Shown piece by piece: positions 1 to 64,000 of a DNA stretch of 64,000 nucleotides; the stretch's first letter is position 1; each line of letters opens with the position of its first letter. The stretch is from Diphasiastrum complanatum (lineage: Eukaryota; Streptophyta; Lycopodiopsida; Lycopodiales; Lycopodiaceae). Where the stretch lies: NCBI GenBank assembly GCA_029204225.1, contig CM055097.1, positions 75,218,773-75,282,772 on the forward strand, given 5' to 3'. The translations under genes and the position numbers were made by a program. The notes below the pieces were generated by a model. That model made no database searches and was not told where the DNA came from. It saw only the letters and a list, made by a program, of their open reading frames with translations.

Positions 1-21
1 GCGTAGCGGGGCTCACGTCAG

Positions 22-372
22 CTAACTTAAACTAGTCAAAGTCAAAGGAATTACGAACCATCTGTTTACCATCCTACTGCTGGACCAGAAATCGTTCACT
101 GAAAACGAGAAAACAAGCATCCTTACTGCCTTCATCACCAATTTGAGGTGTTCGGTACGAAAATAAAGGCCGATCTGTTTGGCCATAGGCACAACAACCT
201 GATGTGAGAAGGAATTTTGGCTTTTGTAACAATCTACTTGATCCCAAACCAGATTACGACCTTCAAGAGGGTGCATGCTCCACGCTACTCCTCTTGCATC
301 CTTGACAGACCACAAGACGATGGATAAATAGGCCAAAACCAGCATCCATCTTGCCTCCATCACGACCTCCAT
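22..372 (-). CDS. Hypothetical ORF with hydrophobic N-terminus
   Basis: An open frame of 116 residues begins MEVVMEARW, followed by a hydrophobic stretch at about residues 10-22 that could be a signal peptide or membrane anchor. The rest has no domain I recognise. No splice partner, promoter or homologous neighbour is evident, and the flanking sequence is repeat-rich. It could be the first exon of a secreted or membrane protein, or simply a chance frame. I include it only because of its length and N-terminal composition. Confidence 0.2.
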   Translation of the reverse strand: MEVVMEARWMLVLAYLSIVLWSVKDARGVAWSMHPLEGRNLVWDQVDCYKSQNSFSHQVVVPMAKQIGLYFRTEHLKLVMKAVRMLVFSFSVNDFWSSSRMVNRWFVIPLTLTSLS

Positions 373-898
373 GTTCCTATTTCACCAATTTTGCAGATCT
401 GAAAGGAGCAGAATCGATCTGCTTCGACATCAAATCCGAAATCGGCAGCAGCATCGATCTGCTTACTGAACACACGAATCAGACATCAAATCTGAAATCC
501 TCGGCAGCAGCATCGATTACTGAACACGCGAACACCCACACAAAATGAAACGTCCACCTACCCTCGCTCCTCCACCTACCCTCGCTCATTTACACCTACC
601 CCCGCTCCGTCCATCTTTCCTTTTATTTCACGAAGAGAGGATCCATTTGCGAATATACCGTTAGTGCCGTTTGACAGCACCTTGGCGTTCGCCGTCATAT
701 CTAGCGGCGATCGCCTTTCCGTCAGACACTTGTCAATCTTCGTACGTCACGGGATTTCGTTTTTGAGTCGGTGGGAGAGTGGCGGTGCACGCTGGGCCTT
801 TAAATCGACGACCGTTGGATATTCCCGACACGTACTCAGATTATGCCACGCTGCATCACATCAATAGTCAGATATTTTTTGTCGCTAAGAGCCACTTT
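373..898. other. Unassigned stretch before the inverted-repeat arm
   Basis: The stretch has short direct duplications near 400-530 (the phrases GCAGCAGCATCGAT and CTGAACACGCGAA recur with small changes). A 67-residue frame at 664-867 has no recognisable motif. I see no gene. Confidence 0.35.
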
Positions 899-2446
899 GA
901 AGCCTCATTTAGGTTCGTGCACGCTGAGGTAGCTAAATCCCAATGACGGGGCAAGCAAAAGCCTCTGAACTAGGTTATTCCAAAGATTAGCTAACATGTT
1001 AATTATAGATGTTGCGCAGAAACACGTTCATATAGTTCCATCATTTTCGTGAATTTCAAAGTATAGTAGAGATTAATTGATGATTGATAGCTTACTGTCC
1101 TACATGAAGGGCACTAAAGTGTATAAGCCACTAGTTCAATTGCTCTACATGAAGGGCATGAACTGTATAGACTCAAAATGGAGCAAAGAGCTGTGTCGTA
1201 ATAGAATCCCTAAGCCACAGTGTTTTGACTTTGATGTAATATATAAACCTAGAATAGTGAGCTGATGCTTTTGAAGCAAAACATACACCTTGATCAAAAG
1301 CCGAGTTTTATAAATGGAATATGCTAACCTTTTAATATAAGATTTGAGAAACAATTGATACCCACCATTCTTTGCAAACATCTTGAGTTACATGCTTCAC
1401 TATATATAACACCAATTCCTTTGTACTTTGTGTCATTCTGGTAAATGCTAAATATGTGAAGGTGTTGACAAGCATCAGAACAATCGGTAAGTGAGTTCCT
1501 TGCCATTTCAAATTGCTTTTTGTTTTCACTTTCATGTCTTGCTAATTGTAGGCAAATATTTTTTTGAAGCTGACATATGCAAATATGCAGTCAAAGAATT
1601 GTTGTTTCTTATTATATTGAGTTCATTTCATGACATTAAAGGCATATGATTTGTCTAACATCTTAACAAAGAAAATGTCTAGAAAATTTACCTTTTTGAA
1701 GTAAATTTTATACTCATCACACATGTGTTTCATATGTCATCGTGTTGTAGCTAAAAAAAAGTTGCATTTTGAAATAGAATAGCAAACAACGAAATAAAAT
1801 AGCATATTATATGTCTCTACTAAAGACATAATTGTCATTGCCAAAAAGAGACATGCAATCAAGTACTTGCTAATTACAAGAAATAGATGTTGATGGTTCT
1901 AAAAAATTTCAGAACACTCAAGACATTCGAGGTGAGCAATAATGTCCAAGCTGAAATAGTTGACAGTTGTTGATATCGTTTAGCTAATTTCGATTGCTAA
2001 TGACAAGGTTGTTCAAGTGAGTCTAAATGTTATTATCGTTGAAGAAATCATTCTTTTCATAAATATAGAATAAACAATCATCGTTTGAAAGAACATTGAA
2101 TGAGCTTTGTAGCATATTTGAGATCTTTCCACAATGTTAGTATTTGTTAAAAAAAGACAATTGTTAGAGAGCCATCTTTTTTATCAAATATAATATGGCA
2201 AAAGAAGTGGTGGCAATTTCCCTCTCAAAATTGTAAACTAGGAGATTTGCCTTTTTCCCAAACGATACTACAATATGAAAAGTGAAATTTGAAGTTGCGA
2301 TTTTCAAATTGCCATGAAATATCTCAACTAATGTACAAAGCTCACTCAGTGTTCTTTCGAACGACGGTTTTTTATTCGATTTTTTTGAAACAAACCGTTA
2401 GTATAGAAGCATAGTAAATTGACAAATTTAGGTCATCTACATACAC
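899..2446 (+). repeat. Left arm of a 1.5-kb inverted repeat
   Basis: This arm is the reverse complement, with few differences, of 26274-27808. The outer end reads GAAGCCTCATTTAGGTTCG here and GAAGCCTCATTTAGGTTTG in the partner. The inner end reads TTTAGGTCATCTAC here and TTTAGGTCATCTAT there. Short frames within the arm (for example 1077-1265) reappear on the opposite strand of the partner almost residue for residue, which confirms the relationship but does not make them genes. The arms lie about 24 kb apart and enclose many different elements, so they are probably two copies of one dispersed repeat and not the ends of one transposon. Confidence 0.85.
2064..2380 (+). mobile_element. MITE-like foldback element, copy 1
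   Basis: About 317 bp with terminal inverted repeats of roughly 45 bp. The left end carries TCGTTTGAAAGAACATTGA and GAGCTTTGTA; the right end carries the reverse complement, TACAAAGCTCACTCAGTG and TTCTTTCGAACGACGG. It sits inside the large inverted-repeat arm, and related copies lie at 25355-25690 and 26326-26650. No coding capacity is visible, so this is a non-autonomous element. The superfamily cannot be assigned because target-site duplications are unclear. Confidence 0.6.
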
Positions 2447-2899
2447 AAATTTAGATAGGCTAGCTAGACAATCAACGGTGACATTTTGTAACGTCTATAT
2501 CAAAAAGTCGAACAAAGTGAAAGACAACATTGAAAATGAGAATGTTGTTGTAGTATCTAAAGAGAAGGATGCAAGGTCATTTAAAACATGGCAAGAAAAT
2601 TCATACATGACTGAATAGAAACTTGTGATTAAAAATTAAAAGTTCTTGAAAAGAGAATAATCTTGATTTTATTAAAAATGATGGGAAAACCCATGATCAA
2701 GCAAAAAGATTAAAGTATCTAAAATAAAATACCATAGAACGGCAAAAATGAAATAAGCTACCTAAAAGCTAAGTAAAACTTAGAATAGAAAACTAATTAC
2801 TTAAAACCAACTGCTCGATTTAAGTCAGAAATTGAATATTAAACTAATTACTCAAAACCAACTGTCTGATGTAAATCACTAACTAAAATAGATCCAATA
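2447..2899. other. AT-rich unassigned stretch
   Basis: A low-complexity, A-rich sequence between the inverted-repeat arm and the gypsy protease remnant. It carries a short direct duplication (ACTAATTACTTAAAACCAAC near 2792 and ACTAATTACTCAAAACCAAC near 2840). No coding frame or regulatory element is supported. Confidence 0.4.
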
Positions 2900-2939
2900 A
2901 TAGGTAATGCATGAAGCTTTGGAGCAGCCGCTCCTACAA

Positions 2940-3320
2940 ACTGAGCTCGTCGAAGAATGATCGAAGTTGATTGTTACATTTCCCAAAGTCTTAACCATTC
3001 CACCCCTAGTATATAACATCAATTGGACCCAACTTCACAATATGGGAACTCGTTTTATGAGTATAATCTTCCATGTGTAATTTCACCACTGGGGTGATGT
3101 TATTACAAGGAATGGTTACTCCATTGGCAATCTGGACTCTCATCTTATCACAACGATCCAAAGATGCTAATCCACAGCTTCGTAACGACCTACTATTAAA
3201 GAAGTTATGCGTACTACCACTATCTATTAAGCAAAATACTTTCCTTCCATTAATTAACGCTTGCACATGGAAGGTTTTGTTAGAATGGGATCCATTGAAA
3301 GCATTTAAAGATATGTTCAA
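2940..3320 (-). pseudogene. Gypsy aspartic protease remnant
   Basis: The frame contains the retroviral-type protease active-site signature CLIDSGSTHNFF, preceded by the usual strand (ALINGRKVF). It matches the protease that follows gag in Ty3/gypsy polyproteins. The open frame stops at 3006. The sequence beyond encodes the conserved LGVEWLR-like element after about a one-base frame change, which is the expected C-terminal part of this domain. It lies downstream of the zinc knuckle of the same element. The active-site Asp is present, but the frame is broken. Confidence 0.75.
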
Positions 3321-3359
3321 TAGTTCAACTTCCTGATCCCTCCTAATGGATCTTTCCTG

Positions 3360-3650
3360 CTATCCATGGTCTGATTGATGGTTTGGTGATTCCTCATCAG
3401 ATGAGGTGTCTTCCTTTCCTTCATCATTTTGCGGCGGCTGAGTGTCAATGACATTCTCTGAAAAAGTGCTATTATCATCTTCGTCATCTTCAACAATCAG
3501 GGAAATCCCGACAAACTTAGCTTTGTCACACTTATGCCCTGGTTTCCATTTTTGCTTACAAGTGAAACATAAGCCTTGTTGCCGCAGTCGATCTATCTTT
3601 GCTTTTGATCTAACAATCTTCACCTCTGGCTTGGCCTCCATGTTGCTCAC
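3360..3650 (-). pseudogene. Gypsy gag zinc knuckle segment
   Basis: A CCHC-type zinc knuckle occurs at residues 28-41 of this frame: C-x2-C, then an extended spacer, then GHKC (CFTCKQKWKPGHKC). It is followed by an acidic linker rich in Asp and Glu. This is the nucleocapsid-like part of gag in plant gypsy elements of the type whose knuckle reads C-x2-C-x7-H-x-C. It is out of frame with the upstream gag ORF, so the gene is disrupted. Confidence 0.75.
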
Positions 3651-3877
3651 TTGTTTCTTACCACTATTCCTCCTATCAGCTTCTTTAACTATCGGGTACT
3701 GGATAATTGTGTTCCTTCCCTTATCATGTCGACGGATATCAGAATTCCGCTCAGTTTCTCATCCGTTAACTTCATATCTGGGTGCTCATGATTTAGTTGA
3801 CCACCTACCAGCATATTTAGGCTCAATTTTAAGAGCCACCCGCATAGCTTGATCGAGATCAGTACAAAAACGTGATG

Positions 3878-4770
3878 CTATATCAGCTCCAATATCCGGC
3901 TGCAGTCCTTGTATATACCTTCGTCTGCATCAAACATTGTGGGTGGTTTAAGAGTTAGACTCCAAAAATCGAAGTTATACTCTTGTATTGAACTCTTCTG
4001 ACCTACCCTTGTCCATCTTTTACAGTTGTCATCATTTTGGAATGGTCTTCTGAAGGTCTCAATACAAGCATTCTTGAATAACGGCCAATTAGTTCGTGCA
4101 TTACATTCTTCCATTGATAACCTATTCTCCCTCCGCTTCCACCACTCATAGGCTGCTTCTTCAAAGTGGATCGTAGCGAAAGTGATTTTATCTCGGTCAT
4201 CTCTATTGAACAGAGTAAAGTAACCATCTAATTTATCCAACCACTCCTCAATGTCAAGGGTCTTAAAGTCACCATTGAATTTTGGAATGGTTATCTTATT
4301 CTTATACTCCCGAGTATCAAAGTGGTTCTGTTGTTCATAAGGTCTCGTGGAGTGTTGCACTCGTTGTTCAGACATGCCCCTATCAGTTTGACTGGGTATT
4401 CAATATTAGTCTGTAATACCTGTTTTCCCTTGTCCATGTCAATTCTTCGTACATCATGAGAAGATGTTACATTTTGTGATGGAGATGGTATTCGGAACGA
4501 TGTAGAAGGCTCATTAGATCTCTGATCAGCTCCCGCTAGTTTGTCTTGCCTATCTACTAGGCTATCAAACAATTTGTCCCATTTCACCTCATCAGCAAGT
4601 CGATTTCTTTTCATTGCTTGCAACATTGTAACTATCAGATCTTGAGTAACTTGCAGTTTACTTGGTATGTTTTCTTGCTGGTTTGAAACCTGCAGTTCTT
4701 CCATTGTTTCATCAGTAGGCAAGTTGTTTTGAGGTGGGTTATTTTTATCCACTCTGTTTTCCTTTACCAC
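3878..4770 (-). pseudogene. Gypsy gag (retrotransposon gag domain)
   Basis: Two overlapping frames (4770-4291 and 4375-3878) together encode a gag protein. The second contains the classic retrotransposon gag core: PKFNGD, followed by EEWLDKLDGYF, a helix with EEAAYEWWKRR, and FRRPFQ near the end. The first frame is the polar N-terminal region. The switch between frames at about 4300 shows a frameshift. Role in the family: it forms the virus-like particle that packages element RNA. The upstream sequence is the element leader with a GA repeat. Confidence 0.75.
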
Positions 4771-5092
4771 CCATTCTAAAGTGTTACAGCATTAATTTGG
4801 ATAGTCTCGGTGAATTTGTCTTATCTTTCTAAACATTTTTTGTTTTTACTTCACTAAATTCCAAGCTTAAATATAAAAGTTTTAAAATTAAATTCAATAA
4901 TTTTTGAAATCCATGAAACATTTTTGTGCTCGTAGAAAAATAAAAAAAATCGTAGGTCACCGACGTACTCAATAGATGCACTCGTAGAGAGAAAAGGGAG
5001 GTAACCGACGGAGAGAGTAATACGTGAAGATAGAGAGAGAAAAACTCAACCGATGGCTTCGTAGAGAGAGAATGGAGGTAGCCGAAGTCGCG

Positions 5093-5139
<47 letters not shown>

Positions 5140-6202
5140 TCAACCGACGGAGGATGGTTGAGCTTCGTGAGGAGGATTCAGATCTTCCTGCCTGTGATCC
5201 GATCCTTGAAGGAGAGATTGATGCTGACAAACAGAGCGTCTTTTGGAATCTGTTCAATCGGGTTCATGCAACCAGTACCAGGAATCCAGCGTTGGAATTT
5301 TGCTTCAGCTGAATTCTGAGAATAGAGGTGTAAAGAATGCCAGAGAAACGTTCCTGTCCGTGATGTAGCCACACGTTAAGCTGATTGGATTTTCCAAATC
5401 AGCTCGTCCCTGTTCTGGTTTGGAGTCTAATGTATACTCCGCGTCTTTCAGATTCGACTTCGCAGCAGGGCGGTGTTGGTTTTTTCTCTGATTTGGAAGA
5501 ATTCGATCAGTCAACTAAGAAGGATACTCTGGCCTGAATGTAATGAGGATGATGAAGAAATGCGTGAAGAAGGAGAGAGAGGAAGCGAGAGAATTAGGTC
5601 GCGTAGGTTAGGGATGTAGGTAGGTAGGATTAGGTTTGGTTTTTTATTTTATATTAAGGTTCAAATTGAAGAAATAAAAAAAAATTACAAAGGACATTAA
5701 ACTTCAGAATTGAAAACTGAAACGGGACGGAAAATTTTGAAGAAATAAAACTAACAAAACTAGAGCTACAAATCAAGATTTGTCATAAGCTTTTCGATAC
5801 CAATCCAAATGACTTGCCATATCGATCAGATCAAAGTAAGACAATGCTCTAAAATCCTATGGGAAGAAACTAGAAATTAAAACTCAGATCAGATCTGAAA
5901 AATTCAAATCAAGTGAAGACAAAATTCTAGTCACCTATTTTGATAGCTTTTGGAAAAAAGTGCAATAACTTTTGCATCTCTTATCCAAATGGCTTGAAAA
6001 ATAGTGCAAATTAAAGCTGAAACAAAGTCTACAAAGCTATGGAATCAAATTAGAAATAAAAAATAAAATTGACTGTCAAAAATTTGTCTGAACATAAATG
6101 AAAAATTCAAAATTAAAAATCAGCAAAAAGAAAGCTACAAAAACAGTAAACTCATGAAATCTAATGGAATCCTCATAGAATCATCATGAATCATGGGTCT
6201 AT
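4771..6202 (-). other. Leader region of the minus-strand gypsy element
   Basis: Between the PBS and gag lies about 1.4 kb without a convincing gene. It holds a GA microsatellite, and short frames (4829-5257, 5305-5514) whose composition is dominated by that repeat or by ordinary low complexity. The 5650-6200 part is A-rich on the plus strand. Long leaders of this kind are common in plant LTR elements. Confidence 0.5.
5095..5137. repeat. (GA)n microsatellite
   Basis: An uninterrupted GA dinucleotide tract of about 21 units in the gypsy leader, surrounded by looser GAGAGA runs from 4990 to 5110. Confidence 0.95.
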
Positions 6203-6216
6203 GCTCTGATAGCAAG
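6203..6216 (-). promoter_or_regulatory. Primer-binding site of the minus-strand gypsy element
   Basis: On the minus strand the sequence just inside the LTR reads TTGCTATCAGAGCA, close to the initiator-Met tRNA site TGGTATCAGAGC. It lies three bases from the LTR end at 6220. Its position and orientation show that 6220-6754 is the 5' LTR of a minus-strand element. Confidence 0.6.
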
Positions 6217-6219
6217 TAA

Positions 6220-6754
6220 TGTCATGTGCCAAATCTCAAACAAATAGCAATAACAATGAAGTAAAGCTAAGAGCAAGAAAAATACAAAGCATTCAAGATA
6301 GCATACCCATAGAAAGCTAGAAACAATGAGATCTCAATGGAATCACATTAGTAATGAAAAGAAGAGTACAAACAATGTAAATAAGCATGGATTCATGTAG
6401 GTAGGTCACATGAGACCTAGCAATGGAGGTCCCTATGGCTCACATTCACAAGGAAGCTAGAAGCTCTCACTTGCAAATGAGCCAAAAGATTCACAAAATG
6501 ATGTCTCTTGCCTAGTTATAGACAATGCTCTTACTTAACTAAACATAACTATCTTGAAGGATAGTTAACCCTTAATAAGCATTATTTAGCCTACATTGGT
6601 CCCTTAGTGGCCTATTATCCTTATTTATTACTTGGAAGGGCCTAAAGAGAAAACCGCCTTGTTCTTAAGGCTAATAGCTCCTTTTGGGCCTACAAAGCTT
6701 ACAATGGATATTTTGATGCATTGATGAGCATGGATGTACTAAGAGTACATGACA
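6220..6754 (-). repeat. 5' LTR of the minus-strand gypsy element
   Basis: A 535-bp segment bounded by the perfect terminal inverted repeat TGTCATGT and ACATGACA, with TG...CA ends as expected of an LTR. A PBS lies next to the low-coordinate end. Gypsy RNase H coding sequence runs right up to the high-coordinate end, so this LTR was inserted into that gene. I found no second copy of this LTR in the window. Confidence 0.7.
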
Positions 6755-6759
6755 ATCCC

Positions 6760-7422
6760 TTGCGCACAATAATACAAAATTTGATTTTCTTGTAGTAATA
6801 ACAACCAACGTGTGATTCTACCTGTTGTGCAAGTTTTGTTCACGAGGTACAGTAACGTTTGATGATCTGTGAAAAATACAAAGGGTTTGCCTAGAAGATA
6901 ATGTCAAAACTTCTGGGTGGCATAAATCATATGCCAATGCTTCCCTCTCGGTTGTGGTGTAGTTCATCTCCGCATACGTTAATTGCCTACTAAAGAAACG
7001 AATTGGATAGTCCTTCTTGTACTCTCCTGGTTGAGTTAGCACTCCACCGATGGCAAACTTCGATGCATCAGAGTGGACGTGAAACTCCTTCGTGTAATTT
7101 GGAGCTCGCAAGATAGGAGCAGTAGTCAAGGCGTGTTTAAGTTCTTGGAAGGCCTTTCTCTGTTCATCTGTCCACTTAGGATTTACGATCACTTTGTATA
7201 TCCATCGTGCCTTACTAGCAAAGTCGCGAATATGGCAACGGTAGTGAACCATAAAACAATAAGTGTCTCGGACTGTTTTAGGTTCTAGCCTCTTGACAAT
7301 GACTTTGATCTTCTCCAGGTCGGTGGCAATCCCATTGAGCGATACAATGTGACCAAGTACAACGTCGTGGGTGACCCATATCTAACATTTTTCAAGATTA
7401 AGAAAAATATCATACCTCTGGC
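6760..7422 (-). pseudogene. Gypsy reverse transcriptase/RNase H remnant
   Basis: Reading from 7422 down, the translation shows the end of the RT domain (GHIVSLNGIATD), the connection (YR.HIRDFASKAR), then RNase H: WTDEQRKAFQELK, APILRAPN, FHVHSDASKFAIGGVLTQ, FFSRQLTYAEMNYTTTEREALA and, after a frameshift near 6940, the FFTDHQTLLYL segment. This is the typical gypsy order. Catalytic Asp and Glu of RNase H are visible (HSDAS, TEREAL). It is cut at the low side by the LTR at 6754 and at the high side by a copia LTR at 7423, giving a double nesting. Confidence 0.8.
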
Positions 7423-7957
7423 TGTTGGATTTATCTCCTCTACTCTCCTAAATCCTATTTTAATTAGCCTCCACTCATGCTGCATTTTTACTCATGTTGT
7501 CGCACAGTTTGCATATTTACATGTAAAATAAGACAGACAAATAAAACGCGACTGTCTGCATATATACAAGTAAATTCTCGCATGCGACACGTGATTTCTC
7601 TCTTCTCTATCTCATTTCATGCTTATACATGGTTCTCTTGGGTTTTGACATCCATTGGTGCACTATCTTGGTGATTGCTTGCAATTCTGTGTAGAATGAT
7701 CTATATTTGCTATTTTTGGATCCACACGTGTGAAATACAGTAGCTTGCTGGTTTTGTACGGACAACAACAATACATAATCATTTCATTCAAGTTTGATCA
7801 AGTTCTATTAGTGTTTGGATCTCAAATCGTGTGTAGATGCTGATTTTTCTAAATTGGTGAAATTCGTAGTGTATTTCTCTTTCTAACCAAAGATCGTTCA
7901 AGTAGATTGGATCGTAAGGATCTAAAATCTTTCACAACACACCCTCTTTCTCCAACA
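7423..7957 (+). repeat. Copia LTR, plus strand
   Basis: It begins TGTTGGATTTATCTCC and ends CTCCAACA, immediately before a perfect PBS. The first 110 bp match the start of the copia LTR at 42216, and the last 340 bp match (reversed) 13203-13550. It contains a CACACGTGTGAAA palindrome near 7722. Insertion was into gypsy RT sequence. The five bases before it are CTGGC; a matching duplication on the far side cannot be located because the element is truncated. Confidence 0.85.
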
Positions 7958-7969
7958 TGGTATCAGAGC
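7958..7969 (+). promoter_or_regulatory. Primer-binding site, initiator-Met tRNA type
   Basis: TGGTATCAGAGC directly follows the LTR end. This is the standard plant copia primer-binding site, complementary to the 3' end of initiator methionine tRNA. Confidence 0.9.
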
Positions 7970-8111
7970 TATTTTTGTAGTCTGATAAGCTTCCACAATA
8001 CAAGACTCTACTAGCCGATAGAGTAATTGTCTTCTTGTTCTGTAACTCGACGCCAAATTTTCATACTTAAGTCACTAACAGTTTTTCCAATCACTTAGAC
8101 TAATCTTCCTC

Positions 8112-8151
8112 ATGGATTCACAAGGAAAATCCAGTCCCATCTTGATGGAGC
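8112..8151 (+). pseudogene. Copia gag, first residues only
   Basis: The frame begins MDSQGKSSPI, matching MDSQGKASPI at the start of the full copia gag at 43355. It is interrupted after about 13 codons, at ATGGAGC, by the TRIM-like element starting at 8152. The rest of the copia body is absent here. Confidence 0.8.
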
Positions 8152-8574
8152 TGTTGGAGGATGCAAGCTACGGACAAAGCGGCAGCATCCGAAAAGGCAC
8201 CAAAAAGAGAGTGCATTCGTCCCATAAGCAAATGGACACTATAACAGAACTCACATATAAGCTCATTGTAGACAATGTACCCTTGTCCCCTAGTACCAGC
8301 CCTTTTGGGGTCAAAGAGAAATGATGGTGGTGGCTAGGCGGTGGGGATGAGATCACGCACGCGACCCGCATGTGCGCACGAAGTGCCACATCGTCTACTG
8401 GACCGCTATCTGCTGCCGACAAAACTCAAAGTCGATATCAGAGCAAGCATTTTGGTCCTGAATGAGCAAGTGGGGGTTTCTTTCGCCCTGTGCTCGCTTG
8501 AGTGGGGGTGTTGTAGGATGCAAGCTACGCACAAAGCAGCTGCGTCCAAAAAGGCACCAAAAAGAGAGTGGTGA
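8152..8574 (+). mobile_element. TRIM-like miniature LTR element, forward copy
   Basis: Structure: LTR 1 (8152-8428, about 277 bp, starts TGTTGGAGGATGCAAG), an 80-bp internal region with a PBS-like TATCAGAGC at about 8436 and a polypurine-like GAGTGGGGG just before 8509, then the first 65 bp of LTR 2 (8509-8574). The internal region is far too short to encode anything, which fits a terminal-repeat retrotransposon in miniature. It sits in the copia gag start codon region. The second LTR is cut off where the opposed copy begins. Confidence 0.7.
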
Positions 8575-8575
8575 T

Positions 8576-9109
8576 TCTACAGCTTATATGTGGGTTCTGT
8601 TATAGTCTTCATTTGCTTATGGGACCAATGCACTGTCTTTCTGGGGCCTTTTCGGACGCAGCTGCTTTGTGCGTAGCTTGAATCCTCCAACACGAACTCA
8701 GAGTTTTGTCAACAGTGGAGAGCGGTCTAGTAGACGATGTGGCGCGTCATGCGCACCTGCGGGCCGCGTGCTGGATTCCATCCCCACCGCCTAGCCACCC
8801 GCCATCATTCCCCTTTGATCCCAAAAGGGCTTGTACCAGGGGACAAGAATACATTGTCTACAATGAGCTTATATGTGAATTATGTTATAGTCTCCATTTG
8901 CTTATAGGCCGAATGCACTCTCTTTTTGGTGCCTTTTCGGATGCAGCCGCTTTGTGCGTAGCTTGCATCCTCCAACACCCCCACTCAAGCGAGCACAGGG
9001 CAAAAGAATCCCGCACTTGCTCGTTCAGGACCAAAACACTTGCTCTAATACCGACTTAGAGTTTTGTCGGCAGCGGAGAGCAGTCCAGTAGACGATGTGG
9101 CGCGGGTGC
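8576..9109 (-). mobile_element. TRIM-like element, inverted truncated copies
   Basis: On the minus strand this region contains the 3' part of an LTR (9109-9058), an 80-bp internal region with PBS-like GGTATTAGAGC, a polypurine-like GAGTGGGGG, a full LTR (8977-8697), then a further LTR start (8692-8576) separated by only about four bases. The parts are the same as in the forward copy but arranged tail to tail with it, so 8152-9109 forms a large imperfect palindrome. Solo LTR junctions and tandem LTRs suggest recombination between copies. Confidence 0.7.
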
Positions 9110-9257
9110 ATACATAGTGTCGCGTTTTTTGCCTTTTCTTCGTCTGTGAGAATTTACATGTAAATATGCAGACTGTGCGACAACGTGAATAAAAATGCAG
9201 CATGAATGGAGGCAGATTAAAATGGGATTTTGAAGAGTAGAGGAGATAAATCCATCA
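9110..9257 (-). repeat. Copia 3' LTR, first 148 bp
   Basis: On the minus strand it starts TGATGGATTTATCTCC and continues through CATTCATGCTGCATTTTTA, the same sequence as the head of the plus-strand LTRs at 7423 and 42216. It follows a polypurine tract and RNase H coding sequence, so this is the start of a 3' LTR. It is cut off at about 9110 by TRIM sequence. Confidence 0.8.
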
Positions 9258-9266
9258 CGCCCCCTT
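9258..9266 (-). promoter_or_regulatory. Polypurine tract
   Basis: AAGGGGGCG on the minus strand lies directly before the LTR start at 9257. It is the plus-strand primer site expected at the 3' end of an LTR element. Confidence 0.75.
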
Positions 9267-9640
9267 AATCTGGATCCGTGAATGCCTTGATTTTCAGACC
9301 GAGTAATGCACAAAATTTGTTGTTGCATTAACACTTAATGCTTTCGTGAATATATCTACAACCATGTCCTGCATTTTGGAGTACGTTAAGCTCACCGCCT
9401 TGTTGAAAACCTTGCCCCTGATGTAGTGATATCTAATTTCAATATGCTTACTCCTAGAGTGAAATCTAGGGTTGGCCGATAAGGCTATAGCACTCTAATT
9501 ATCACAAAATAAAATTGTAGGGCTACTGTACTGATACATATTAATATCTGACATTAAATTTCTCAACCAAAATACTTCATTAATTGATTGAAAAACTATT
9601 AGCAACTGTGCTAACACAGAAGAAAAAAAGAAAAAACTCC
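9267..9640 (-). pseudogene. Copia RNase H, C-terminal part
   Basis: The translation contains the end of copia pol: EVFWLRNLMSDI, LFCDN (followed by an in-frame stop), SAIALSANPRFHSRSKHIEI, RYHYIRGKV and DIFTKALS. These are the conserved C-terminal RNase H motifs of Ty1/copia. Typical forms are HARTKHIEIDYH and DIFTKAL, so the family match is firm. It is followed by the polypurine tract and LTR, and truncated upstream near 9640 where gypsy LTR-like sequence begins. Confidence 0.8.
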
Positions 9641-9642
9641 CG

Positions 9643-9713
9643 TGGCATGTGTTTTGTAAGACCACGTATGAGTATTTGTCAATAAACTTCAACCATGGCA
9701 TGTGTTTTGTAAG
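9643..9713. repeat. 18-bp direct repeat
   Basis: TGGCATGTGTTTTGTAAG occurs at 9643-9660 and again at 9696-9713, 53 bp apart, at the junction between copia RNase H and the gypsy LTR. It may be a replication-slip or an insertion footprint. Confidence 0.8.
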
Positions 9714-10396
9714 TCTATGAGTAGAAGCTTAAATAATAATAAAAAAGCTTAAATTTAGATTTAGAACTTAGACTTAGGAAACTTAAGATTAGAAATATTT
9801 TATCTTAAGTTTTTCTAAGTTAAGAAATTTGAAGTTCTAAATCCTAAGTTAGAAGTTCTAGAAAGGCTAGAAACAGATTAGTCCCATAAGTTAGTAGACA
9901 CGTATGGAAGACCCTCCTTGCCATAAAAGGAGAGGTATTTGCATTGTAAACAACACTCTGAGATTATGCTAAATTCCTCTCTATTGAGATTATCATTCTA
10001 TTTGTTTGTGTTCCCACTGGAAGGTGCATAGCTTGAGAGAAGGTGCTCGGGCCTCCTCTTGCCTCCTTTCATTGGCCTTTAATTGTGGGATGGTTTTATT
10101 TGTTTATTGCTTAGTTTAGCCGCAATTCTTATTATCTCCCTTTGGGTGTTAAGTAGGATTTAGCAATCTTGCTAGTTGAGTTTGCCTTAGCAAGCATTTT
10201 TGTTGTTGTTACTAATTAACTTTCTTTCCGTTTCGGGCACTAGTTGGGTAAGCCTTAGTGCTCTCATTCCTATTGATTCTTTCATATCTCCGTTGAAGCT
10301 TGTTGTAGAAACTTAAAAATTGGACGAATCTCTACATCCCTATACTACACCCGTAAGTAGATCTAGTCATCGCACAAACTAGAAATACTTCCAACA
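9714..10396 (+). repeat. Gypsy LTR, plus strand (5' boundary uncertain)
   Basis: The right end is CCAACA, one base before a tRNA-Asp-type PBS. A TATA-like CATAAAAGG lies at 9922-9930, followed by ordinary LTR-like sequence. The left boundary is not certain, because no paired LTR is present to define it. Its start lies somewhere after the copia RNase H remnant. Confidence 0.5.
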
Positions 10397-10397
10397 T

Positions 10398-10411
10398 TGG
10401 CGTCGTTGCCG
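10398..10411 (+). promoter_or_regulatory. Primer-binding site, tRNA-Asp type
   Basis: TGGCGTCGTTGCCG differs by one base from the start of the plant tRNA-Asp complement TGGCGCCGTTGCCG. This PBS is used by many plant gypsy elements. It follows the LTR end by one base. Confidence 0.75.
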
Positions 10412-11250
10412 ATTTTTAAGTATTTTCTACCTAGCTTCTTCTGCTTTTTCTTTTTGTTTTTTTTACTTCCGTGTTGTATGTTTGCTTCTGTGCTTGTCTC
10501 TATCTACCAACAAATAGCACGCGTCGTCTCTCCAGTCCTACACGAGCTGCGGAGCAACTTCTTCAACCGGGGGGAAGCAACAAAAGAGTCAATTTGGGCA
10601 TTTTCTTCAAAAGAAGTGACCCAAGTGATCTTTTTCACAACCAAAAAGGTATATCAGAATTTGTCAGCCTATCTGCAGCCTTAACAGACCCTGATCTTTC
10701 ATTTTATCACCTCCAGAATTCTAACAACGATCAGATTTTGAGAAAACAGTCTGATATACTGTCAAAATCCCTTATTTCTCACCCAAATCTTTATCCTAGA
10801 ATTCAACAGCTTCACTGAGACTAAATCTCATTAAGATCAGTCCTCCAGCAGCTCGCGAATTCTATCTCAAAGACTTTGCTCGTTTACTGTCAAAACATCA
10901 CATTTTTTTCCATATTTCCTATCTGCCAGTCAAACCTCTCGGTTAGAATTCGCCATCTAGCCTAAGAATTTGTTCTTAAAGAGCACGATTTCCCTGTCCT
11001 ATCCGCGAATTCTAAAACTCCAATTTTTTTTTCAGAAAATCTAAAAAAATCACTATTTAGACATTCAAAACTCCTTTTCAGAATTCGCGAGTATTACAGT
11101 TAGATTTATTTGTCTTTCCATGTTTTCTCAGCATGTCCGCGAATTCTATTACGATCAGAAAGACCAGTTTTTGTCCTACAATATTCATTATGCAAGCAAA
11201 CTGTCCTTTTACCAAGTATAGTACTATCCTGCTCATCTATATTCTACATC
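10412..11250 (+). other. Leader of the plus-strand gypsy element
   Basis: About 840 bp between PBS and gag. Phrases such as CGCGAATTCTA recur several times (near 10855, 11000, 11085, 11140), giving a loose repeat structure. Short frames at 10397-10818 are compositionally biased and show no domain. No gene is supported. Confidence 0.5.
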
Positions 11251-11712
11251 ATGTCTCGTGATTGTGCTGAATATTCTAATCCAACTCCTCCACGACTAGA
11301 ACGAGGAATTCCACGTATCGATGCACCAAAGTACGATGGTGAATCTGACCCATTCCGATTTCTCCAAGACCTTGATAATGCATGCCGTTTTTATGGAGAT
11401 ACCTCTGAAACTGAAAAGCTTCGTCTATTTTCCATGGTACGCTATGGCACCGCCAAGGAGTGGTACTTGAATCTCGAAGCTCCTGATCTTGCTTCTTCGA
11501 CCACCCTCAAGGACGCTCTCATCAAGCGTTTCAAACCATCCCGATCTAAGCCAGCCGCTCCTGTCTATTCAGTGCAAGTAAAAACGTTACCAATCGAAAC
11601 ACATCCTGTTTGGGTCTTGACTCGGACACAAACCCAACGCCAAGCCCCTACACTTGCACCCAGCAAAACTCAACTACAGGTTGTTCCTCCAGTGATGATT
11701 CAACCTCGATAG
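11251..11712 (+). pseudogene. Gypsy gag, N-terminal and core region
   Basis: The start MSRDCAEYSNPTPP is chosen because the preceding sequence is leader-like. The core shows the retrotransposon gag pattern: APKYDGESDPFRFLQDLDNA, then FYGDTSETEKLRLFSMVR, YGTAKEWYLNLE and ALIKRFKPS. It forms the particle shell in this family. The frame ends at 11712 in a Gln/Pro/Thr-rich tail without a zinc knuckle, so the protein is cut short or frameshifted. Protease-like coding follows downstream in other frames. Confidence 0.75.
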
Positions 11713-13202
11713 TTTAACGTCACCCGTCTGAAGAAATTCGGCTGCATCATGAGTATCGCCAACAAATTCGCAATGCCGACCAACAATCTTTCTCATCCCA
11801 TAAAGTACCTCCCAAGCCCTTTCAAAGCAAAACCCTTGAAGGTACCGAAGTTTGGGGAGATCTACTACAAGCCAATGTCACTTTTCCCTTCCATGTACTT
11901 TGGAAGCATGTTGGCCAGTGGAAACAACAGATCCAATCCAATACCACCACCATTATTGACGAGTTGCCTGAAATGTCCTTACATCTAACCAATCCACTCA
12001 GCGAACGAGGCAACATCAAAATCCCAGCTACCCATCATCAATCTCGTGAAGTTTTAGCAGTACTCGATGGAGGTTCTGGGCTTAATATCGTTTCCACATC
12101 CCTCATGATGGAATGAAATCTGAACAACAAGCTAGCCAAACCTACTTGTCAGCTTCGGATGGCTGATCAAAGTGTGGTCCGACCTATCGGTTTCCTTCTG
12201 CACATGCTGATCAAACTAGGAGGTCTCAAGTTTTCTGTTGATCTCGTAGTACTTGTAATGCCTATTCTTATGAATTACTACTTGGTCGTCTGTGGCTCAC
12301 CAATGCACGAGTCGTTCATGACTGGAGCAAAGGCCGAATCACTTTTGGCAATCGTGACAGTTCTGTCACCATTGACTCAACGAGTAAACTCAAACCTGCA
12401 CACATCCATGACGAGGGATCCTCAACCACCAACTTAGTATTTGAGCCATACCAGTCCAGCCATGAAAAAGGTCATTATGTTAAATCTACTGAAACCATAA
12501 ACTGGAGTCACAGTCTAGCTACCATTGATTGTGTGAATGCCGATTATTGTGCTCAGCATCAGGATAATTGTACCTGTCCACTCCCGATCGATCATGACCA
12601 ATTACCTGATCTAGATACACCTATCATCAATGTCAATTTTATTGATATTCTTCCACACCATGATGAACTGCTAAATGTTGCATGGCTACCTACTAATGAA
12701 CCAGGCGATTAATTCATTGATGATGAGAACGTCTTACAAATTCAGAATTGCCCAGAAGATATGGACATTTCTGATCTTCAGATCCTCAACTATATGGAAG
12801 CACTCCCACCTAGGACCTATCCGCAACATGCTTTCAAGGTGGAACCGTGCCAAGGTTGCAATTGAAGAACCTGAGACAAAATTCTACCGTCCCAAACGCC
12901 CACACTATCCATGGGATCTCTGTGAGGAGGAGACTATCTTTCAAATTGATAACAAGATCCTCCATGACGTACCAACTGTCCCTCATCCACACACATCTCC
13001 ACCACCAAAAACTCGACCACGTGGTCATACTATGAAAGAGAAAATGAAAAAACCACTTCAAATTCAACCGTCGGGTGACCTCACCATTGTTCGAAAAATT
13101 TCTGAAATTGTCTCTAGTCCTACACCAATCCCCAATAAATTCCAAGCCCCATCCCGGCAAGAGAAAGACAAGGCTCCCCTCGAATCTCTAGCCCATGATG
13201 GG
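11713..13202 (+). pseudogene. Gypsy protease and linker, multiply broken
   Basis: From about 11962 the translation carries a protease-like segment with VLAVLDGGSGLNIVS, resembling the DGGASLNI active-site variant of some plant gypsy proteases. It is followed by a TGA at 12114 and then the expected downstream strand (LRMADQSVVRPIGFL). Further coding-like frames run to 13205 with several stops and frame changes; they look like the unstructured linker before RT. No RT or integrase follows. The region ends abruptly at 13203 in reversed copia LTR sequence. Confidence 0.6.
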
Positions 13203-13803
13203 TGAAAGATTTCAAATCCTTAACATCCGATCTACTTGAATGATCTTTGGGTAGAAAGAGAAATACACTACCAATCTCATCAATGTAGAAAAATCAGCAT
13301 CTACACACAAATTGAGATGCAAACACCAATAGAACTTGATCAAACTTGAATGAAATGATTATGTACTGTTGTTGTCCGTACAAAACCAGCAAGCTACTGT
13401 ATAACAAATATAGATTGTTCTACACATAGAATTGCAAGCAATCACCAAGATAGTGCACCAATGGATAGTAGAACCCAAGAGAACCATGTATAAGCATGAA
13501 ATGAGGTAGAGAAGAGAGAATATCACTCTCTCCACGAGTTACATCCTTTTATAACAGGTCCAAACCCTATTTGGCCACTTGGCTTTCCCACCAAAATGCT
13601 AACCCTACTAATTTTGGGTTTAGATTCAATGTACCCAACTATTCAAATTGAATCTACTCAAACTCGCATTCTAACTTTCCCACACTTTCAAAAAGTGTTT
13701 ATTCAGATGAAATTTAGACTAATGAACTTTGAAAAGTCAACTTCTAAGTCTAGCAAATCGATTTATCAAATGACATAAGAGAAGTAAGTATGTGATATTC
13801 ACA
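13203..13803 (-). repeat. Copia LTR fragment, minus strand, chimeric
   Basis: The part 13203-13550 is the reverse complement of the 3' half of the LTR at 7423-7957 (shared phrases include TTTCATGCTTATACATGG and CACCAAGATAGTGCACCA). The U5 end lacks about 28 bp. The rest, 13560-13803, is unlike the 7423 LTR but contains a TATA box (TTATAAAAGG) at the right distance. A TGTGAATATC start next to a polypurine tract is a possible LTR beginning. This suggests an LTR with a different U3 joined to the same R-U5. Confidence 0.6.
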
Positions 13804-15078
13804 TGAGATATTCTCCTCTTTCCCTTGAAATGTGAGCCACATGGACTCAACCATATTTCTTGAGTTTCTTTTTGGAATTTCAACTTGAGAAGGTCTCTCC
13901 TCCTCAATCCTTGGCACACTTGAACCTTGAGAAGAATTCTCCTCCTCAATCCTTGGCACATTTGAACCTTGAGATGACTCCTTAAGATCCTCTTCATGGT
14001 GCTCCTTTTTGATGGAAATCTGAGACCTCCATGTCTCATAATGATCACAACAAGTATGACCATTCAATATGCACTTCCTATGATTATCAAGAATACTTAT
14101 GCTAGAAACATAAGTCCAAAAATCACCACAACTTGGCATGATTTTTCTAATATTGAAATCAAAAGGCATTTCCATCTCAATAAGGCTAACTACTTGCTTA
14201 TGGATATAAGTGTCCACTTTGGATGCTTCACTTATTCTCATAAGAAGTTTACAACTTGCCTTTAAGATTGAAAACTTACCATTTTCATCTTTATGAATGA
14301 ACACATCATTCATGATCTTATTGAAACCAAAAGATCCTACATTATGAAGATATTTCCATTTCCTTGACTTCATAACTAATGTAAGCTTACAAGAAAAACA
14401 TATTTTGCTATCTTTTAAGGCATCACACTCAACTAGTATTGCCTTAATCCACCTTTGAGATACAAAAATCTCTTCAAAGCAAAATGGTTCTTCATAAGTT
14501 GGCATGATAGCATAAATGAAACTATTTTCATTTTGAGATTGCTCCTTATTCTTGATTAATTTCTCTTGGATAATAACAATAAGTTTGAGCTTATCTAAAG
14601 TTCCAAGCAAACTACTCTCCAAGGACATGAAATAAATCCAAGTTACTTTTAAGAAAGTGCCATATATCTTTGTATCTTGCACCAAATAATGCACTTCCAA
14701 ATGAAAATTTTCAAAAGATTTGACATGTGTTGTGATGGACTCTTGAAGACAAATCTTGCAAGTCCTTGTGAGACTCCAAGCCTCATTCACCTTTCCACAA
14801 AGGAAACACCTTCCCTTGGACTTGTCCTTCTTGTATTTGCATTTCAAACTTGAAGCTCCATCCTTCACCTCGGCCCCGTTGCTTTGGTTCTCCTTGGATG
14901 GATTGATCTTCTTTTTGTAGCATCTTGAGAAAATATATCCTCCCTTGCCACAAAGGTTGTACTTAGGATCCTTTCTTTCCTTCAATAGGATGCCACCTAT
15001 TGATGCCATGTGAATAAAAACCTGTGATATGATTTTACAAATGTAATTTGTGACTTTCAAGAGACTAGATTTGAACAT
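13750..15078 (-). CDS. 442-residue element-associated ORF of unknown function
   Basis: This is one of the longest intact frames in the window. Two Cys-rich motifs occur near residues 43-53 (LCGKGGYIFSRC) and 90-107 (RCFLCGKVNEAWSLTRTC); they resemble degenerate zinc knuckles. The middle is rich in Lys, Ile and Phe. Near residues 365-400 a 14-residue unit SSQGSNVPRIEEE is tandemly repeated. It lies 1.2 kb from a PBS and LTR of the same strand and ends against a polypurine run, so it is probably carried by a retroelement. A homologous fragment occurs at 56809-57096. It could be a divergent gag or a captured host gene; I do not recognise it. Confidence 0.5.
   Translation of the reverse strand: MFKSSLLKVTNYICKIISQVFIHMASIGGILLKERKDPKYNLCGKGGYIFSRCYKKKINPSKENQSNGAEVKDGASSLKCKYKKDKSKGRCFLCGKVNEAWSLTRTCKICLQESITTHVKSFENFHLEVHYLVQDTKIYGTFLKVTWIYFMSLESSLLGTLDKLKLIVIIQEKLIKNKEQSQNENSFIYAIMPTYEEPFCFEEIFVSQRWIKAILVECDALKDSKICFSCKLTLVMKSRKWKYLHNVGSFGFNKIMNDVFIHKDENGKFSILKASCKLLMRISEASKVDTYIHKQVVSLIEMEMPFDFNIRKIMPSCGDFWTYVSSISILDNHRKCILNGHTCCDHYETWRSQISIKKEHHEEDLKESSQGSNVPRIEEENSSQGSSVPRIEEERPSQVEIPKRNSRNMVESMWLTFQGKEENISCEYHILTSLMSFDKSIC
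13811..13826 (-). promoter_or_regulatory. Possible polypurine tract
   Basis: On the minus strand AAGGGAAAGAGGAGAA is a 16-base purine-only run a few bases before the candidate LTR start. It fits a plus-strand priming site, though the adjacent ORF overlaps it. Confidence 0.45.
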
Positions 15079-16315
15079 CTTCGATAATCTAGAATGATCT
15101 ACAAAAGATCTAGCTCACAAACCTAAGAATCAATCTTCATACTAATGACTAGTCACTTGGAAACTTTGCTTTGATCATTGAGACAAAAGCACACAATCTT
15201 TGAATCAAATCACAAAAGAAATCAGATCCAAACTCCTATTGGATTCATCAGATACCAATGACTCTTTCTTTTGAAAGTTGAAATGGATATGAAAAAGATT
15301 TGACACCTGGATTTTTCTTTTCACTTGACTGGTTCTCTCAACACTTGAGATTCTTGAACAAAAGATGGGTTTTGTTTCAAATACAGGAAAATAAAACTTA
15401 ATCACTTATTTTAGACTCACTCTTGACCCAAATAATCTCACACTTGAGATTTAGAATGAATTTGATTTGCTTTGACAACAAACTATACCACCAATTTTTC
15501 ACAAAGCTTAAAAAATTAGACAACTAGAGATTCACAAAGATCTCAACCATGCATGAATACTCAAATATGAACTCTTAGAAAATTGTATCTCTATCTACAC
15601 ATTTGCCATAGACACCTTAATGACTCTTTTCAAACCTCACAAACACTCAAACAAATTGAGTAGGATTGAATAATGTGACTTGGATCTCAATCTCTTCTTT
15701 CAATTGAAGCCAATCTATGTCAAATTCCACAAAAGATTTGCATAGACACTAGAAACTCTCAAAGGTTTCACTTGGAGGACAGATCCGATGATGTTTTCTA
15801 GAAAATTGATGCTTCTAAACTTTACCCTATCACTCTTGAACAAATCTAGAGTGATGGTACAATGGATTTCAACCTCTCACCTTGCATATCACTCAACCTA
15901 TGATTTTTAGCAAAATCTCTCTCAACTTCAACATGCACTCAAAAAATCAGAGATGATCAATTAATGCACCTATTTCAAGCTTCAAATTTAATTTCTTGGC
16001 TGATCTAATCCAAGAACTAATCAAGGGATTAGATTATTTATAGAAAATGCTTGATTTTGCACCAAAAATCTCTCAAATTGGGTGTGTGAGTCAAATTGTA
16101 CAAATTTTTGAATTTTCTCAGCCAAAACCGGAGCTGTACGTACTCACACGTGTGAAAGGAGTTCCTACAGCCCACAACAAATTCTGATCCAAAATTTTTG
16201 ATAATATCTATCAAATCCAACTCGCTACCCAAAATTTGACTAGTTTCCAAAAAATTGCTAATTTTGGCTTTGATTTGGATTAACCCTATCAATTTCAACA
16301 AAACCTCTTGTACTA
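15079..16315 (-). other. Leader region between PBS and the 442-residue ORF
   Basis: A 1.2-kb stretch with no convincing gene. It is rich in short phrases with CACTTG and CTTGAG. It contains a CACACGTGTGAAA palindrome at about 16147. Confidence 0.4.
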
Positions 16316-16328
16316 GGCTTTGATACCA
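16316..16328 (-). promoter_or_regulatory. Primer-binding site, initiator-Met tRNA type
   Basis: On the minus strand TGGTATCAAAGCC directly abuts the LTR end at 16329. It differs by one base from TGGTATCAGAGC over the first 12 positions. This fixes 16329-17138 as a 5' LTR for an element running to lower coordinates. Confidence 0.75.
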
Positions 16329-17138
16329 TGTGAAAAAAGTACAAAAAGGACCAAGAGTGGATCCTAATCTGATCCTCAAGAGGGATTGGTTGTCAGATTA
16401 CTTGATCTATCAATCTACTTGAGATTAAGATCAATCTAAATCAATTATAGACACAAAATCCTAACAAGAACAATCATTAATTGAAGGTAGGTGTACTTTC
16501 TGGTTTCACACGTGTGAAAAATTGTCTGAGTATGGACTCCAACCTAAAAATCAAGTACACATTGATAGAACCTCAAAACCATCAAAACAAATGTAGACAA
16601 ATGGAGAGAAACACTCAAAATTGCTTCCAAAACCAATATTGGTGTCTCACACTGATTATGGCCAAATGTGGCTCTATATATACAATAAGTGAGAGCTCAT
16701 GGTACTGATCATCCCTCTGATCCCACTTGTGTGAAGGTGCTTTGTCATATGATGATTCATCATGCAAAACTGACACTTGGACAAAACCTTCTATTTTGAG
16801 CACTTTTGGTCTATTTTCCTTCTATATAAAGATCTACTTGGAAATCTTCTAGAACTCAAAATTCACCTACTTCAGTTTATTCCACATGTGTGAGTTGTTC
16901 TCTACACATGGATATGACACCTAACCAAAGGATGTGGCTCATGCAATCAATAGATTGATGGCATGTGTCATATGTCTAGAAAACTAGTTTTTGGCCTTTT
17001 TAGCCACTAGAACTTGAATTAAATCATATGTACATCCTATATGACTATGTTACATGACAAGTACATTAGTTTCACACGTGTGTTTATCTATATACAAGAT
17101 TTTTGGCCTCTACCAAGCTTATTTTTGCATTTTTCACA
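16329..17138 (-). repeat. Copia-type LTR, minus strand
   Basis: An 810-bp LTR bounded by TGTGAAAAA and its inverted form TTTTTTCACA. A PBS is adjacent on the low side. It contains several near-perfect CACACGTGTG palindromes (about 16507, 17073) and variants (16726, 16880), and a TATATATA run at about 16675 consistent with a promoter. It lies directly against copia RT coding sequence at 17139, indicating insertion into an older copia element. Confidence 0.75.
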
Positions 17139-18070
17139 CCTTTTACCACTAACCTTGCCTTGTACTTGTTGATAGATCCATCTTGGTTTGTCTTCACCTT
17201 GAAGATCCATTTGCATCCAATAGCTTTCTTGTCCTTAGGCAACTCCACCAATCTCCATGTTCCATTCTTCATAAGAGCTTGATACTTGAGATCCATTGCT
17301 TGGATCCACTCCTCTTCTTTCCCTGCTTGATCTACACTTGTAGGCTCATCCAAAGAGGTTAGGAAAGCAACATAATTTCCAGAAACTACTTGCTTACCCT
17401 TTTGATCATATGTGAGCCTTGGAGGTACTTGTCTTTCTCTTGATGTTCTCCTTGGCTTTTGACTAGATGAAGGTCCATCATCATCACCATCCAAAGTAGG
17501 ATCCTTTTCATCAACATCAAGAATGTTAGATCCATCCACTCTACCATCAATCATGCTTGAAGACACCTTTGTAATATTTCTCTCATAAAAAATGACATCT
17601 CTACCAACAATCACTTTGTTAGTAGAAGGAATGTCAACCTTGTAGGCTTTACTCACCTCACTATATCCAACAAAAATACCTCTTTTTGAAGATGGATCCT
17701 CCTTGGTCCTATCATCAAGAGTAATGTTGACATAGCATGTGCATCCAAAGGTTCTTAGAAAGTTGACACTCGGCCTCCTCTTGAATAGCATCTCAAAAGG
17801 TGTCCTTCCATCCAAAATAGCACTCGGCCACCTATTGCACAAGAAATTGGCACACAACAAAGCTTGATACCAAAATGGTTTGTCAAGATTAGCACTTAAA
17901 CCTCATAGCTTTAGCACTTTCACATAAAGTCCTATTCTTCCTTTCAGCCACTCCATTTTGTTGTGGGGTCCTTGATGTTGTATACTCTCTCTTGATCCCA
18001 TGCTCATCACAAAAGGCCTTGAACTTGTTAGATATGTACTCACCACCATTGTCACCTCTCAAGCACTTCT
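17139..18070 (-). pseudogene. Copia integrase-RT remnant
   Basis: On the minus strand the order is integrase core (RGDNGGEYISNKF, then TPQQNGVAERKNRT with the catalytic Glu), a frameshift near 17880, ANFLCNRWPSAILDGRTPFE, the LRTFGCTCYVN and GIFVGYSEVSKAY region, an acidic linker, then RT start: EEEWIQAMDLKYQALMKNG, WRLVELPKDKKAIGCKWIFK and KYKARLVVKG. RT is cut at this point by the LTR at 17138. The first integrase Asp and everything upstream are missing. Confidence 0.85.
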
Positions 18071-20263
18071 TCTTTGTGGAAATCACTGTGGCAGGTAAAT
18101 CGCACCTCTGTGGCCAGTTGCTCGCTGATCTTCGAAGGAGATTTTTGGAAGATTCAATCGCACTTCTAATTGCCAATTAATCGCACTTCTGTTGAGGTGA
18201 CCATCACTGTTATTAGAGAATCATTATCGGAAAACCATCAAGTCATGTTGCTGCCAGATTGCTACAACCAGTACCCCATCACATTTTCCAGATGAACGAT
18301 ACTTCTAGTCTGTGATCATGTGGAAGAATAAGTGTTGTTGATAGTACACTTCTTTGGTAGTTTTATAGCCATAATCATGAAGAGATAACAACAGCTGCGC
18401 TACTGGCAGGTTGGAAGCATTCAATAAAAAATCCAACGGTAGCGAGACGATCATTAAACGAGCTATTTCTGCTCTGCTGCTGTTGTGGTTACCTACAATT
18501 ACCAAGCAAGATTAGTTCTAGATGAAACTTTTGGTGACATCATCAGCCAAGGAGAACCTTTCGAATCATGATGCTCAGTCCAACAAGTATACATGATAGA
18601 TTCTTTGTTTTGATCTGTAAAAGTTTAAAAATTCTGAACAAATGTTTGCAGTGTTCTGAATCATTCAATAGGAGCTCCACTTGAAAATCACTGAGAATTG
18701 CTTCCGTCGTTACCACAGACAGAGAATTGATTGAGTGTGAATTCTGTTTTGCTGTTCATTCATCGTTGGCAGAGAGCAATTGGATGTAAAGGCTTCTCAT
18801 TCTTCATCGCTTCCAGTTGCTCTCTATCCTTTCCCTTGACTCCATCTCTAGGAGGCCCGGAATTGACAATATCACGGTTTGCCAAAAACTCAAGACTTGG
18901 GGCTATTGCAGCATACTGGCTTTCCCTTTCATGTGAGGTACTATTTTATTTTTAATCTTGTCATATTTCTATAAAAAGCATTTTGGATGCCCTGTTTTGT
19001 ACCTTGATTTTAGCATTGTTGAAAGTGGTGACCCGTAGCGATTTTTTCATTACTAAAACACATGTGAACCGTCTTTGATGCTATTGCATAGAATCAAGTC
19101 ATAATCGAGATTGATCACTGATAAGACATTCTCATTATTGCTCATGGTTTCTTTTTGGGTTCACATCCATTTCAAACAATCCTTATCAATGCATTGTATG
19201 AAGTGTTCGTGACGGGTCGAATTGGTAAACCCGACCTCTTTGAAATACAAGAGCGGGCAGGCAGTCCACCCAACATGCCGAAATACGCCACCTGGGTTAG
19301 GAATCACTAGTCACACCCGTCATCAATACTGTCTAGTGAAATACCTAGACCCGACGGTCGGCGAACATACCACCGCCTATCAAGCAAGGCGATGTGTATA
19401 ACTTGCACCCCACGAGCACATAGGTAGTAAATCGGTTTCAAGCCCATATAGTATTTTTACTAGCTGCAAGCCAAATTCAATGGGAAGAGAGATATTAGTG
19501 AGATCCTAGCGCGAATTAGCAATCGAAAGTTTTTACGTGACCATGACCCTAGAAAGCTCATGAATCATTGCATCGAAAGTACTAGAACCCCCTCCTTACA
19601 GTCATACTTCTGAGAGCCTAGAAAACTCTCATTGGCTCGGGAGCACGGGCTAACAGAGGAAGCTCCTAGGATTGGATGTGGCAGGACCTCTGTTACTCAC
19701 GTAGGGCATAACCAGCATCAGTACTGTTGCCCTCATATGTGTGTTGGTTATGTGTGGGTGTGGTTCTTAACGTTTCTTCATGAAGTTCATAATGAGAAAG
19801 TCTAACTAGTATGGAAGAATTTTTATACATGTTTGTATGTATCATTCCCAATCTCATGTTGAGAGAGCCTTCAAGAGTGAGAATTTCAACCAATACAAGT
19901 ATATGCTTCATGTAGTTTCATTCTTGAAAGATTGCATGAGTGAGAGATCTCTGTTAGGTGTGTGAGGCATGAAGACTGTGTGACAAGTAGGGAGAGATAA
20001 TTTTTAATTTTGTCAATTTTACTTTGGGGGTATTCTTATAGTTATGTCATGAGAAGCAAAAATTCCATTGTAAGGATGTGTTAGTGTCTTTGTGATGAAT
20101 TCACCTTTGTTTGAGAGCTAAAAAACCTTCCTCAGGTGGGAAAAAGTGATGTTCGTTTTCAAAAGACACAAGGATTGTAAGAAGAGAGCCATCGTTGACC
20201 TTGCAACTCTACATCTGAAGTACAATTGAATGCCAATGTCATAATGGTGGCCCAGTTTCATCG
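18071..20263. other. Unassigned stretch, 2.2 kb
   Basis: No reliable gene. A frame at 18731-18955 has a moderately hydrophobic composition without a motif. The 19200-19700 part is more GC-rich and lacks coding features in either strand. Copia RT begins again at 20264. Confidence 0.35.
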
Positions 20264-21005
20264 TTGCCTCAATACCAATCAGTAAACATCTCTAAGAGAA
20301 TTCTTCAACCCTCTCATACCAAGATTTGGATATTGCTTGCTTTAGCCCGTATATGGCCTTGTTCAATCTGCACACCAACCCTTCTCCAACCTCAAAGCCT
20401 TATGGCTGGCACATGTATATTTCTTCATGCAGCTCCCCATTCAAGAAAGCAATTTTCACATCCATGTGACAAATTTCAAGATCATTCAATGTTGGCTAGG
20501 CCACTAGAATTATGATGGAAGAGATCCTTGCCACTGGTGCAAAAGTGTCATCATATTCTATCCCATGTATCTGGGAATACCCATTTTCCACTATCCTAGC
20601 TTTGTACTTATTCACATTCCCATCTGCGTCATATTTGATTTTGAACACCCATTTGGACCCTATAGGCTTTTTCCCTTCAGGCAATTTGACCAAATCCCAA
20701 GCATGATTTTTCTCTATTGAATGCATCTCCTTGATCAGTGCTTCCTTCCATTTGTTCCAGTCCATGTTTGCTGCTGGTTCTCTGTAGATGTTGGATTCTT
20801 TTATCATCTCATCTGTTATCAGGAACACCATGTCCCTGAATTTCCTTGGCGTCCTCTTCGTTCTTATAGACCTCTTGGGTTCGACTTCCATTGGCTGCTC
20901 AACTATTAAGTCTTTCCCTTGCTCGGTGATTCCTTTCTCAGCGACCTCAATTCTGTCATTGTGTTCACATGGTTTGGGTGATTCATTTAGCACGAGAATC
21001 TGCAA
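20264..21005 (-). pseudogene. Copia reverse transcriptase
   Basis: The frame includes DWNKWKEALIKEMHSIEKN, WDLVKLPEGKKPIGSKWVFK, KYKARIVENGYSQ and DDTFAPVARI, the canonical start of a copia RT. Below 20500, in another frame, it continues with MDVKIAFLNGELHEEIYMCQ, GFEVGEGLVCRLNKAIYGLK. The DVK Asp of the first RT motif is present, but the YVDD motif is not reached before the element ends. Frame changes make it non-functional. It follows the integrase of the same element upstream. Confidence 0.85.
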
Positions 21006-22392
21006 TTTTTTATTGTTTCTTTGTTCATTCTCCTTCTCTGCATGTCATGCATCTTCCTCATAGAAAACGACATCCCTGGAGATATAAGCCTCATTTTGAC
21101 CTTGCATGATATATCCTGTAAGCCTTGGCATCATCTGCATATCCAACAAGCATGCATTTGATGGACCTTTGATCTAGCTTTTTCCTGTTCTCAGTTAGTA
21201 TCAGACTAAAAGTTGTACATCCAAATGACCTTAGGTAACTTAGGGTTCTTTGTGTCCATGCCACTCCTCGTATGGTGTCTTTCCCTTCAAAGCTTTTGTT
21301 GGTGACCCGTTTATGGCGTGTACAATAGTGTTGGCAGCCTCTACCTATAGCAATTTTGGTATTTCCCCATCATGTTCCCCATAGTGCAGCATACATATGA
21401 CTTTCTCCATAATCGTTTTGTTTTTTGTGCTCTGCAAGCCCATTTTGTTGTGGCGTGTATGGCATTGTGAACTCCCATTTTATGCCATGAGTGTTGCAAA
21501 AGTCGTCAAATGCATTACTCCTATTTCCCCCGCCATTGTCTGTCCTAAGTTTCTTTACTTTGCATCTTGTATAATTCTCAACAAGTCTCTTGAAATCTTG
21601 GAAAGCATTGAAGGCTTGACTCTTACATTTTAAAAACTCTATAAACACCATCCTAGAGCAATCATCTATAAATATGACATAGTATCTTGCCCCCCCTAAT
21701 GGCGTTACCTCCATAGGCCCACACAAATCAGAATGAACCAGGCCTAACAACTGGTGTTCATGTTTTCCCTCATAACTAGCAAACGGCCCTCTAACTTGTT
21801 TTCCATACAGGCAGACATCATAACTCGCAATATCGGAATTGAAATCAAAGTCAAAATCTCTCACTAAATTCCCTTTTGCTAGACCTCTTGTGCCAAACAT
21901 TATATTTCTTATATTTCTATAGTAGCAACACAGGCAATCTCTCTCTTTTTTGCAAAACCATCTACCTTGTAAAGTCTCCCCTTTCTGTTCCCAATTGCTA
22001 TAGAAAAACCATGAACCATCTACCTTGTAAAGTCCCCCCTTTTTGTTTCCAATTTCTATAGAAAAACCATCAACCATCAGGCTACACTCTTTTTTGCTAA
22101 ACGTGATTTCAATACTAATATATGTTATGTTACTAACTAATACAAGGTTCTTTGCAATGTCAGGCACATGCAATACTTCACTAAGTATAACATGTTTCAC
22201 TTCACTTAACTGTAGACATACAAATCCTATCCCAACAGCAGTAATGACCCCTTTGTTACCCACAATGACCTCCTTACCTCCTGCAATAAGCTCATAGGTG
22301 ACAAAGAAGCCTTTGTTATATGTCATATGGCTGGTGGCCGCAGAATCTAGATACCATGATGGATCCTCGTTGCTTTTGCATCCCCTCAGCAA
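21006..22392 (-). pseudogene. Copia protease-integrase
   Basis: The frame 22392-21370 begins with the protease signature WYLDSAATSHMT, then the strand pattern ending LHVPDIAKNLVLVS. It goes on to integrase: HEHQLLGLVHSDLCGPMEV, YVIFIDDCSRMVF (first Asp), LRTDNGGG (second Asp) and TPQQNGLAEHKKQN (Glu). GAG-pre-integrase histidines are disturbed by a tandem duplication at 21961-22076. Below 21370 further integrase C-terminal sequence occurs in broken frames. All three catalytic acidic residues are present, but the copy is degraded. Confidence 0.85.
21961..22076. repeat. 58-bp tandem duplication in copia pol
   Basis: Two adjacent copies begin CTACCTTGTAAAGTC and end GAAAAACCAT(G/C)AACCAT. They differ at several positions and one copy carries a small length change. 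In the protein this repeats the VDGxSxFY segment between protease and integrase in two different frames. Confidence 0.85.
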
Positions 22393-22398
22393 GCTCGT

Positions 22399-22990
22399 CT
22401 AGCTAACCTCCCCACAATTATCTGATGAAGAATCAACTGAGGATCCCTTCTCGTTTGTCACTACCATGATGCAACTAGTTTCCTCCCCTTCTTCTTCGAT
22501 GAGCTTGGCTTCAGCAGCAATCCTTTTCTTGATGTCTTCATGCTTCTTGGGACAATGCGGCCTCACAAAATGTCCTACTTGATCATAGTAGTAGCACTTC
22601 ACGTCCTTCTTCTTCTTTAATCCTTCCTTCTTCTGGCTTGAGTCCTTCTAGTGATAACCACTTCCTTGCACTTCATCTTTCTTGATCTTCACGTTCTTGA
22701 ATTCGGTGATGAATGCAACATCTACTTGTTTGCCACTCAACTGTTTCCTCACATCATCCTGTAGCAATCGAGACTGCACACGTAATCGACTGTCAGGCAA
22801 ACTGCCCAAGATCCTAAATACAAGTTGTCTCTCATCAACTAGCGCTCCAGCCTCTTCCAATTGTGTTGCCATAGTCTTGATCTTCTCAAGATGTAGGTTC
22901 ATGCTGCCTCTAGCTTTCATCTTGACATTTGCCAATTGTCTCTACAACAACAGAATGTTGGTGATCCCTTGTGCCTCGTAGCTCTCCTTC
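22399..22990 (-). pseudogene. Copia gag, C-terminal half with altered zinc knuckle
   Basis: The 22935-22648 frame has the UBN2-type gag helices (ILGSLPDSRLRVQSRLLQD). The 22602-22399 frame has CYYYDQVGHFVRPHCPKK, a zinc knuckle whose second Cys has become Tyr, so it could not bind zinc normally. The N-terminal half of gag is not found beyond 22990. Together with the pol parts below, this makes a 5'- and 3'-truncated minus-strand copia element. Confidence 0.75.
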
Positions 22991-25354
22991 AGCTGTTTTA
23001 TTTCTTTCTTGAAAGTCTTTGCATATCTGACTCATCCAATCCCATTACTTCCGTCTGTTGGCTGACACTGGTATAAGCCTCAGAATAATATTTTATATAA
23101 TCCTCTTTTTGCAATGCTTATTTCGAGGCTTGTAGCAACATTGATGAAAATTGCACACCTCAGTATAAGCCTTGGTATACAAAATTGATTATGATCATAT
23201 TTTCATAAGAATATGCTTATCGACACTTTGAATTTGATTTTCTATCAACAATATTAGGCCATATATAAAAGTGAAAACCAAAATGTGATATACCATATAA
23301 GAATATCGCGATATCAAATATTTTTTACTCACAAATAACGTATTTTTGTGGCATGCCAGTTAATCAAATAAATATGTAGAGCAATTAATATAATTGATAG
23401 TATAGCAAGTTACAATACATGAATATTTTGTATCATTTATTCATCAGCTATTGCATTGATATCATTTGACAATGTCACAATATCATGCAACAAATATGCC
23501 AAACTAAACAAGTCTATCTCTATCCAGATATTTATTGTGGCTTTGTTATTGATAATTTGATCTTCACTAGTGAATGACAATGGTGACAACAAGATCAATG
23601 ATCGAGGAGGTATATATGTAGTGGGCATTTTCTATCCTACTCTCAACCCTGGATCCAAGCACACAAGCATCAAGGAGGTGAAGCTAGTTGTCACACGGAG
23701 GTTTGTTCCCATGAGAGCGATAACATATTTCATAATCCAACGTGTGCAAATGATTCACATCTAACAGTAAGATCCATTAACACTAATCCACAACAAATGA
23801 TAAAGACTTACTCCTCTCTCTCTCTCCCTTTCTCTCTCACAAAAAGCATAAGTCTTAGAACAATCAATCCCATTAAGCATCAAATCTAACAAATAGCAAA
23901 TCCAAAGAAAACATGAGAGTTAGAGGAGGAGAGATGGAGAGCAGGACATGCCATATCCATTTCATAAGAGGGCCAACATGCTTGTATTGAAATGAAGAGA
24001 ACATGTATAATTGATTCGAAATTACCAATATTGTGAAGTTTTTAGCACGTGTGAACTTCACCACACATCTTACAGGATGTTACTGAGGTGTTGTGATTGA
24101 ACATTAATGATCAATGAACATATTACATGAAAAAACCAAGGCAAGAGCACAATGGCATACCACAAACTCAAAAAACTAACTCCTCACTATGAGAGATAAG
24201 CATCAGAAATAATTCTAAGTGCTCACTATGGGAAAAACAGGCTGCTCTTGGGTAGAGAGAGAAAATGAAGCCAAAAAACTAGGATAGAGAGAGAATGTTG
24301 AAAACCTCATCAAAATCTCAATATTTACAATGTGGCAAACTAGCCAAGAATTCCCTACATCAAGAGGCTCGAGTTTCTAGGTGGATTTCCAAGTGTACAA
24401 TGCTTGATCCACATCATTTAGTTAACTCTACTAACATAGATCCACATCTCAAAGTACATGCATGAGGTGGCAAAAGTTGCATATCTATTTCCTAGACAAA
24501 TTTAGATTTCTCCTAGTTACATTCTTTGCATGCTACCAAACTTTGTGCATGCCAACAAATGTAGATCTACCTAACTCAAACTCGACCTATTCTAGAAGGA
24601 TATGTGCTCAATTCACATTCCTTAATGTACAATAAAACATACAAAGAAACAACATGAGCATAGCCCCCATGGTCAACATAGAGAGATATGTTTTAAAATT
24701 CTTCAATCACCACCACACCCCCTATTGTCTCCACAAACACACTCCCACTCTCCACCGCATCAATCACAACCACCTCTATGCAATCTCCGATGCATTTTTT
24801 TAAATGTCTTTGACGCATCCTTCAACATTGAAGAATTCTCACTTTTACTGTTAAACACGCCACCTACTACCACCACACCATTTCCTACACCCACCACTAT
24901 CGCTACTGCCACCACTTCCACAATACTTTTCACTTCTCCGATCACAACTGTCGTGAGTTAGGCTAAGCCGTCATTTGAGTCAGTTCCTAAGTAGAGAAAC
25001 GAAAGAAGAGCGGATCTTACCCTCGGAATACTCATTCTATGTATGTACTGTCTTCTTAGTATCCATATCCAAGCTAGTTGGGAGAAGCCATAACTCGATC
25101 TAGTTGGAGCCATAGCCGGTGTGGATGCTAAAGACCCAACAAATACTTCTCTTGATCAGTAGCAATAACGATGTTTCTAAATTTTAACTGAATCTAAACT
25201 AGGTATGCTATCGTCATAAGAACATGCTGACAATTATTTTGATGCTCAAAATTTATCAATTTTCAATTCTAAATTTTAACCATGTTTTTTAAGATTTGAA
25301 TTCCATATGCTAATGTGATAAAATCTATTTCTATGCTTCAGATTCGAAAGTTAT
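22991..25354. other. Unassigned stretch, 2.4 kb
   Basis: AT-rich sequence with a CT run near 23813-23840 and a low-complexity ACC/CCA-rich patch at 24720-24950 that opens frames on both strands. No domain, splice-consistent gene or element end could be supported. Confidence 0.35.
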
Positions 25355-25690
25355 AGAATAAAGAACCATTATTTGAAAGAACACTGAGCGAGCTTTGTAC
25401 ACTATTTGAAATATTTCATGGCAATTTGCAAATCATAATTTTGAATTTCAATTTCATATTGCATTGTCGTTCGGGAGAAAGGCGAATTTTTCAATTTATA
25501 AATTTGAGTAGAAAATCGCTACCTCTTTTTTTGCCAAAAAAATAAAAAAGATGGTTTTCTAACAACTAGCTTTTCTTAGCAAATGCTAACATTGTGAAAA
25601 GATTTCAAATATTCTACAAAGCTCTTTGTGTTTTTTGAAACAATGATTGGTTATTTATAGAATTTTTCTTTTATACTACTTACATGTCGA
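25355..25690 (+). mobile_element. MITE-like foldback element, diverged copy 2
   Basis: Starts TTATAGAATAAAGAACCA and ends with the reverse form TGGTTATTTATAGAA. The inner terminal repeats TTTGAAAGAACACTGA and GAGCTTTGTAC match the copies at 2064 and 26326. It is more diverged than those two and lies outside the large inverted-repeat arm, so it is an independent insertion. Confidence 0.6.
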
Positions 25691-26273
25691 CTTCGGAAAT
25701 CGAACGATATTTAATGCAAAGCCTTGCATAGATATTATTTTATATTCATGAAAACAACCACTTTCTACTTAAAGGTTTGCTTTAGATTCGTATTTGAGTC
25801 ATAGAAAAAATCCATCTCCTACCATAGCCATCTAGTGTACAAACAAGAGTATCTATTGTGGTCACCGAGTCCAAATCGAAATTGATGAATACTTTTGTTT
25901 TCTTAACTTGTTCCCAAACCCTAAATTCTAAACCATGAATGCTCAAGCAGTCTTTTGGTGGAATTTTTAAGCAAGTTAGGTAATTAGTTTATATTGGTCA
26001 TCCATCGATGTGTGATTGGAATAGCTCATAATCAAATCATAAGTCATTATAGTTTCCTTTTTCAAATAATTTGTTGGTGGTAAAAATTGTATAGATATAA
26101 ATTATCTAAAGATTTAGAATAGTCACTAAATGTCTTAAAAGCTTTTTCCATCTTAATGTGCCTTTGGAAGAAACTCTTCTATGATATAGCAAATGTTTAA
26201 GCTCTTTTTACTAAGAACTTTTTGGACAAGTTAGCTGACCATTTTTTATAATTGATATGTGCACTTGTAAAAG

Positions 26274-27808
26274 TGTACATAGATGACCTAAATTTGTCAA
26301 TTTACTATGCTTCTATACTAACAATTTGTTTCAAAAAAATCAAATAAAAAACCGTCGTTTGAAAGAATACTTAGTGAGCTTTGTACATTTTATTCATGGC
26401 AATTTGAAAATCGCAACTTCAAATTTCACTTTTCATATTGCAGTATCGTTTGGGAAAAAGGCGAATCTCCTATTTTACAATTTTGAGAGGGAAATTGTCA
26501 CCTCTTCTTTTGCCATATTATATTTGATCAAAAAGATGGCTCTCTAACAATTGACTTTTTTAACAAATACTAACATTGTGGAAAGATCTCAAATATGCTA
26601 CAAAGCTCATTCAGTGTTCTTTCAAACGATGATTTTTTATTCTATATTATAAAAAGAATTATTTCTTTAACAAGAATAACATTTAGACTCACTTGAACAA
26701 CCTTGTCATTAGCAATCAAAATTAGCTAAACGATATCAACAATTGTCAACTATTTCAGCTTGGACATTATTGCTCACCTCAAATGTCTTGAGTGTTCTGA
26801 AATTTTTTAGAACCATCAACATCTATTTCTTGTAATTACCAAGTACTTGATTGGATGTCTCTTTTTGGCAATGACACTTCTGTCTTTAGTAGAGACAAAG
26901 TATGCTATTTTATTTCGTTGTTTGCTATTTTATTTCAAAATGCAACTTCTTTTTAGCTACAACACGATGACATATGAAACACATGTGTGATGAGTATAAA
27001 ATTTACTTCAAAAAGGTAAATTTTCTAGACATTTTCTTTGTTAAGATGTTAGACAAATCATATGCCTTTAATGTCATGAAATGAACTCAATATAGTAAGA
27101 AACAACAATTCTTTGACTGCATATTTGCATATGTCAGCTTCAAAAAAATATTTGTATACAATTAGCAAGACATGAAAGTGAAAACAGAAAGCAATTTGAA
27201 ATGGCAAGGAACTCACTTACCGATTGTTCTGATGCTTGTCAACACCTTCACATATTTAGCATTTACCACAATGACACAAAGTACAAAGGAATTGGTGTTA
27301 TATCTAGTGAATCATGTAACTCAAGATGTTTGCAAAGAATGGTGGGTATCAATTGTTTCTCAAATCTTATATTAAAAGGTTGGCATATTCCATATATAAA
27401 ACTCGGCTTTTGATCAAGGTGTATGTTTTGCTTCAAAAGCATCAGCTCACTATTCTAGGTTTATATATTACATCAAAGTCAAAACACTGTGGCTTAGGGA
27501 TTCTATTACAACACAGCTCTTTGCTCCATTTTGAGTCTATACAGTTCATGCCCTTCATGTAGAGCAATTGAACTAGTGGCTTATACACTTTAGTGCCCTT
27601 CATGTAGGACAATAATCTATCAATCATCAATTAATCTCTACTATACTTTGAAATTCACGAAAATGATGGAACTATACGAACGTGTTTCTACGCAACATTT
27701 ATAATTGATATGTTAGCTAATCTTTGGAATGACCTAGTTCTGAGGCTTTTGCTTGCTTCGTCATTGGGATTTAGCTACCTCAGCGTGCACAAACCTAAAT
27801 GAGGCTTC
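26274..27808 (-). repeat. Right arm of the 1.5-kb inverted repeat
   Basis: Reverse complement of 899-2446 over its whole length, including its MITE-like element. Frames at 27172-27562 mirror those at 1145-1535 of the left arm. The outer boundary is GAGGCTTC at 27801-27808; the inner boundary lies near 26274. Confidence 0.85.
26326..26650 (-). mobile_element. MITE-like foldback element, copy 3
   Basis: This is the same element as at 2064-2380, carried inside the inverted-repeat arm. Its terminal repeats are CGTCGTTTGAAAGAATACTT at the left and the reverse form AGTGTTCTTTCAAACGATG at the right. Confidence 0.6.
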
Positions 27809-28404
27809 ATAGAAGGCAACATAAATATTTAACATTTGGAATAGTCTCACTGAGAGAAAATACCTAGAAATTTTTGAAAATCCACAAATAGATATCGGTT
27901 ATTTAAAAATAGATGTACTCTCATTTTTTGGCATGTGTGCAAGCTGGCGGTTTTATGGAAGATATGGACAATGAGAAATTAGCAGGTGTTTGAGGGGGAG
28001 CTCCCTTCCTTATTGACAACGGCTTGTATTAGACTTGCTATGTTTTTTCTACATACCAGATAAGTTGGTCTACCCTACATGGTATATTAGCTTGGTAGCC
28101 TTTGGGCTTTGTCCGTACATATGGACCTTAGACTGACTTCGGCCTTGAAGATGTTTTTTTGTACTACATGCACAAGAAAATTGTGAGATACGTTAAGCTT
28201 AAGTTTTACCGTGTCGATGCTCCTTTTCAACAGTCGAATGTGAAGTGCTCCGCTTTTCTTTGTATTAATTATGGAAGCATTTCGTTAAAGGAATGTTGAT
28301 GTAAATTTTGGGCGGTTTCAAAAGCATTTACTAAAGGCAAAATGTTCATATGTTCATTTAAATTTAGGGCAGAATTCGACACTTCAAGTTATACGATTGG
28401 CAAA
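27809..28404. repeat. Dispersed repeat shared with 60.3 kb
   Basis: The stretch 28228-28340 (GAATGTGAAGTGCTCCGC, then TATGGAAGCATTTCGTTAAA and TGTTGATGTAAATTTTGGGC) closely matches 60315-60410. No gene is seen in the rest. Confidence 0.55.
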
Positions 28405-29335
28405 ATTTACAAGAGGAGCTTTTTTTTTGTTGTAATGCACTTGTGGCAAAACTTGAGTTTATTTCTGTCTCAGACTCTGCATCCATTCCTATTCATAGTC
28501 GTCTACGTCCCTATGTTTTGCTTGGGCAAAGCTGTGAATTTTCTCATGTTGCTCTCGCCCTTGCTCCCTCAGTTTCAGTGATGCCTTCTTCTATTAATAT
28601 TTAGGCACTAGAACCCCTTCATCCACATGCCAGTGATACACTTCCTTTGTTTGTGGAAGATTTTCAGCTTGACTTTGATCTACAACTTGCATAAGTTTAT
28701 TTTATTAAAGCTTTCTTCACAGTTCTCGCCTCTCAACTGGCGGGCCTTCAGGAATGGTCTTTGAGCACCTACGTGATTGTTTTTCTCTAGATGATTCTGC
28801 TAGTGTGTCTGATCTTCTTTTCCAGGTGTACTCATGCCTGTGGGTAGATTCCTCCTTCAGCTGCTCATATTTTAGGTGTCGCTCATCTTTTAGCGTTGAA
28901 TAAATCCTCTGGTGGTGTGTGTCCGATTGCGGTGGGTGAATGTCTATATAGGTTGGTTGCTTGTGCCTTTTGTTTCCCATTCCCAAAAGTGTTTCATGCT
29001 CATCTTGTTCCGTTTCAGTTTAAATGTGCTACTCTTGGTGGTTGTGAGACTGTCGTTCATACTTTAAAAGCTATTTTGGATCTTCAATTAGACTCGGTAA
29101 TTTTACAAGTTGATGTTGCTAAATTTGCTTTCAGCTATGTTTCTAGAGTGGCTAATTGGCTATTTTTCAAGAACTTTGTGGTGCTCATGATACACTAGTC
29201 TTGCTCATTCCTTTTGTGTGCTGCTTCTATTGCAGGAGCGGCTACTTCAAAGTTTCTTGCATTACCTATACATAACACTATTCTAGTTACTGATTTACAT
29301 CAAGTAGTTGGTTTTCAGTAATTAATTTACTATTT
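28405..29335 (+). pseudogene. Reverse transcriptase-like remnant (non-LTR type)
   Basis: In broken frames the translation shows the RT entry region STGGPSGMVFEHLRDC, then after a frameshift near 28895 SSGGVCPIAVGECLYRLV, LGGCETVVHTLK and VILQVDVAKFAF, the last with the first catalytic Asp. This pattern, GG-x-RPIAVGE-x-xRRL and then GG-x-E-x-x-x-H, belongs to a widespread RT-like family of non-LTR elements. The polymerase YxDD box is not visible. Upstream, 28405-28690 is coding-like with one stop. I infer a decayed retroelement. Confidence 0.6.
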
Positions 29336-29751
29336 TAAGTTTTATTAAGCTTTTCAACTTAATTTCTTTTTGTTGTTCGACATTATCATTCTATATACTT
29401 CATGATCTTTTTGTACATTGATAGGGTTTTCCATCCTTCATTAATAAAAGCAGAGATTTGTCACGTGGTAGCATGATTTTGTGAAGTGTCAAATGATGGT
29501 TGGTCCCTGTAGTCCAAAGTGGCTAGAGGGGCTTTCACACTATAAGTCTCTGGCCGCTTATGTGACAAATGATTTGGCACAGGGGCTACGCCACATAGGG
29601 GGAAGAAGTTGGTGGTGTTTGGGCTAGAGAGAAGTGTCTGGCAACTCTCGCTTCTCCTTCGACAACATGGCTCATATTGAATGTTTTTCGGTGCACTAGC
29701 ACCATCTCTTTTGCACTAGGTCTCTCCCCAAGTTCATCGCCATAGCTATAA

Positions 29752-30309
<558 letters not shown>

Positions 30310-31125
30310 ATGGCAGGAAAGAAACTCGCAAACTCACAAAATGCCAAGGCCCTCATCATAATATTCAGGCCATCCATCTCTTGATAGCTGGCTTTCACAT
30401 CGCTCAATTGCTCTGTAGGACATTTGATGCTTTGTTGTTTTGATGCATGCAGCTACAAACAACAATAACATAACTGCAAAAATTCAAAGTACAGCAAACA
30501 ACAAACTTCAGTCTATATAAGGATACCATAGTAGATTAGAAAATACACCAAATATAGTTACAAGTAAATTCAAAACAAGTAAAGTTCAAATTGAGCTAAC
30601 CATAATTGTGGTTTTTGACAATTAGAATCATCCTATGCATGACATTATAAAAGGAACTTGTCTTTTGTTTGAAATGTCAAATAAATATTGGACAAAATCA
30701 CAAGTAAAAACAAGCCACAATCTAAAAGAAGCATTCATGAACCCAACTGAGTTGTGAAAACCACAAAAAGCTTATCTATGGATTACAAAAGTGCAGTTAC
30801 CAAAACATACCACATCCAGCAATTGACCATACAATAGCCATAAGCACAAAGCAAAGTTCGAAATGTGTCAAATACTGCTCCAAGGCACAAGGACAAAATT
30901 AGATGCATTCCTCTCTGCAATCTGACATATCTACAAGATTATGATTACTTGTGGATTTTGTGTATGCACGAAGAAAAATTATCCACTGAGATCTTGAATC
31001 AACCGAAGTAACTCTCCCAATAGCACTCTCCTCAAAGTCGGCTCTCAAAGCATCATTCTTGCGGATTGGATCATGTACCACTTGGAAGCTTGTTGGCATT
31101 GTGCTCTCTCCCAAGCCTAAAGCCT
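30310..31125 (-). pseudogene. Alkaline/neutral invertase pseudogene
   Basis: Alkaline/neutral invertases (glycoside hydrolase family 100) split sucrose into glucose and fructose in plant cytosol, plastids or mitochondria. On the minus strand, 31114-30900 encodes [49 protein letters not shown], matching a highly conserved internal block. After a one-base frameshift near 30890 it continues [26 protein letters not shown]. After a gap, 30440-30310 encodes AACIKTTKHQMSYRAIERCE and LSRDGWPEYYDEGLG, close to the C-terminal block. The block between them and both ends of the protein are missing. The frameshift and gap mark it as dead. GT-AG-like borders near 31125 and 30433 suggest it once had introns. 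Confidence 0.85.
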
Positions 31126-31431
31126 AAGAGCTTTCAATATAAAATTCTTACGATATTCGACTCATCATTCATGCTAGTGCACTGGAAACAAAATCTCTTA
31201 CAAAAACTTGAAGATTATAGAGTTTAGGATTTCACTTAGCTTGAAAGTCTGCATTAGCTAAATTTTGTCACTTGTGTCAATCAATTTACTTGAGTATTGT
31301 TTGCAAATGATTGGTCTTGTTAATGGTAGAAAAATTCTGACGGGATTTGAATTACATAAAATGCAAAGGACCTTATGGTGTAGTAGCTCGAATCTTATTA
31401 TTAATTAAAAACCATATCATATTTGTGTGTC

Positions 31432-31473
31432 ATATACAAAGTCAATTGATTTTTGATTGATTGACTTTGTATA
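31432..31473. repeat. Perfect 15-bp hairpin
   Basis: ATATACAAAGTCAAT is followed after a short spacer by its exact reverse complement, ATTGACTTTGTATAT. It may be the core of a small foldback element; no larger structure was found. Confidence 0.75.
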
Positions 31474-31514
31474 TCAATAGGCATATAACCCAAGAATACT
31501 TGCAACTTGGTCTT

Positions 31515-31624
31515 CACATATTCAAAGCAACAACAAGAGGTAACAACCATGATTAATAGTTTCTAGGTTATGATGTTTGTTCTCACATATTTTAAGCAAC
31601 AAGAAGAGCTAACAACCATAATTC
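31515..31624. repeat. 41-bp direct repeat, spacing about 69 bp
   Basis: TCACATATTCAAAGCAACA... and TCACATATTTTAAGCAACA... both run into GCTAACAACCAT or GGTAACAACCAT. It is a simple diverged tandem duplication. Confidence 0.7.
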
Positions 31625-32009
31625 ATGTATGTAATATATTGCATATATTGGGTTACCTAGTTCATTGTATTGTGCGCAATAAAATGCGTAATTGAGTAGG
31701 CTATTGTCATGAACTTTTGGTCTATGCATTTGACCCCAAGTTTAAGATATATAATTATGTATTGGAGATTGGTCTTTTTAGTGACCTTTGCACTTGATAA
31801 GATGGTCATAAAATTATGGCGATGTTGTTAGGTCATGACATAAATGTAATGGCCTCGCCATAATTTTACGGCCGTTGAAACAAGTTTAAAGGTCATCACT
31901 CGAAAAACTTTTAAATTCAGTTGAAAAATATTTTTATTGTCCATAGAATTTTTTTTTTTGCAAAGCTTAACGATACTATTATATATTCACAAATATACAT
32001 GTATAGAAG

Positions 32010-35000
32010 TTAAACAGCAGTCAAAGGCCCAAACAATAAGCAACCCCTAGAAGGGGGTGCACTATACAAAAAACTATAGGACTCACAGCACGCCATACAA
32101 GGTGGCAGTCCAATATGTCTAAACAACAATAGCAAAATATACAACAAGGTGCAAACAAGCCATCGTCGAAAGAGGTGATGAAGAACCATAAAAAACCTGG
32201 TGATTGTGCACCAACCATATGAGTCATAAAACTGCCAATCTACACAAAAGCCAGAAGTGAAGTAAAGAACATGCCCAAGTAGGTGGATCTCCCAGTAGGA
32301 CAGTGTCAACCGTAAATGGGGCCAAAATGAACCAGCGGTCGAAAAGACGATGGACTTCCAACCACGGGTCTCTGGACAATTGAAAAAAAAGATGTTCAAC
32401 AAACTCCTCTTCGAACTTGCAGAGTGGAGAAAGGTGATCTGGAAGAAAGGGCCATTTAACCATGGAAGGAATTGGTGAGGATGTGGTAGGCTAGGTATAT
32501 GCGCTTACCAATAGGGAGCGAGCAAACAATCTTTAGTCTTTTACGTGACATGGTAGGAGAAACAGAACGTGACCAAGCCTAGTTACAGAAGTCAAAAAAA
32601 AGAGAAGGATGTCGACAAAGGTGAGAAGCTCAATAGCCGAGAAGGGATTGGTCAAGAGAGGGCTCCCACCCATCAGATTTGGAAAAGAAGGGGCAAATCC
32701 AAGGCCCAACATTAGAGGAGTTATAAATCCAAAAGGACCCTTTGTAAATATTCTTTTTATATTTTTTCTCAAAGTTTTCTTACACATGGACCAATCAAAA
32801 CAGTCAAATTTGAAATCTACGTAACGTAGCTCATAAAATTGGAAAAAAAAAAGGTTTTTTTGATAACTCTATGATTCGCCGTCGAAGGCAGCCCGCAAGC
32901 ATGCATGACATGCTATCCATAGTATAACATGCAATTTATCATTAAAAAATAGTATAAATTTTTAATCGTAGCTCCAATTGAGACAAAAAAAAATTATATC
33001 GTTGGAAAGTGCTCGACAAGAGCTTTTCAACGGTATCCTAGATGACCTACTTTTGAGCTACCATTTGAAAGTTATAGTAAATCAAAGTTTCTAAAAGAAA
33101 ACTCAATATCGAATCTGTGCAATCATAAGGTACCCTCTCACTAAGAAGGTGCTCTATCCATCCACATAAGTGATATTTGGTTAAAGCGTCCTCTATTTTT
33201 GTGCACAGAAGAGGTATTGGGTCTTTTCAAACTTTTGTCTATAATTTTTAGACAGTTGCTCGGAAGTAGGTCATGTAGGGTGTCGTTAAAAAGCTCTCGT
33301 CAAAGCTCTCGTCGAGCACTTTTTTCAACGATATAATTTTCATCTTAATCGAAGCTATAGTTTATAAGTTATACTATTCTTAATGAACTACAAACTGTAT
33401 ACATAGAATGGTTAAGCATCGAAAATAGTGCGGGAAAAAATGAAAAAGCATTTGGGCAGAAAATGAATTTATCCTGGTAATTTACATTAATAAACTTGTC
33501 AATCTATGTGGCATTCCTTATAGGATTTTTTTTGGATTCAGAATTTCTCTAATGGGCCAAGGACGAGGCAAAATTAAGGAGCAAATAAAGACCTTGAGAA
33601 CTAAAGAGCTGACATAAGGGCACGTGGATGATTTGGCTAAGCGTAAGTAGCCCCTTGCGGTCTAATGAAAGAGAAAATGTGCGATCGAGAAAAAAAAAAG
33701 GGGGAAAAGCTTGGTGAAAGAAAGAGGAGGTCCAGATGGAGTCGTTTGATGGAAGGAGCAGGGGGATTGGTCCAGGAGAGGAGAGGTGAAATTCCAAGAA
33801 AAGAGGCCAAATTTTTGAGGATAAAGGGTTCCTTGAACCTAAAGGAACCACCAAAGGACAGCAGCACAAAGAAAGAAGGAGAAGGTTGTAGAAGGGTGAG
33901 GGTAACTACGGACAAGGCCATGTAGTGAAGGAGAAAGAAATGCCAATGATGAGAGGGCATGACCAGGAAAAAAAAAGCGACGAGGACAAGGGAGTTGTTT
34001 TTAACAGCATCATCATGGATGCCCAGACCACCATCAAGAGGCAAAGTAGTACACACAGACCAAGGAAGAAAGGGGCATTTGACATCAAAGGATTTTAGCC
34101 AAAGAGCTATGGAGAAAGCAGGAGCAAGCAAAAATAGAAAAGAAAAAGGCAGGATAAGTAGGAAGAATATGATGAGCAATTAGAACCCTGGAGGCAAAGG
34201 AAAAAAAGCGGGGGTCCCAAAAGGCCAACTTGGAGGCGAAAGTTTGGAAGAACCAATCAAAACGTTGTCGGGGAGTAAGGGGAAGACCAAAGGGAGAGCT
34301 AAGCAAACGAGTAACCATGCCATGGGGCACCAGACGGATGCCGAGAGCAGAAACCCAAGAGAGGGGGGGGGGGGGGAGTAATGAGGATGTGGAGCTCCAA
34401 CTTCTCCTTATTCAAAAGAGAAAAAGAGCAGTAACAAAACTCAAGGAAAACTCGAAGAAGGTGGAGAACATACGACTCTGAAAGGAGGGAGAAAAGTGTG
34501 ATGTCATTAGCAAACAACTGGTGAGAGAGCAATCCCAAAGGACGGTGGACGGGAGCAACCAAAAGAAGGGATGAGGCATGGAAAAGAGCATGAGAAAGAG
34601 GCTCAATAGCGATGGCAAAAAGGAGGGGAGACAATTGACAACCAAGACAAATGCCGCACTTGGGGAAGAATGGAGAGGAGCGACACCCATTGAAAAGGAG
34701 AGTGGAAGAAGAAGACGTGTAGAGGGCTCAAAGAAAAGAGCAAAAGGAATGATAATGGCCCAAGGCTAGGCAACTAGCTAGAATGTAGTCCCAACCAATA
34801 CGATCAAAGGCTTTCTCAGGTCAAAACGAAGGATCAGAACAGGAGTAGAGAAAGCAGTAAGAGAGTTAGCAAAGGACCAAACATTAAGAAGAGAGTCCAT
34901 AATATTATGGCCTTTAATAAAGCCAAACTGCTCAAACGACAAGACAGAAGGCAACAAAGTGGAGAGTCGTAGGTCATGGCTTTAGCAAGAATCTTGAAAG

Positions 35001-35330
35001 AGGTAAGCAGCATGGTAAACAAGTGAAATTCCTCTAAGGTAAGCGGAAGAAGCTTCTTAGGAAATAAGCTTAATGAGCCCCTCCAAGACATTGCGACAAA
35101 GGGCTCTCTCAACCGAAGCCTGGTGGGCCAAACGAAAAGTTTGGGCCCCAACTCAGGCCAAAAGTTGATTAAAAAAACTGAGGGATAGCACCGTTAGGGC
35201 CAGAATTCTTCCCAAGTAGTTGAAAATAAAGAAGAGCCTAGTGTAGTTCTTGTAGTAAAAAAGGGACATCCAACAAGCCAAGACTGTTGGAAATGAGGTG
35301 CATAATGGGTCGATAGATCGAAGTGTGATG
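32010..35330 (-). mobile_element. Degenerate L1-type LINE, 5'-truncated
   Basis: On the minus strand, high to low, the translation shows RT entry (LLGKNSGPNGAIP), KILAKAMT, EQFGFIKGHNIMDSLLNVW, LILRFDLRKAFD-like (first catalytic Asp), MSPLLFAIAIEPLS, and QLFANDITLF where the usual FADD is FAND. It continues with the post-RT region (LASKLAFWDPRFFSFASRVL, LDGGLGI) and the C-terminal zinc-binding-like segment SPLCKFEEEFVEHLFFQL. This is the plant L1-type order. No endonuclease is present upstream, as expected for 5' truncation. Frames are broken throughout. A foldback element interrupts it at about 32905-33405. Confidence 0.8.
32905..33405. mobile_element. Foldback element inside the LINE
   Basis: Arms 32940-33058 and 33240-33395 are inverted copies. 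Shared phrases include AAAATTATATCGTTG, AAGTGCTCGAC(A/G)AGAGCTTT, ATGACCTACTT and the outer ATAGTATAA. The spacer of about 180 bp has no coding capacity. The right arm also repeats AAAGCTCTCGTC twice in tandem. It divides LINE coding sequence into two blocks, so it inserted after the LINE. Confidence 0.65.
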
Positions 35331-35340
35331 AGACACTACT

Positions 35341-36973
35341 TGTTACGTCCATGTCCTATATAAGGGAATCAAAATAATTCCTGATGTAGATAGCCGGTCA
35401 CTCCAGGTGTATATGGTTATTGGTTATGCCTCGTCATTCCGGGCTTGGCCTGTAAAGTAATTAATAATCATATGAGGGCCCAGACCTATAATTGGACATA
35501 GGAGCACATGCATAGTGAATGAATGCTTTAATGCAAGAATAGGAGGTCAATAGCTCAATATAGGTTGCATGGAAATCCTAGGAGAATATTCTCTCTCTCT
35601 TGAGAAGAATATGTCCATTGGAAACTCGCCCATCCTCCTATTGGAAATTCAGTTTCTTGAGCTAGTTTCTCCTCATCTCTCTTAGGTTCTTCACTGTGGC
35701 TTGGGGGCTAGGTCTAGGAGGGATCTAGGTTTGGATGGGTGGTTTTGCTCCACAGGTGTCCTTTTAGTTGATTTGCAACAATATCTAGTCAGATCTTCAT
35801 ATGCTGATCCTTACACTACCGACCTGTCGGTAGGTGCTTGCAGAAGATTAGTGAAATTAGAGCACCATGTTTATATCTCCTGTCACAATAGATCCAGAAT
35901 TACCACAAAATTAGTCCAAAAATCATCAAAAGACCATGTTTTTTGACCAATTTTGACCAAAATTTGTGGGTCAAATCCACAAATAAATGCAATTAGATCC
36001 AAATTCCTATAAATCCATTACATGAAAGCCCTAAAAGTTCTGATTTCAGTCAACTATGGATTCTATAGCCCATTTCTAGTCCAAAAATCCCAATTTTTGG
36101 TCAAAAATTACTATCTTAGCATCATTTTGACTACTCAACCCACATGCAATCATTAGATCCAATCATTAATGACTGTAAAATAGCAAGTGAAATCTGGAAA
36201 ATGTACTAGATCAGTAGCTATGATCAATTCTATGCAAAAGACTTGAATTATAGGTGAAAAATCACAAAAACCATAAAAAATCTAGTGATTTCCATCAAAA
36301 TCTATGGAGAAAATCCATAATCATGATCTGTAGGCTAAAAGTACAACAAGGATCTAAGAGTCCACCTACTTGGAGGTAAATTCCACCATCTGGAATCAAA
36401 AGCAAAGAGATCCACCCAAAAAGCTGCAAAATCCAAGATCCTCAAGCCCCACCTCCTGATTGATGTGATTCAAGCTCTGATAACTCTATAACGATCGCCA
36501 AGTGAAGATCTTCAAGAATTCTATCACATGCAAACCAAAAAGACACCTGTGGAGCATAAACCACCCAACCAACATGAAAGGGCTAGTCAATACCCTAACC
36601 AATTCACCCCCAAGCCACAGTGAATGAATACAAGAGAGGAGAGGATCATGGCTCATGAATCTAACATTCCAATAGGGAGATGGGTGAGTTTCCATGGTAT
36701 ATATTCTCTCCAAGAGGAGAGAATAATTCCCTTAGGATCCCCATGCAATCCTATAATAAGCTATTGACCTCCTATTTTTTCATTATAGCAATCAATCACC
36801 ATGCAAGTGCTCCTATGTCCAAATATAGGTATGGGCCTTCATATGATTATTAATTACTTTATCGACCATGCCCGAAATGACATAGCATAACTAATAACCA
36901 CATACAACTGGAGTGACCGGCTATCCATGCCAGAGATTATTCTGAATCCCTCATACTTGACATGGACATAACA
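35341..36973. mobile_element. 1.6-kb hairpin element with about 480-bp inverted arms
   Basis: The left arm 35341-35815 starts TGTTACGTCCATGTC. The right arm 36480-36973 ends GACATGGACATAACA, its inverse. Similarity continues inwards through GAGTGACCGGCTAT, CATATGA.GGCC, TATTCTCTC, CACTGTGGCTTGGGGG and GCTCCACAGGTGTC. The 660-bp spacer is A-rich with no gene. ACT flanks both ends as a possible 3-bp target duplication. It could be a foldback transposon or two opposed LTRs; the spacer has no PBS or polypurine tract that I can see. Confidence 0.65.
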
Positions 36974-37346
36974 ACTGGCTTGGGACAATACAGGTGAGAA
37001 CCATAGGGTAGATGCTCAGATCTTCGAGATCGGTAGATTTCTTCTATCCTTAATCTTCCTTCAATTGCCAATCTCCAATCTCTCTTTCTCTCTCTCTCAC
37101 ACTCTTTCATATCTCCTTTTTATTTGTTACACACTCTTTTGTTTCTATTTCTCTCTCTCTCTCACTCTCTCACTCTCTCACACATCACACACACACACAC
37201 ACACACACAAATACTCATGTCTACTAGCGGTAGCGTCAAGGAGGAGGCCAAGATCCTCTTCCGGTGGAAGAGGACAATCCTCGGGATCGGATTACGATCG
37301 AGTGCGAAGTTTTTATACTATGTAATCTCCTTAGGAAAGACAAAGG
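36974..37346. repeat. CT- and CA-rich microsatellites
   Basis: Interrupted CT runs at 37078-37180 are followed by a CA tract (about 37180-37208). The composition and position before an ORF cluster are those of a plant 5' untranslated region, but no transcript evidence is available. Confidence 0.7.
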
Positions 37347-38272
37347 ATGAAATCTCTTTGTGTTTCTGAAGGAGAATCTGATCAACAAGATCGTGGATTC
37401 GTTTCGACAGAGATGTTGTCGGAAGAATCCATGAATGTTTTCTATGACCTTGATGAGGACGGTTCCATCATCATGGACATTAGAGGTAAGGTCATTTTAA
37501 CCCTTGGGAGCAACAAAACCAAGGGGACAAAGACAAGATACTTGATATATTATACCGTGAGCTTCCACAACCAAATTGATTTAATGACAAATTCGTGAAG
37601 ATGAGTATGTGTACGCATATTTGTCATAAGCGCCGATCATTAAGACGTTTATGTAGTAAAGGCAAGAAGAGGCCGGGATGGGCATCTAAAAAAGATTGGG
37701 AAAAAATTATTTATGAATCCAAGCGTCCTAATCCCAAGCGCTTTAAGCAACAAAGAGAGGTAATCTTTTAGACCAATCTCACCTTGGATCGGGAGGCAAG
37801 GCTAATATGCACGCCCAATTTGTAAGAATTCTCCTTTAGCTAATTGCATTTGATATGTTTTCGTTTATCAATTTTTTTTTTGTTCTTTTCTAATCGTTTG
37901 ATTTGTGTTGATGTAGGTTGTAGATTATGGGCGCAAATATACAAATGGTGAGTATTATATTGGATATCACCTTGGTTGATCATCTTGCAGCACAAGGCGT
38001 ACATCCAAGGGTAAATTTTTGCTGCATAATTTGTATTTCTCATATTTTTTATACATAATTTTCATTTCATTTCATTTTTATGACATCTGTTGGCTACTAA
38101 TCATTCATTTGTTTTGTGAATGTGTATGTAGAGGGCATCTGCTTCCTTTGTGGAAGAAAGTACGAGAGGAATCCAAGGAAAAGAAGGGAATGAAGATGGA
38201 GGAGACGAAAGCGAAGATGAAGGACAAGATTCGGCTTCAAACGACGATGAGGGAGAAGAGAGCGAAGACTAA
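37347..38272 (+). CDS. Possible multi-exon gene with acidic C-terminal exon
   Basis: Three coding-like pieces line up. 37347-37485 is polar and acidic, with VFYDLDEDGSIIMDIRG, ending at a good donor (GAG/GTAAGG). 37601-37771 is strongly basic (KRRSLRRLCSKGKKRPGWAS). 38132-38272 begins after an acceptor (TATGTAG) and encodes an Asp/Glu-rich tail ending EGEESED and a stop. Frames between pieces do not join cleanly, so the model is uncertain. The upstream CT/CA-rich leader is consistent with a promoter-proximal exon. I do not recognise the protein; a plant En/Spm-type accessory ORF is one possibility. Confidence 0.35.
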
Positions 38273-39174
38273 GAAGCCTATAATTACTTCTTAGATTTGA
38301 TGTATTTTTATTATTTGCAAAAGTAAAAAAAAGGTATTAAGATCAAAGCCCTTTTTAAGAATTAGATGCGAATACACTTTTTTGGATTATGAATATAAGC
38401 TTTTGTATTTGATTATCTCTATCTCATTATCTCTAAAATGAGATAATTTTTTGTACTAATTTCTTAATTTGCTAATTACAGAATATTGTCTATTTTTTAA
38501 TTATATTCACATTTATAAAAACAACAAAATAAATTTCAATAGCATAACTATATATTGTATTTTTTAAGTATCAAGCAAACATACTTTTTATATCAAACTA
38601 TCTTATTGGTATATTCAAATTTAACTATATTTGTAACTTGGTCAACAAATAGATACAAAATATATTCAAATTTAATGATAATAATAAACCATGTGATCAT
38701 CTTCATGCAAGACATTTTTCATTTAATATCACATAACTTCAAAAATTCACATGGAATATACATTTTTAAAAGACATTGAAAATCTTTAATATCCAAAAAA
38801 AATTTCAACAAATTGAAAGATAATTGAAACTATATCAAAAAATATAAATATTGTCAAGTTCTATCTAGGAAAATAACTTTCAAAATTGAAGCACACTTTC
38901 AAAGATTTCTTTAACCAAATACAAACTTTCTAACAAATTCAAGTAACACAAGCTTTACAAAACTTAAGTATATTGTAAATCAATGTTTCTGCATAGATGA
39001 ATTTTAACTGCATAGTGTAATTATCTCTTTAACTTCAATATTTATATGTCTAATAGCTGATTTATACGGGGGCTAACCAATTTTTCTTTTGAGATTAACT
39101 CTATAATTTGCTTTTGCTCACTGAAAAATACACCAGAACTTAACAGGAAGCCTGACAAAGTTGTCTCTTCTTTC
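38273..39174. other. AT-rich unassigned stretch
   Basis: Very AT-rich sequence with poly-A/T runs and no supported feature. Confidence 0.4.
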
Positions 39175-39951
39175 TTAGATAATGGCTTTTTTTTCAATCT
39201 CAATGAGATTTTTATTTATTGGGGAGAAAACTTTTTTTCTTGGTGGTTTTGACTTTGAAATTTCCAAATTTCCAGTTGCCATGACAACTTTCAGCTTGCT
39301 AGGATCAAACTCCTTTTCCTCTTCCTTATGCAACCTTATCTTTGTGGGTACGACATGCAATTTCTTGGTCAGCTCAACCTCTGATGCCTTCGACTTTTTA
39401 CGGGTATCCTCCTTTTCAAAGACAATCTCCTTGCATATAAAAGAAAATAAACTGATAATCATGTTTGTTGATTGTTCGAACTTTTCTGATAATAATAGTT
39501 GGTAGCAAAGATCGCTTCGACAAAGCTTTTCATTGACGACCATAAGCCTCTTTGGAGACTTCTCATTGTTCACATCCTCGACAATTATGATGACGATGTC
39601 AAGGTTATCCTCCCCTTCATAGTCAATCCATGTTACAATTCTGCAGCATTTGACATCTTTTATGACAAGTTCGATATCTAGTTTCGTGCAAATGAATAAT
39701 TTAAGGCCACTCCCTTGGGAATATCTAAGTGCCCAGTGGTAAGAAACGCACTTGGATTTAGACGGTCTGTTTATATTGGGAGGAACATCTATAGTGTTTG
39801 CGGCTGGTATATTAGGATGAGTAGTCTCGTCCTTTCTCGGCATTTCAAAGTAATTAAGAATCAACTTAGACTTTGGCTTTGTCGTTTGTATGATGTTGGC
39901 TTCTATCTTTTGAAAACCCAAAACAGATAGAAACCAAGATGAAAAAATCAA
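39175..39951 (-). CDS. Hypothetical ORF, 258 residues
   Basis: An open frame of 258 residues; an internal start at MPRKDETTHPN (about 39846) may be the true one, because the preceding residues look less protein-like. The middle contains VTWIDYEGEDNLDIVIIIVE. The C-terminal third is Lys/Glu-rich with KKSKASEVELTKKL and PPRKKVFSP, resembling a nuclear basic tail. No catalytic motif is visible. It lies between AT-rich stretches with no clear partner gene. It may be a decayed or lineage-specific gene. Confidence 0.35.
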   Translation of the reverse strand: MIFSSWFLSVLGFQKIEANIIQTTKPKSKLILNYFEMPRKDETTHPNIPAANTIDVPPNINRPSKSKCVSYHWALRYSQGSGLKLFICTKLDIELVIKDVKCCRIVTWIDYEGEDNLDIVIIIVEDVNNEKSPKRLMVVNEKLCRSDLCYQLLLSEKFEQSTNMIISLFSFICKEIVFEKEDTRKKSKASEVELTKKLHVVPTKIRLHKEEEKEFDPSKLKVVMATGNLEISKSKPPRKKVFSPINKNLIEIEKKAII

Positions 39952-40264
39952 TAAGAATTTTGTAATTTATTGAGACTTTTAAGCACAAAAATATGACAAC
40001 TTTATTTAAAAAAAAAAAAAAGCTAGATAGCATTTACAAATTGAGTAAAAAGATTGCAGAAAAATATGGAAAAAAAGTCAAATACATCAAACAATTTGTA
40101 AATTTTGTAACAAAATTCGAATATTCTAAGAAATAATCGCCACAATGGAAAGAAAATAACTTTGATTATCAGATTTTCATACAAAGTATTGAAAAATAAG
40201 ATTACAACTAACGAGAAAGTCATACGTTATTGAATTCGTTAAAGTTCATTGTGAAAGCAATTGC
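39952..40264. other. AT-rich unassigned stretch
   Basis: Contains an A-tract near 40008-40021. No gene is supported; the minus-strand frame at 40023-40223 is low-complexity. Confidence 0.4.
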
Positions 40265-40790
40265 TTCAAACATAAATTCGATACGGCGTATCAAAATTTG
40301 TGTTAAACATAATCAAAATCAAAAATACTTCTCATATAATGACAGGTGTAATCGAATTTTTGATACACCCGTATCAAAATGTCATTTAACATTTCTAAAT
40401 TAAGGTCACCCTAAAAGAATTCAACAGAAAACTTAATACATTGTGTTAAAATTTGATACACTGTGTCAATCTTCCTTTTGAATTTTTAGATTTTTTTAAA
40501 AAAAAATTCTGATGCACCGTATCGAGTTGGACACACCAACTCGATACAACTTTTTTTTTTTAACTAATTTTTGGTAATAATTTATAGTAATAATTTAAAA
40601 TTTTATAATAATAATTATTATTATTTTTATTATTATAAAATCTAATGCACTGGATCGAGTTGGACACACAAACTTGATGCACTACATCAAGTTGGTGCTT
40701 CAACTGATACATTGTATAGAGTTGGGGCACCAACTAGATACAATGTCTCTAGTTGATGCTCCAACTCGATACATTGCATCGAGTTGAAAC
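40265..40790. repeat. Palindromic GATAC / GAGTTGG repeat array
   Basis: At least eight short inverted motifs recur: GATACGGCGTATC, TTGATACACCCGTATCAA, TTTGATACACTGTGTCAA, then GTATCGAGTTGG...CCAACTCGATAC and several variants up to GCATCGAGTTGAAA at 40780. Each half-motif appears in both orientations. The arrangement resembles a minisatellite of palindromic units. An AT-rich block at 40550-40640 splits it in two. Confidence 0.75.
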
Positions 40791-42210
40791 ATCTTCTCCC
40801 ATGGTTTCTATAGGAAATTTTAGGTAGTCTATGTATTTTATCGAGATATCAGTCAATTTAGCATCATGTTTACATTCTAATGGCGTTAGCATTTGGAATG
40901 GTTGAGCTACTGAAGGTACCTTTGATTAATTTGTCAATTCATATTGTTTTTTTTGAAAAGTTTAGATTATAGCTAGAGGAAGTGTTATCATTTACTAATG
41001 ATCAGAACTAACGGATCTATTACTGATAATGCATAGTATTCTAGAAAATCCTATCTAAGAAGGCCAGCAAATTGGCTGTAGAAGAGACTGCATCTTGTTA
41101 TGTCCTCTTGGCAAATAAATAGGATATGACAGTAACGTTGTTGTCCAGATCCAAATATATTCCAAACTTCTATTTGCAGAGTCTTGTATTTACTATTATC
41201 TGTTTTGCTCTAGTAATCTAAATATTTAGCACACGTCTACAACTTTTTGCAACAAAGAAAAATAGGAGTGAACTCACGTTTACAACTTTTTGTGGCAAAG
41301 AAAAATAGGAAAATTATATTTCTATGCAATTGAAGATAATACAAAGATTTCATAAGATCGAAACGTTACACTTGTCTAGGCTGTGACCGTTCAAAAACAT
41401 ATTTGAAAATATTACATATAATGCATAGTTGGTACATATTTTTATGCCCATTTTTTCGACTACTTAACAAGCAGAATGGGTGGAGACCCACTGTTTTCGA
41501 CATAACCATTTCTACGACATCTTCAGGATCTGCTTCGTGGTTCACGGGGGATACAGATGGCTACGAGAGTGACTACACTTTTCATAATTCAAGTGTTGCA
41601 TGGCTCTGCCACAAATTTTTTTGCATAAAAATCTATGAGCATGGCCTAAAAGGTGTCATATAGTGAGTGGTTTGTCAAAAAGACAAATTATGGTACTAAA
41701 AAAGTGATTTGACCATTGTTTTATAAATTTGTTTTGAAGGAGATAAATAAGGAGTGACAAGACTTTTTTTTTCATGAATTTTTAAGGACAAAGCATTGAG
41801 TGATATGACATATTTTGGGTACAAGAGGACCATGTTTTCTTTGAAGATTTTGATGAGTTTTAAAAAAGGACAAATGAGTATTAATTATATTTTGATTTTA
41901 AATAAGACAAGTAGATGATTTGATATGGTTGGTACAAAATGACCATGTGTTTAAAAGAATTTTGTGATTTATAAAAAATGACAAATGTAAATATGTGGTT
42001 TGATGTTGCATATAAGTTTTGGACATTATTAGTTTATAAATTCTTAAGTGATTTATTATATATATATATGTCCCTTAGAAACCTGTTCCGACCATTTTGG
42101 GTCGGAACGTTTCTTAAAAATAAAATAACATGTATTAAATTGGCCACAATCTTCCTTCTTCTTTTGTGTAATACACTGAGGGACACTAGATATACTGCTA
42201 CTTCCACAAA
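40791..42210. other. Unassigned stretch before the copia element
   Basis: One frame at 41403-41663 contains QNGWRPTVFDITIS and SGSASWFTGDTDGYESDYTF, more protein-like than its surroundings, but it is short and unmatched. Near 41700-41990 phrases such as ATGGTACAAAATGACCATG recur loosely. A 40-bp hairpin lies at 42075-42116. Confidence 0.35.
42075..42116. repeat. Short strong hairpin
   Basis: TTAGAAACCTGTTCCGACC and its near-perfect inverse GGTCGGAACGTTTCTTA flank a six-base loop. It is just downstream of a TATATATATA run. Confidence 0.75.
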
Positions 42211-42215
42211 GTATG

Positions 42216-43198
42216 TGTTGGATTTATTTCCTCTAGTCACCTAAATCCCATTTTAATCTGCCTCCATTCATGCTGCATATTTACTCGCGTTGTCGCGCAA
42301 TCTGCATATTAACATGCAAATTCTCACAGGCGATGAAAAAATGAAAAGCAAAGGCTGACGTCACACCCTCTTCACGCTCACCCCATGCAGCTGCGCTAAT
42401 AGACTGGACAACGACTGCAGCCACCCACGATCTCCTACATACAGCACATCCACCATGTACTTTCTTCATTTGCACACCTGTAACATTATGTATATATGAA
42501 TACCATTTGTGTATTCATTAGTGAGAGAGAATGAAGAAGAGAAGCTTATCAGAGATAGACAAAAGTAGATGCTCTGTGCATTGATTCTTTATTTTGTTAG
42601 TAATAAGGTTCCATTCCTTTACAATTTGAATTAGCTTCGTAAAACATGCGGTTTTGCCCGCTATTGTCTTGTGCTCTACCACATTGTCAACATGTATATT
42701 TGATATACTTAATTTGATAGCAGCTTTTTGTTTAGCGTTCAGATATGTGTCAATAATGGTATGCTTATCATTATTCATTCTGTTTGATTTTTCTAGTTGC
42801 TCAATTTGGTAATATGTTTTTAGCATGACTAATATTTAGTCTTGTCTTTCGCAAATAATTCACGACCGATTGTCAGTCGAGCACAATCTAGCTCTTTGCA
42901 AATCATTTACGACACATAATTTGTCTTGCTATTCACGACAAATTATTCTTCTGGCGCTTCATTTATTAATGTTTGGCTACGTAATCAAGAACAATCATGA
43001 TTTCCATCACTAACGTTCTGTTCGTTCTGAGAGAGTCGTATAGCTCGTTCCGTTGCGCACGAAGGCTTTCTGTTCGAGTTCGTTTCTCATTCACGTTTCG
43101 TTTCTCGTTCGTGTTTGTCTTACCCCCTTTGAGCTAAATTTTTCGTTTCTAACATACGACACCTTTCTCAACTCTCGTTCATCTCCCTCTCTCCATCA
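42216..43198 (+). repeat. 5' LTR of the copia element
   Basis: 983 bp, starting TGTTGGATTTATTTCC and ending CTCTCCATCA. The last 594 bp pair with 46140-46763. The first 110 bp match the LTR head at 7423. The section 42985-43130 is rich in TTCTCGTTCG-like phrases, forming a loose short repeat near the 3' end. Confidence 0.9.
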
Positions 43199-43210
43199 TG
43201 GTATAAGAGC
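43199..43210 (+). promoter_or_regulatory. Primer-binding site with one mismatch
   Basis: TGGTATAAGAGC differs by a single base from the initiator-Met tRNA site TGGTATCAGAGC and directly follows the LTR. Confidence 0.85.
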
Positions 43211-43354
43211 TATTTTCATAGCTTGATAAGCTTCCACAGTACAAGACTCTACTAGCCGATAGAGTAATTGTTTTCTTGTTCTGTATTTTCAACATCAGAT
43301 TTTTATACTTAAGTCACTGATAGTTTCTCCTATCACTTAGACTAACTCCTCCAC

Positions 43355-44098
43355 ATGGATTCCCAAGGGAAAGCCAGTCCTATCATGGACAAGCTTGATG
43401 GAGCCAATTACCATCTGTGGAAATTTAAGATAAAAACTGTACTAATGGCTAAAGAATTGTATGACGTTGTTACAGGTGTAGAAGGGAAACCCGATGCAGA
43501 TGACGCAACAATCGCCAGATGGAAGCTGAAGGATGGAAAGGCTTTCGCGTTGATCATCCTCAACATCACAGATACCCAAATCGACCATTTATCCGAGGCT
43601 CAGACATCGAAAGAAGTCTGGGACATCTTGAGCACACTATATGAAGTGCGAGATATACCTTCCAAGCTAGATCTCAGGAAGAAATTCTACTCCCTCAAGA
43701 TGACGAATGGTGATTCTCTACAAAATCACATTAATCAATTCAAGAACCTGCTAAGACAAATGGCCACTATCGGATCTGTCATTGACAATCAAGACATAGT
43801 GATGCAATTGCTTACAAGCTTGCCAAGCTCTTATGACAGCTGGATGATGATCATCACGACTCATCTAGAATTGACTCTTTCGAGAGTCATTACTATGTTG
43901 TTGCAGGAACACACGCGGAGGAATGAAGCCTCAAGTTCTTCAGCTGATTCTCACGCTTTATACACCAACAAGAGCATGACTAAGCAGAAGAAGAAGAAAG
44001 TCCCGAAGCAATCCAAGCCAGACCATAAACCAGCACACCACAAAGAAGAGTCGAATCCGCAGACGAAGAAGAAGCTGTTCTGCAGATACTACAAGTGA
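43355..44098 (+). pseudogene. Copia gag
   Basis: Start MDSQGKASPIMDKLDGANYH, then LWKFKIKTVLMAKELYDVV, KLKDGKAFALIILNITDTQI, SKEVWDILSTLYE and LLTSLPSSYDSW: the standard UBN2/gag-polypeptide pattern of plant copia. It ends at a TGA inside the zinc knuckle (CRYYK, stop, NNHEIQDC), where the second Cys has also become Tyr. The upstream leader is about 145 bp. The product would be a gag without its nucleocapsid domain. Confidence 0.85.
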
Positions 44099-44590
44099 AA
44101 CAACCACGAAATTCAAGACTGTCGGATACTACAAACAACGAACAACAACAAGGGGAAGTCAAATCAAGTGGCAAATGTAGCTGCAGAAGCTCCACATCCT
44201 ATTCAAGAAGCGGATCATGATGCCTTCATGACCAACCATCAAGGAGCATCTGGCGACAGTTCTTGGTTCCTGGATTCCGGAGCCACTCAGCATATGACTA
44301 GCCTCATTGGCTGTTTCGAGTCCTATACACCTTATAGTACCCAGAAATATGTCCACCTTGGTGACAATAGCACATAGGCTATTAAAGGTGAAGGCACTTT
44401 AAGATTAAGCTTTGCCAATGATCAGTCCAGGCTACTTTCTAAAGTCCTTTATGTACCAAATTTATCTACGAATCTACTCTCTGTAAGCATAATCACAGAT
44501 CTATGACACAGAGTAGAATTCGAATGTGATCAGTGTAAAGTAGTTGATAGGACAGGCAAGATCCTAGCCCTGGGAAAGAAGCATGGATAC
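44099..44590 (+). pseudogene. Copia protease
   Basis: In the frame 44168-44377 the signature SSWFLDSGATQHMT contains the active-site DSG. It is followed by the HLGDNST strand, then an in-frame stop at 44376. Beyond it KGEGTLRLSF and VLYVPNLSTNLLSVSIIT continue the protease domain. It is non-functional through at least two stops. Confidence 0.85.
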
Positions 44591-45839
44591 TTGTACAAAT
44601 TGAGTCATTGTTTTTCTGACTCTAGTCAGGCTCTCAGTACTTCAATTCATTCAAATAAAGATTTACTTTGGCATTATAGACTTGGTCATTTAAATCATGT
44701 TGTTGTACAACGAATGTCTAGACAATCTATTGTTTTTTATCTCGACTATCCTCGCGAAAGAGTCAAGTTATCTGTCTGTCAAGACTGTCTATTGTTAAAC
44801 AGACTAGGAAACCTTTTAAATCAAGCCATTAGCACATTGCTAGAGGATTGCTAGATGTTGTACATTCAGATTTTGTGGCCGGATGAAAAATCCTTCGCTG
44901 AAGGATGCCAAGTATTTTATAACCTTTATTGATGAATTTTCCAGAAGGACCATGGTGTATTTTATAAAGAAGAAATCAAAAGCCTTCAACTGCTTCAGAA
45001 TCTTCAAGGAGCACGCAAAGAAGGAGACTGGAAGGACGATTAAGGCCCTCAGGTCAGACAACGGTGGAGAATATATCTCTATTGAGTTTAAGGAGTACTG
45101 CCAAAGCCAAGACATTGAGCAGTAATTCATCACTTCTTGCAGTCCTCAGTCTAATGGCTTAGCCGAGAGGAAGAACCGTACTCTGGTTGAATCTGCCAAA
45201 TGTATGCTATCACATGCATCGTTGCCTAAGAGATTCTGGGCTGAAGCTGTCTCCACTGCAGCTTACGTCAATAACGGATGTTCAACCAAGGCCCTCTCAG
45301 ACAAGACACCCCACGAGGTGTGGACAAGTTCTAAGCCTTCTTTGAAGAACCTAAGAGTGTTTGGGTGCATTGCTTACGCGCAGATCCCAAAAGACACGAG
45401 GAAGAAATTGGACTTCCAAGGTCTCAAGACCATCCTAATCGGATGTACTTCATTTGATAATACTTATAAGCTATGTGACCCTGATACCCAACAAGTATTG
45501 TATAGCCGAGATACAGTCTTCATCGAGGATCAGTTCGTCGACCTCAAAGGCAAGGATGTTGCTCAAGAAGAACCCTCATCACTTGTCGTTGACACGACAG
45601 TCCGAGCTTCTGGCTCAGGCGTGTCTATTGTCGACCCACTTCGAGACAGCAAATCAGACGAAGATGTTGCTGCTACCCAGCAACAAATCCCAGGAGCGGT
45701 TCTTCAGTCGAATCCTCCCAGAAGATCAAGCCGAGTGCGCACACAGCCCACAAGATATACTCATGAGTCTATCTGTCTCTTGATACAGGAACCGATGATA
45801 GTCGAAGAGGCACTCAGCCAACCAGACTCTGATCTCTAG
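44591..45839 (+). pseudogene. Copia integrase
   Basis: Zinc-binding start LWHYRLGHLNHVVVQRM with CQDC; core YFITFIDEFSRRTMVYF (Asp 1), ALRSDNGGEYIS (Asp 2) and SNGLAERKNRTLVE (Glu). The C-terminal block has TAAYVNNGCSTKALSDKTPH, LRVFGCIAYAQIPKDTRKKL and the SRDTVFIED motif. Stops at 44853 and 45123 and a frame shift break the reading. It is followed by a short Ser/Asp-rich linker to RT. Confidence 0.88.
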
Positions 45840-45848
45840 AGAGAAGCC

Positions 45849-46137
45849 ATGGACAGAGAGTATTCCTCTCTGATTAAGAACCAGACATGGTCATTAGTCG
45901 AAGCTCCTATTGGCTGCAATATCATTGATTGCAAATGGATCTTTAAGATCAAATACAATGCCAACGGAGCAATTGATCGAAGGAAGACAAGACTGGTAGC
46001 ACGAGGATTCACCCAAATCCCGAATGTCGACTACAGTGAGACTTTTAGTCCAGTCATCAAACATTCATCGATCCGAATGCTCCTGTCTTATGTTGCGGCT
46101 GTTGATCTCGAAGTGCATCAACTCGATGTACTCAGTA
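45849..46137 (+). pseudogene. Copia RT, N-terminal fragment
   Basis: MDREYSSLIKNQTWSLVEAP, DCKWIFKIKYNANG, TRLVARGFTQIPNVDYSETF, SPVIKHSSIRMLLSYVAAVD and HQLDV: a normal copia RT start. At HQLDV, where catalytic VDVKTAFLNG-like sequence should continue, the reading passes into LTR sequence. The deletion thus removed both RT catalytic motifs. Confidence 0.9.
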
Positions 46138-46763
46138 AAAAGGTTTCATTCCTTTACAGTTTGAATTAGCTTCGTAGATCACACGGTTTCGTCCGCTATT
46201 GTCTTGTGCTCTACCACATTGTCGACATGTATATTTGATATACTCAATCTGATAACAACTTTTTATTTTGTGTTCAGATTTGTGTCAATAATGTTATGCT
46301 TATCATTATTCATTATGTCTGATTTTTCTAGTTGCTCAATTTGGTAATCTGTTTTTAGCACGACTAATATTTAGTCTTGTCTTTCGTGAATAATTCGCGA
46401 CTGATTATTAGCTGAGCACCGCGACTCATTCGCGACACATAATTTGTCTTGCTATTCGTGACAAATTATTCTTCTAGCGTTTCATTTATTAATACTTGGC
46501 TACGTAATCAAGAACGACTGTGATTTCCATCACTAACGTTCTGTTCGTTCTAATAGACATAGTCATGCTTACGGAGAGAGACGTATAGCTTGTTCCATTG
46601 CGAATGAACATACTTTCTGTTCGAGTTCGTTTCTCGTTCACGTTTCATTTCTCGTTCATGTTTTGTTTCTCGTTCGTGTTCGTCTTACCCCCTTTGAGCT
46701 AAATTTTCCGTTTCTAACATACGACACCTTTCTCAACTCTCGTTCATCTCCCTCTCTCCATCA
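46138..46763 (+). repeat. 3' LTR of the copia element, 5'-truncated
   Basis: Aligns with 42605-43198 of the 5' LTR from GGTTTCATTCCTTTACA to CTCTCCATCA. It carries a small insertion relative to the 5' copy (TTCTCGTTCATGTTTTG near 46650, and AATAGACATAGTCATGC near 46552). The two copies differ at many positions, indicating an old insertion. Confidence 0.9.
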
Positions 46764-46848
46764 TTATGGTACCAAGGAGATAGATTTTGAGGAAAATGGT
46801 TGTGTGTTGTGCGATTGAAGGCAATTGAAAGAAGATTAAGGATAGATC

Positions 46849-46849
<1 letters not shown>

Positions 46850-46913
<64 letters not shown>

Positions 46914-46920
46914 TATATAT
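46850..46920. repeat. (TG)n and (AT)n microsatellites
   Basis: A TG tract of about 27 units is followed directly by a short AT tract. The Cys-Val frame it opens is an artefact. Confidence 0.95.
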
Positions 46921-47883
46921 TATTTATTTACAATTCAAATTCCAAAGAACTCCCACTAAGTCCTCTCAACTTAGTGCTTGAAATATTATCAAGAATTTTT
47001 TTTTTTCAGCTGAAGAAGTTGACGACCCATCTTTCTCATTAGAGTCTACTAGCAAGTTCTCATCCGAGCCGACATCCAATGTTGAGAGAAAATTTTGTTA
47101 TGTGGCTTTGCTACGTTGAAGCCGAGTCAAAGATGATGGTTGTGCTCTTAAATCCAAGACGTTCTTGCAAAATAGATATTGTTGACTTTCATAACATTAC
47201 AGGAGTTCCAAGGCCCAAAAGGGCTGTCTAAGAAATGCCACGTAAGAGAGAGAAAATCGTCAGATTTTAAAACTTCGATCGAGTTTTTGGTCTGCCTGCA
47301 CAAATCCGATGACTTGACCTCACTAGTAACGTATGTAGTTAACTGGAAGTTGGGTAGCCGCAATGCGTGGGGTCCATACTTCAAGATTCTATTTTCTACC
47401 ATTAACTAACATAACTTCTCATGTAAATGCAAATCGTATTGCACATCAAAGTTTTCTTTCCATCTACACAAAGCGTTCACATCAATGAAAAACAGTCTTA
47501 TCGATCTGAAAATCATGGCAAGAAACTTTGAATATTTTGGATCACAATGAGCGCCAACGTGAATCTAAATTTTTGCAATTCTGAAAATACAGAGTGTGTT
47601 GGATCAAATTGAGCGGTAAGGTTATTTCAAACTTTTGCAATTCAAAAATTTGCGATTTCAACACACATCTATTGAAAAACTATTTTGCTTATTTTGCTCA
47701 TAACCGCGAAGCATTGATTTTGCATATCAAGCAAGAAATATGGAGTGTGATGGATCAAAAAGAGCACCAAGGTCATTTCAAACTTTTCCAATTAATTTTT
47801 TTTTTTAATTAAGATGAGTTTTAATAGCTTACAAGATATATAACAAGTTGGTTTTCTACTAGATTAATCTATCGATTATTAAG
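46921..47883. repeat. Unassigned stretch with three 50-bp degenerate direct repeats
   Basis: The units at about 47530-47580, 47591-47642 and 47745-47794 share the pattern TGGATCAAA(T/A)GAGCG followed by TTTCAAACTTTTGCAATT. Overlapping frames at 47148-47409 on both strands have no motif. No gene is supported. Confidence 0.55.
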
Positions 47884-50118
47884 ATGTCTAAATATCATCT
47901 CCATATTGATCTTCCCACAAAATATGCTCCACTGTCGAGAAAAAATCTGAAAGGATCCACCTTACCAGCTCACCAAAGGACGGAAGACAGGAAACATTGT
48001 GATCTATGGGTTGATGAAAGTTAGTAAAATGCAACATCCAAATTTTAGATTGGTCACACAACTCATACTGTTTTTGTGTGAAGAGTACAATGGTCTATTG
48101 GGTTATTGTGAAAGATTGAAAAGTTATGGCATTAGTAATTCAATGAAAAAAATCCATTGTTTGGAAAATATGTTGAATGGTTTGCTTACTGACTATTGAG
48201 AAAGAGAAACTATTTTTTTGCAAACAAAAGAAGAGAATGAAATCTTGAAGATAGATAATTCTCATTTGCAAGATATTATATTAAACCTTAACCAAGAAAC
48301 TGACAATATGAAACTAATTGTACAAACATTGCATACCTCATATTGTCAAATATATGTAGAAGTAAACACATTACGGAAGAAAATACTAAACAATAAGCGA
48401 AAAAGAGTTATTTTAAAAAGTATTGACGAGCTTTCAACAAGTGGGGGTCAACGGAAAAAAAGAATATATGCTTTCAAGTAAGATTATGTTTTAAACTATT
48501 CATGTGTTTTGTTTCATCTAGCACTCAATGGTTGTGAATTGTTTTTTTTCTAAATCTTATTTTTCTTTTGCAGATCAGCTTTAGTCACCAATGAAAATCT
48601 GAAAGACAAGGACATGATTGGAAAGTCTTTGAGTGCAGTACTTACAGCCAAGTCAACAACGAGTCTACTTGGAAATCAACGATATTCTCGAATCAAGTCC
48701 AAGATTGCAGAGGCCCTTATGGGCGAAGTCGGCAAGATCATTGACCGAAAATTGATACAGGGGAGTCCGAAAATAATATTTGGTGGTTGGCAGCTTTCCA
48801 GGTTTAAATCTATTCTATTGAGTACTAGCAACTAATTCATTTCAAGAATTAATGGTTTTGTGTTTTAAGCTAATATTGGTTTGTTATTATAGGTCTGAAT
48901 TCAATTCTCCTAAAATAGTTCATGATTTTGTGTTTCAAACAGGTTTTAAAAGAAGATCATGACATTCTATTTTGGATTTTTAGTAAAACAGAATATCCAG
49001 AGATAATTAAGAATCATATGAGCGACACACCACTCAATGTTCCTGGAATAAGTGATTTTAAGGTGGAATGGCATTTGGCTGGAGACCTGAAGTCGTTGAA
49101 GTGCATGTTCAACATCTCACGTGGAGCAAATTCAAAACATCCATGCCTCTATTGCATGAAAACTACACATGACATGTCGAAGAGCATGAGAGTTTCAAGG
49201 GATATAGAAGATCCGACTTGGAAACCAGTATTACCGATTCCGCTTAAAAATGTTCACATTTGTACACTACATGGAGATGTTAGAATTATCGAAAAATTGA
49301 TATACCTTCATATTTGGCTTGCTTGGAATACTAAGCTAGAGTCATTAGCTAAAAAGGCAATAGGTCGATTGGAAGAAGTTTTATCAAAAGCGGGACTTCA
49401 TAAAGGACACGTTAAAATACAAAAGGACGAGAAGCTTTCAGGAAAAACGGGAAACATCCCATGCAAACCAAGTATAGGAGGATCCAAAGCTCGTCGTTTC
49501 TTATCAAATCATTCCGAAAAACCAACTAAAATCCAGTACTCAATTTGATAGATGTACTCAATGCCACAAAGGATTTTGAAGAAAAAGGAACAACGAGGAT
49601 TAAAAAAGTTGAAGTCTGGACAAAGCTTGACAACATGGTCAAATTGCTCAGAAAAGATAAACTATCCGATACTGATGTCCTACTAATTGAGAAATCAACA
49701 ATTGAGTTTGTGGATGCAGTTAAAGACGCCTGGGGTGAAGATCATATTATGCATTATATGGTAAATGTCTTTTCAATGTAACTAACTCTTCGATTTATAA
49801 TCTCATTGCACATATGCTAAATTTAAAATGATTAATATGACAATATTTGTATCTCTGATATTGCAGCACATTCTATGACATCATGCATCATTTTTTGCAA
49901 AAGCTTACGGCAGTCTAAGTATTTGGTCATCACAAGGAATGGAGAAATCGCATTGGCAAGCCAGAGCAGCATTTCATCGAAATACACAACACTCTAGAAC
50001 ATCTCAAAAAAATAGTTACATCATCCAGCTATTTCAATGGTTCTACAGGCGTATTCAAATCCGATATAAAACTAGACAACAAATTATCAGAAATTCAGAA
50101 AGACGTGCAAATTTATAG
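47884..50118 (+). pseudogene. Decayed spliced transposase-like gene
   Basis: Coding-like pieces: 47884-48024, 47999-48477 (coiled-coil-like, one internal TGA), 48574-48801 (after a GT-AG intron at 48478-48573), 48893-49548, 49545-49760, and 49867-50118 (after an intron ending TTGCAG). Key motifs are WHLAGDLKSLKCMFNISRG, CLYCMK, NVHICTLHGDVRI, and AYGSLSIWSSQGMEKSH followed by a helix with IIQLFQWFYRRI. The order Asp, Cys-x2-Cys, H-x-x-x-LHG, then GSL..W(S)SxGxE resembles RAG1/Transib-type RNase H-fold transposases, where the last Glu is catalytic; this is inference from motif order. Frameshifts near 48930 and 49540 and a TGA at 49876 show decay. An undescribed DDE family is the main alternative. 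Confidence 0.5.
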
Positions 50119-50546
50119 ACGAAAATAATATTGATGCAAGACTCAACCCATAGTAATTTTCATGATATCAGACGAAAAGAGTATATGTATTATATGGCAT
50201 CATTTCAAGTACAATGCAAGGCAAAATCATTGTTTCTCCTTGTCTTTAACGATCAGCTTTGTTGTGTGGTCAAGAAGAATTTTTTTTCTATCATATGGAT
50301 CTAGAAAATCAATGGTCTTCTTTTGCTCAAGTTGATGTATCCGGAGAAAATAGCTTAGGAAAAAGACCTTTTAGGAACTTCCTCAGATACATAGCCAAAT
50401 ACTTTAATGACAATGTCTCTCTTCGCAAAAATAATTTTATATGTATTTTGAGGGTATTTATGCCCGTTCGAGAAATAGGATAATGCTTTAATTGCCATTA
50501 TTATTGTCGCAACATCTGAAGAAAATTTGCTATGATGAATGCAAAT
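50119..50546. other. Intergenic stretch between convergent genes
   Basis: This lies between the 3' ends of the transposase-like gene and the minus-strand gene. The short frame at 50259-50483 carries no motif. No clear terminator or repeat is seen. Confidence 0.4.
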
Positions 50547-51822
50547 CTATTTATTTACAAAGCACTTCAAATAATTGGACAGGGATGAAATCCTTTGTCG
50601 TGATCCCTGGCCTTCCCTCAAATATCTCTGCCTTGTTACAAAGGCATCCACCTCAACAGTAGCCTATAAAATACGAGCAAAGGTCACATGTCTTGTAAAA
50701 CAAAATGACTATATTTGAATAAAAATATCATTAAGATAAAACCAGATTTACCTACTAGATCACGCTCATCAGCTTCAATAAGTGCAGCAGTATGTAGATC
50801 ATGACCAGCAACAATGGTCGTCAAAGCATTAGATGGACTAGTTTCCGAAGACTGTGACACATATCTGCTCCAGATTTTCAGAAATTCCTCCTCACCGGGC
50901 AAATTTGCCTGGTATGCCCTGCTTTCAGACATGATTGACTGCAGTGCTTCAGTCCCATCCATCCATTCATCTTCGTCTTTGTAATCAATAGAAGCACTTA
51001 GATCATCATCACCGTCGAGATCTATGAAGTCCTCGAATTCTTTGATGAAATTAGACAAAATTGATAATATTTCATCCTCCCTCAAATCAAAAACATCTCC
51101 AACATCATTCAGTGAGAGGTATGCGACACTATTCATGTAATACACTAGCAAATCGAGGAGAGTCTTGGTTTTGTCATATGGATTCACGTCAGATAAGGAA
51201 GAAATGGACAATGCACGAGACTTGGTTGGGTCGTACATTGAAACCAATCTTGCCTCCTTGTCAGCACCCCAGACGTCATCAACAATAGCTGACTCTGATA
51301 TCACAGAATCAGTTGATGATGAGGCACCCTCAATGTTAAGCCTCGAAGTTCTTGTCTCATTAGGAATAAGAAAAAAAAGATAAAACACAAAGCCCATGCC
51401 TTCCTGCAAAAAACGACATGATCGATTGTGCTGGTCACAATGGACCACACGTTTAAGATCACTCACGATTTTCGTGAATCGTTGGTTGTGGCTTTGCTTT
51501 GAAGATGGTTGGGCAAGTACCAGGTCATGGAAATGGATAAATCGTAGATTATCCATGATCAACATAGACTGATTCAGACTATCATAATACTCCTTATACA
51601 ACACTGAAAAATATGATTTATATTCTGATTCAAACCTCTCAATATCAAAAGACATATTAAATACGTCTTATAATGACCTATGTAGTTACCAACATCGGAT
51701 TCAACGAGGAAGGCGTGCAAAGCAGAATCAAAAGTATTAGAGGATGAAGCGGCCATCTCGAAAGTATGACCAATATGGCCGAGTATCGCTACGACGCGGG
51801 GTGGCATGGAGTCAGAAGACAA
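50547..51822 (-). CDS. Three-exon gene of unknown function, about 365 residues
   Basis: Exon 1 is 51822-51690, exon 2 is 51603-50756 and exon 3 is 50663-50547, ending in TAG. Introns are 86 and 92 bp with GT donors and AG acceptors (TTTTTCAG, TTTTATAG), and all three exons join in frame to about 365 residues. The start is either MSSDSMPPRV or the downstream MAASSSNTFD. Mid-protein is acidic and Ser-rich (DLDGDDDLSASID, DEDEWMDG); LRFIHFHDLVLAQ precedes it. No enzyme motif is recognised. It is transcribed away from the histone-like gene and shares its upstream region. An intact spliced frame amid decayed elements suggests it is real or recently active. Confidence 0.6.
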
Positions 51823-51900
51823 TCATGACTTCCTCACGTGATGGCGATATTGGCGAATGACCTGATATCGGAACGACGCGAGGGATCTTAGATCGTCTAG
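51779..51900 (-). repeat. Opposed upstream repeat, left arm
   Basis: On the minus strand it carries ATATCGCCATCACGTGAG, CTGACTCCATGCCAC and CGCGTCGTAGCGATA. The same elements in the same order occur on the plus strand at 52648-52720. The repeat overlaps the start of the minus-strand gene. Confidence 0.65.
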
Positions 51901-52114
51901 AATCTCTGAAAGATTCTCACATGGTAGCGATACTGCAAAGAAATAGAACTGTTCACACACAATGAGATATAGGGAGTGAAAATCCAAAACTTAGCGAAAT
52001 GTTTTAACTGATCAAACAACATTTATATAGCTAAAACCAAGAAAATCCAAGCCGTACACTCATCGATCCAACAACGGAATCAGATCTATGGCGCGTAGTA
52101 CAACCGTCCACACG

Positions 52115-52465
52115 TGCGAGACCACACGTGCTACAATACGCGTCAATCTGCCATTCGCCCACGTGCCCACACGTGCCAGAACACACGTCACTAAACCATT
52201 GGACCACGTGGACACACGTGCAAGTTTCACACGTGCAAATACATAGGTGTAGGTCCCACATGTCAGGTACTGATTGGGCCACGTGACCACACGTGCGAGC
52301 CTATACGTGCGAGAACACACGTCACTGATCCATTCGGCCACGTGTCCCCACGTGGGATCCCACACGTGTTGATCCAGATGTGCAGTTTTACATGTGCGTG
52401 TACAGACGTATGGTTCCACATGTCAGCTATTGACTGGGCCACATGTCGCTGGTATTCACACGTGC
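52115..52465. promoter_or_regulatory. Dense CACGTG (G-box) array in tandem repeats
   Basis: I count 13 CACGTG cores in about 350 bp, most as CACACGTG. They lie in tandem units beginning ACACGTCACT...CCATT (about 52182 and 52316, with a partial unit at about 52140). Units also share CCCACATGTCAG and GACTGGGCCAC. In plants CACGTG is bound by bZIP and bHLH factors. The array sits between the divergent minus-strand and histone-like genes, ending 15 bp before a TATA box. A regulatory function is inferred; it could also be a simple subterminal repeat of a transposon. Confidence 0.7.
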
Positions 52466-52479
52466 CAATTTTTCTCCCC

Positions 52480-52486
52480 TATATAA
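52480..52486 (+). promoter_or_regulatory. TATA box of the histone-like gene
   Basis: TATATAA in the context CCCCTATATAAGTCC lies about 300 bp upstream of the histone-like ATG and directly after the G-box array. The transcript start is expected near 52515. Confidence 0.55.
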
Positions 52487-52561
52487 GTCCATTCCCGGGG
52501 ATTATACAGGTTTTCGCATGATTTGCTAGCACGTTTGATTGCATCCATACGAAATGCATTC

Positions 52562-52775
52562 GTGATATCGCCATCATGCGAGCGACCTCCTCCCCATGCC
52601 TATTCCTTACACCCTCTTGCGTCATAGCAATATTAGCTTGACTTCCCCAGTATCGCCATCACGCGAGTCCCTGTCTCTCCCCGCCTGACTCTGCCACTCT
52701 CTCGCGTCGTAGTGATATCATGGTTAGAGTTCTCAGTGTCTCTTCTGCTGTGTCTCTGTCCTCGCGTAGTATAGA
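52562..52775 (+). repeat. Opposed upstream repeat, right arm, two tandem units
   Basis: Unit 1 (52562-52635) and unit 2 (52648-52720) share TATCGCCATCA.GCGAG, then a C-rich segment, then TC.CGTC.TAG..ATAT. A third partial copy (CTCGCGTAGTATAGATATTC) ends just before the histone-like ATG. The left-arm version at 51779-51900 is inverted relative to these. Confidence 0.65.
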
Positions 52776-52787
52776 TATTCGGCCTCA

Positions 52788-53282
52788 ATGGCTCGGACGA
52801 AGCAAACCGCTAGGCTTACCAGTTTCGTTCAACCGTCCCGTCCCCAGACATCTGAACCCGTACGTCCGCAAAGATGCGGTAGACCTAGCCGTCCATGGTT
52901 GAGGGACATCATGGCCTTGCAGAGGAGCACCAAACTTCTGATCCCGAAAGTAGCCTTCTACCGGGCTGTGAGAGAAGTTACACAAGACATGACCACCCAT
53001 CTGCCCTATGCAGTGAGGTGGAATATCACTGCATTGGAGGCCCTCCATACTACATACGAGGATTTCCAGACAAAATTGTTTGAGGATTTGATGTTGTGCT
53101 CCATTCATGGCAAGAGGGTGACACTGATGCCCAAGGACATGCTTCTTGTCATGAGGCTTCGAAACACCTATGACAACATTTTTAACTGGATTCACACAGA
53201 GGCAAGTTCGTGGAAAGGGGCCTGTCCCACCCCGCAAAAAGAGAAAGCAAGCACAACCCAAGCGTTCGCAACCCAAGCCTAG
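52788..53282 (+). CDS. Divergent histone H3 variant, CENH3-like
   Basis: The 164-residue frame begins MARTKQTAR, identical to histone H3, then a divergent Pro/Arg-rich tail without the usual Lys9, Ser10, Lys14 or Lys27 contexts. The fold follows: alpha-N WLRDIMALQRSTKLLI (37-52), alpha-1 AFYRAVREVTQD (56-67), a loop with four extra residues (MTTHLPYAV), alpha-2 RWNITALEALHTTYEDF to KLFEDLMLCSIHG (77-108), then KRVTLMPKD (109-117) and alpha-3 MLLVMRLRN. Loop-1 lengthening, Arg-Trp before alpha-2, LLIP and VTLM recall plant centromeric H3; MPKD is canonical. Cys104, His107, Arg110 and Asp117 match H3 positions 110, 113, 116 and 123 of the H3-H3 interface. There is no intron and a 38-residue C-terminal extension. 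An upstream ATG at 52720 opens an overlapping frame. Retrocopy, captured gene or pseudogene remain possible. Confidence 0.8.
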   Translation: MARTKQTARLTSFVQPSRPQTSEPVRPQRCGRPSRPWLRDIMALQRSTKLLIPKVAFYRAVREVTQDMTTHLPYAVRWNITALEALHTTYEDFQTKLFEDLMLCSIHGKRVTLMPKDMLLVMRLRNTYDNIFNWIHTEASSWKGACPTPQKEKASTTQAFATQA

Positions 53283-53304
53283 GTCTCCCAGCTCTTCACC
53301 CTGA

Positions 53305-54643
53305 CCTCCTCCCATTAGAAAAGATCTGGCTAGTACATCCGCAATTCCACTGGTTGAGAGTCCTCCCGTAACCCCTGATCTTCAAGTGCACGATTCTCCT
53401 TCTATACATGAGGATGACCTAAATACAGTGGTAGACATGATTGTTTCTGATTTTGATGCAACTGATAAAGAGTTGCACATCAGACTTCCAAATGAACCTA
53501 AAGACACATTTTTTGATTATGAGAGGTACATTGATTTTGACCTGTATATAGCCAAGAAAATAAATGATCTCGAAGCGGAGTTTATGTTTTGTATAGACGA
53601 TATTAATTTTGCAATGCATATCAAAGACCCACATTGTAGGGAGCTAAAAGAGAAGACCTCATATATCTCAGACACAGTAGTTGAATCTGCTTGTGCATAC
53701 TATGTACATAAATATACATATACAATCACGAAGGAGATTTTTGTTGTATCTCCATTTTTTGGGCATCTGTTGAATAAAGAGAGGAAAGCCAGAAGGCTCT
53801 TCAGGCACACCAACAAAGAGGCATCAATGTTCATCATTCCATATTGTTCAAAGTAAGATAGTTTCTTCTTGTAATATCTGTATTCTGTAAGATTTTTCTT
53901 TTGGAAACTCTTATAGATTCTAGTAATTCATTGCTTGTCTCTTTCTGACAGCAAACATTGGAGTGTGCACGCCATATTCATGAAAGTGGATTCAATTGGA
54001 AGCTGCACACTTGTGTGCATGACAATGAATTCTTTGCATGCCACCCATTCCATGATTAAATCCATGTACAAAAGGATGGTGGAGCTCTTCCCCAGGCCGT
54101 ATGGGTTGGTTGTAAATACTAACATAGAGGTTGTTGATGCAAAGGTAAAAGGAATCTTTTTACGTATTTTATTTGCATGATGGCATGTAGTTTAGAATTA
54201 TATTGAATTATAATCTAACAAATTTTCGCTGTGATTTCTCAGTCTTCGCAACAAGACGATGCTTTCAACTGCGGATGGTATTCAATCTGGAATGTTAAAT
54301 CGTTCTTGGATTTGTATATGGTGCAACCTCCAGATGCTAGTATCCGTGAGGTATTTTTTTCAATGTGGTAGTATCATGATGATATATTGTTAACTTTGTG
54401 AATTTATATATTTTAAAACATTGGCTAATACATACATACAGTCGATATTTTTTTTTGCAGTTCCAATGTCCTGAGGTATCAACAAATGCGATTCATCAGT
54501 ATCGGCATGAAATGTTGGAAATTTTACTATCATGTGCAAGGCCCTACAAGCATGAAGGTGCCTCGGATGAACCTGCCAGGAGATCTGTGGATGAGGTTAC
54601 AGTGCTCGAGGATATGCCTCAGGCACCTTTGATTGAAATGTAA
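53305..54643 (+). CDS. Ulp1/C48 SUMO-protease-like gene, spliced
   Basis: Exons 53305-53852, 53952-54144, 54243-54350 and 54461-54643 join in frame across GT-AG introns of 98-110 bp. C48 proteases cleave SUMO from target proteins or its precursor. Visible motifs: KHWSVHAIF with the catalytic His, MTMNSL where the usual Asp-Ser-Leu has Asn for Asp, and QQDDAFNCGWYSIW with Gln six residues before the catalytic Cys. Thus His, Gln and Cys are kept but the triad Asp appears replaced. The reading frame extends upstream to 53200 across one TGA at 53302, encoding a basic stretch (PPRKKRKQAQPKRSQPKPR) that looks like a nuclear signal and overlaps the histone-like ORF in another frame. Ulp1-like genes are often carried by plant Mutator and other DNA transposons. 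Confidence 0.75.
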
Positions 54644-54854
54644 ATATAGTTCCGACAGACACATAGAAATATATCATCACATGATGATCCATAGAACAAT
54701 AGATAGGCAAATAGAAAGTGGGCTATTACTGAATGCCACAAATATATTATATCGATTTCAAAAAGAATGTACATTTTTCAAAATACTAAATACAAATTGC
54801 TTGATGAAATCTTGAAGTCATTTGAGACTTCTTTGTATTCCTTTTTTTTTTTAG

Positions 54855-55228
54855 AAGTACATTGATGTTGCTCGTCTATCATCCCAATTTATAAGGATGA
54901 TGAGCGTGTATTTGGAGAGGTTTCTCAAGGAAAAGGAGCGATCATGAGAATGAGTGAGTCCTTCAAGGAGAAGGTGAATAATTTTTGCATTCTTAACAGC
55001 GAAGAAATGCAAAAGTGGATTTTGAGATACAAAGAGGCCAAGGCTCATAAACAAACCGCTCGAGCCACTTTCAAGAGAGGGCATAGAAGACACCGCCTGA
55101 CCTCGCCCTTCTACCCAAGGACATGACACTTCATTGGCTACGTGATGCCCTTAGAGAAGCCTCAACAAACAACGAGGAAGTAGTAGAGAGAGCGAGAATC
55201 TTGCAAGGCGGTACGATTTTCATGTAAG
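54855..55228 (+). pseudogene. Probable further exons of the Ulp1-like locus
   Basis: After a TTTTTTTTTTAG acceptor at 54854, coding-like frames follow: YKDDERVFGEVSQGKGAIMR, MSESFKEKVNNFCILNSEEM, KWILRYKEAKAHKQTAR, then after an apparent one-base frame change PPDLALLPKDMTLHWLRDAL, REASTNNEEVVERARILQGG and a stop at 55226-55228. Composition is helical and charged. How it joins the preceding exon is unclear, because that exon already ends in TAA at 54641. It may be an alternative terminal exon or a decayed separate gene. Confidence 0.4.
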
Positions 55229-55487
55229 ATATGTACATCATTCACATGTTAAGCTATTTGTACGTGTAATTTTCTACATGTTTGTTATATCCCTAACACA
55301 TTTTGTTCTTTTTAATCTTCATCCACTTTTTATCCAGTTCTGGAGTTTTATTTGTGTTTCTACAAAGTCTGCAAAAATACTCGAGAATCACTCAACAAGT
55401 GGCTTTGACATATCGGACATCATCCGACATATCGATGTCCCCGACAAAAGACTTCGGCCATATCGATGAAAGACACTTATTGTTCCA
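55229..55487. other. Short unassigned stretch
   Basis: Contains CATATCG three times within 55410-55465 as part of an imperfect palindrome (GACATATCGGACATCATCC, CGACATATCGATGTC). No gene is seen. Confidence 0.4.
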
Positions 55488-56168
55488 CTTGTTATGAAGC
55501 TAAAGACTTGCCCTAACTGTTTTGCAAGTAAATTTCTGGGAAGTCCTAACTGGATGGATGCCAACGCATATGGCCAATTGGCTATTGCGATCAGTGACCT
55601 AATAGTTGTCCTATTGGATACCGTTAATTGCTTAGTATAAATAGATGATCATCAAAGACTTCTATAACTCTCTTTCTCCTTAAAAAGTTTTTTTCAGAGT
55701 TCATTAGAGTACTGTTATTCATGCTTATTGCTTATCAGCGAGACTGAGTTTTTAGTTACATAGAGATAGCTTAGAGTACGTTGCTTCTATCCGTAATTGT
55801 TTTGTGCTCTCATCATCTGATTTGTACATGCTACTTACTGAATCATGCTCACAAGAATGATTGCTTCTTTGTTCAATATTGATAGGCGTAGTCAAGAATG
55901 TATGCTTCTCTGTGATAATTTGTAACTGATAAATCTCTTGTTGTCTTGTCTAGTATATTTAGTACTTCATTGTTTGGCTACAAAATCGGTTTAGTGCTAA
56001 CGATTTCAAAGTTGGTTACTAAAAGATTGAACGTGACTTGTCATTATGCTTTGTTCAATATTGATAGGCGTAGTCATGCATTAGGAAAGAAGGCTAAATT
56101 TCGCTGCGCTCAATAAGTCGCTCACACTCTTCGACTTGTTGAATCGACTCACTTCACCTCCCTCTTTC
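55488..56168 (+). repeat. Probable solo copia LTR
   Basis: Ends CTCCCTCTTTCCAACA like the LTR at 7957, has a TATA-like AGTATAAATAG at about 55635, and shares CTTCATTGTTTGGCTAC and GGCGTAGTCATGC-like phrases with the LTRs at 42216 and 46138. No PBS or gag follows. A perfect 28-bp direct repeat (55867-55894 and 56049-56076) lies within it. The 5' boundary is approximate. Confidence 0.55.
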
Positions 56169-56479
56169 CAACACATCATGTTGCTCAATGTTGATCCAAC
56201 CTCCAACCGTGTGCTCAACCATGTGCACTCCCTCGAGCTATATATGTGTATCATGTGTCAAAAATTCAAATTTTTGAACCTTGCAAAGATCTACCACGAC
56301 CTACATGCAGGTTGCACACTACCAAATTACTCTCAATCTACTCGGATTTGATGAGCTATGAAACACAATTTGGAAATAGGCAAGAGCTCTTGTACACAAA
56401 AAGTAATCTAAGGCATGAATTGGCTAATGCAAATAGGCCTGCTACTCACTCGTGGGAACATGCTCCACACATGTGTGCT
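56169..56479. other. Unassigned stretch after the solo LTR
   Basis: Frames at 56136-56503 have no recognisable motif. No PBS is present at the LTR edge. Confidence 0.35.
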
Positions 56480-57340
56480 TTACATATGTACATTAAAACG
56501 TAAAATGATCAAGCTGAATTTTGCATATTTTTCACACATATAGCTTGATAAGTGTGCTAGTTCTCTCCAAATGTTAAGTAGCCAAGAATAGCTTTTCAAG
56601 TGGATCCTTTGGCATGCATTTGTTGAGAAAACCAACCAATAAACTTGAGATTGCAACAAGATCACCGTAGCCATGACAAGACTTCCTTGACTGAGAACCA
56701 TTTCCAAGTACCAAGAAGAGCTTTCCACCATTTGAGCTCTTTTTCCATTGATTTCTTTTATCCTTGAAGAACATGATTGATCCCAAAGCTCCTCCTCCTT
56801 GAAAATAGCTACAACTCCATGAGAAAATCAAGAGTCCTTCTTGACTCATAAGGATCACAAAGATCCATCATCATGTTACCAAGATCTTGAGAATTAGACA
56901 TATCGAGATTGGCAAGACTATGTATGCTAAAATGGCAAAGAGTTTGCATAATATCTTTATGCTTGATTTTCATGCTAATCTCAAATCTAATGAGGCTAAA
57001 TACATCATTATGAATATGTGTGTCCTTAAAGGAAGATTCACTTATTCTCATAATGTGTTTACGAATTGCCTCACAACATGTAAAAACAACCATCATCCCA
57101 CAAAATTGACATACCTAAGGAGAGGAAAATTCAATGCTACTCGACTAAACAATGACACAACATCAAAAAATGTATTAATGAGTTGAGCATTTGCTAGTGA
57201 AAAAGATAAACAAATATCATGCATAGCTTGATGAGGTTTTATGAGGGATATCCTTTGAAAATGAGGAGTCGTTTGGATAATTAAAATTACATTTTTTTGT
57301 CTAAGTGCACCCATTCTTACCACCCAAGGCCAAGTCCACC
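56480..57340 (-). pseudogene. Fragment related to the 442-residue ORF family
   Basis: The frame 57096-56809 encodes KHIMRISESSFKDTHIHNDV, FSLIRFEISMKIKHKDIMQT, which aligns with LLMRISEASKVDTYIHKQVV, SLIEMEMPFDFNIRKIMPS of the ORF at 13750-15078. Lower frames (56858-56574) include NGSQSRKSCHGYGD, and 57323-57093 lies upstream; they are broken. This establishes a repeated gene family in the window. Confidence 0.6.
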
Positions 57341-59392
57341 ATTGTTTAAAAGTTGGGAATGTTTTAAGGGTGGGAATGCTACTTAGTGTCCTCGATTTAA
57401 GAGCTCAACGTCAAAGGAGAAACCACCGTTATTTAGTCATTCATTTTTTACTAGCTCCTAGAAGATGTACTTAAACACGACAATAGTATCAAACTTGCTT
57501 TTAATTTTTTGACATTATGTAAATTTTCATGGAAACAAATCTTTGATGGATTTGTGATGATGTACCTCTAATAGAATGCAAGCCAATGTCACAAAACCAA
57601 TGATAGCACACTTTCAAATGATTTATGAGCTATCAAAGTGACATTAAGTACATTCATCTACTTATTGCCAAACAAATGACAAGGAACATATTGTCATTCA
57701 TTTGATTCAAAAAGTGTACATGCAGAGAAGACCAAGACTATTATAAACAAAGAGGGATTGTTGATATTGGGTGATTGAGGAGTTGAACCTCAACTAAGAC
57801 AATAATCTTCTCTTCCAAGTCACCCATCGATTTCAAAGAGCTGACCTATTGACACTCTTTGTATCAGCAGACAAACATTACATAGAGAGGTAGCATAGCA
57901 GAAGCCATAACATTGTTTTTGTCTTTATTCAACAATGACCTTCTAAATAATGAAAGTTCACTAGACTCAATGTAAAGTGAAACCCAATACTATAGGGAAC
58001 TAGCATATGAAACGCCATAATATTGTTCTTATGTCTTAGTTCAGCAAAAAATTCCTCACAAATGAATTAGTTACGATTGAAATGAACTTGACATGATTTT
58101 AAGGTAAAAACATTATCGATCCCTTGCACACAATATATCTTATGAAAACCCTTGCATGGGTCCACTCCCAAATGTTTTCAGGAGTTTAGTTGCCTGTTTC
58201 AAAAGAAACTCAGCTTCTCATTGTTTTGCCATGAAAAACCAATTTTGATCATGTGAGCCATTTCACAACTATATGGACATTTCTCTCCAATATGTGCCCC
58301 CTGTTAAAGTAAGTAATTTCATTCCATTCAGACCCATCAAGGGATGCCCAGGAGAGAGAAAATTTACATGAAAACTTTAAAACCTACTAATAAATTGCCA
58401 GAGTTCATCCTTACATGTCCACAACAACAAATAGAAAAAGCCAGAATCACTTTGTTGACGATACACCACCACTCTATAAATAAAGGCATCGTCCTGCATT
58501 AAGTTTATAATTATGAACACTCAATAGGTCGGGCTTTTATAATTGTATTGAACTAGACAAAGTTTAGCCAACTATTCTGAAGAATGAACATCCAAAAAGT
58601 TAAAACGTGCAATTTCTCAACGTTCATTCCCTTTAAAGCGCACACAAACTCCGTACACCAGATTGTAAACTAGCCACACTTTTAAGTCACAATCTTAATA
58701 CCAATGATTTCCATAAAGTATCACTTGATGTTATCAGGAGCTACCTGAGAAAGAAAGTTTTGAGCGCTAAAAACACGTATATTTGACTAATACAAAGCAC
58801 CGACCAATGATGTAATATGTTCACAAGATTGTAATTACATTTGGGATAGAAAATAAAACTGATTTCAGTTCTCAAAAAAATAGGTAGAAACTAAATGAAG
58901 TCTACTTTATATTCTTCCTTGACTATGATCTATAACCTCACTAATGTCAATTCAAATAGAGGTCAATTTTCCAAAATTTAGGAAGTCCATGTTCTGGAAA
59001 ACAAAATGGGGACATGACTGAAATATAAATATAAATATAAACGGAAAGGGCTTGTGGGAAATTATAGATTAGCTTGGAGATGGCCTTGAGGCACATGAGG
59101 TACCACGCTGCCTGTGCCAAATAGGTGAACTAGCGCAGAATTTTTAAGCCTGGGAGAAGTGCCTGATATCAACTGGTCTACCTCCCTGGAAAGTGGCTCA
59201 TATGCGTCGTCTACACCAAGTCGCAGTTCCCACTAGCTCTGCCTCAGAGTTTTGATTAGGAAGTTATCAATACCAGTGGTAGCTGGGAGGCTAAATCAGG
59301 TGCGCAAACCAGACAGTGGATGAAGTGGGTTATTGCACGCATTTCATAAGCTGTACTTAATACTTCCTATCTTGCAGGTGAATGTGATCTGG
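57341..59392. other. Unassigned stretch, 2 kb
   Basis: Both strands are largely closed by stops. A short minus-strand frame near 59215-59090 (LGVDDAYEPLSREVDQLISG) is protein-like but isolated. An ATAAAT run occurs near 59025. No feature is supported. Confidence 0.35.
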
Positions 59393-59628
59393 GGGAGATA
59401 TCAGTAAGCTTCACACCTTCACGTCTGCTGGTGCAAACTTTTTAACTCCACCCTTTCTTCCATCAAAGTCTGTTCTTTGATATGTTCGTTTCATTTCTTC
59501 AGCTGAATAGGAGATATCGGGTAAGCTTTCACAACTTCACGTCTGCAGGGTGCAAGCTTCTTAACTCCACTTTTCTTCCATCAAAGTCTGTTCTTTGATA
59601 TGTTCGTTTCATTTATTCAGCTGAATAG
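59393..59628. repeat. Tandem duplication, period about 118 bp
   Basis: Two copies start GAGATATC(A/GG)GTAAGC and share TTCACGTCTGC, CTTCCATCAAAGTCTGTTC, TTTGATATGTTCGTTTCATT and TTCAGCTGAATAGG. The second half of each unit is nearly identical, suggesting a recent event. Confidence 0.85.
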
Positions 59629-60137
59629 GCGTCTCCGCTGTTCAGCAGCATCTCAATCCGCCACTTGAGTTTGTAATCTAGATCTTTGCCAAGGCACTTA
59701 AATATAGCAGTCAGTTACGACTAGGGAGCCACTTACTCGTACTGTGTTGAAAGCATTGTTCTGAGATTTTTTATTTTGATCGCTTTGAAGACACCCTCAA
59801 GGAGACGCAAGGAACTTATCGTCTTCTCCCTCAACACACATGTACCAAGTTTCAAAAATCACTTATTACTTTAGATACCCGCAAATATATGTGATAGACC
59901 TGCGGAAAGAATCACCTACGAGGTAGGCTAGCAAACGGACAGGCAGGCCAAAAAACATGTGCACTGGCCTTGGTTGGGATAAGTGCCTGGTAAGTGGTTG
60001 GTGCATTTAGAAAAAGATCCATTCTAACAAGCAGAAACTACAGATATGCGCGAAATAACAAGGGGGGGGTCGCTTCTGCTTAGGTAACAAAATTAAACGG
60101 AGGTAGTAGCACAAGAAGCGGATCCAGTTTCTTTATC
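59629..60137. other. Unassigned stretch
   Basis: No gene is supported. A run of eight G lies near 60062. Confidence 0.35.
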
Positions 60138-60410
60138 ATGCTCCTGCTGCTACTCCCAAATCGTAACCAAACCAGCTATCACCACATCATCAGAGAAAAC
60201 ACCCCAGATCCTTGTTGCCTCATCACCAACTTTGAATGGTGTGTGTGCTACAAGGGAGGGCGAGCGATCTGCTCCGCTATGCACAAGAAAACAAATTGCG
60301 AGAGAGTTTTAAGAACAGCTGAATGTGGAGCGCTCCGCTTTTTTTTGTGGTTAATTATTATGGAAGCATTTCATTTCGTAAAGGCAAAATGTTGATGTAA
60401 ATTTAGGGCG
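60138..60410 (+). repeat. Dispersed repeat shared with 28.2 kb
   Basis: The part 60315-60410 (GAATGTGGAGCGCTCCGC, ATTATGGAAGCATTTC, TGTTGATGTAAATTTAGGGC) matches 28228-28340 in the same orientation. An 85-residue frame at 60138-60395 starts with a hydrophobic Leu run but has no domain. Confidence 0.55.
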
Positions 60411-61425
60411 GTTCGAGAGTAGAGTGCTCTCACGCGTTAGCATGAACTTGTTTAATGTTCAAGGCCTTAAAGGGGCTTCCCCAACACGTAAAGCAAGTTA
60501 AAAAAGATTTCTCCTCCTCTAGATTTACCGCGCCCTTCGCCTCCTTCAAGATTTTTACTGCTGGCTTAGCTATGGCGCCGATCTGCTAGTTCTGAATTGC
60601 TTGTGCGCTTCATGCTGGGATGGGCGTGGCAATAGAACTACTTACTCTTGTCCTCCTTTATGTCTGCGTACTGTCTCTTTCTTTTGTTCTATTGCCAATT
60701 TCTGAGGTCTTGACCTCCTGGGCTAGCAAACATATACGAATCCATTCAATATGTTTGTCATGCTTTCCGAGAAGTGCATTTGGAGCTGATTGATCGTTAT
60801 ATCAGTTCAGGTTGTTGTGGCTCTAATAATTTTTGGGTCAACTACGGAGTTTAGATTTTCTGGGCTTCTAGGGTTTTTCAGCTCATCCATCAAGCATATG
60901 TTATGATGGACTTTGAGACCTACAAGTTTATCTCCATAGGTCTGTTGAGTTATAGATTCACTTTTGATAGACTTTTCCGTTTGGAACTTGCTGTGAAACT
61001 TAGGCCTTCTTTTCAAGATTCTACCTCTGTTGATAGAGACTAGAACAGGCTTACATATTTTGAACCAATTTCCAAGTCAAAAGCATAGCATCTCATCTAT
61101 TTTTTACTATGGGTAAAAGTTTGTTACATAAGGTAATAATTTTTTGGTTACCATAAGTGAAATTGTTTTACATCAGGTAATTATTTTTTCCTATTGGTAA
61201 AAAACATGTGTCATTTTTTACCTCTGATAAAAGAAATTTTCAAGAGGAACCTTAACCTTACAGAGTGTAAGGTTCCTCTGATGTGTAAGGTTCCTCTGAT
61301 GTGTGAAGTTGTTACAGCTGTCAAATTCTGCCAATTAAGGGTGCTTCTAAATACACAGCAAATTTTTTTAAAGTGCGTTATGAGAGTAGAGCGCTCTCAC
61401 GCTAACGTTATTATGAACTTGTGAA
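60411..61425. repeat. Segment bounded by direct repeats
   Basis: GAGAGTAGAGTGCTCTCACGC at about 60415 and GAGAGTAGAGCGCTCTCACGC at about 61382 are followed by similar TATGAACTTGT sequence. They bound about 970 bp and could be the ends of a small element. Sequence just after the second copy matches 29475-29530. Tandem AAGGTTCCTCTGATGTGT units lie at 61270-61310. Confidence 0.5.
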
Positions 61426-64000
61426 GTGTCCAATGATGGCTATAGTTCATATAGTTTAAAGTGGCTAGACCGGACCAGCCTCTTCTTTCTTGATTCGGTG
61501 AGACTAGCAATTTTGAGTTTCAAACACGCCCTTCGCACTGCTCGAGGTTTACTTCCACCGCTTGTACAACCTTTTGTGCCTCCCTTTGAATCTTTGGTGA
61601 CAAATCAACGAATGGTTTTTCAGAAGACAAGTTATGGAGCATCTTCACTCTATTCCTTCAGCCATCTCCTTTGGATGCAATTCGAGCTCGTCTTCTATCA
61701 TGTGTTGCTCCGATTTTTGAATTGAATTTCAGTAGTTTGAAGGGATGGCTAAGAATGTCACTCTTGTAATAAGAGACCTTTCTATTGCTAGCCCCCCGAC
61801 AGTGATACACTAATATTCACTCCGAAGACTCTAAAAAGGTTGATATCAGTGTGCATGCCCAGAAGGCAACTACAGTTTGTTTGTAGTGCCCAATATGGGG
61901 GGGGGCAAAGTTGCTGAACCTAAGTTCCAGGTTTTTCTCCACAGCACTCAGGTTTATTGTACTAGCATTGCACTTGGTGTCAGATCTTTGTTGTGGAATA
62001 TAAAAGAATGACTTGTGAATCTACATTTCCAACTCTTGTTATTGAGTTTTGTGATTGTACTTTATGGGTAGAGGCTTGTTTGCCTGTTGTTGTATGATTG
62101 TGTATTGTGAAATTTTAATCAGTTCAATCTAGAGCTATTTGCAGTGAATGCTCAAATATTGCTAGGGATGTCCTTCATGCATTCTTTGTGAAGGGCTTGC
62201 TAGGGATGTTCATCATGCGTTTTGATATGCAAGCAGGATAGACAAGTGAATTCTTTTTGAAATTAACGGCTGTAACATGACGGACCCTTATTAGTATTCA
62301 GGATAGAGTTAAAGACACGAATCAAACACCTTTGGGCAACATGGAGACTGCAACTATGCCAACTCCAATATGACAACGCCTGTGAAGAATCAAGTTCCAT
62401 AGAACTCTCAGAATCTTGGACAAGTATTTCAGAAAAGTGGAAGTTTGCATGTGCCTCCAAAGTTTCGGCACTACAGCTTGGTCAATTTTCGATACCCCTT
62501 TGTTTGTTTCTGTTTTATCTTTAATCTAATCTGATCTGAATTTGAGGATTTTGTCAAAAAAAATGCATTGCAGCTCAATGTCTCATTTAAGCCTGACCAG
62601 CCTATACTCAAAGAAAGTTAAGGGTTGTCCATAAGCTTCCCGTTCAGTCATATTGCTACAATAAGTAAAGTTGGGACCTTACTTCAATGTTCTTTTGACT
62701 GTTTGCAGTGATCTATTTATTCTCTGCAGAGAATTTAACCTCTTTTCGTCTTGCATTTTGGGGAAGTTTAAAGGTTCTGGTACAGAAGTTGATAATTCAG
62801 GTGGGAAGCTACAATGTGGCCGGGTAAAGCCTACCCCACGATAATTTGTTTGGAGTTTGGGGTAGTTATACCGTTTCCTGCAAGCCTTACGGATGAAATA
62901 ATGCTTCTTTGGTATTTCAACCAGTGGCATCCACAAAGAATCAAACCTTTTTTTTGTTTATAGACGTCGGTGTGAGGGACTCAAAGAGGCAGCTTAGTCG
63001 GAAGCAATCCCTCCACTATGCAGAAGTGCGAGATGATTGCAATGGGTGTGCCCACCTTACGTAGTCCCCTCTGCACCATTTGCACCATTGCCCAGAATGA
63101 GCGCAAATACGACAAAGTGACCAGGTTTGATTCCCGCTGTCCTGCCCTACTTGGATTTATTGCCCATAGAGACTTCTGTGCTGCCGTTAAATGTGGTCCA
63201 TGTAATATGAAGTCACGGTGCTTCATAAGGAATGACTTTGAAAGTCTTCTTCAGGTACCATTTTCTGAGTAGTTTGTGACAGTATTCACATATGTTTTGG
63301 CATGCACTTTTAGGATCTGCTATCTGATGATTTGCTACTTCTAATATGGTCAAACTTCAAAGCATCAGCTGCTTGAGAGCGGATGGTTCATGTAGATTTT
63401 TGGAAGATCTTTGTACTCTGTATGTATTTTCGGTCCATTCTCTGCAGATTTTTTTTATAGCTACGTTTGGAAGAAGTTGGTAAGCAGAACCACCAGCTTG
63501 TCTGTAGTAATATTTGATTACCTTTTTTAAGTTTATTTGCAATGTGTAATGCAATCTTCCTTCATATTACGTTCCACTGGTAGGTTTGCTGAAAGGTTGA
63601 AGATAGTGGGAGAAAGAAAAGCCATTGGAGTCTTATGGCCTTCTAAGTGGAAGGATGTGCTTCTAAGTCGTCCACTACTTTTGGTTGGTTTATTTCATAC
63701 TCGATATCATCTTAGCTCCTCAAATTGTTGCATGCAAAAAACAAAAAAAAAATGGGGCTTGATGATACGCCGAAGCATGTGCTTAGGGTTTCAATAAACT
63801 CACCAGTGTATATCTTAGCACGTATCAGTGTAAGTAGTTGAGATGGGTTATAAATTCAAGAGTAACTTGCAATTCTGTTGAAGAAGGTGATTAGTTCTGA
63901 AGTCTCTGGCATAATATTTTTTAAATGGGAAATTCTTGAAGTCCTGTTGAATTAAAAATGTCATGCTTTTACACTTTTATATGTAGAATTGCATGATCTT
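61426..64000. other. Unassigned stretch to the window end
   Basis: Several short frames (61426-61725, 62263-62460, 62679-62936, 63018-63272) have no recognisable domain. The frame at 63018-63272 is Cys-rich (CTICTI, CGPCNM) and ends near a CAG/GTACC donor-like site at about 63255, so it could be an exon, but nothing confirms this. Confidence 0.3.

Follow-up and report, generated by a model that had tools for sequence, protein, structure and literature searches.

DNA transposons that carry a histone H3 gene have been described in fungi. In Pyrenophora tritici-repentis, an H3-like ORF (H3L) is found between the terminal inverted repeats (TIRs) of a hAT element, beside the transposase, and there are 26 copies in the reference genome (PMC3538342). 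In Pseudocercospora fijiensis and its relatives, hundreds of H3-like sequences are present in hAT elements of ~9.5 kb (PMC6710886). Capture of H3 by transposons is already known from these fungal hAT elements (PMC3538342, PMC6710886). Ulp1-type peptidases are also known from DNA transposons: the VANC (KIU) genes of Vandal elements, some of which include Ulp1, counter silencing and induce hypomethylation of related elements (PMC13317346), and Ulp1 domains are found in Ginger1 and Mutator elements (PMC2836005). Viral single H3 histones provide a case in which a parasitic genome encodes its own H3 (PMC9145170).

Here we analyzed a stretch of 64,000 nucleotides from the clubmoss Diphasiastrum complanatum (contig CM055097.1, positions 75,218,773 to 75,282,772; hereafter the window), in which a preliminary description had reported an intronless, divergent H3 ORF with a CENH3-like core. 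Like P. tritici-repentis H3L, it is an H3-like ORF within the TIRs of a DNA transposon with a transposase gene; in contrast, H3L is fungal, sits in a hAT element, has near-identical copies and is a separate H3 ORF, and the accessible text describes no peptidase fusion and shows no long-term selection for it (PMC3538342). As in P. fijiensis, many H3-like sequences are found in a DNA transposon and the captured H3 is without introns; however, the captured copies of P. fijiensis are all RIP-inactivated and derive from the host canonical H3, with no peptidase fusion described in the accessible text (PMC6710886). The fungal H3L elements have a hAT transposase, whereas the transposase that we pieced together from clubmoss copies has no hAT Pfam match. 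Kaonashi/VANC-Ulp1 (Vandal, Mutator-like) and Ginger1 are likewise DNA transposons with an Ulp1-type peptidase, and the accessible parts of these papers describe no histone domain in them (PMC13317346, PMC2836005); compared to VANC and Ginger1, the Ulp1-like part of the clubmoss element is far more diverged and its transposase is without a Pfam match. Compared to viral H3, the clubmoss H3 is found in a chromosomal TIR element. In pattern searches of limited reach, neither the H3 nor the transposase had a relative in viral contigs and the H3 had none in phages, and we rejected a virus-borne histone. In the literature covered by our search, to which most subscription journals do not belong, we found no plant transposon histone and no such H3-peptidase fusion, and the word histone is absent from the accessible text of a 2026 review of plant gene capture (PMC13317346). 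As far as we found, what is new here is the plant case, the fusion to a peptidase-like domain and the evidence of selection on a transposon H3.

A family of TIR transposons that carries the H3 gene

We found that the H3 gene belongs to a large family of TIR DNA transposons of ~10 kb. The features of the window copy are as follows (positions in the window):

47195..54888, + strand, transposon copy with the H3 gene; has the 5' terminus and lacks the 3' part
47195..47224, + strand, 5' terminal inverted repeat; one base different from CATTAGAGGAGTT; matches the inverted 3' ends of L016, L017, L018 and L020
47860..50152, + strand, decayed DDE-type transposase gene (as read by motif and alignment), in pieces; limits approximate, mapped from L020
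50684..51655, – strand, acidic ORF; 323 aa, pI 4.5; oriented away from the H3 gene
52108..52486, + strand, probable promoter; CACGTG array and TATATAA at 52480, 308 bp before the ATG
52788..53282, + strand, reported ORF, an H3 domain (residues 1–126, to 53165) with a frameshifted, non-native tail
52788..53852, + strand, H3-peptidase gene, exon 1; the window copy loses the frame in the linker, with the N-terminal peptidase part open at 53305–53856
53952..54144, + strand, exon 2; holds the active-site positions HW and Asn and has GT-AG borders in this copy
54243..54350, + strand, exon 3, with QQ.....C (positions of the oxyanion Gln and catalytic Cys); from the splicing comparison
54461..54643, + strand, exon 4 with the stop codon; from the splicing comparison

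To define the element, we aligned twenty stretches of ~10 kb around other copies (L009–L028) to the window. All of them align to portions of the window from about 47193 to 54888, and only L009 continues past this interval. On the left, homology of the window copy to other copies begins at 47192–47195 with a sharp end starting CATTAGAGGAGTTCCAAGGCCCAAAAGGGC, outside which the flanks differ between copies, except in the clustered copies L023 and L025, which have the same left flank. At 54888 the window diverges, and 15/15 loci aligned that far have further common sequence (L009, which duplicates the window, and L023–L026, which end earlier, are not counted). In L016, L017, L018 and L020 the sequence beyond this point ends in an inverted form of the 5' terminus. 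The window copy belongs to this family as a member with a 3' truncation and a frameshift. The one complete element measured (L069 with L020) is about 9.98 kb long, as calculated from coordinates. We saw no evident target-site duplication in the few pairs of ends compared, namely those of L014, of L069/L020 and of a 310-bp pair of terminal repeats in L028. When we searched the 1.74-Gb genome for the 5' terminus with at most two mismatches, we found 415 places, compared to 0 for the reversed control; the 100 places listed of these 415 fall on all 23 large contigs. Among the origins offered by the preliminary description was a transposon-captured histone, and the TIRs, the transposase gene in the element and the hundreds of dispersed termini all support it.

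A genome search with the window protein gave 6,947 first-look candidates, and the 150 that were scored all had E < 1e-65, with stops present in many copies among them. The median pairwise difference between exon-1 copies is 6.8%. One copy, L009 (C6:71320300-71330200), is 99.97% identical to window 47968–57869 over the 9.9 kb compared and is found 4 Mb away on the same contig; the pair is either a recent segmental duplication or an assembly duplication. In protein databases, an annotated protein of D. complanatum, O6H91_14G014700 (P0001), is very similar, with 90% identity over 82% of the query, and the other 106 matches are H3-type proteins, mostly at 37–48% identity. A copy on C14 (L029, C14:7055948-7056412) encodes the same residues 1–126 as O6H91_14G014700, and a second place on C14 scores alike; the annotation lists a C14 copy of the transposon as this host gene.

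Some further observations concern the surroundings and the distribution of copies. By our count by eye, 27 of the 150 scored H3 matches are in two clusters on C3 (18.5–21.8 Mb and 29.9–30.1 Mb), mostly in a form that covers residues 1–130 and has a different end (L023–L025); the clusters look like local amplification of part of the element in a derived form. In the window itself, at 32710–33554, CATTAGAGGAGTT is followed by an imperfect inverted copy 844 bp on, with similar bases just outside both ends, possibly a short non-autonomous relative of the element. Fragments of retrotransposon gag-pol genes, copia-type by their domains, are found at 17084–22389 (– strand) and 43355–45836 (+ strand).

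To the left of the H3 gene, the element encodes a protein with the motifs LKLDE...KGQKL.RVS.T.MN.AL, EWHLAGDLK.LKC, PCLYCM and W.SQGME.SHW (SQGMEKSHW). A query pieced together from several copies has 31 homologues (E 6.7e-122 to 5.7e-48; 7,996 candidates scored), one of which is from the alga Klebsormidium nitens; we presume that the other 30 (sources lgn, ena, jgi) are mostly from metagenomes. When 16 of the 31 homologues (P0108–P0138) are aligned, every sequence has the D of AGDLK and almost all have the D of KLDE. The third acidic residue (E of QGME) is present in the query and P0108 only, the other aligned homologues being shorter. Neither a hAT domain nor any other Pfam domain matches the pieced protein at E 10, and by motif and alignment we read it as a DDE-type transposase, with no superfamily assigned. 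Open frames related to the acidic ORF are found in L013, L018, L020 and L022; this ORF has no significant Pfam match, and the ORFs of the right arm of the element have none either.

Between the acidic ORF and the H3 gene we found 13 CACGTG (G-box) sites within 354 bp (52111–52464), with 24 in the whole window as compared to 5.2 expected. Among 19 distinct copies including the window (L027, which has no H3 start, is excluded), 15 have at least four CACGTG in the 750 bp upstream of the H3 start, where the background is 0.14 per 750 bp, and 13 have an upstream TATATAA. The CACGTG array and TATATAA are probably the promoter of the H3 gene.

The H3 domain and its fusion to a peptidase-like domain

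The reported ORF has 164 codons and starts with MARTKQTAR. It had been called a divergent H3 with this start intact, and we found the same: the Pfam Histone profile (PF00125), the search proposed earlier as a check on this identity, gives a strong match to its protein (77.3 bits, E 1.5e-21; cut-off 26.4), and PDB H3 chains match it at E ~1e-21. The protein is 44% identical to Arabidopsis H3.3 (137-column alignment, tail included). With L072, a canonical H3 encoded elsewhere in this genome, its identity over 91 residues of the fold is 48%, in agreement with the earlier estimate that about half of the fold is conserved. The four extra residues noted in loop 1 were confirmed by alignment to canonical H3 and to a related copy, L075. 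The positions of H3 R69, R116, T118, H113 and D123 are preserved in all four H3 forms that we aligned, as is the position of R83 with the exception of Lys in L074. In the predicted structure, the core (residues 33–128) has the four H3 helices at a mean pLDDT of 87, and Foldseek matches this core model to nucleosomal H3 at TM 0.79–0.84 (best E 1.6e-7); the core is thus predicted to have a histone fold with an alpha-N helix. Of the 182 structure matches to the model of all 164 residues (pLDDT 68), 0 had E ≤ 0.001, and the 50 listed include no histone, as is expectable if the last part of the ORF is non-native.

In the tail of the window protein, residues 1–48 contain a single lysine, K4. A lysine is present at the K4 position in 56/56 readable copies, and Leu takes the place of K9 in 54/57; the tail of the window subfamily, as read from these copies, keeps K4 and is without K9. 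The lysine-poor tail is not universal, since 10/57 window-family copies have a lysine at residue 23 and L075, in which Pro takes the K9 place and Lys-Ser comes next (RPKS), has a further lysine near the start of the fold.

The H3 frame of the window stops at 53282, and a second open stretch, 53305–53856, is found in another frame. In L015, L021 and L028, a single frame of 345, 357 and 354 codons, respectively, is open through the H3 fold, the basic linker and a further domain up to a GT, and in L019 and L020 the frame is open for 310 and 330 codons. The H3 head, the Lys/Arg-rich linker and the peptidase-like domain are, by these reading frames, encoded as one protein. The 38-residue C-terminal extension of the preliminary description is a frameshift artefact: other copies read the linker on into the peptidase-like domain, and we rejected the extension as a real domain, as it is an out-of-frame reading of the linker in the window copy. 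The preliminary description read this frameshifted end as an extension and overlooked the peptidase fusion.

We compared splicing in 14 rows and located all six borders in 11 of them (the window and L009 are the same); seven of these 11 have GT-AG at all three introns and four have one non-canonical border. None of the spliced copies is open from the ATG to the last stop, and L028 is nearest to intact, being open to a stop in exon 4 with a non-AG acceptor in intron 2. The gene had been described as intronless, which is correct for the H3 part and not for the gene, which has three introns downstream. Intronlessness says little about origin, since the 13 best matches to AtCENH3 in the genome are all continuous too; the one of them that was read, L072, is a canonical H3. 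We rejected the proposed retrocopy, for which we found no positive support and given that canonical H3 is also continuous in this genome.

In the C-terminal part, the motifs follow each other as HW ... N ... QQ.....CG, with Asn at the usual Asp position. HW is present in 40/42 and Asn in 39/42 of the copies matched (3 unreadable), and Cys and QQ are each present in 17/20. When we aligned L028 to the catalytic core of yeast Ulp1, HW and QQ.....CG were in register, and the score was 67 as compared to 30.3 ± 4.9 for shuffled sequences, with 0/500 shuffles as good; shuffles as good were 1/500 for L016 and 6/500 for L012. The hhalign probability of the peptidase part against Ulp1 is 2.4. This part matches no Pfam family at E 10 (Peptidase_C48 included), has no significant PDB match and is matched by 0/393 protein-database candidates. 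We call it a divergent Ulp1/C48-like domain by its motifs, not a proven member of the family.

Selection on the fusion gene, deeper subfamilies and affinity to CENH3

To measure selection, we used 57 exon-1 copies chosen from the matches most similar to the window protein, so that counts among them are not a genome-wide rate. Stops in all copies had been named as a sign of residual similarity; we found no stop or frameshift in residues 1–126 in 37 of the 57 (minority-column insertions not counted). With CpG-aware expectations for 54 of the 57 copies (three near-duplicates dropped), variants found in four or more copies number 90 that change an amino acid and 74 that are silent, as compared to 112.5 and 51.5 expected, a ratio of 0.56. 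The same ratio is 1.03 and 1.17 in the two wrong frames, and for the H3 part alone it is 0.55 (p 0.009). In contrast, single-copy variants have a ratio of 0.92, which is near neutral, and amino-acid changes are depleted among common variants in the true frame only. Choosing copies by protein similarity inflates conservation and favors the true frame, and could lower its ratio; however, single-copy variants would then be expected to be low too, and they show little of this bias. The pattern is that of a gene maintained by selection while the element was active, with decay after insertion. Like the element, the fusion frame and the make-up of the tail, this selection is legible in the sequences of the copies.

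Deeper subfamilies of the element are also present. L075 (C13) differs from four window-family copies at 35–42% of fold residues, with pS of 0.67–0.78 (near saturation) and dN of 0.29–0.34. It retains MARTKQTTR, has no loop insert, and its frame is open for 527 codons. In phase with it, 0.9 kb on, L077 encodes the same N-terminal peptidase part (YIAKKIDKLGG...FVVPYCQ), which scores 28 standard deviations above shuffles against L028. A search with L075 gave 150 scored places, which by our own count fall into 92 at ≥68% identity and 58 at 54–65%; for many of the 58, the alignment begins at residue 1. A third form, L076, has no MARTK in the stretch read. Our tree unites the six transposon rows, among them L076, in a single group (98/82). 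The retention of MARTKQT.R and of the in-phase peptidase part across subfamilies near synonymous saturation suggests that selection maintained the fusion. The suggested new H3 class stands as a description of the sequence and not as a class of host histone, since it is a transposon class.

A fourth form, L073 (C6:51595100-51595680) and L074 (C20:13898900-13899520), is continuous, has a Ser/Thr/Ala-rich tail and ends right after the fold (in L073 with a stop after RRLRSERH); the two are 90% alike in the fold and have WLRDI or WLQDI in common with the transposon H3s. They are possibly a further mobile or host H3 variant.

The likeness to CENH3 in the preliminary description is real at several positions: LLIP, RW after loop 1, SMLC.IH..RVTLM and the lengthened loop 1 are common to the window H3 and Arabidopsis CENH3. 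As compared to plant CENH3 (Arabidopsis, rice and maize), the window H3 has MPKD as in H3, a four-residue loop insert, the peptidase fusion and the status of a multi-copy transposon gene. The tree groups the transposon H3s and L073/L074 with the three CENH3s against the H3s at 90/89, which does not reach the starred level; the tree includes only three CENH3s, has long branches and a short stem, and its bootstrap had not settled. We lean towards a CENH3-type ancestor for the transposon H3, on grounds that are suggestive only. We rejected a host CENH3 gene for the window copy, which is multi-copy and has TIRs, with canonical H3 encoded separately.

Possible functions of the fusion protein

The reading that we tentatively favor, while giving it something less than an even chance, is that the element encodes a fusion protein that acts on chromatin against silencing. 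The H3 head would pair with host H4, or readers of the H3K4 tail would bind it, and in this way the head would place the peptidase on chromatin, where it might strip SUMO or a related mark; a tail that is not methylatable at K9 would help the element stay expressed and mobile. From the sequences, we infer that the fusion protein may be incorporated into chromatin, act as a peptidase and counter silencing. The VANC genes offer a precedent, and the K9-less head suggests a route to a similar effect. In contrast, the lysines of L075 count against the simple form of K9-less anti-silencing, and the weak hhalign result with Ulp1, Asn in place of Asp, the lack of an intact spliced copy and the absence of MARTK in the stretch of L076 that was read weigh against the fusion-protein explanation, as do the residue-23 lysines of 10/57 copies, the peptidase part's want of a Pfam, significant PDB or protein-database match, the 6/500 shuffles for L012 and the end of L073/L074 just past the fold. 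Doubtful, in our estimate, is the bolder form, in which the element supplies its own nucleosome component: a K4-markable, K9-less H3 tethered to a deSUMOylase-like enzyme, driven by a G-box promoter and maybe derived from a centromeric histone, by which the chromatin of the element would resist silencing. Transposon silencing works through histone marks and, if the anti-silencing reading is true, an element's own H3, K9-less in the main subfamily, with a SUMO-protease-type domain would be a direct counter-attack on the host chromatin code. This would make it testable whether parasites evade silencing by supplying a histone rather than by blocking enzymes. The element family is also a natural, long-running mutagenesis of the H3 fold.

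The CENH3-like positions (LLIP, RW and SMLC.IH..RVTLM), the 90/89 grouping with plant CENH3 and the 27 of 150 scored matches counted by eye in the two C3 clusters would fit a protein whose CENH3-like head steers the transposition complex, or new insertions, to chosen chromatin (for instance centromeric or H3K4-marked) while the peptidase processes a partner. However, the listed 5' termini are on all 23 large contigs, the C3 clusters mostly hold the derived form of residues 1–130 and look like local amplification, and the CENH3 grouping is unstarred; we consider such targeting unlikely. We regard it as distinctly improbable that a single capture of an H3 fragment was followed by amplification alone, without a function for the element, like the RIP-inactivated hAT elements of fungi. 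The many copies with stops, the lack of a wholly intact spliced copy and the near-neutral single-copy variants (0.92) are consistent with a passenger of this kind, for which there is a fungal precedent in the accessible text (PMC6710886). Common variants, in contrast, have a ratio of 0.56 in the true frame only, and the fusion and MARTKQT.R are preserved between near-saturated subfamilies, with a frame of 527 codons in L075.

About as improbable is a decoy, in which the head titrates host H4 or H3 chaperones and the acidic ORF is a chaperone-like partner. The acidic ORF (pI 4.5) indeed points away from the H3 gene across the G-box region, but it has no recognized Pfam relative, and a decoy leaves the peptidase unexplained. 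An ordinary host H3 or CENH3 gene adjoining repeats is highly improbable and, for the window copy, refuted. In its favor, the annotation has a C14 copy as O6H91_14G014700, with residues 1–126 as in L029, but the hundreds of termini, the TIRs and the transposase, together with a canonical H3 that exists separately, argue against a host gene. In a clubmoss annotation, a transposon H3 can appear as a host gene.
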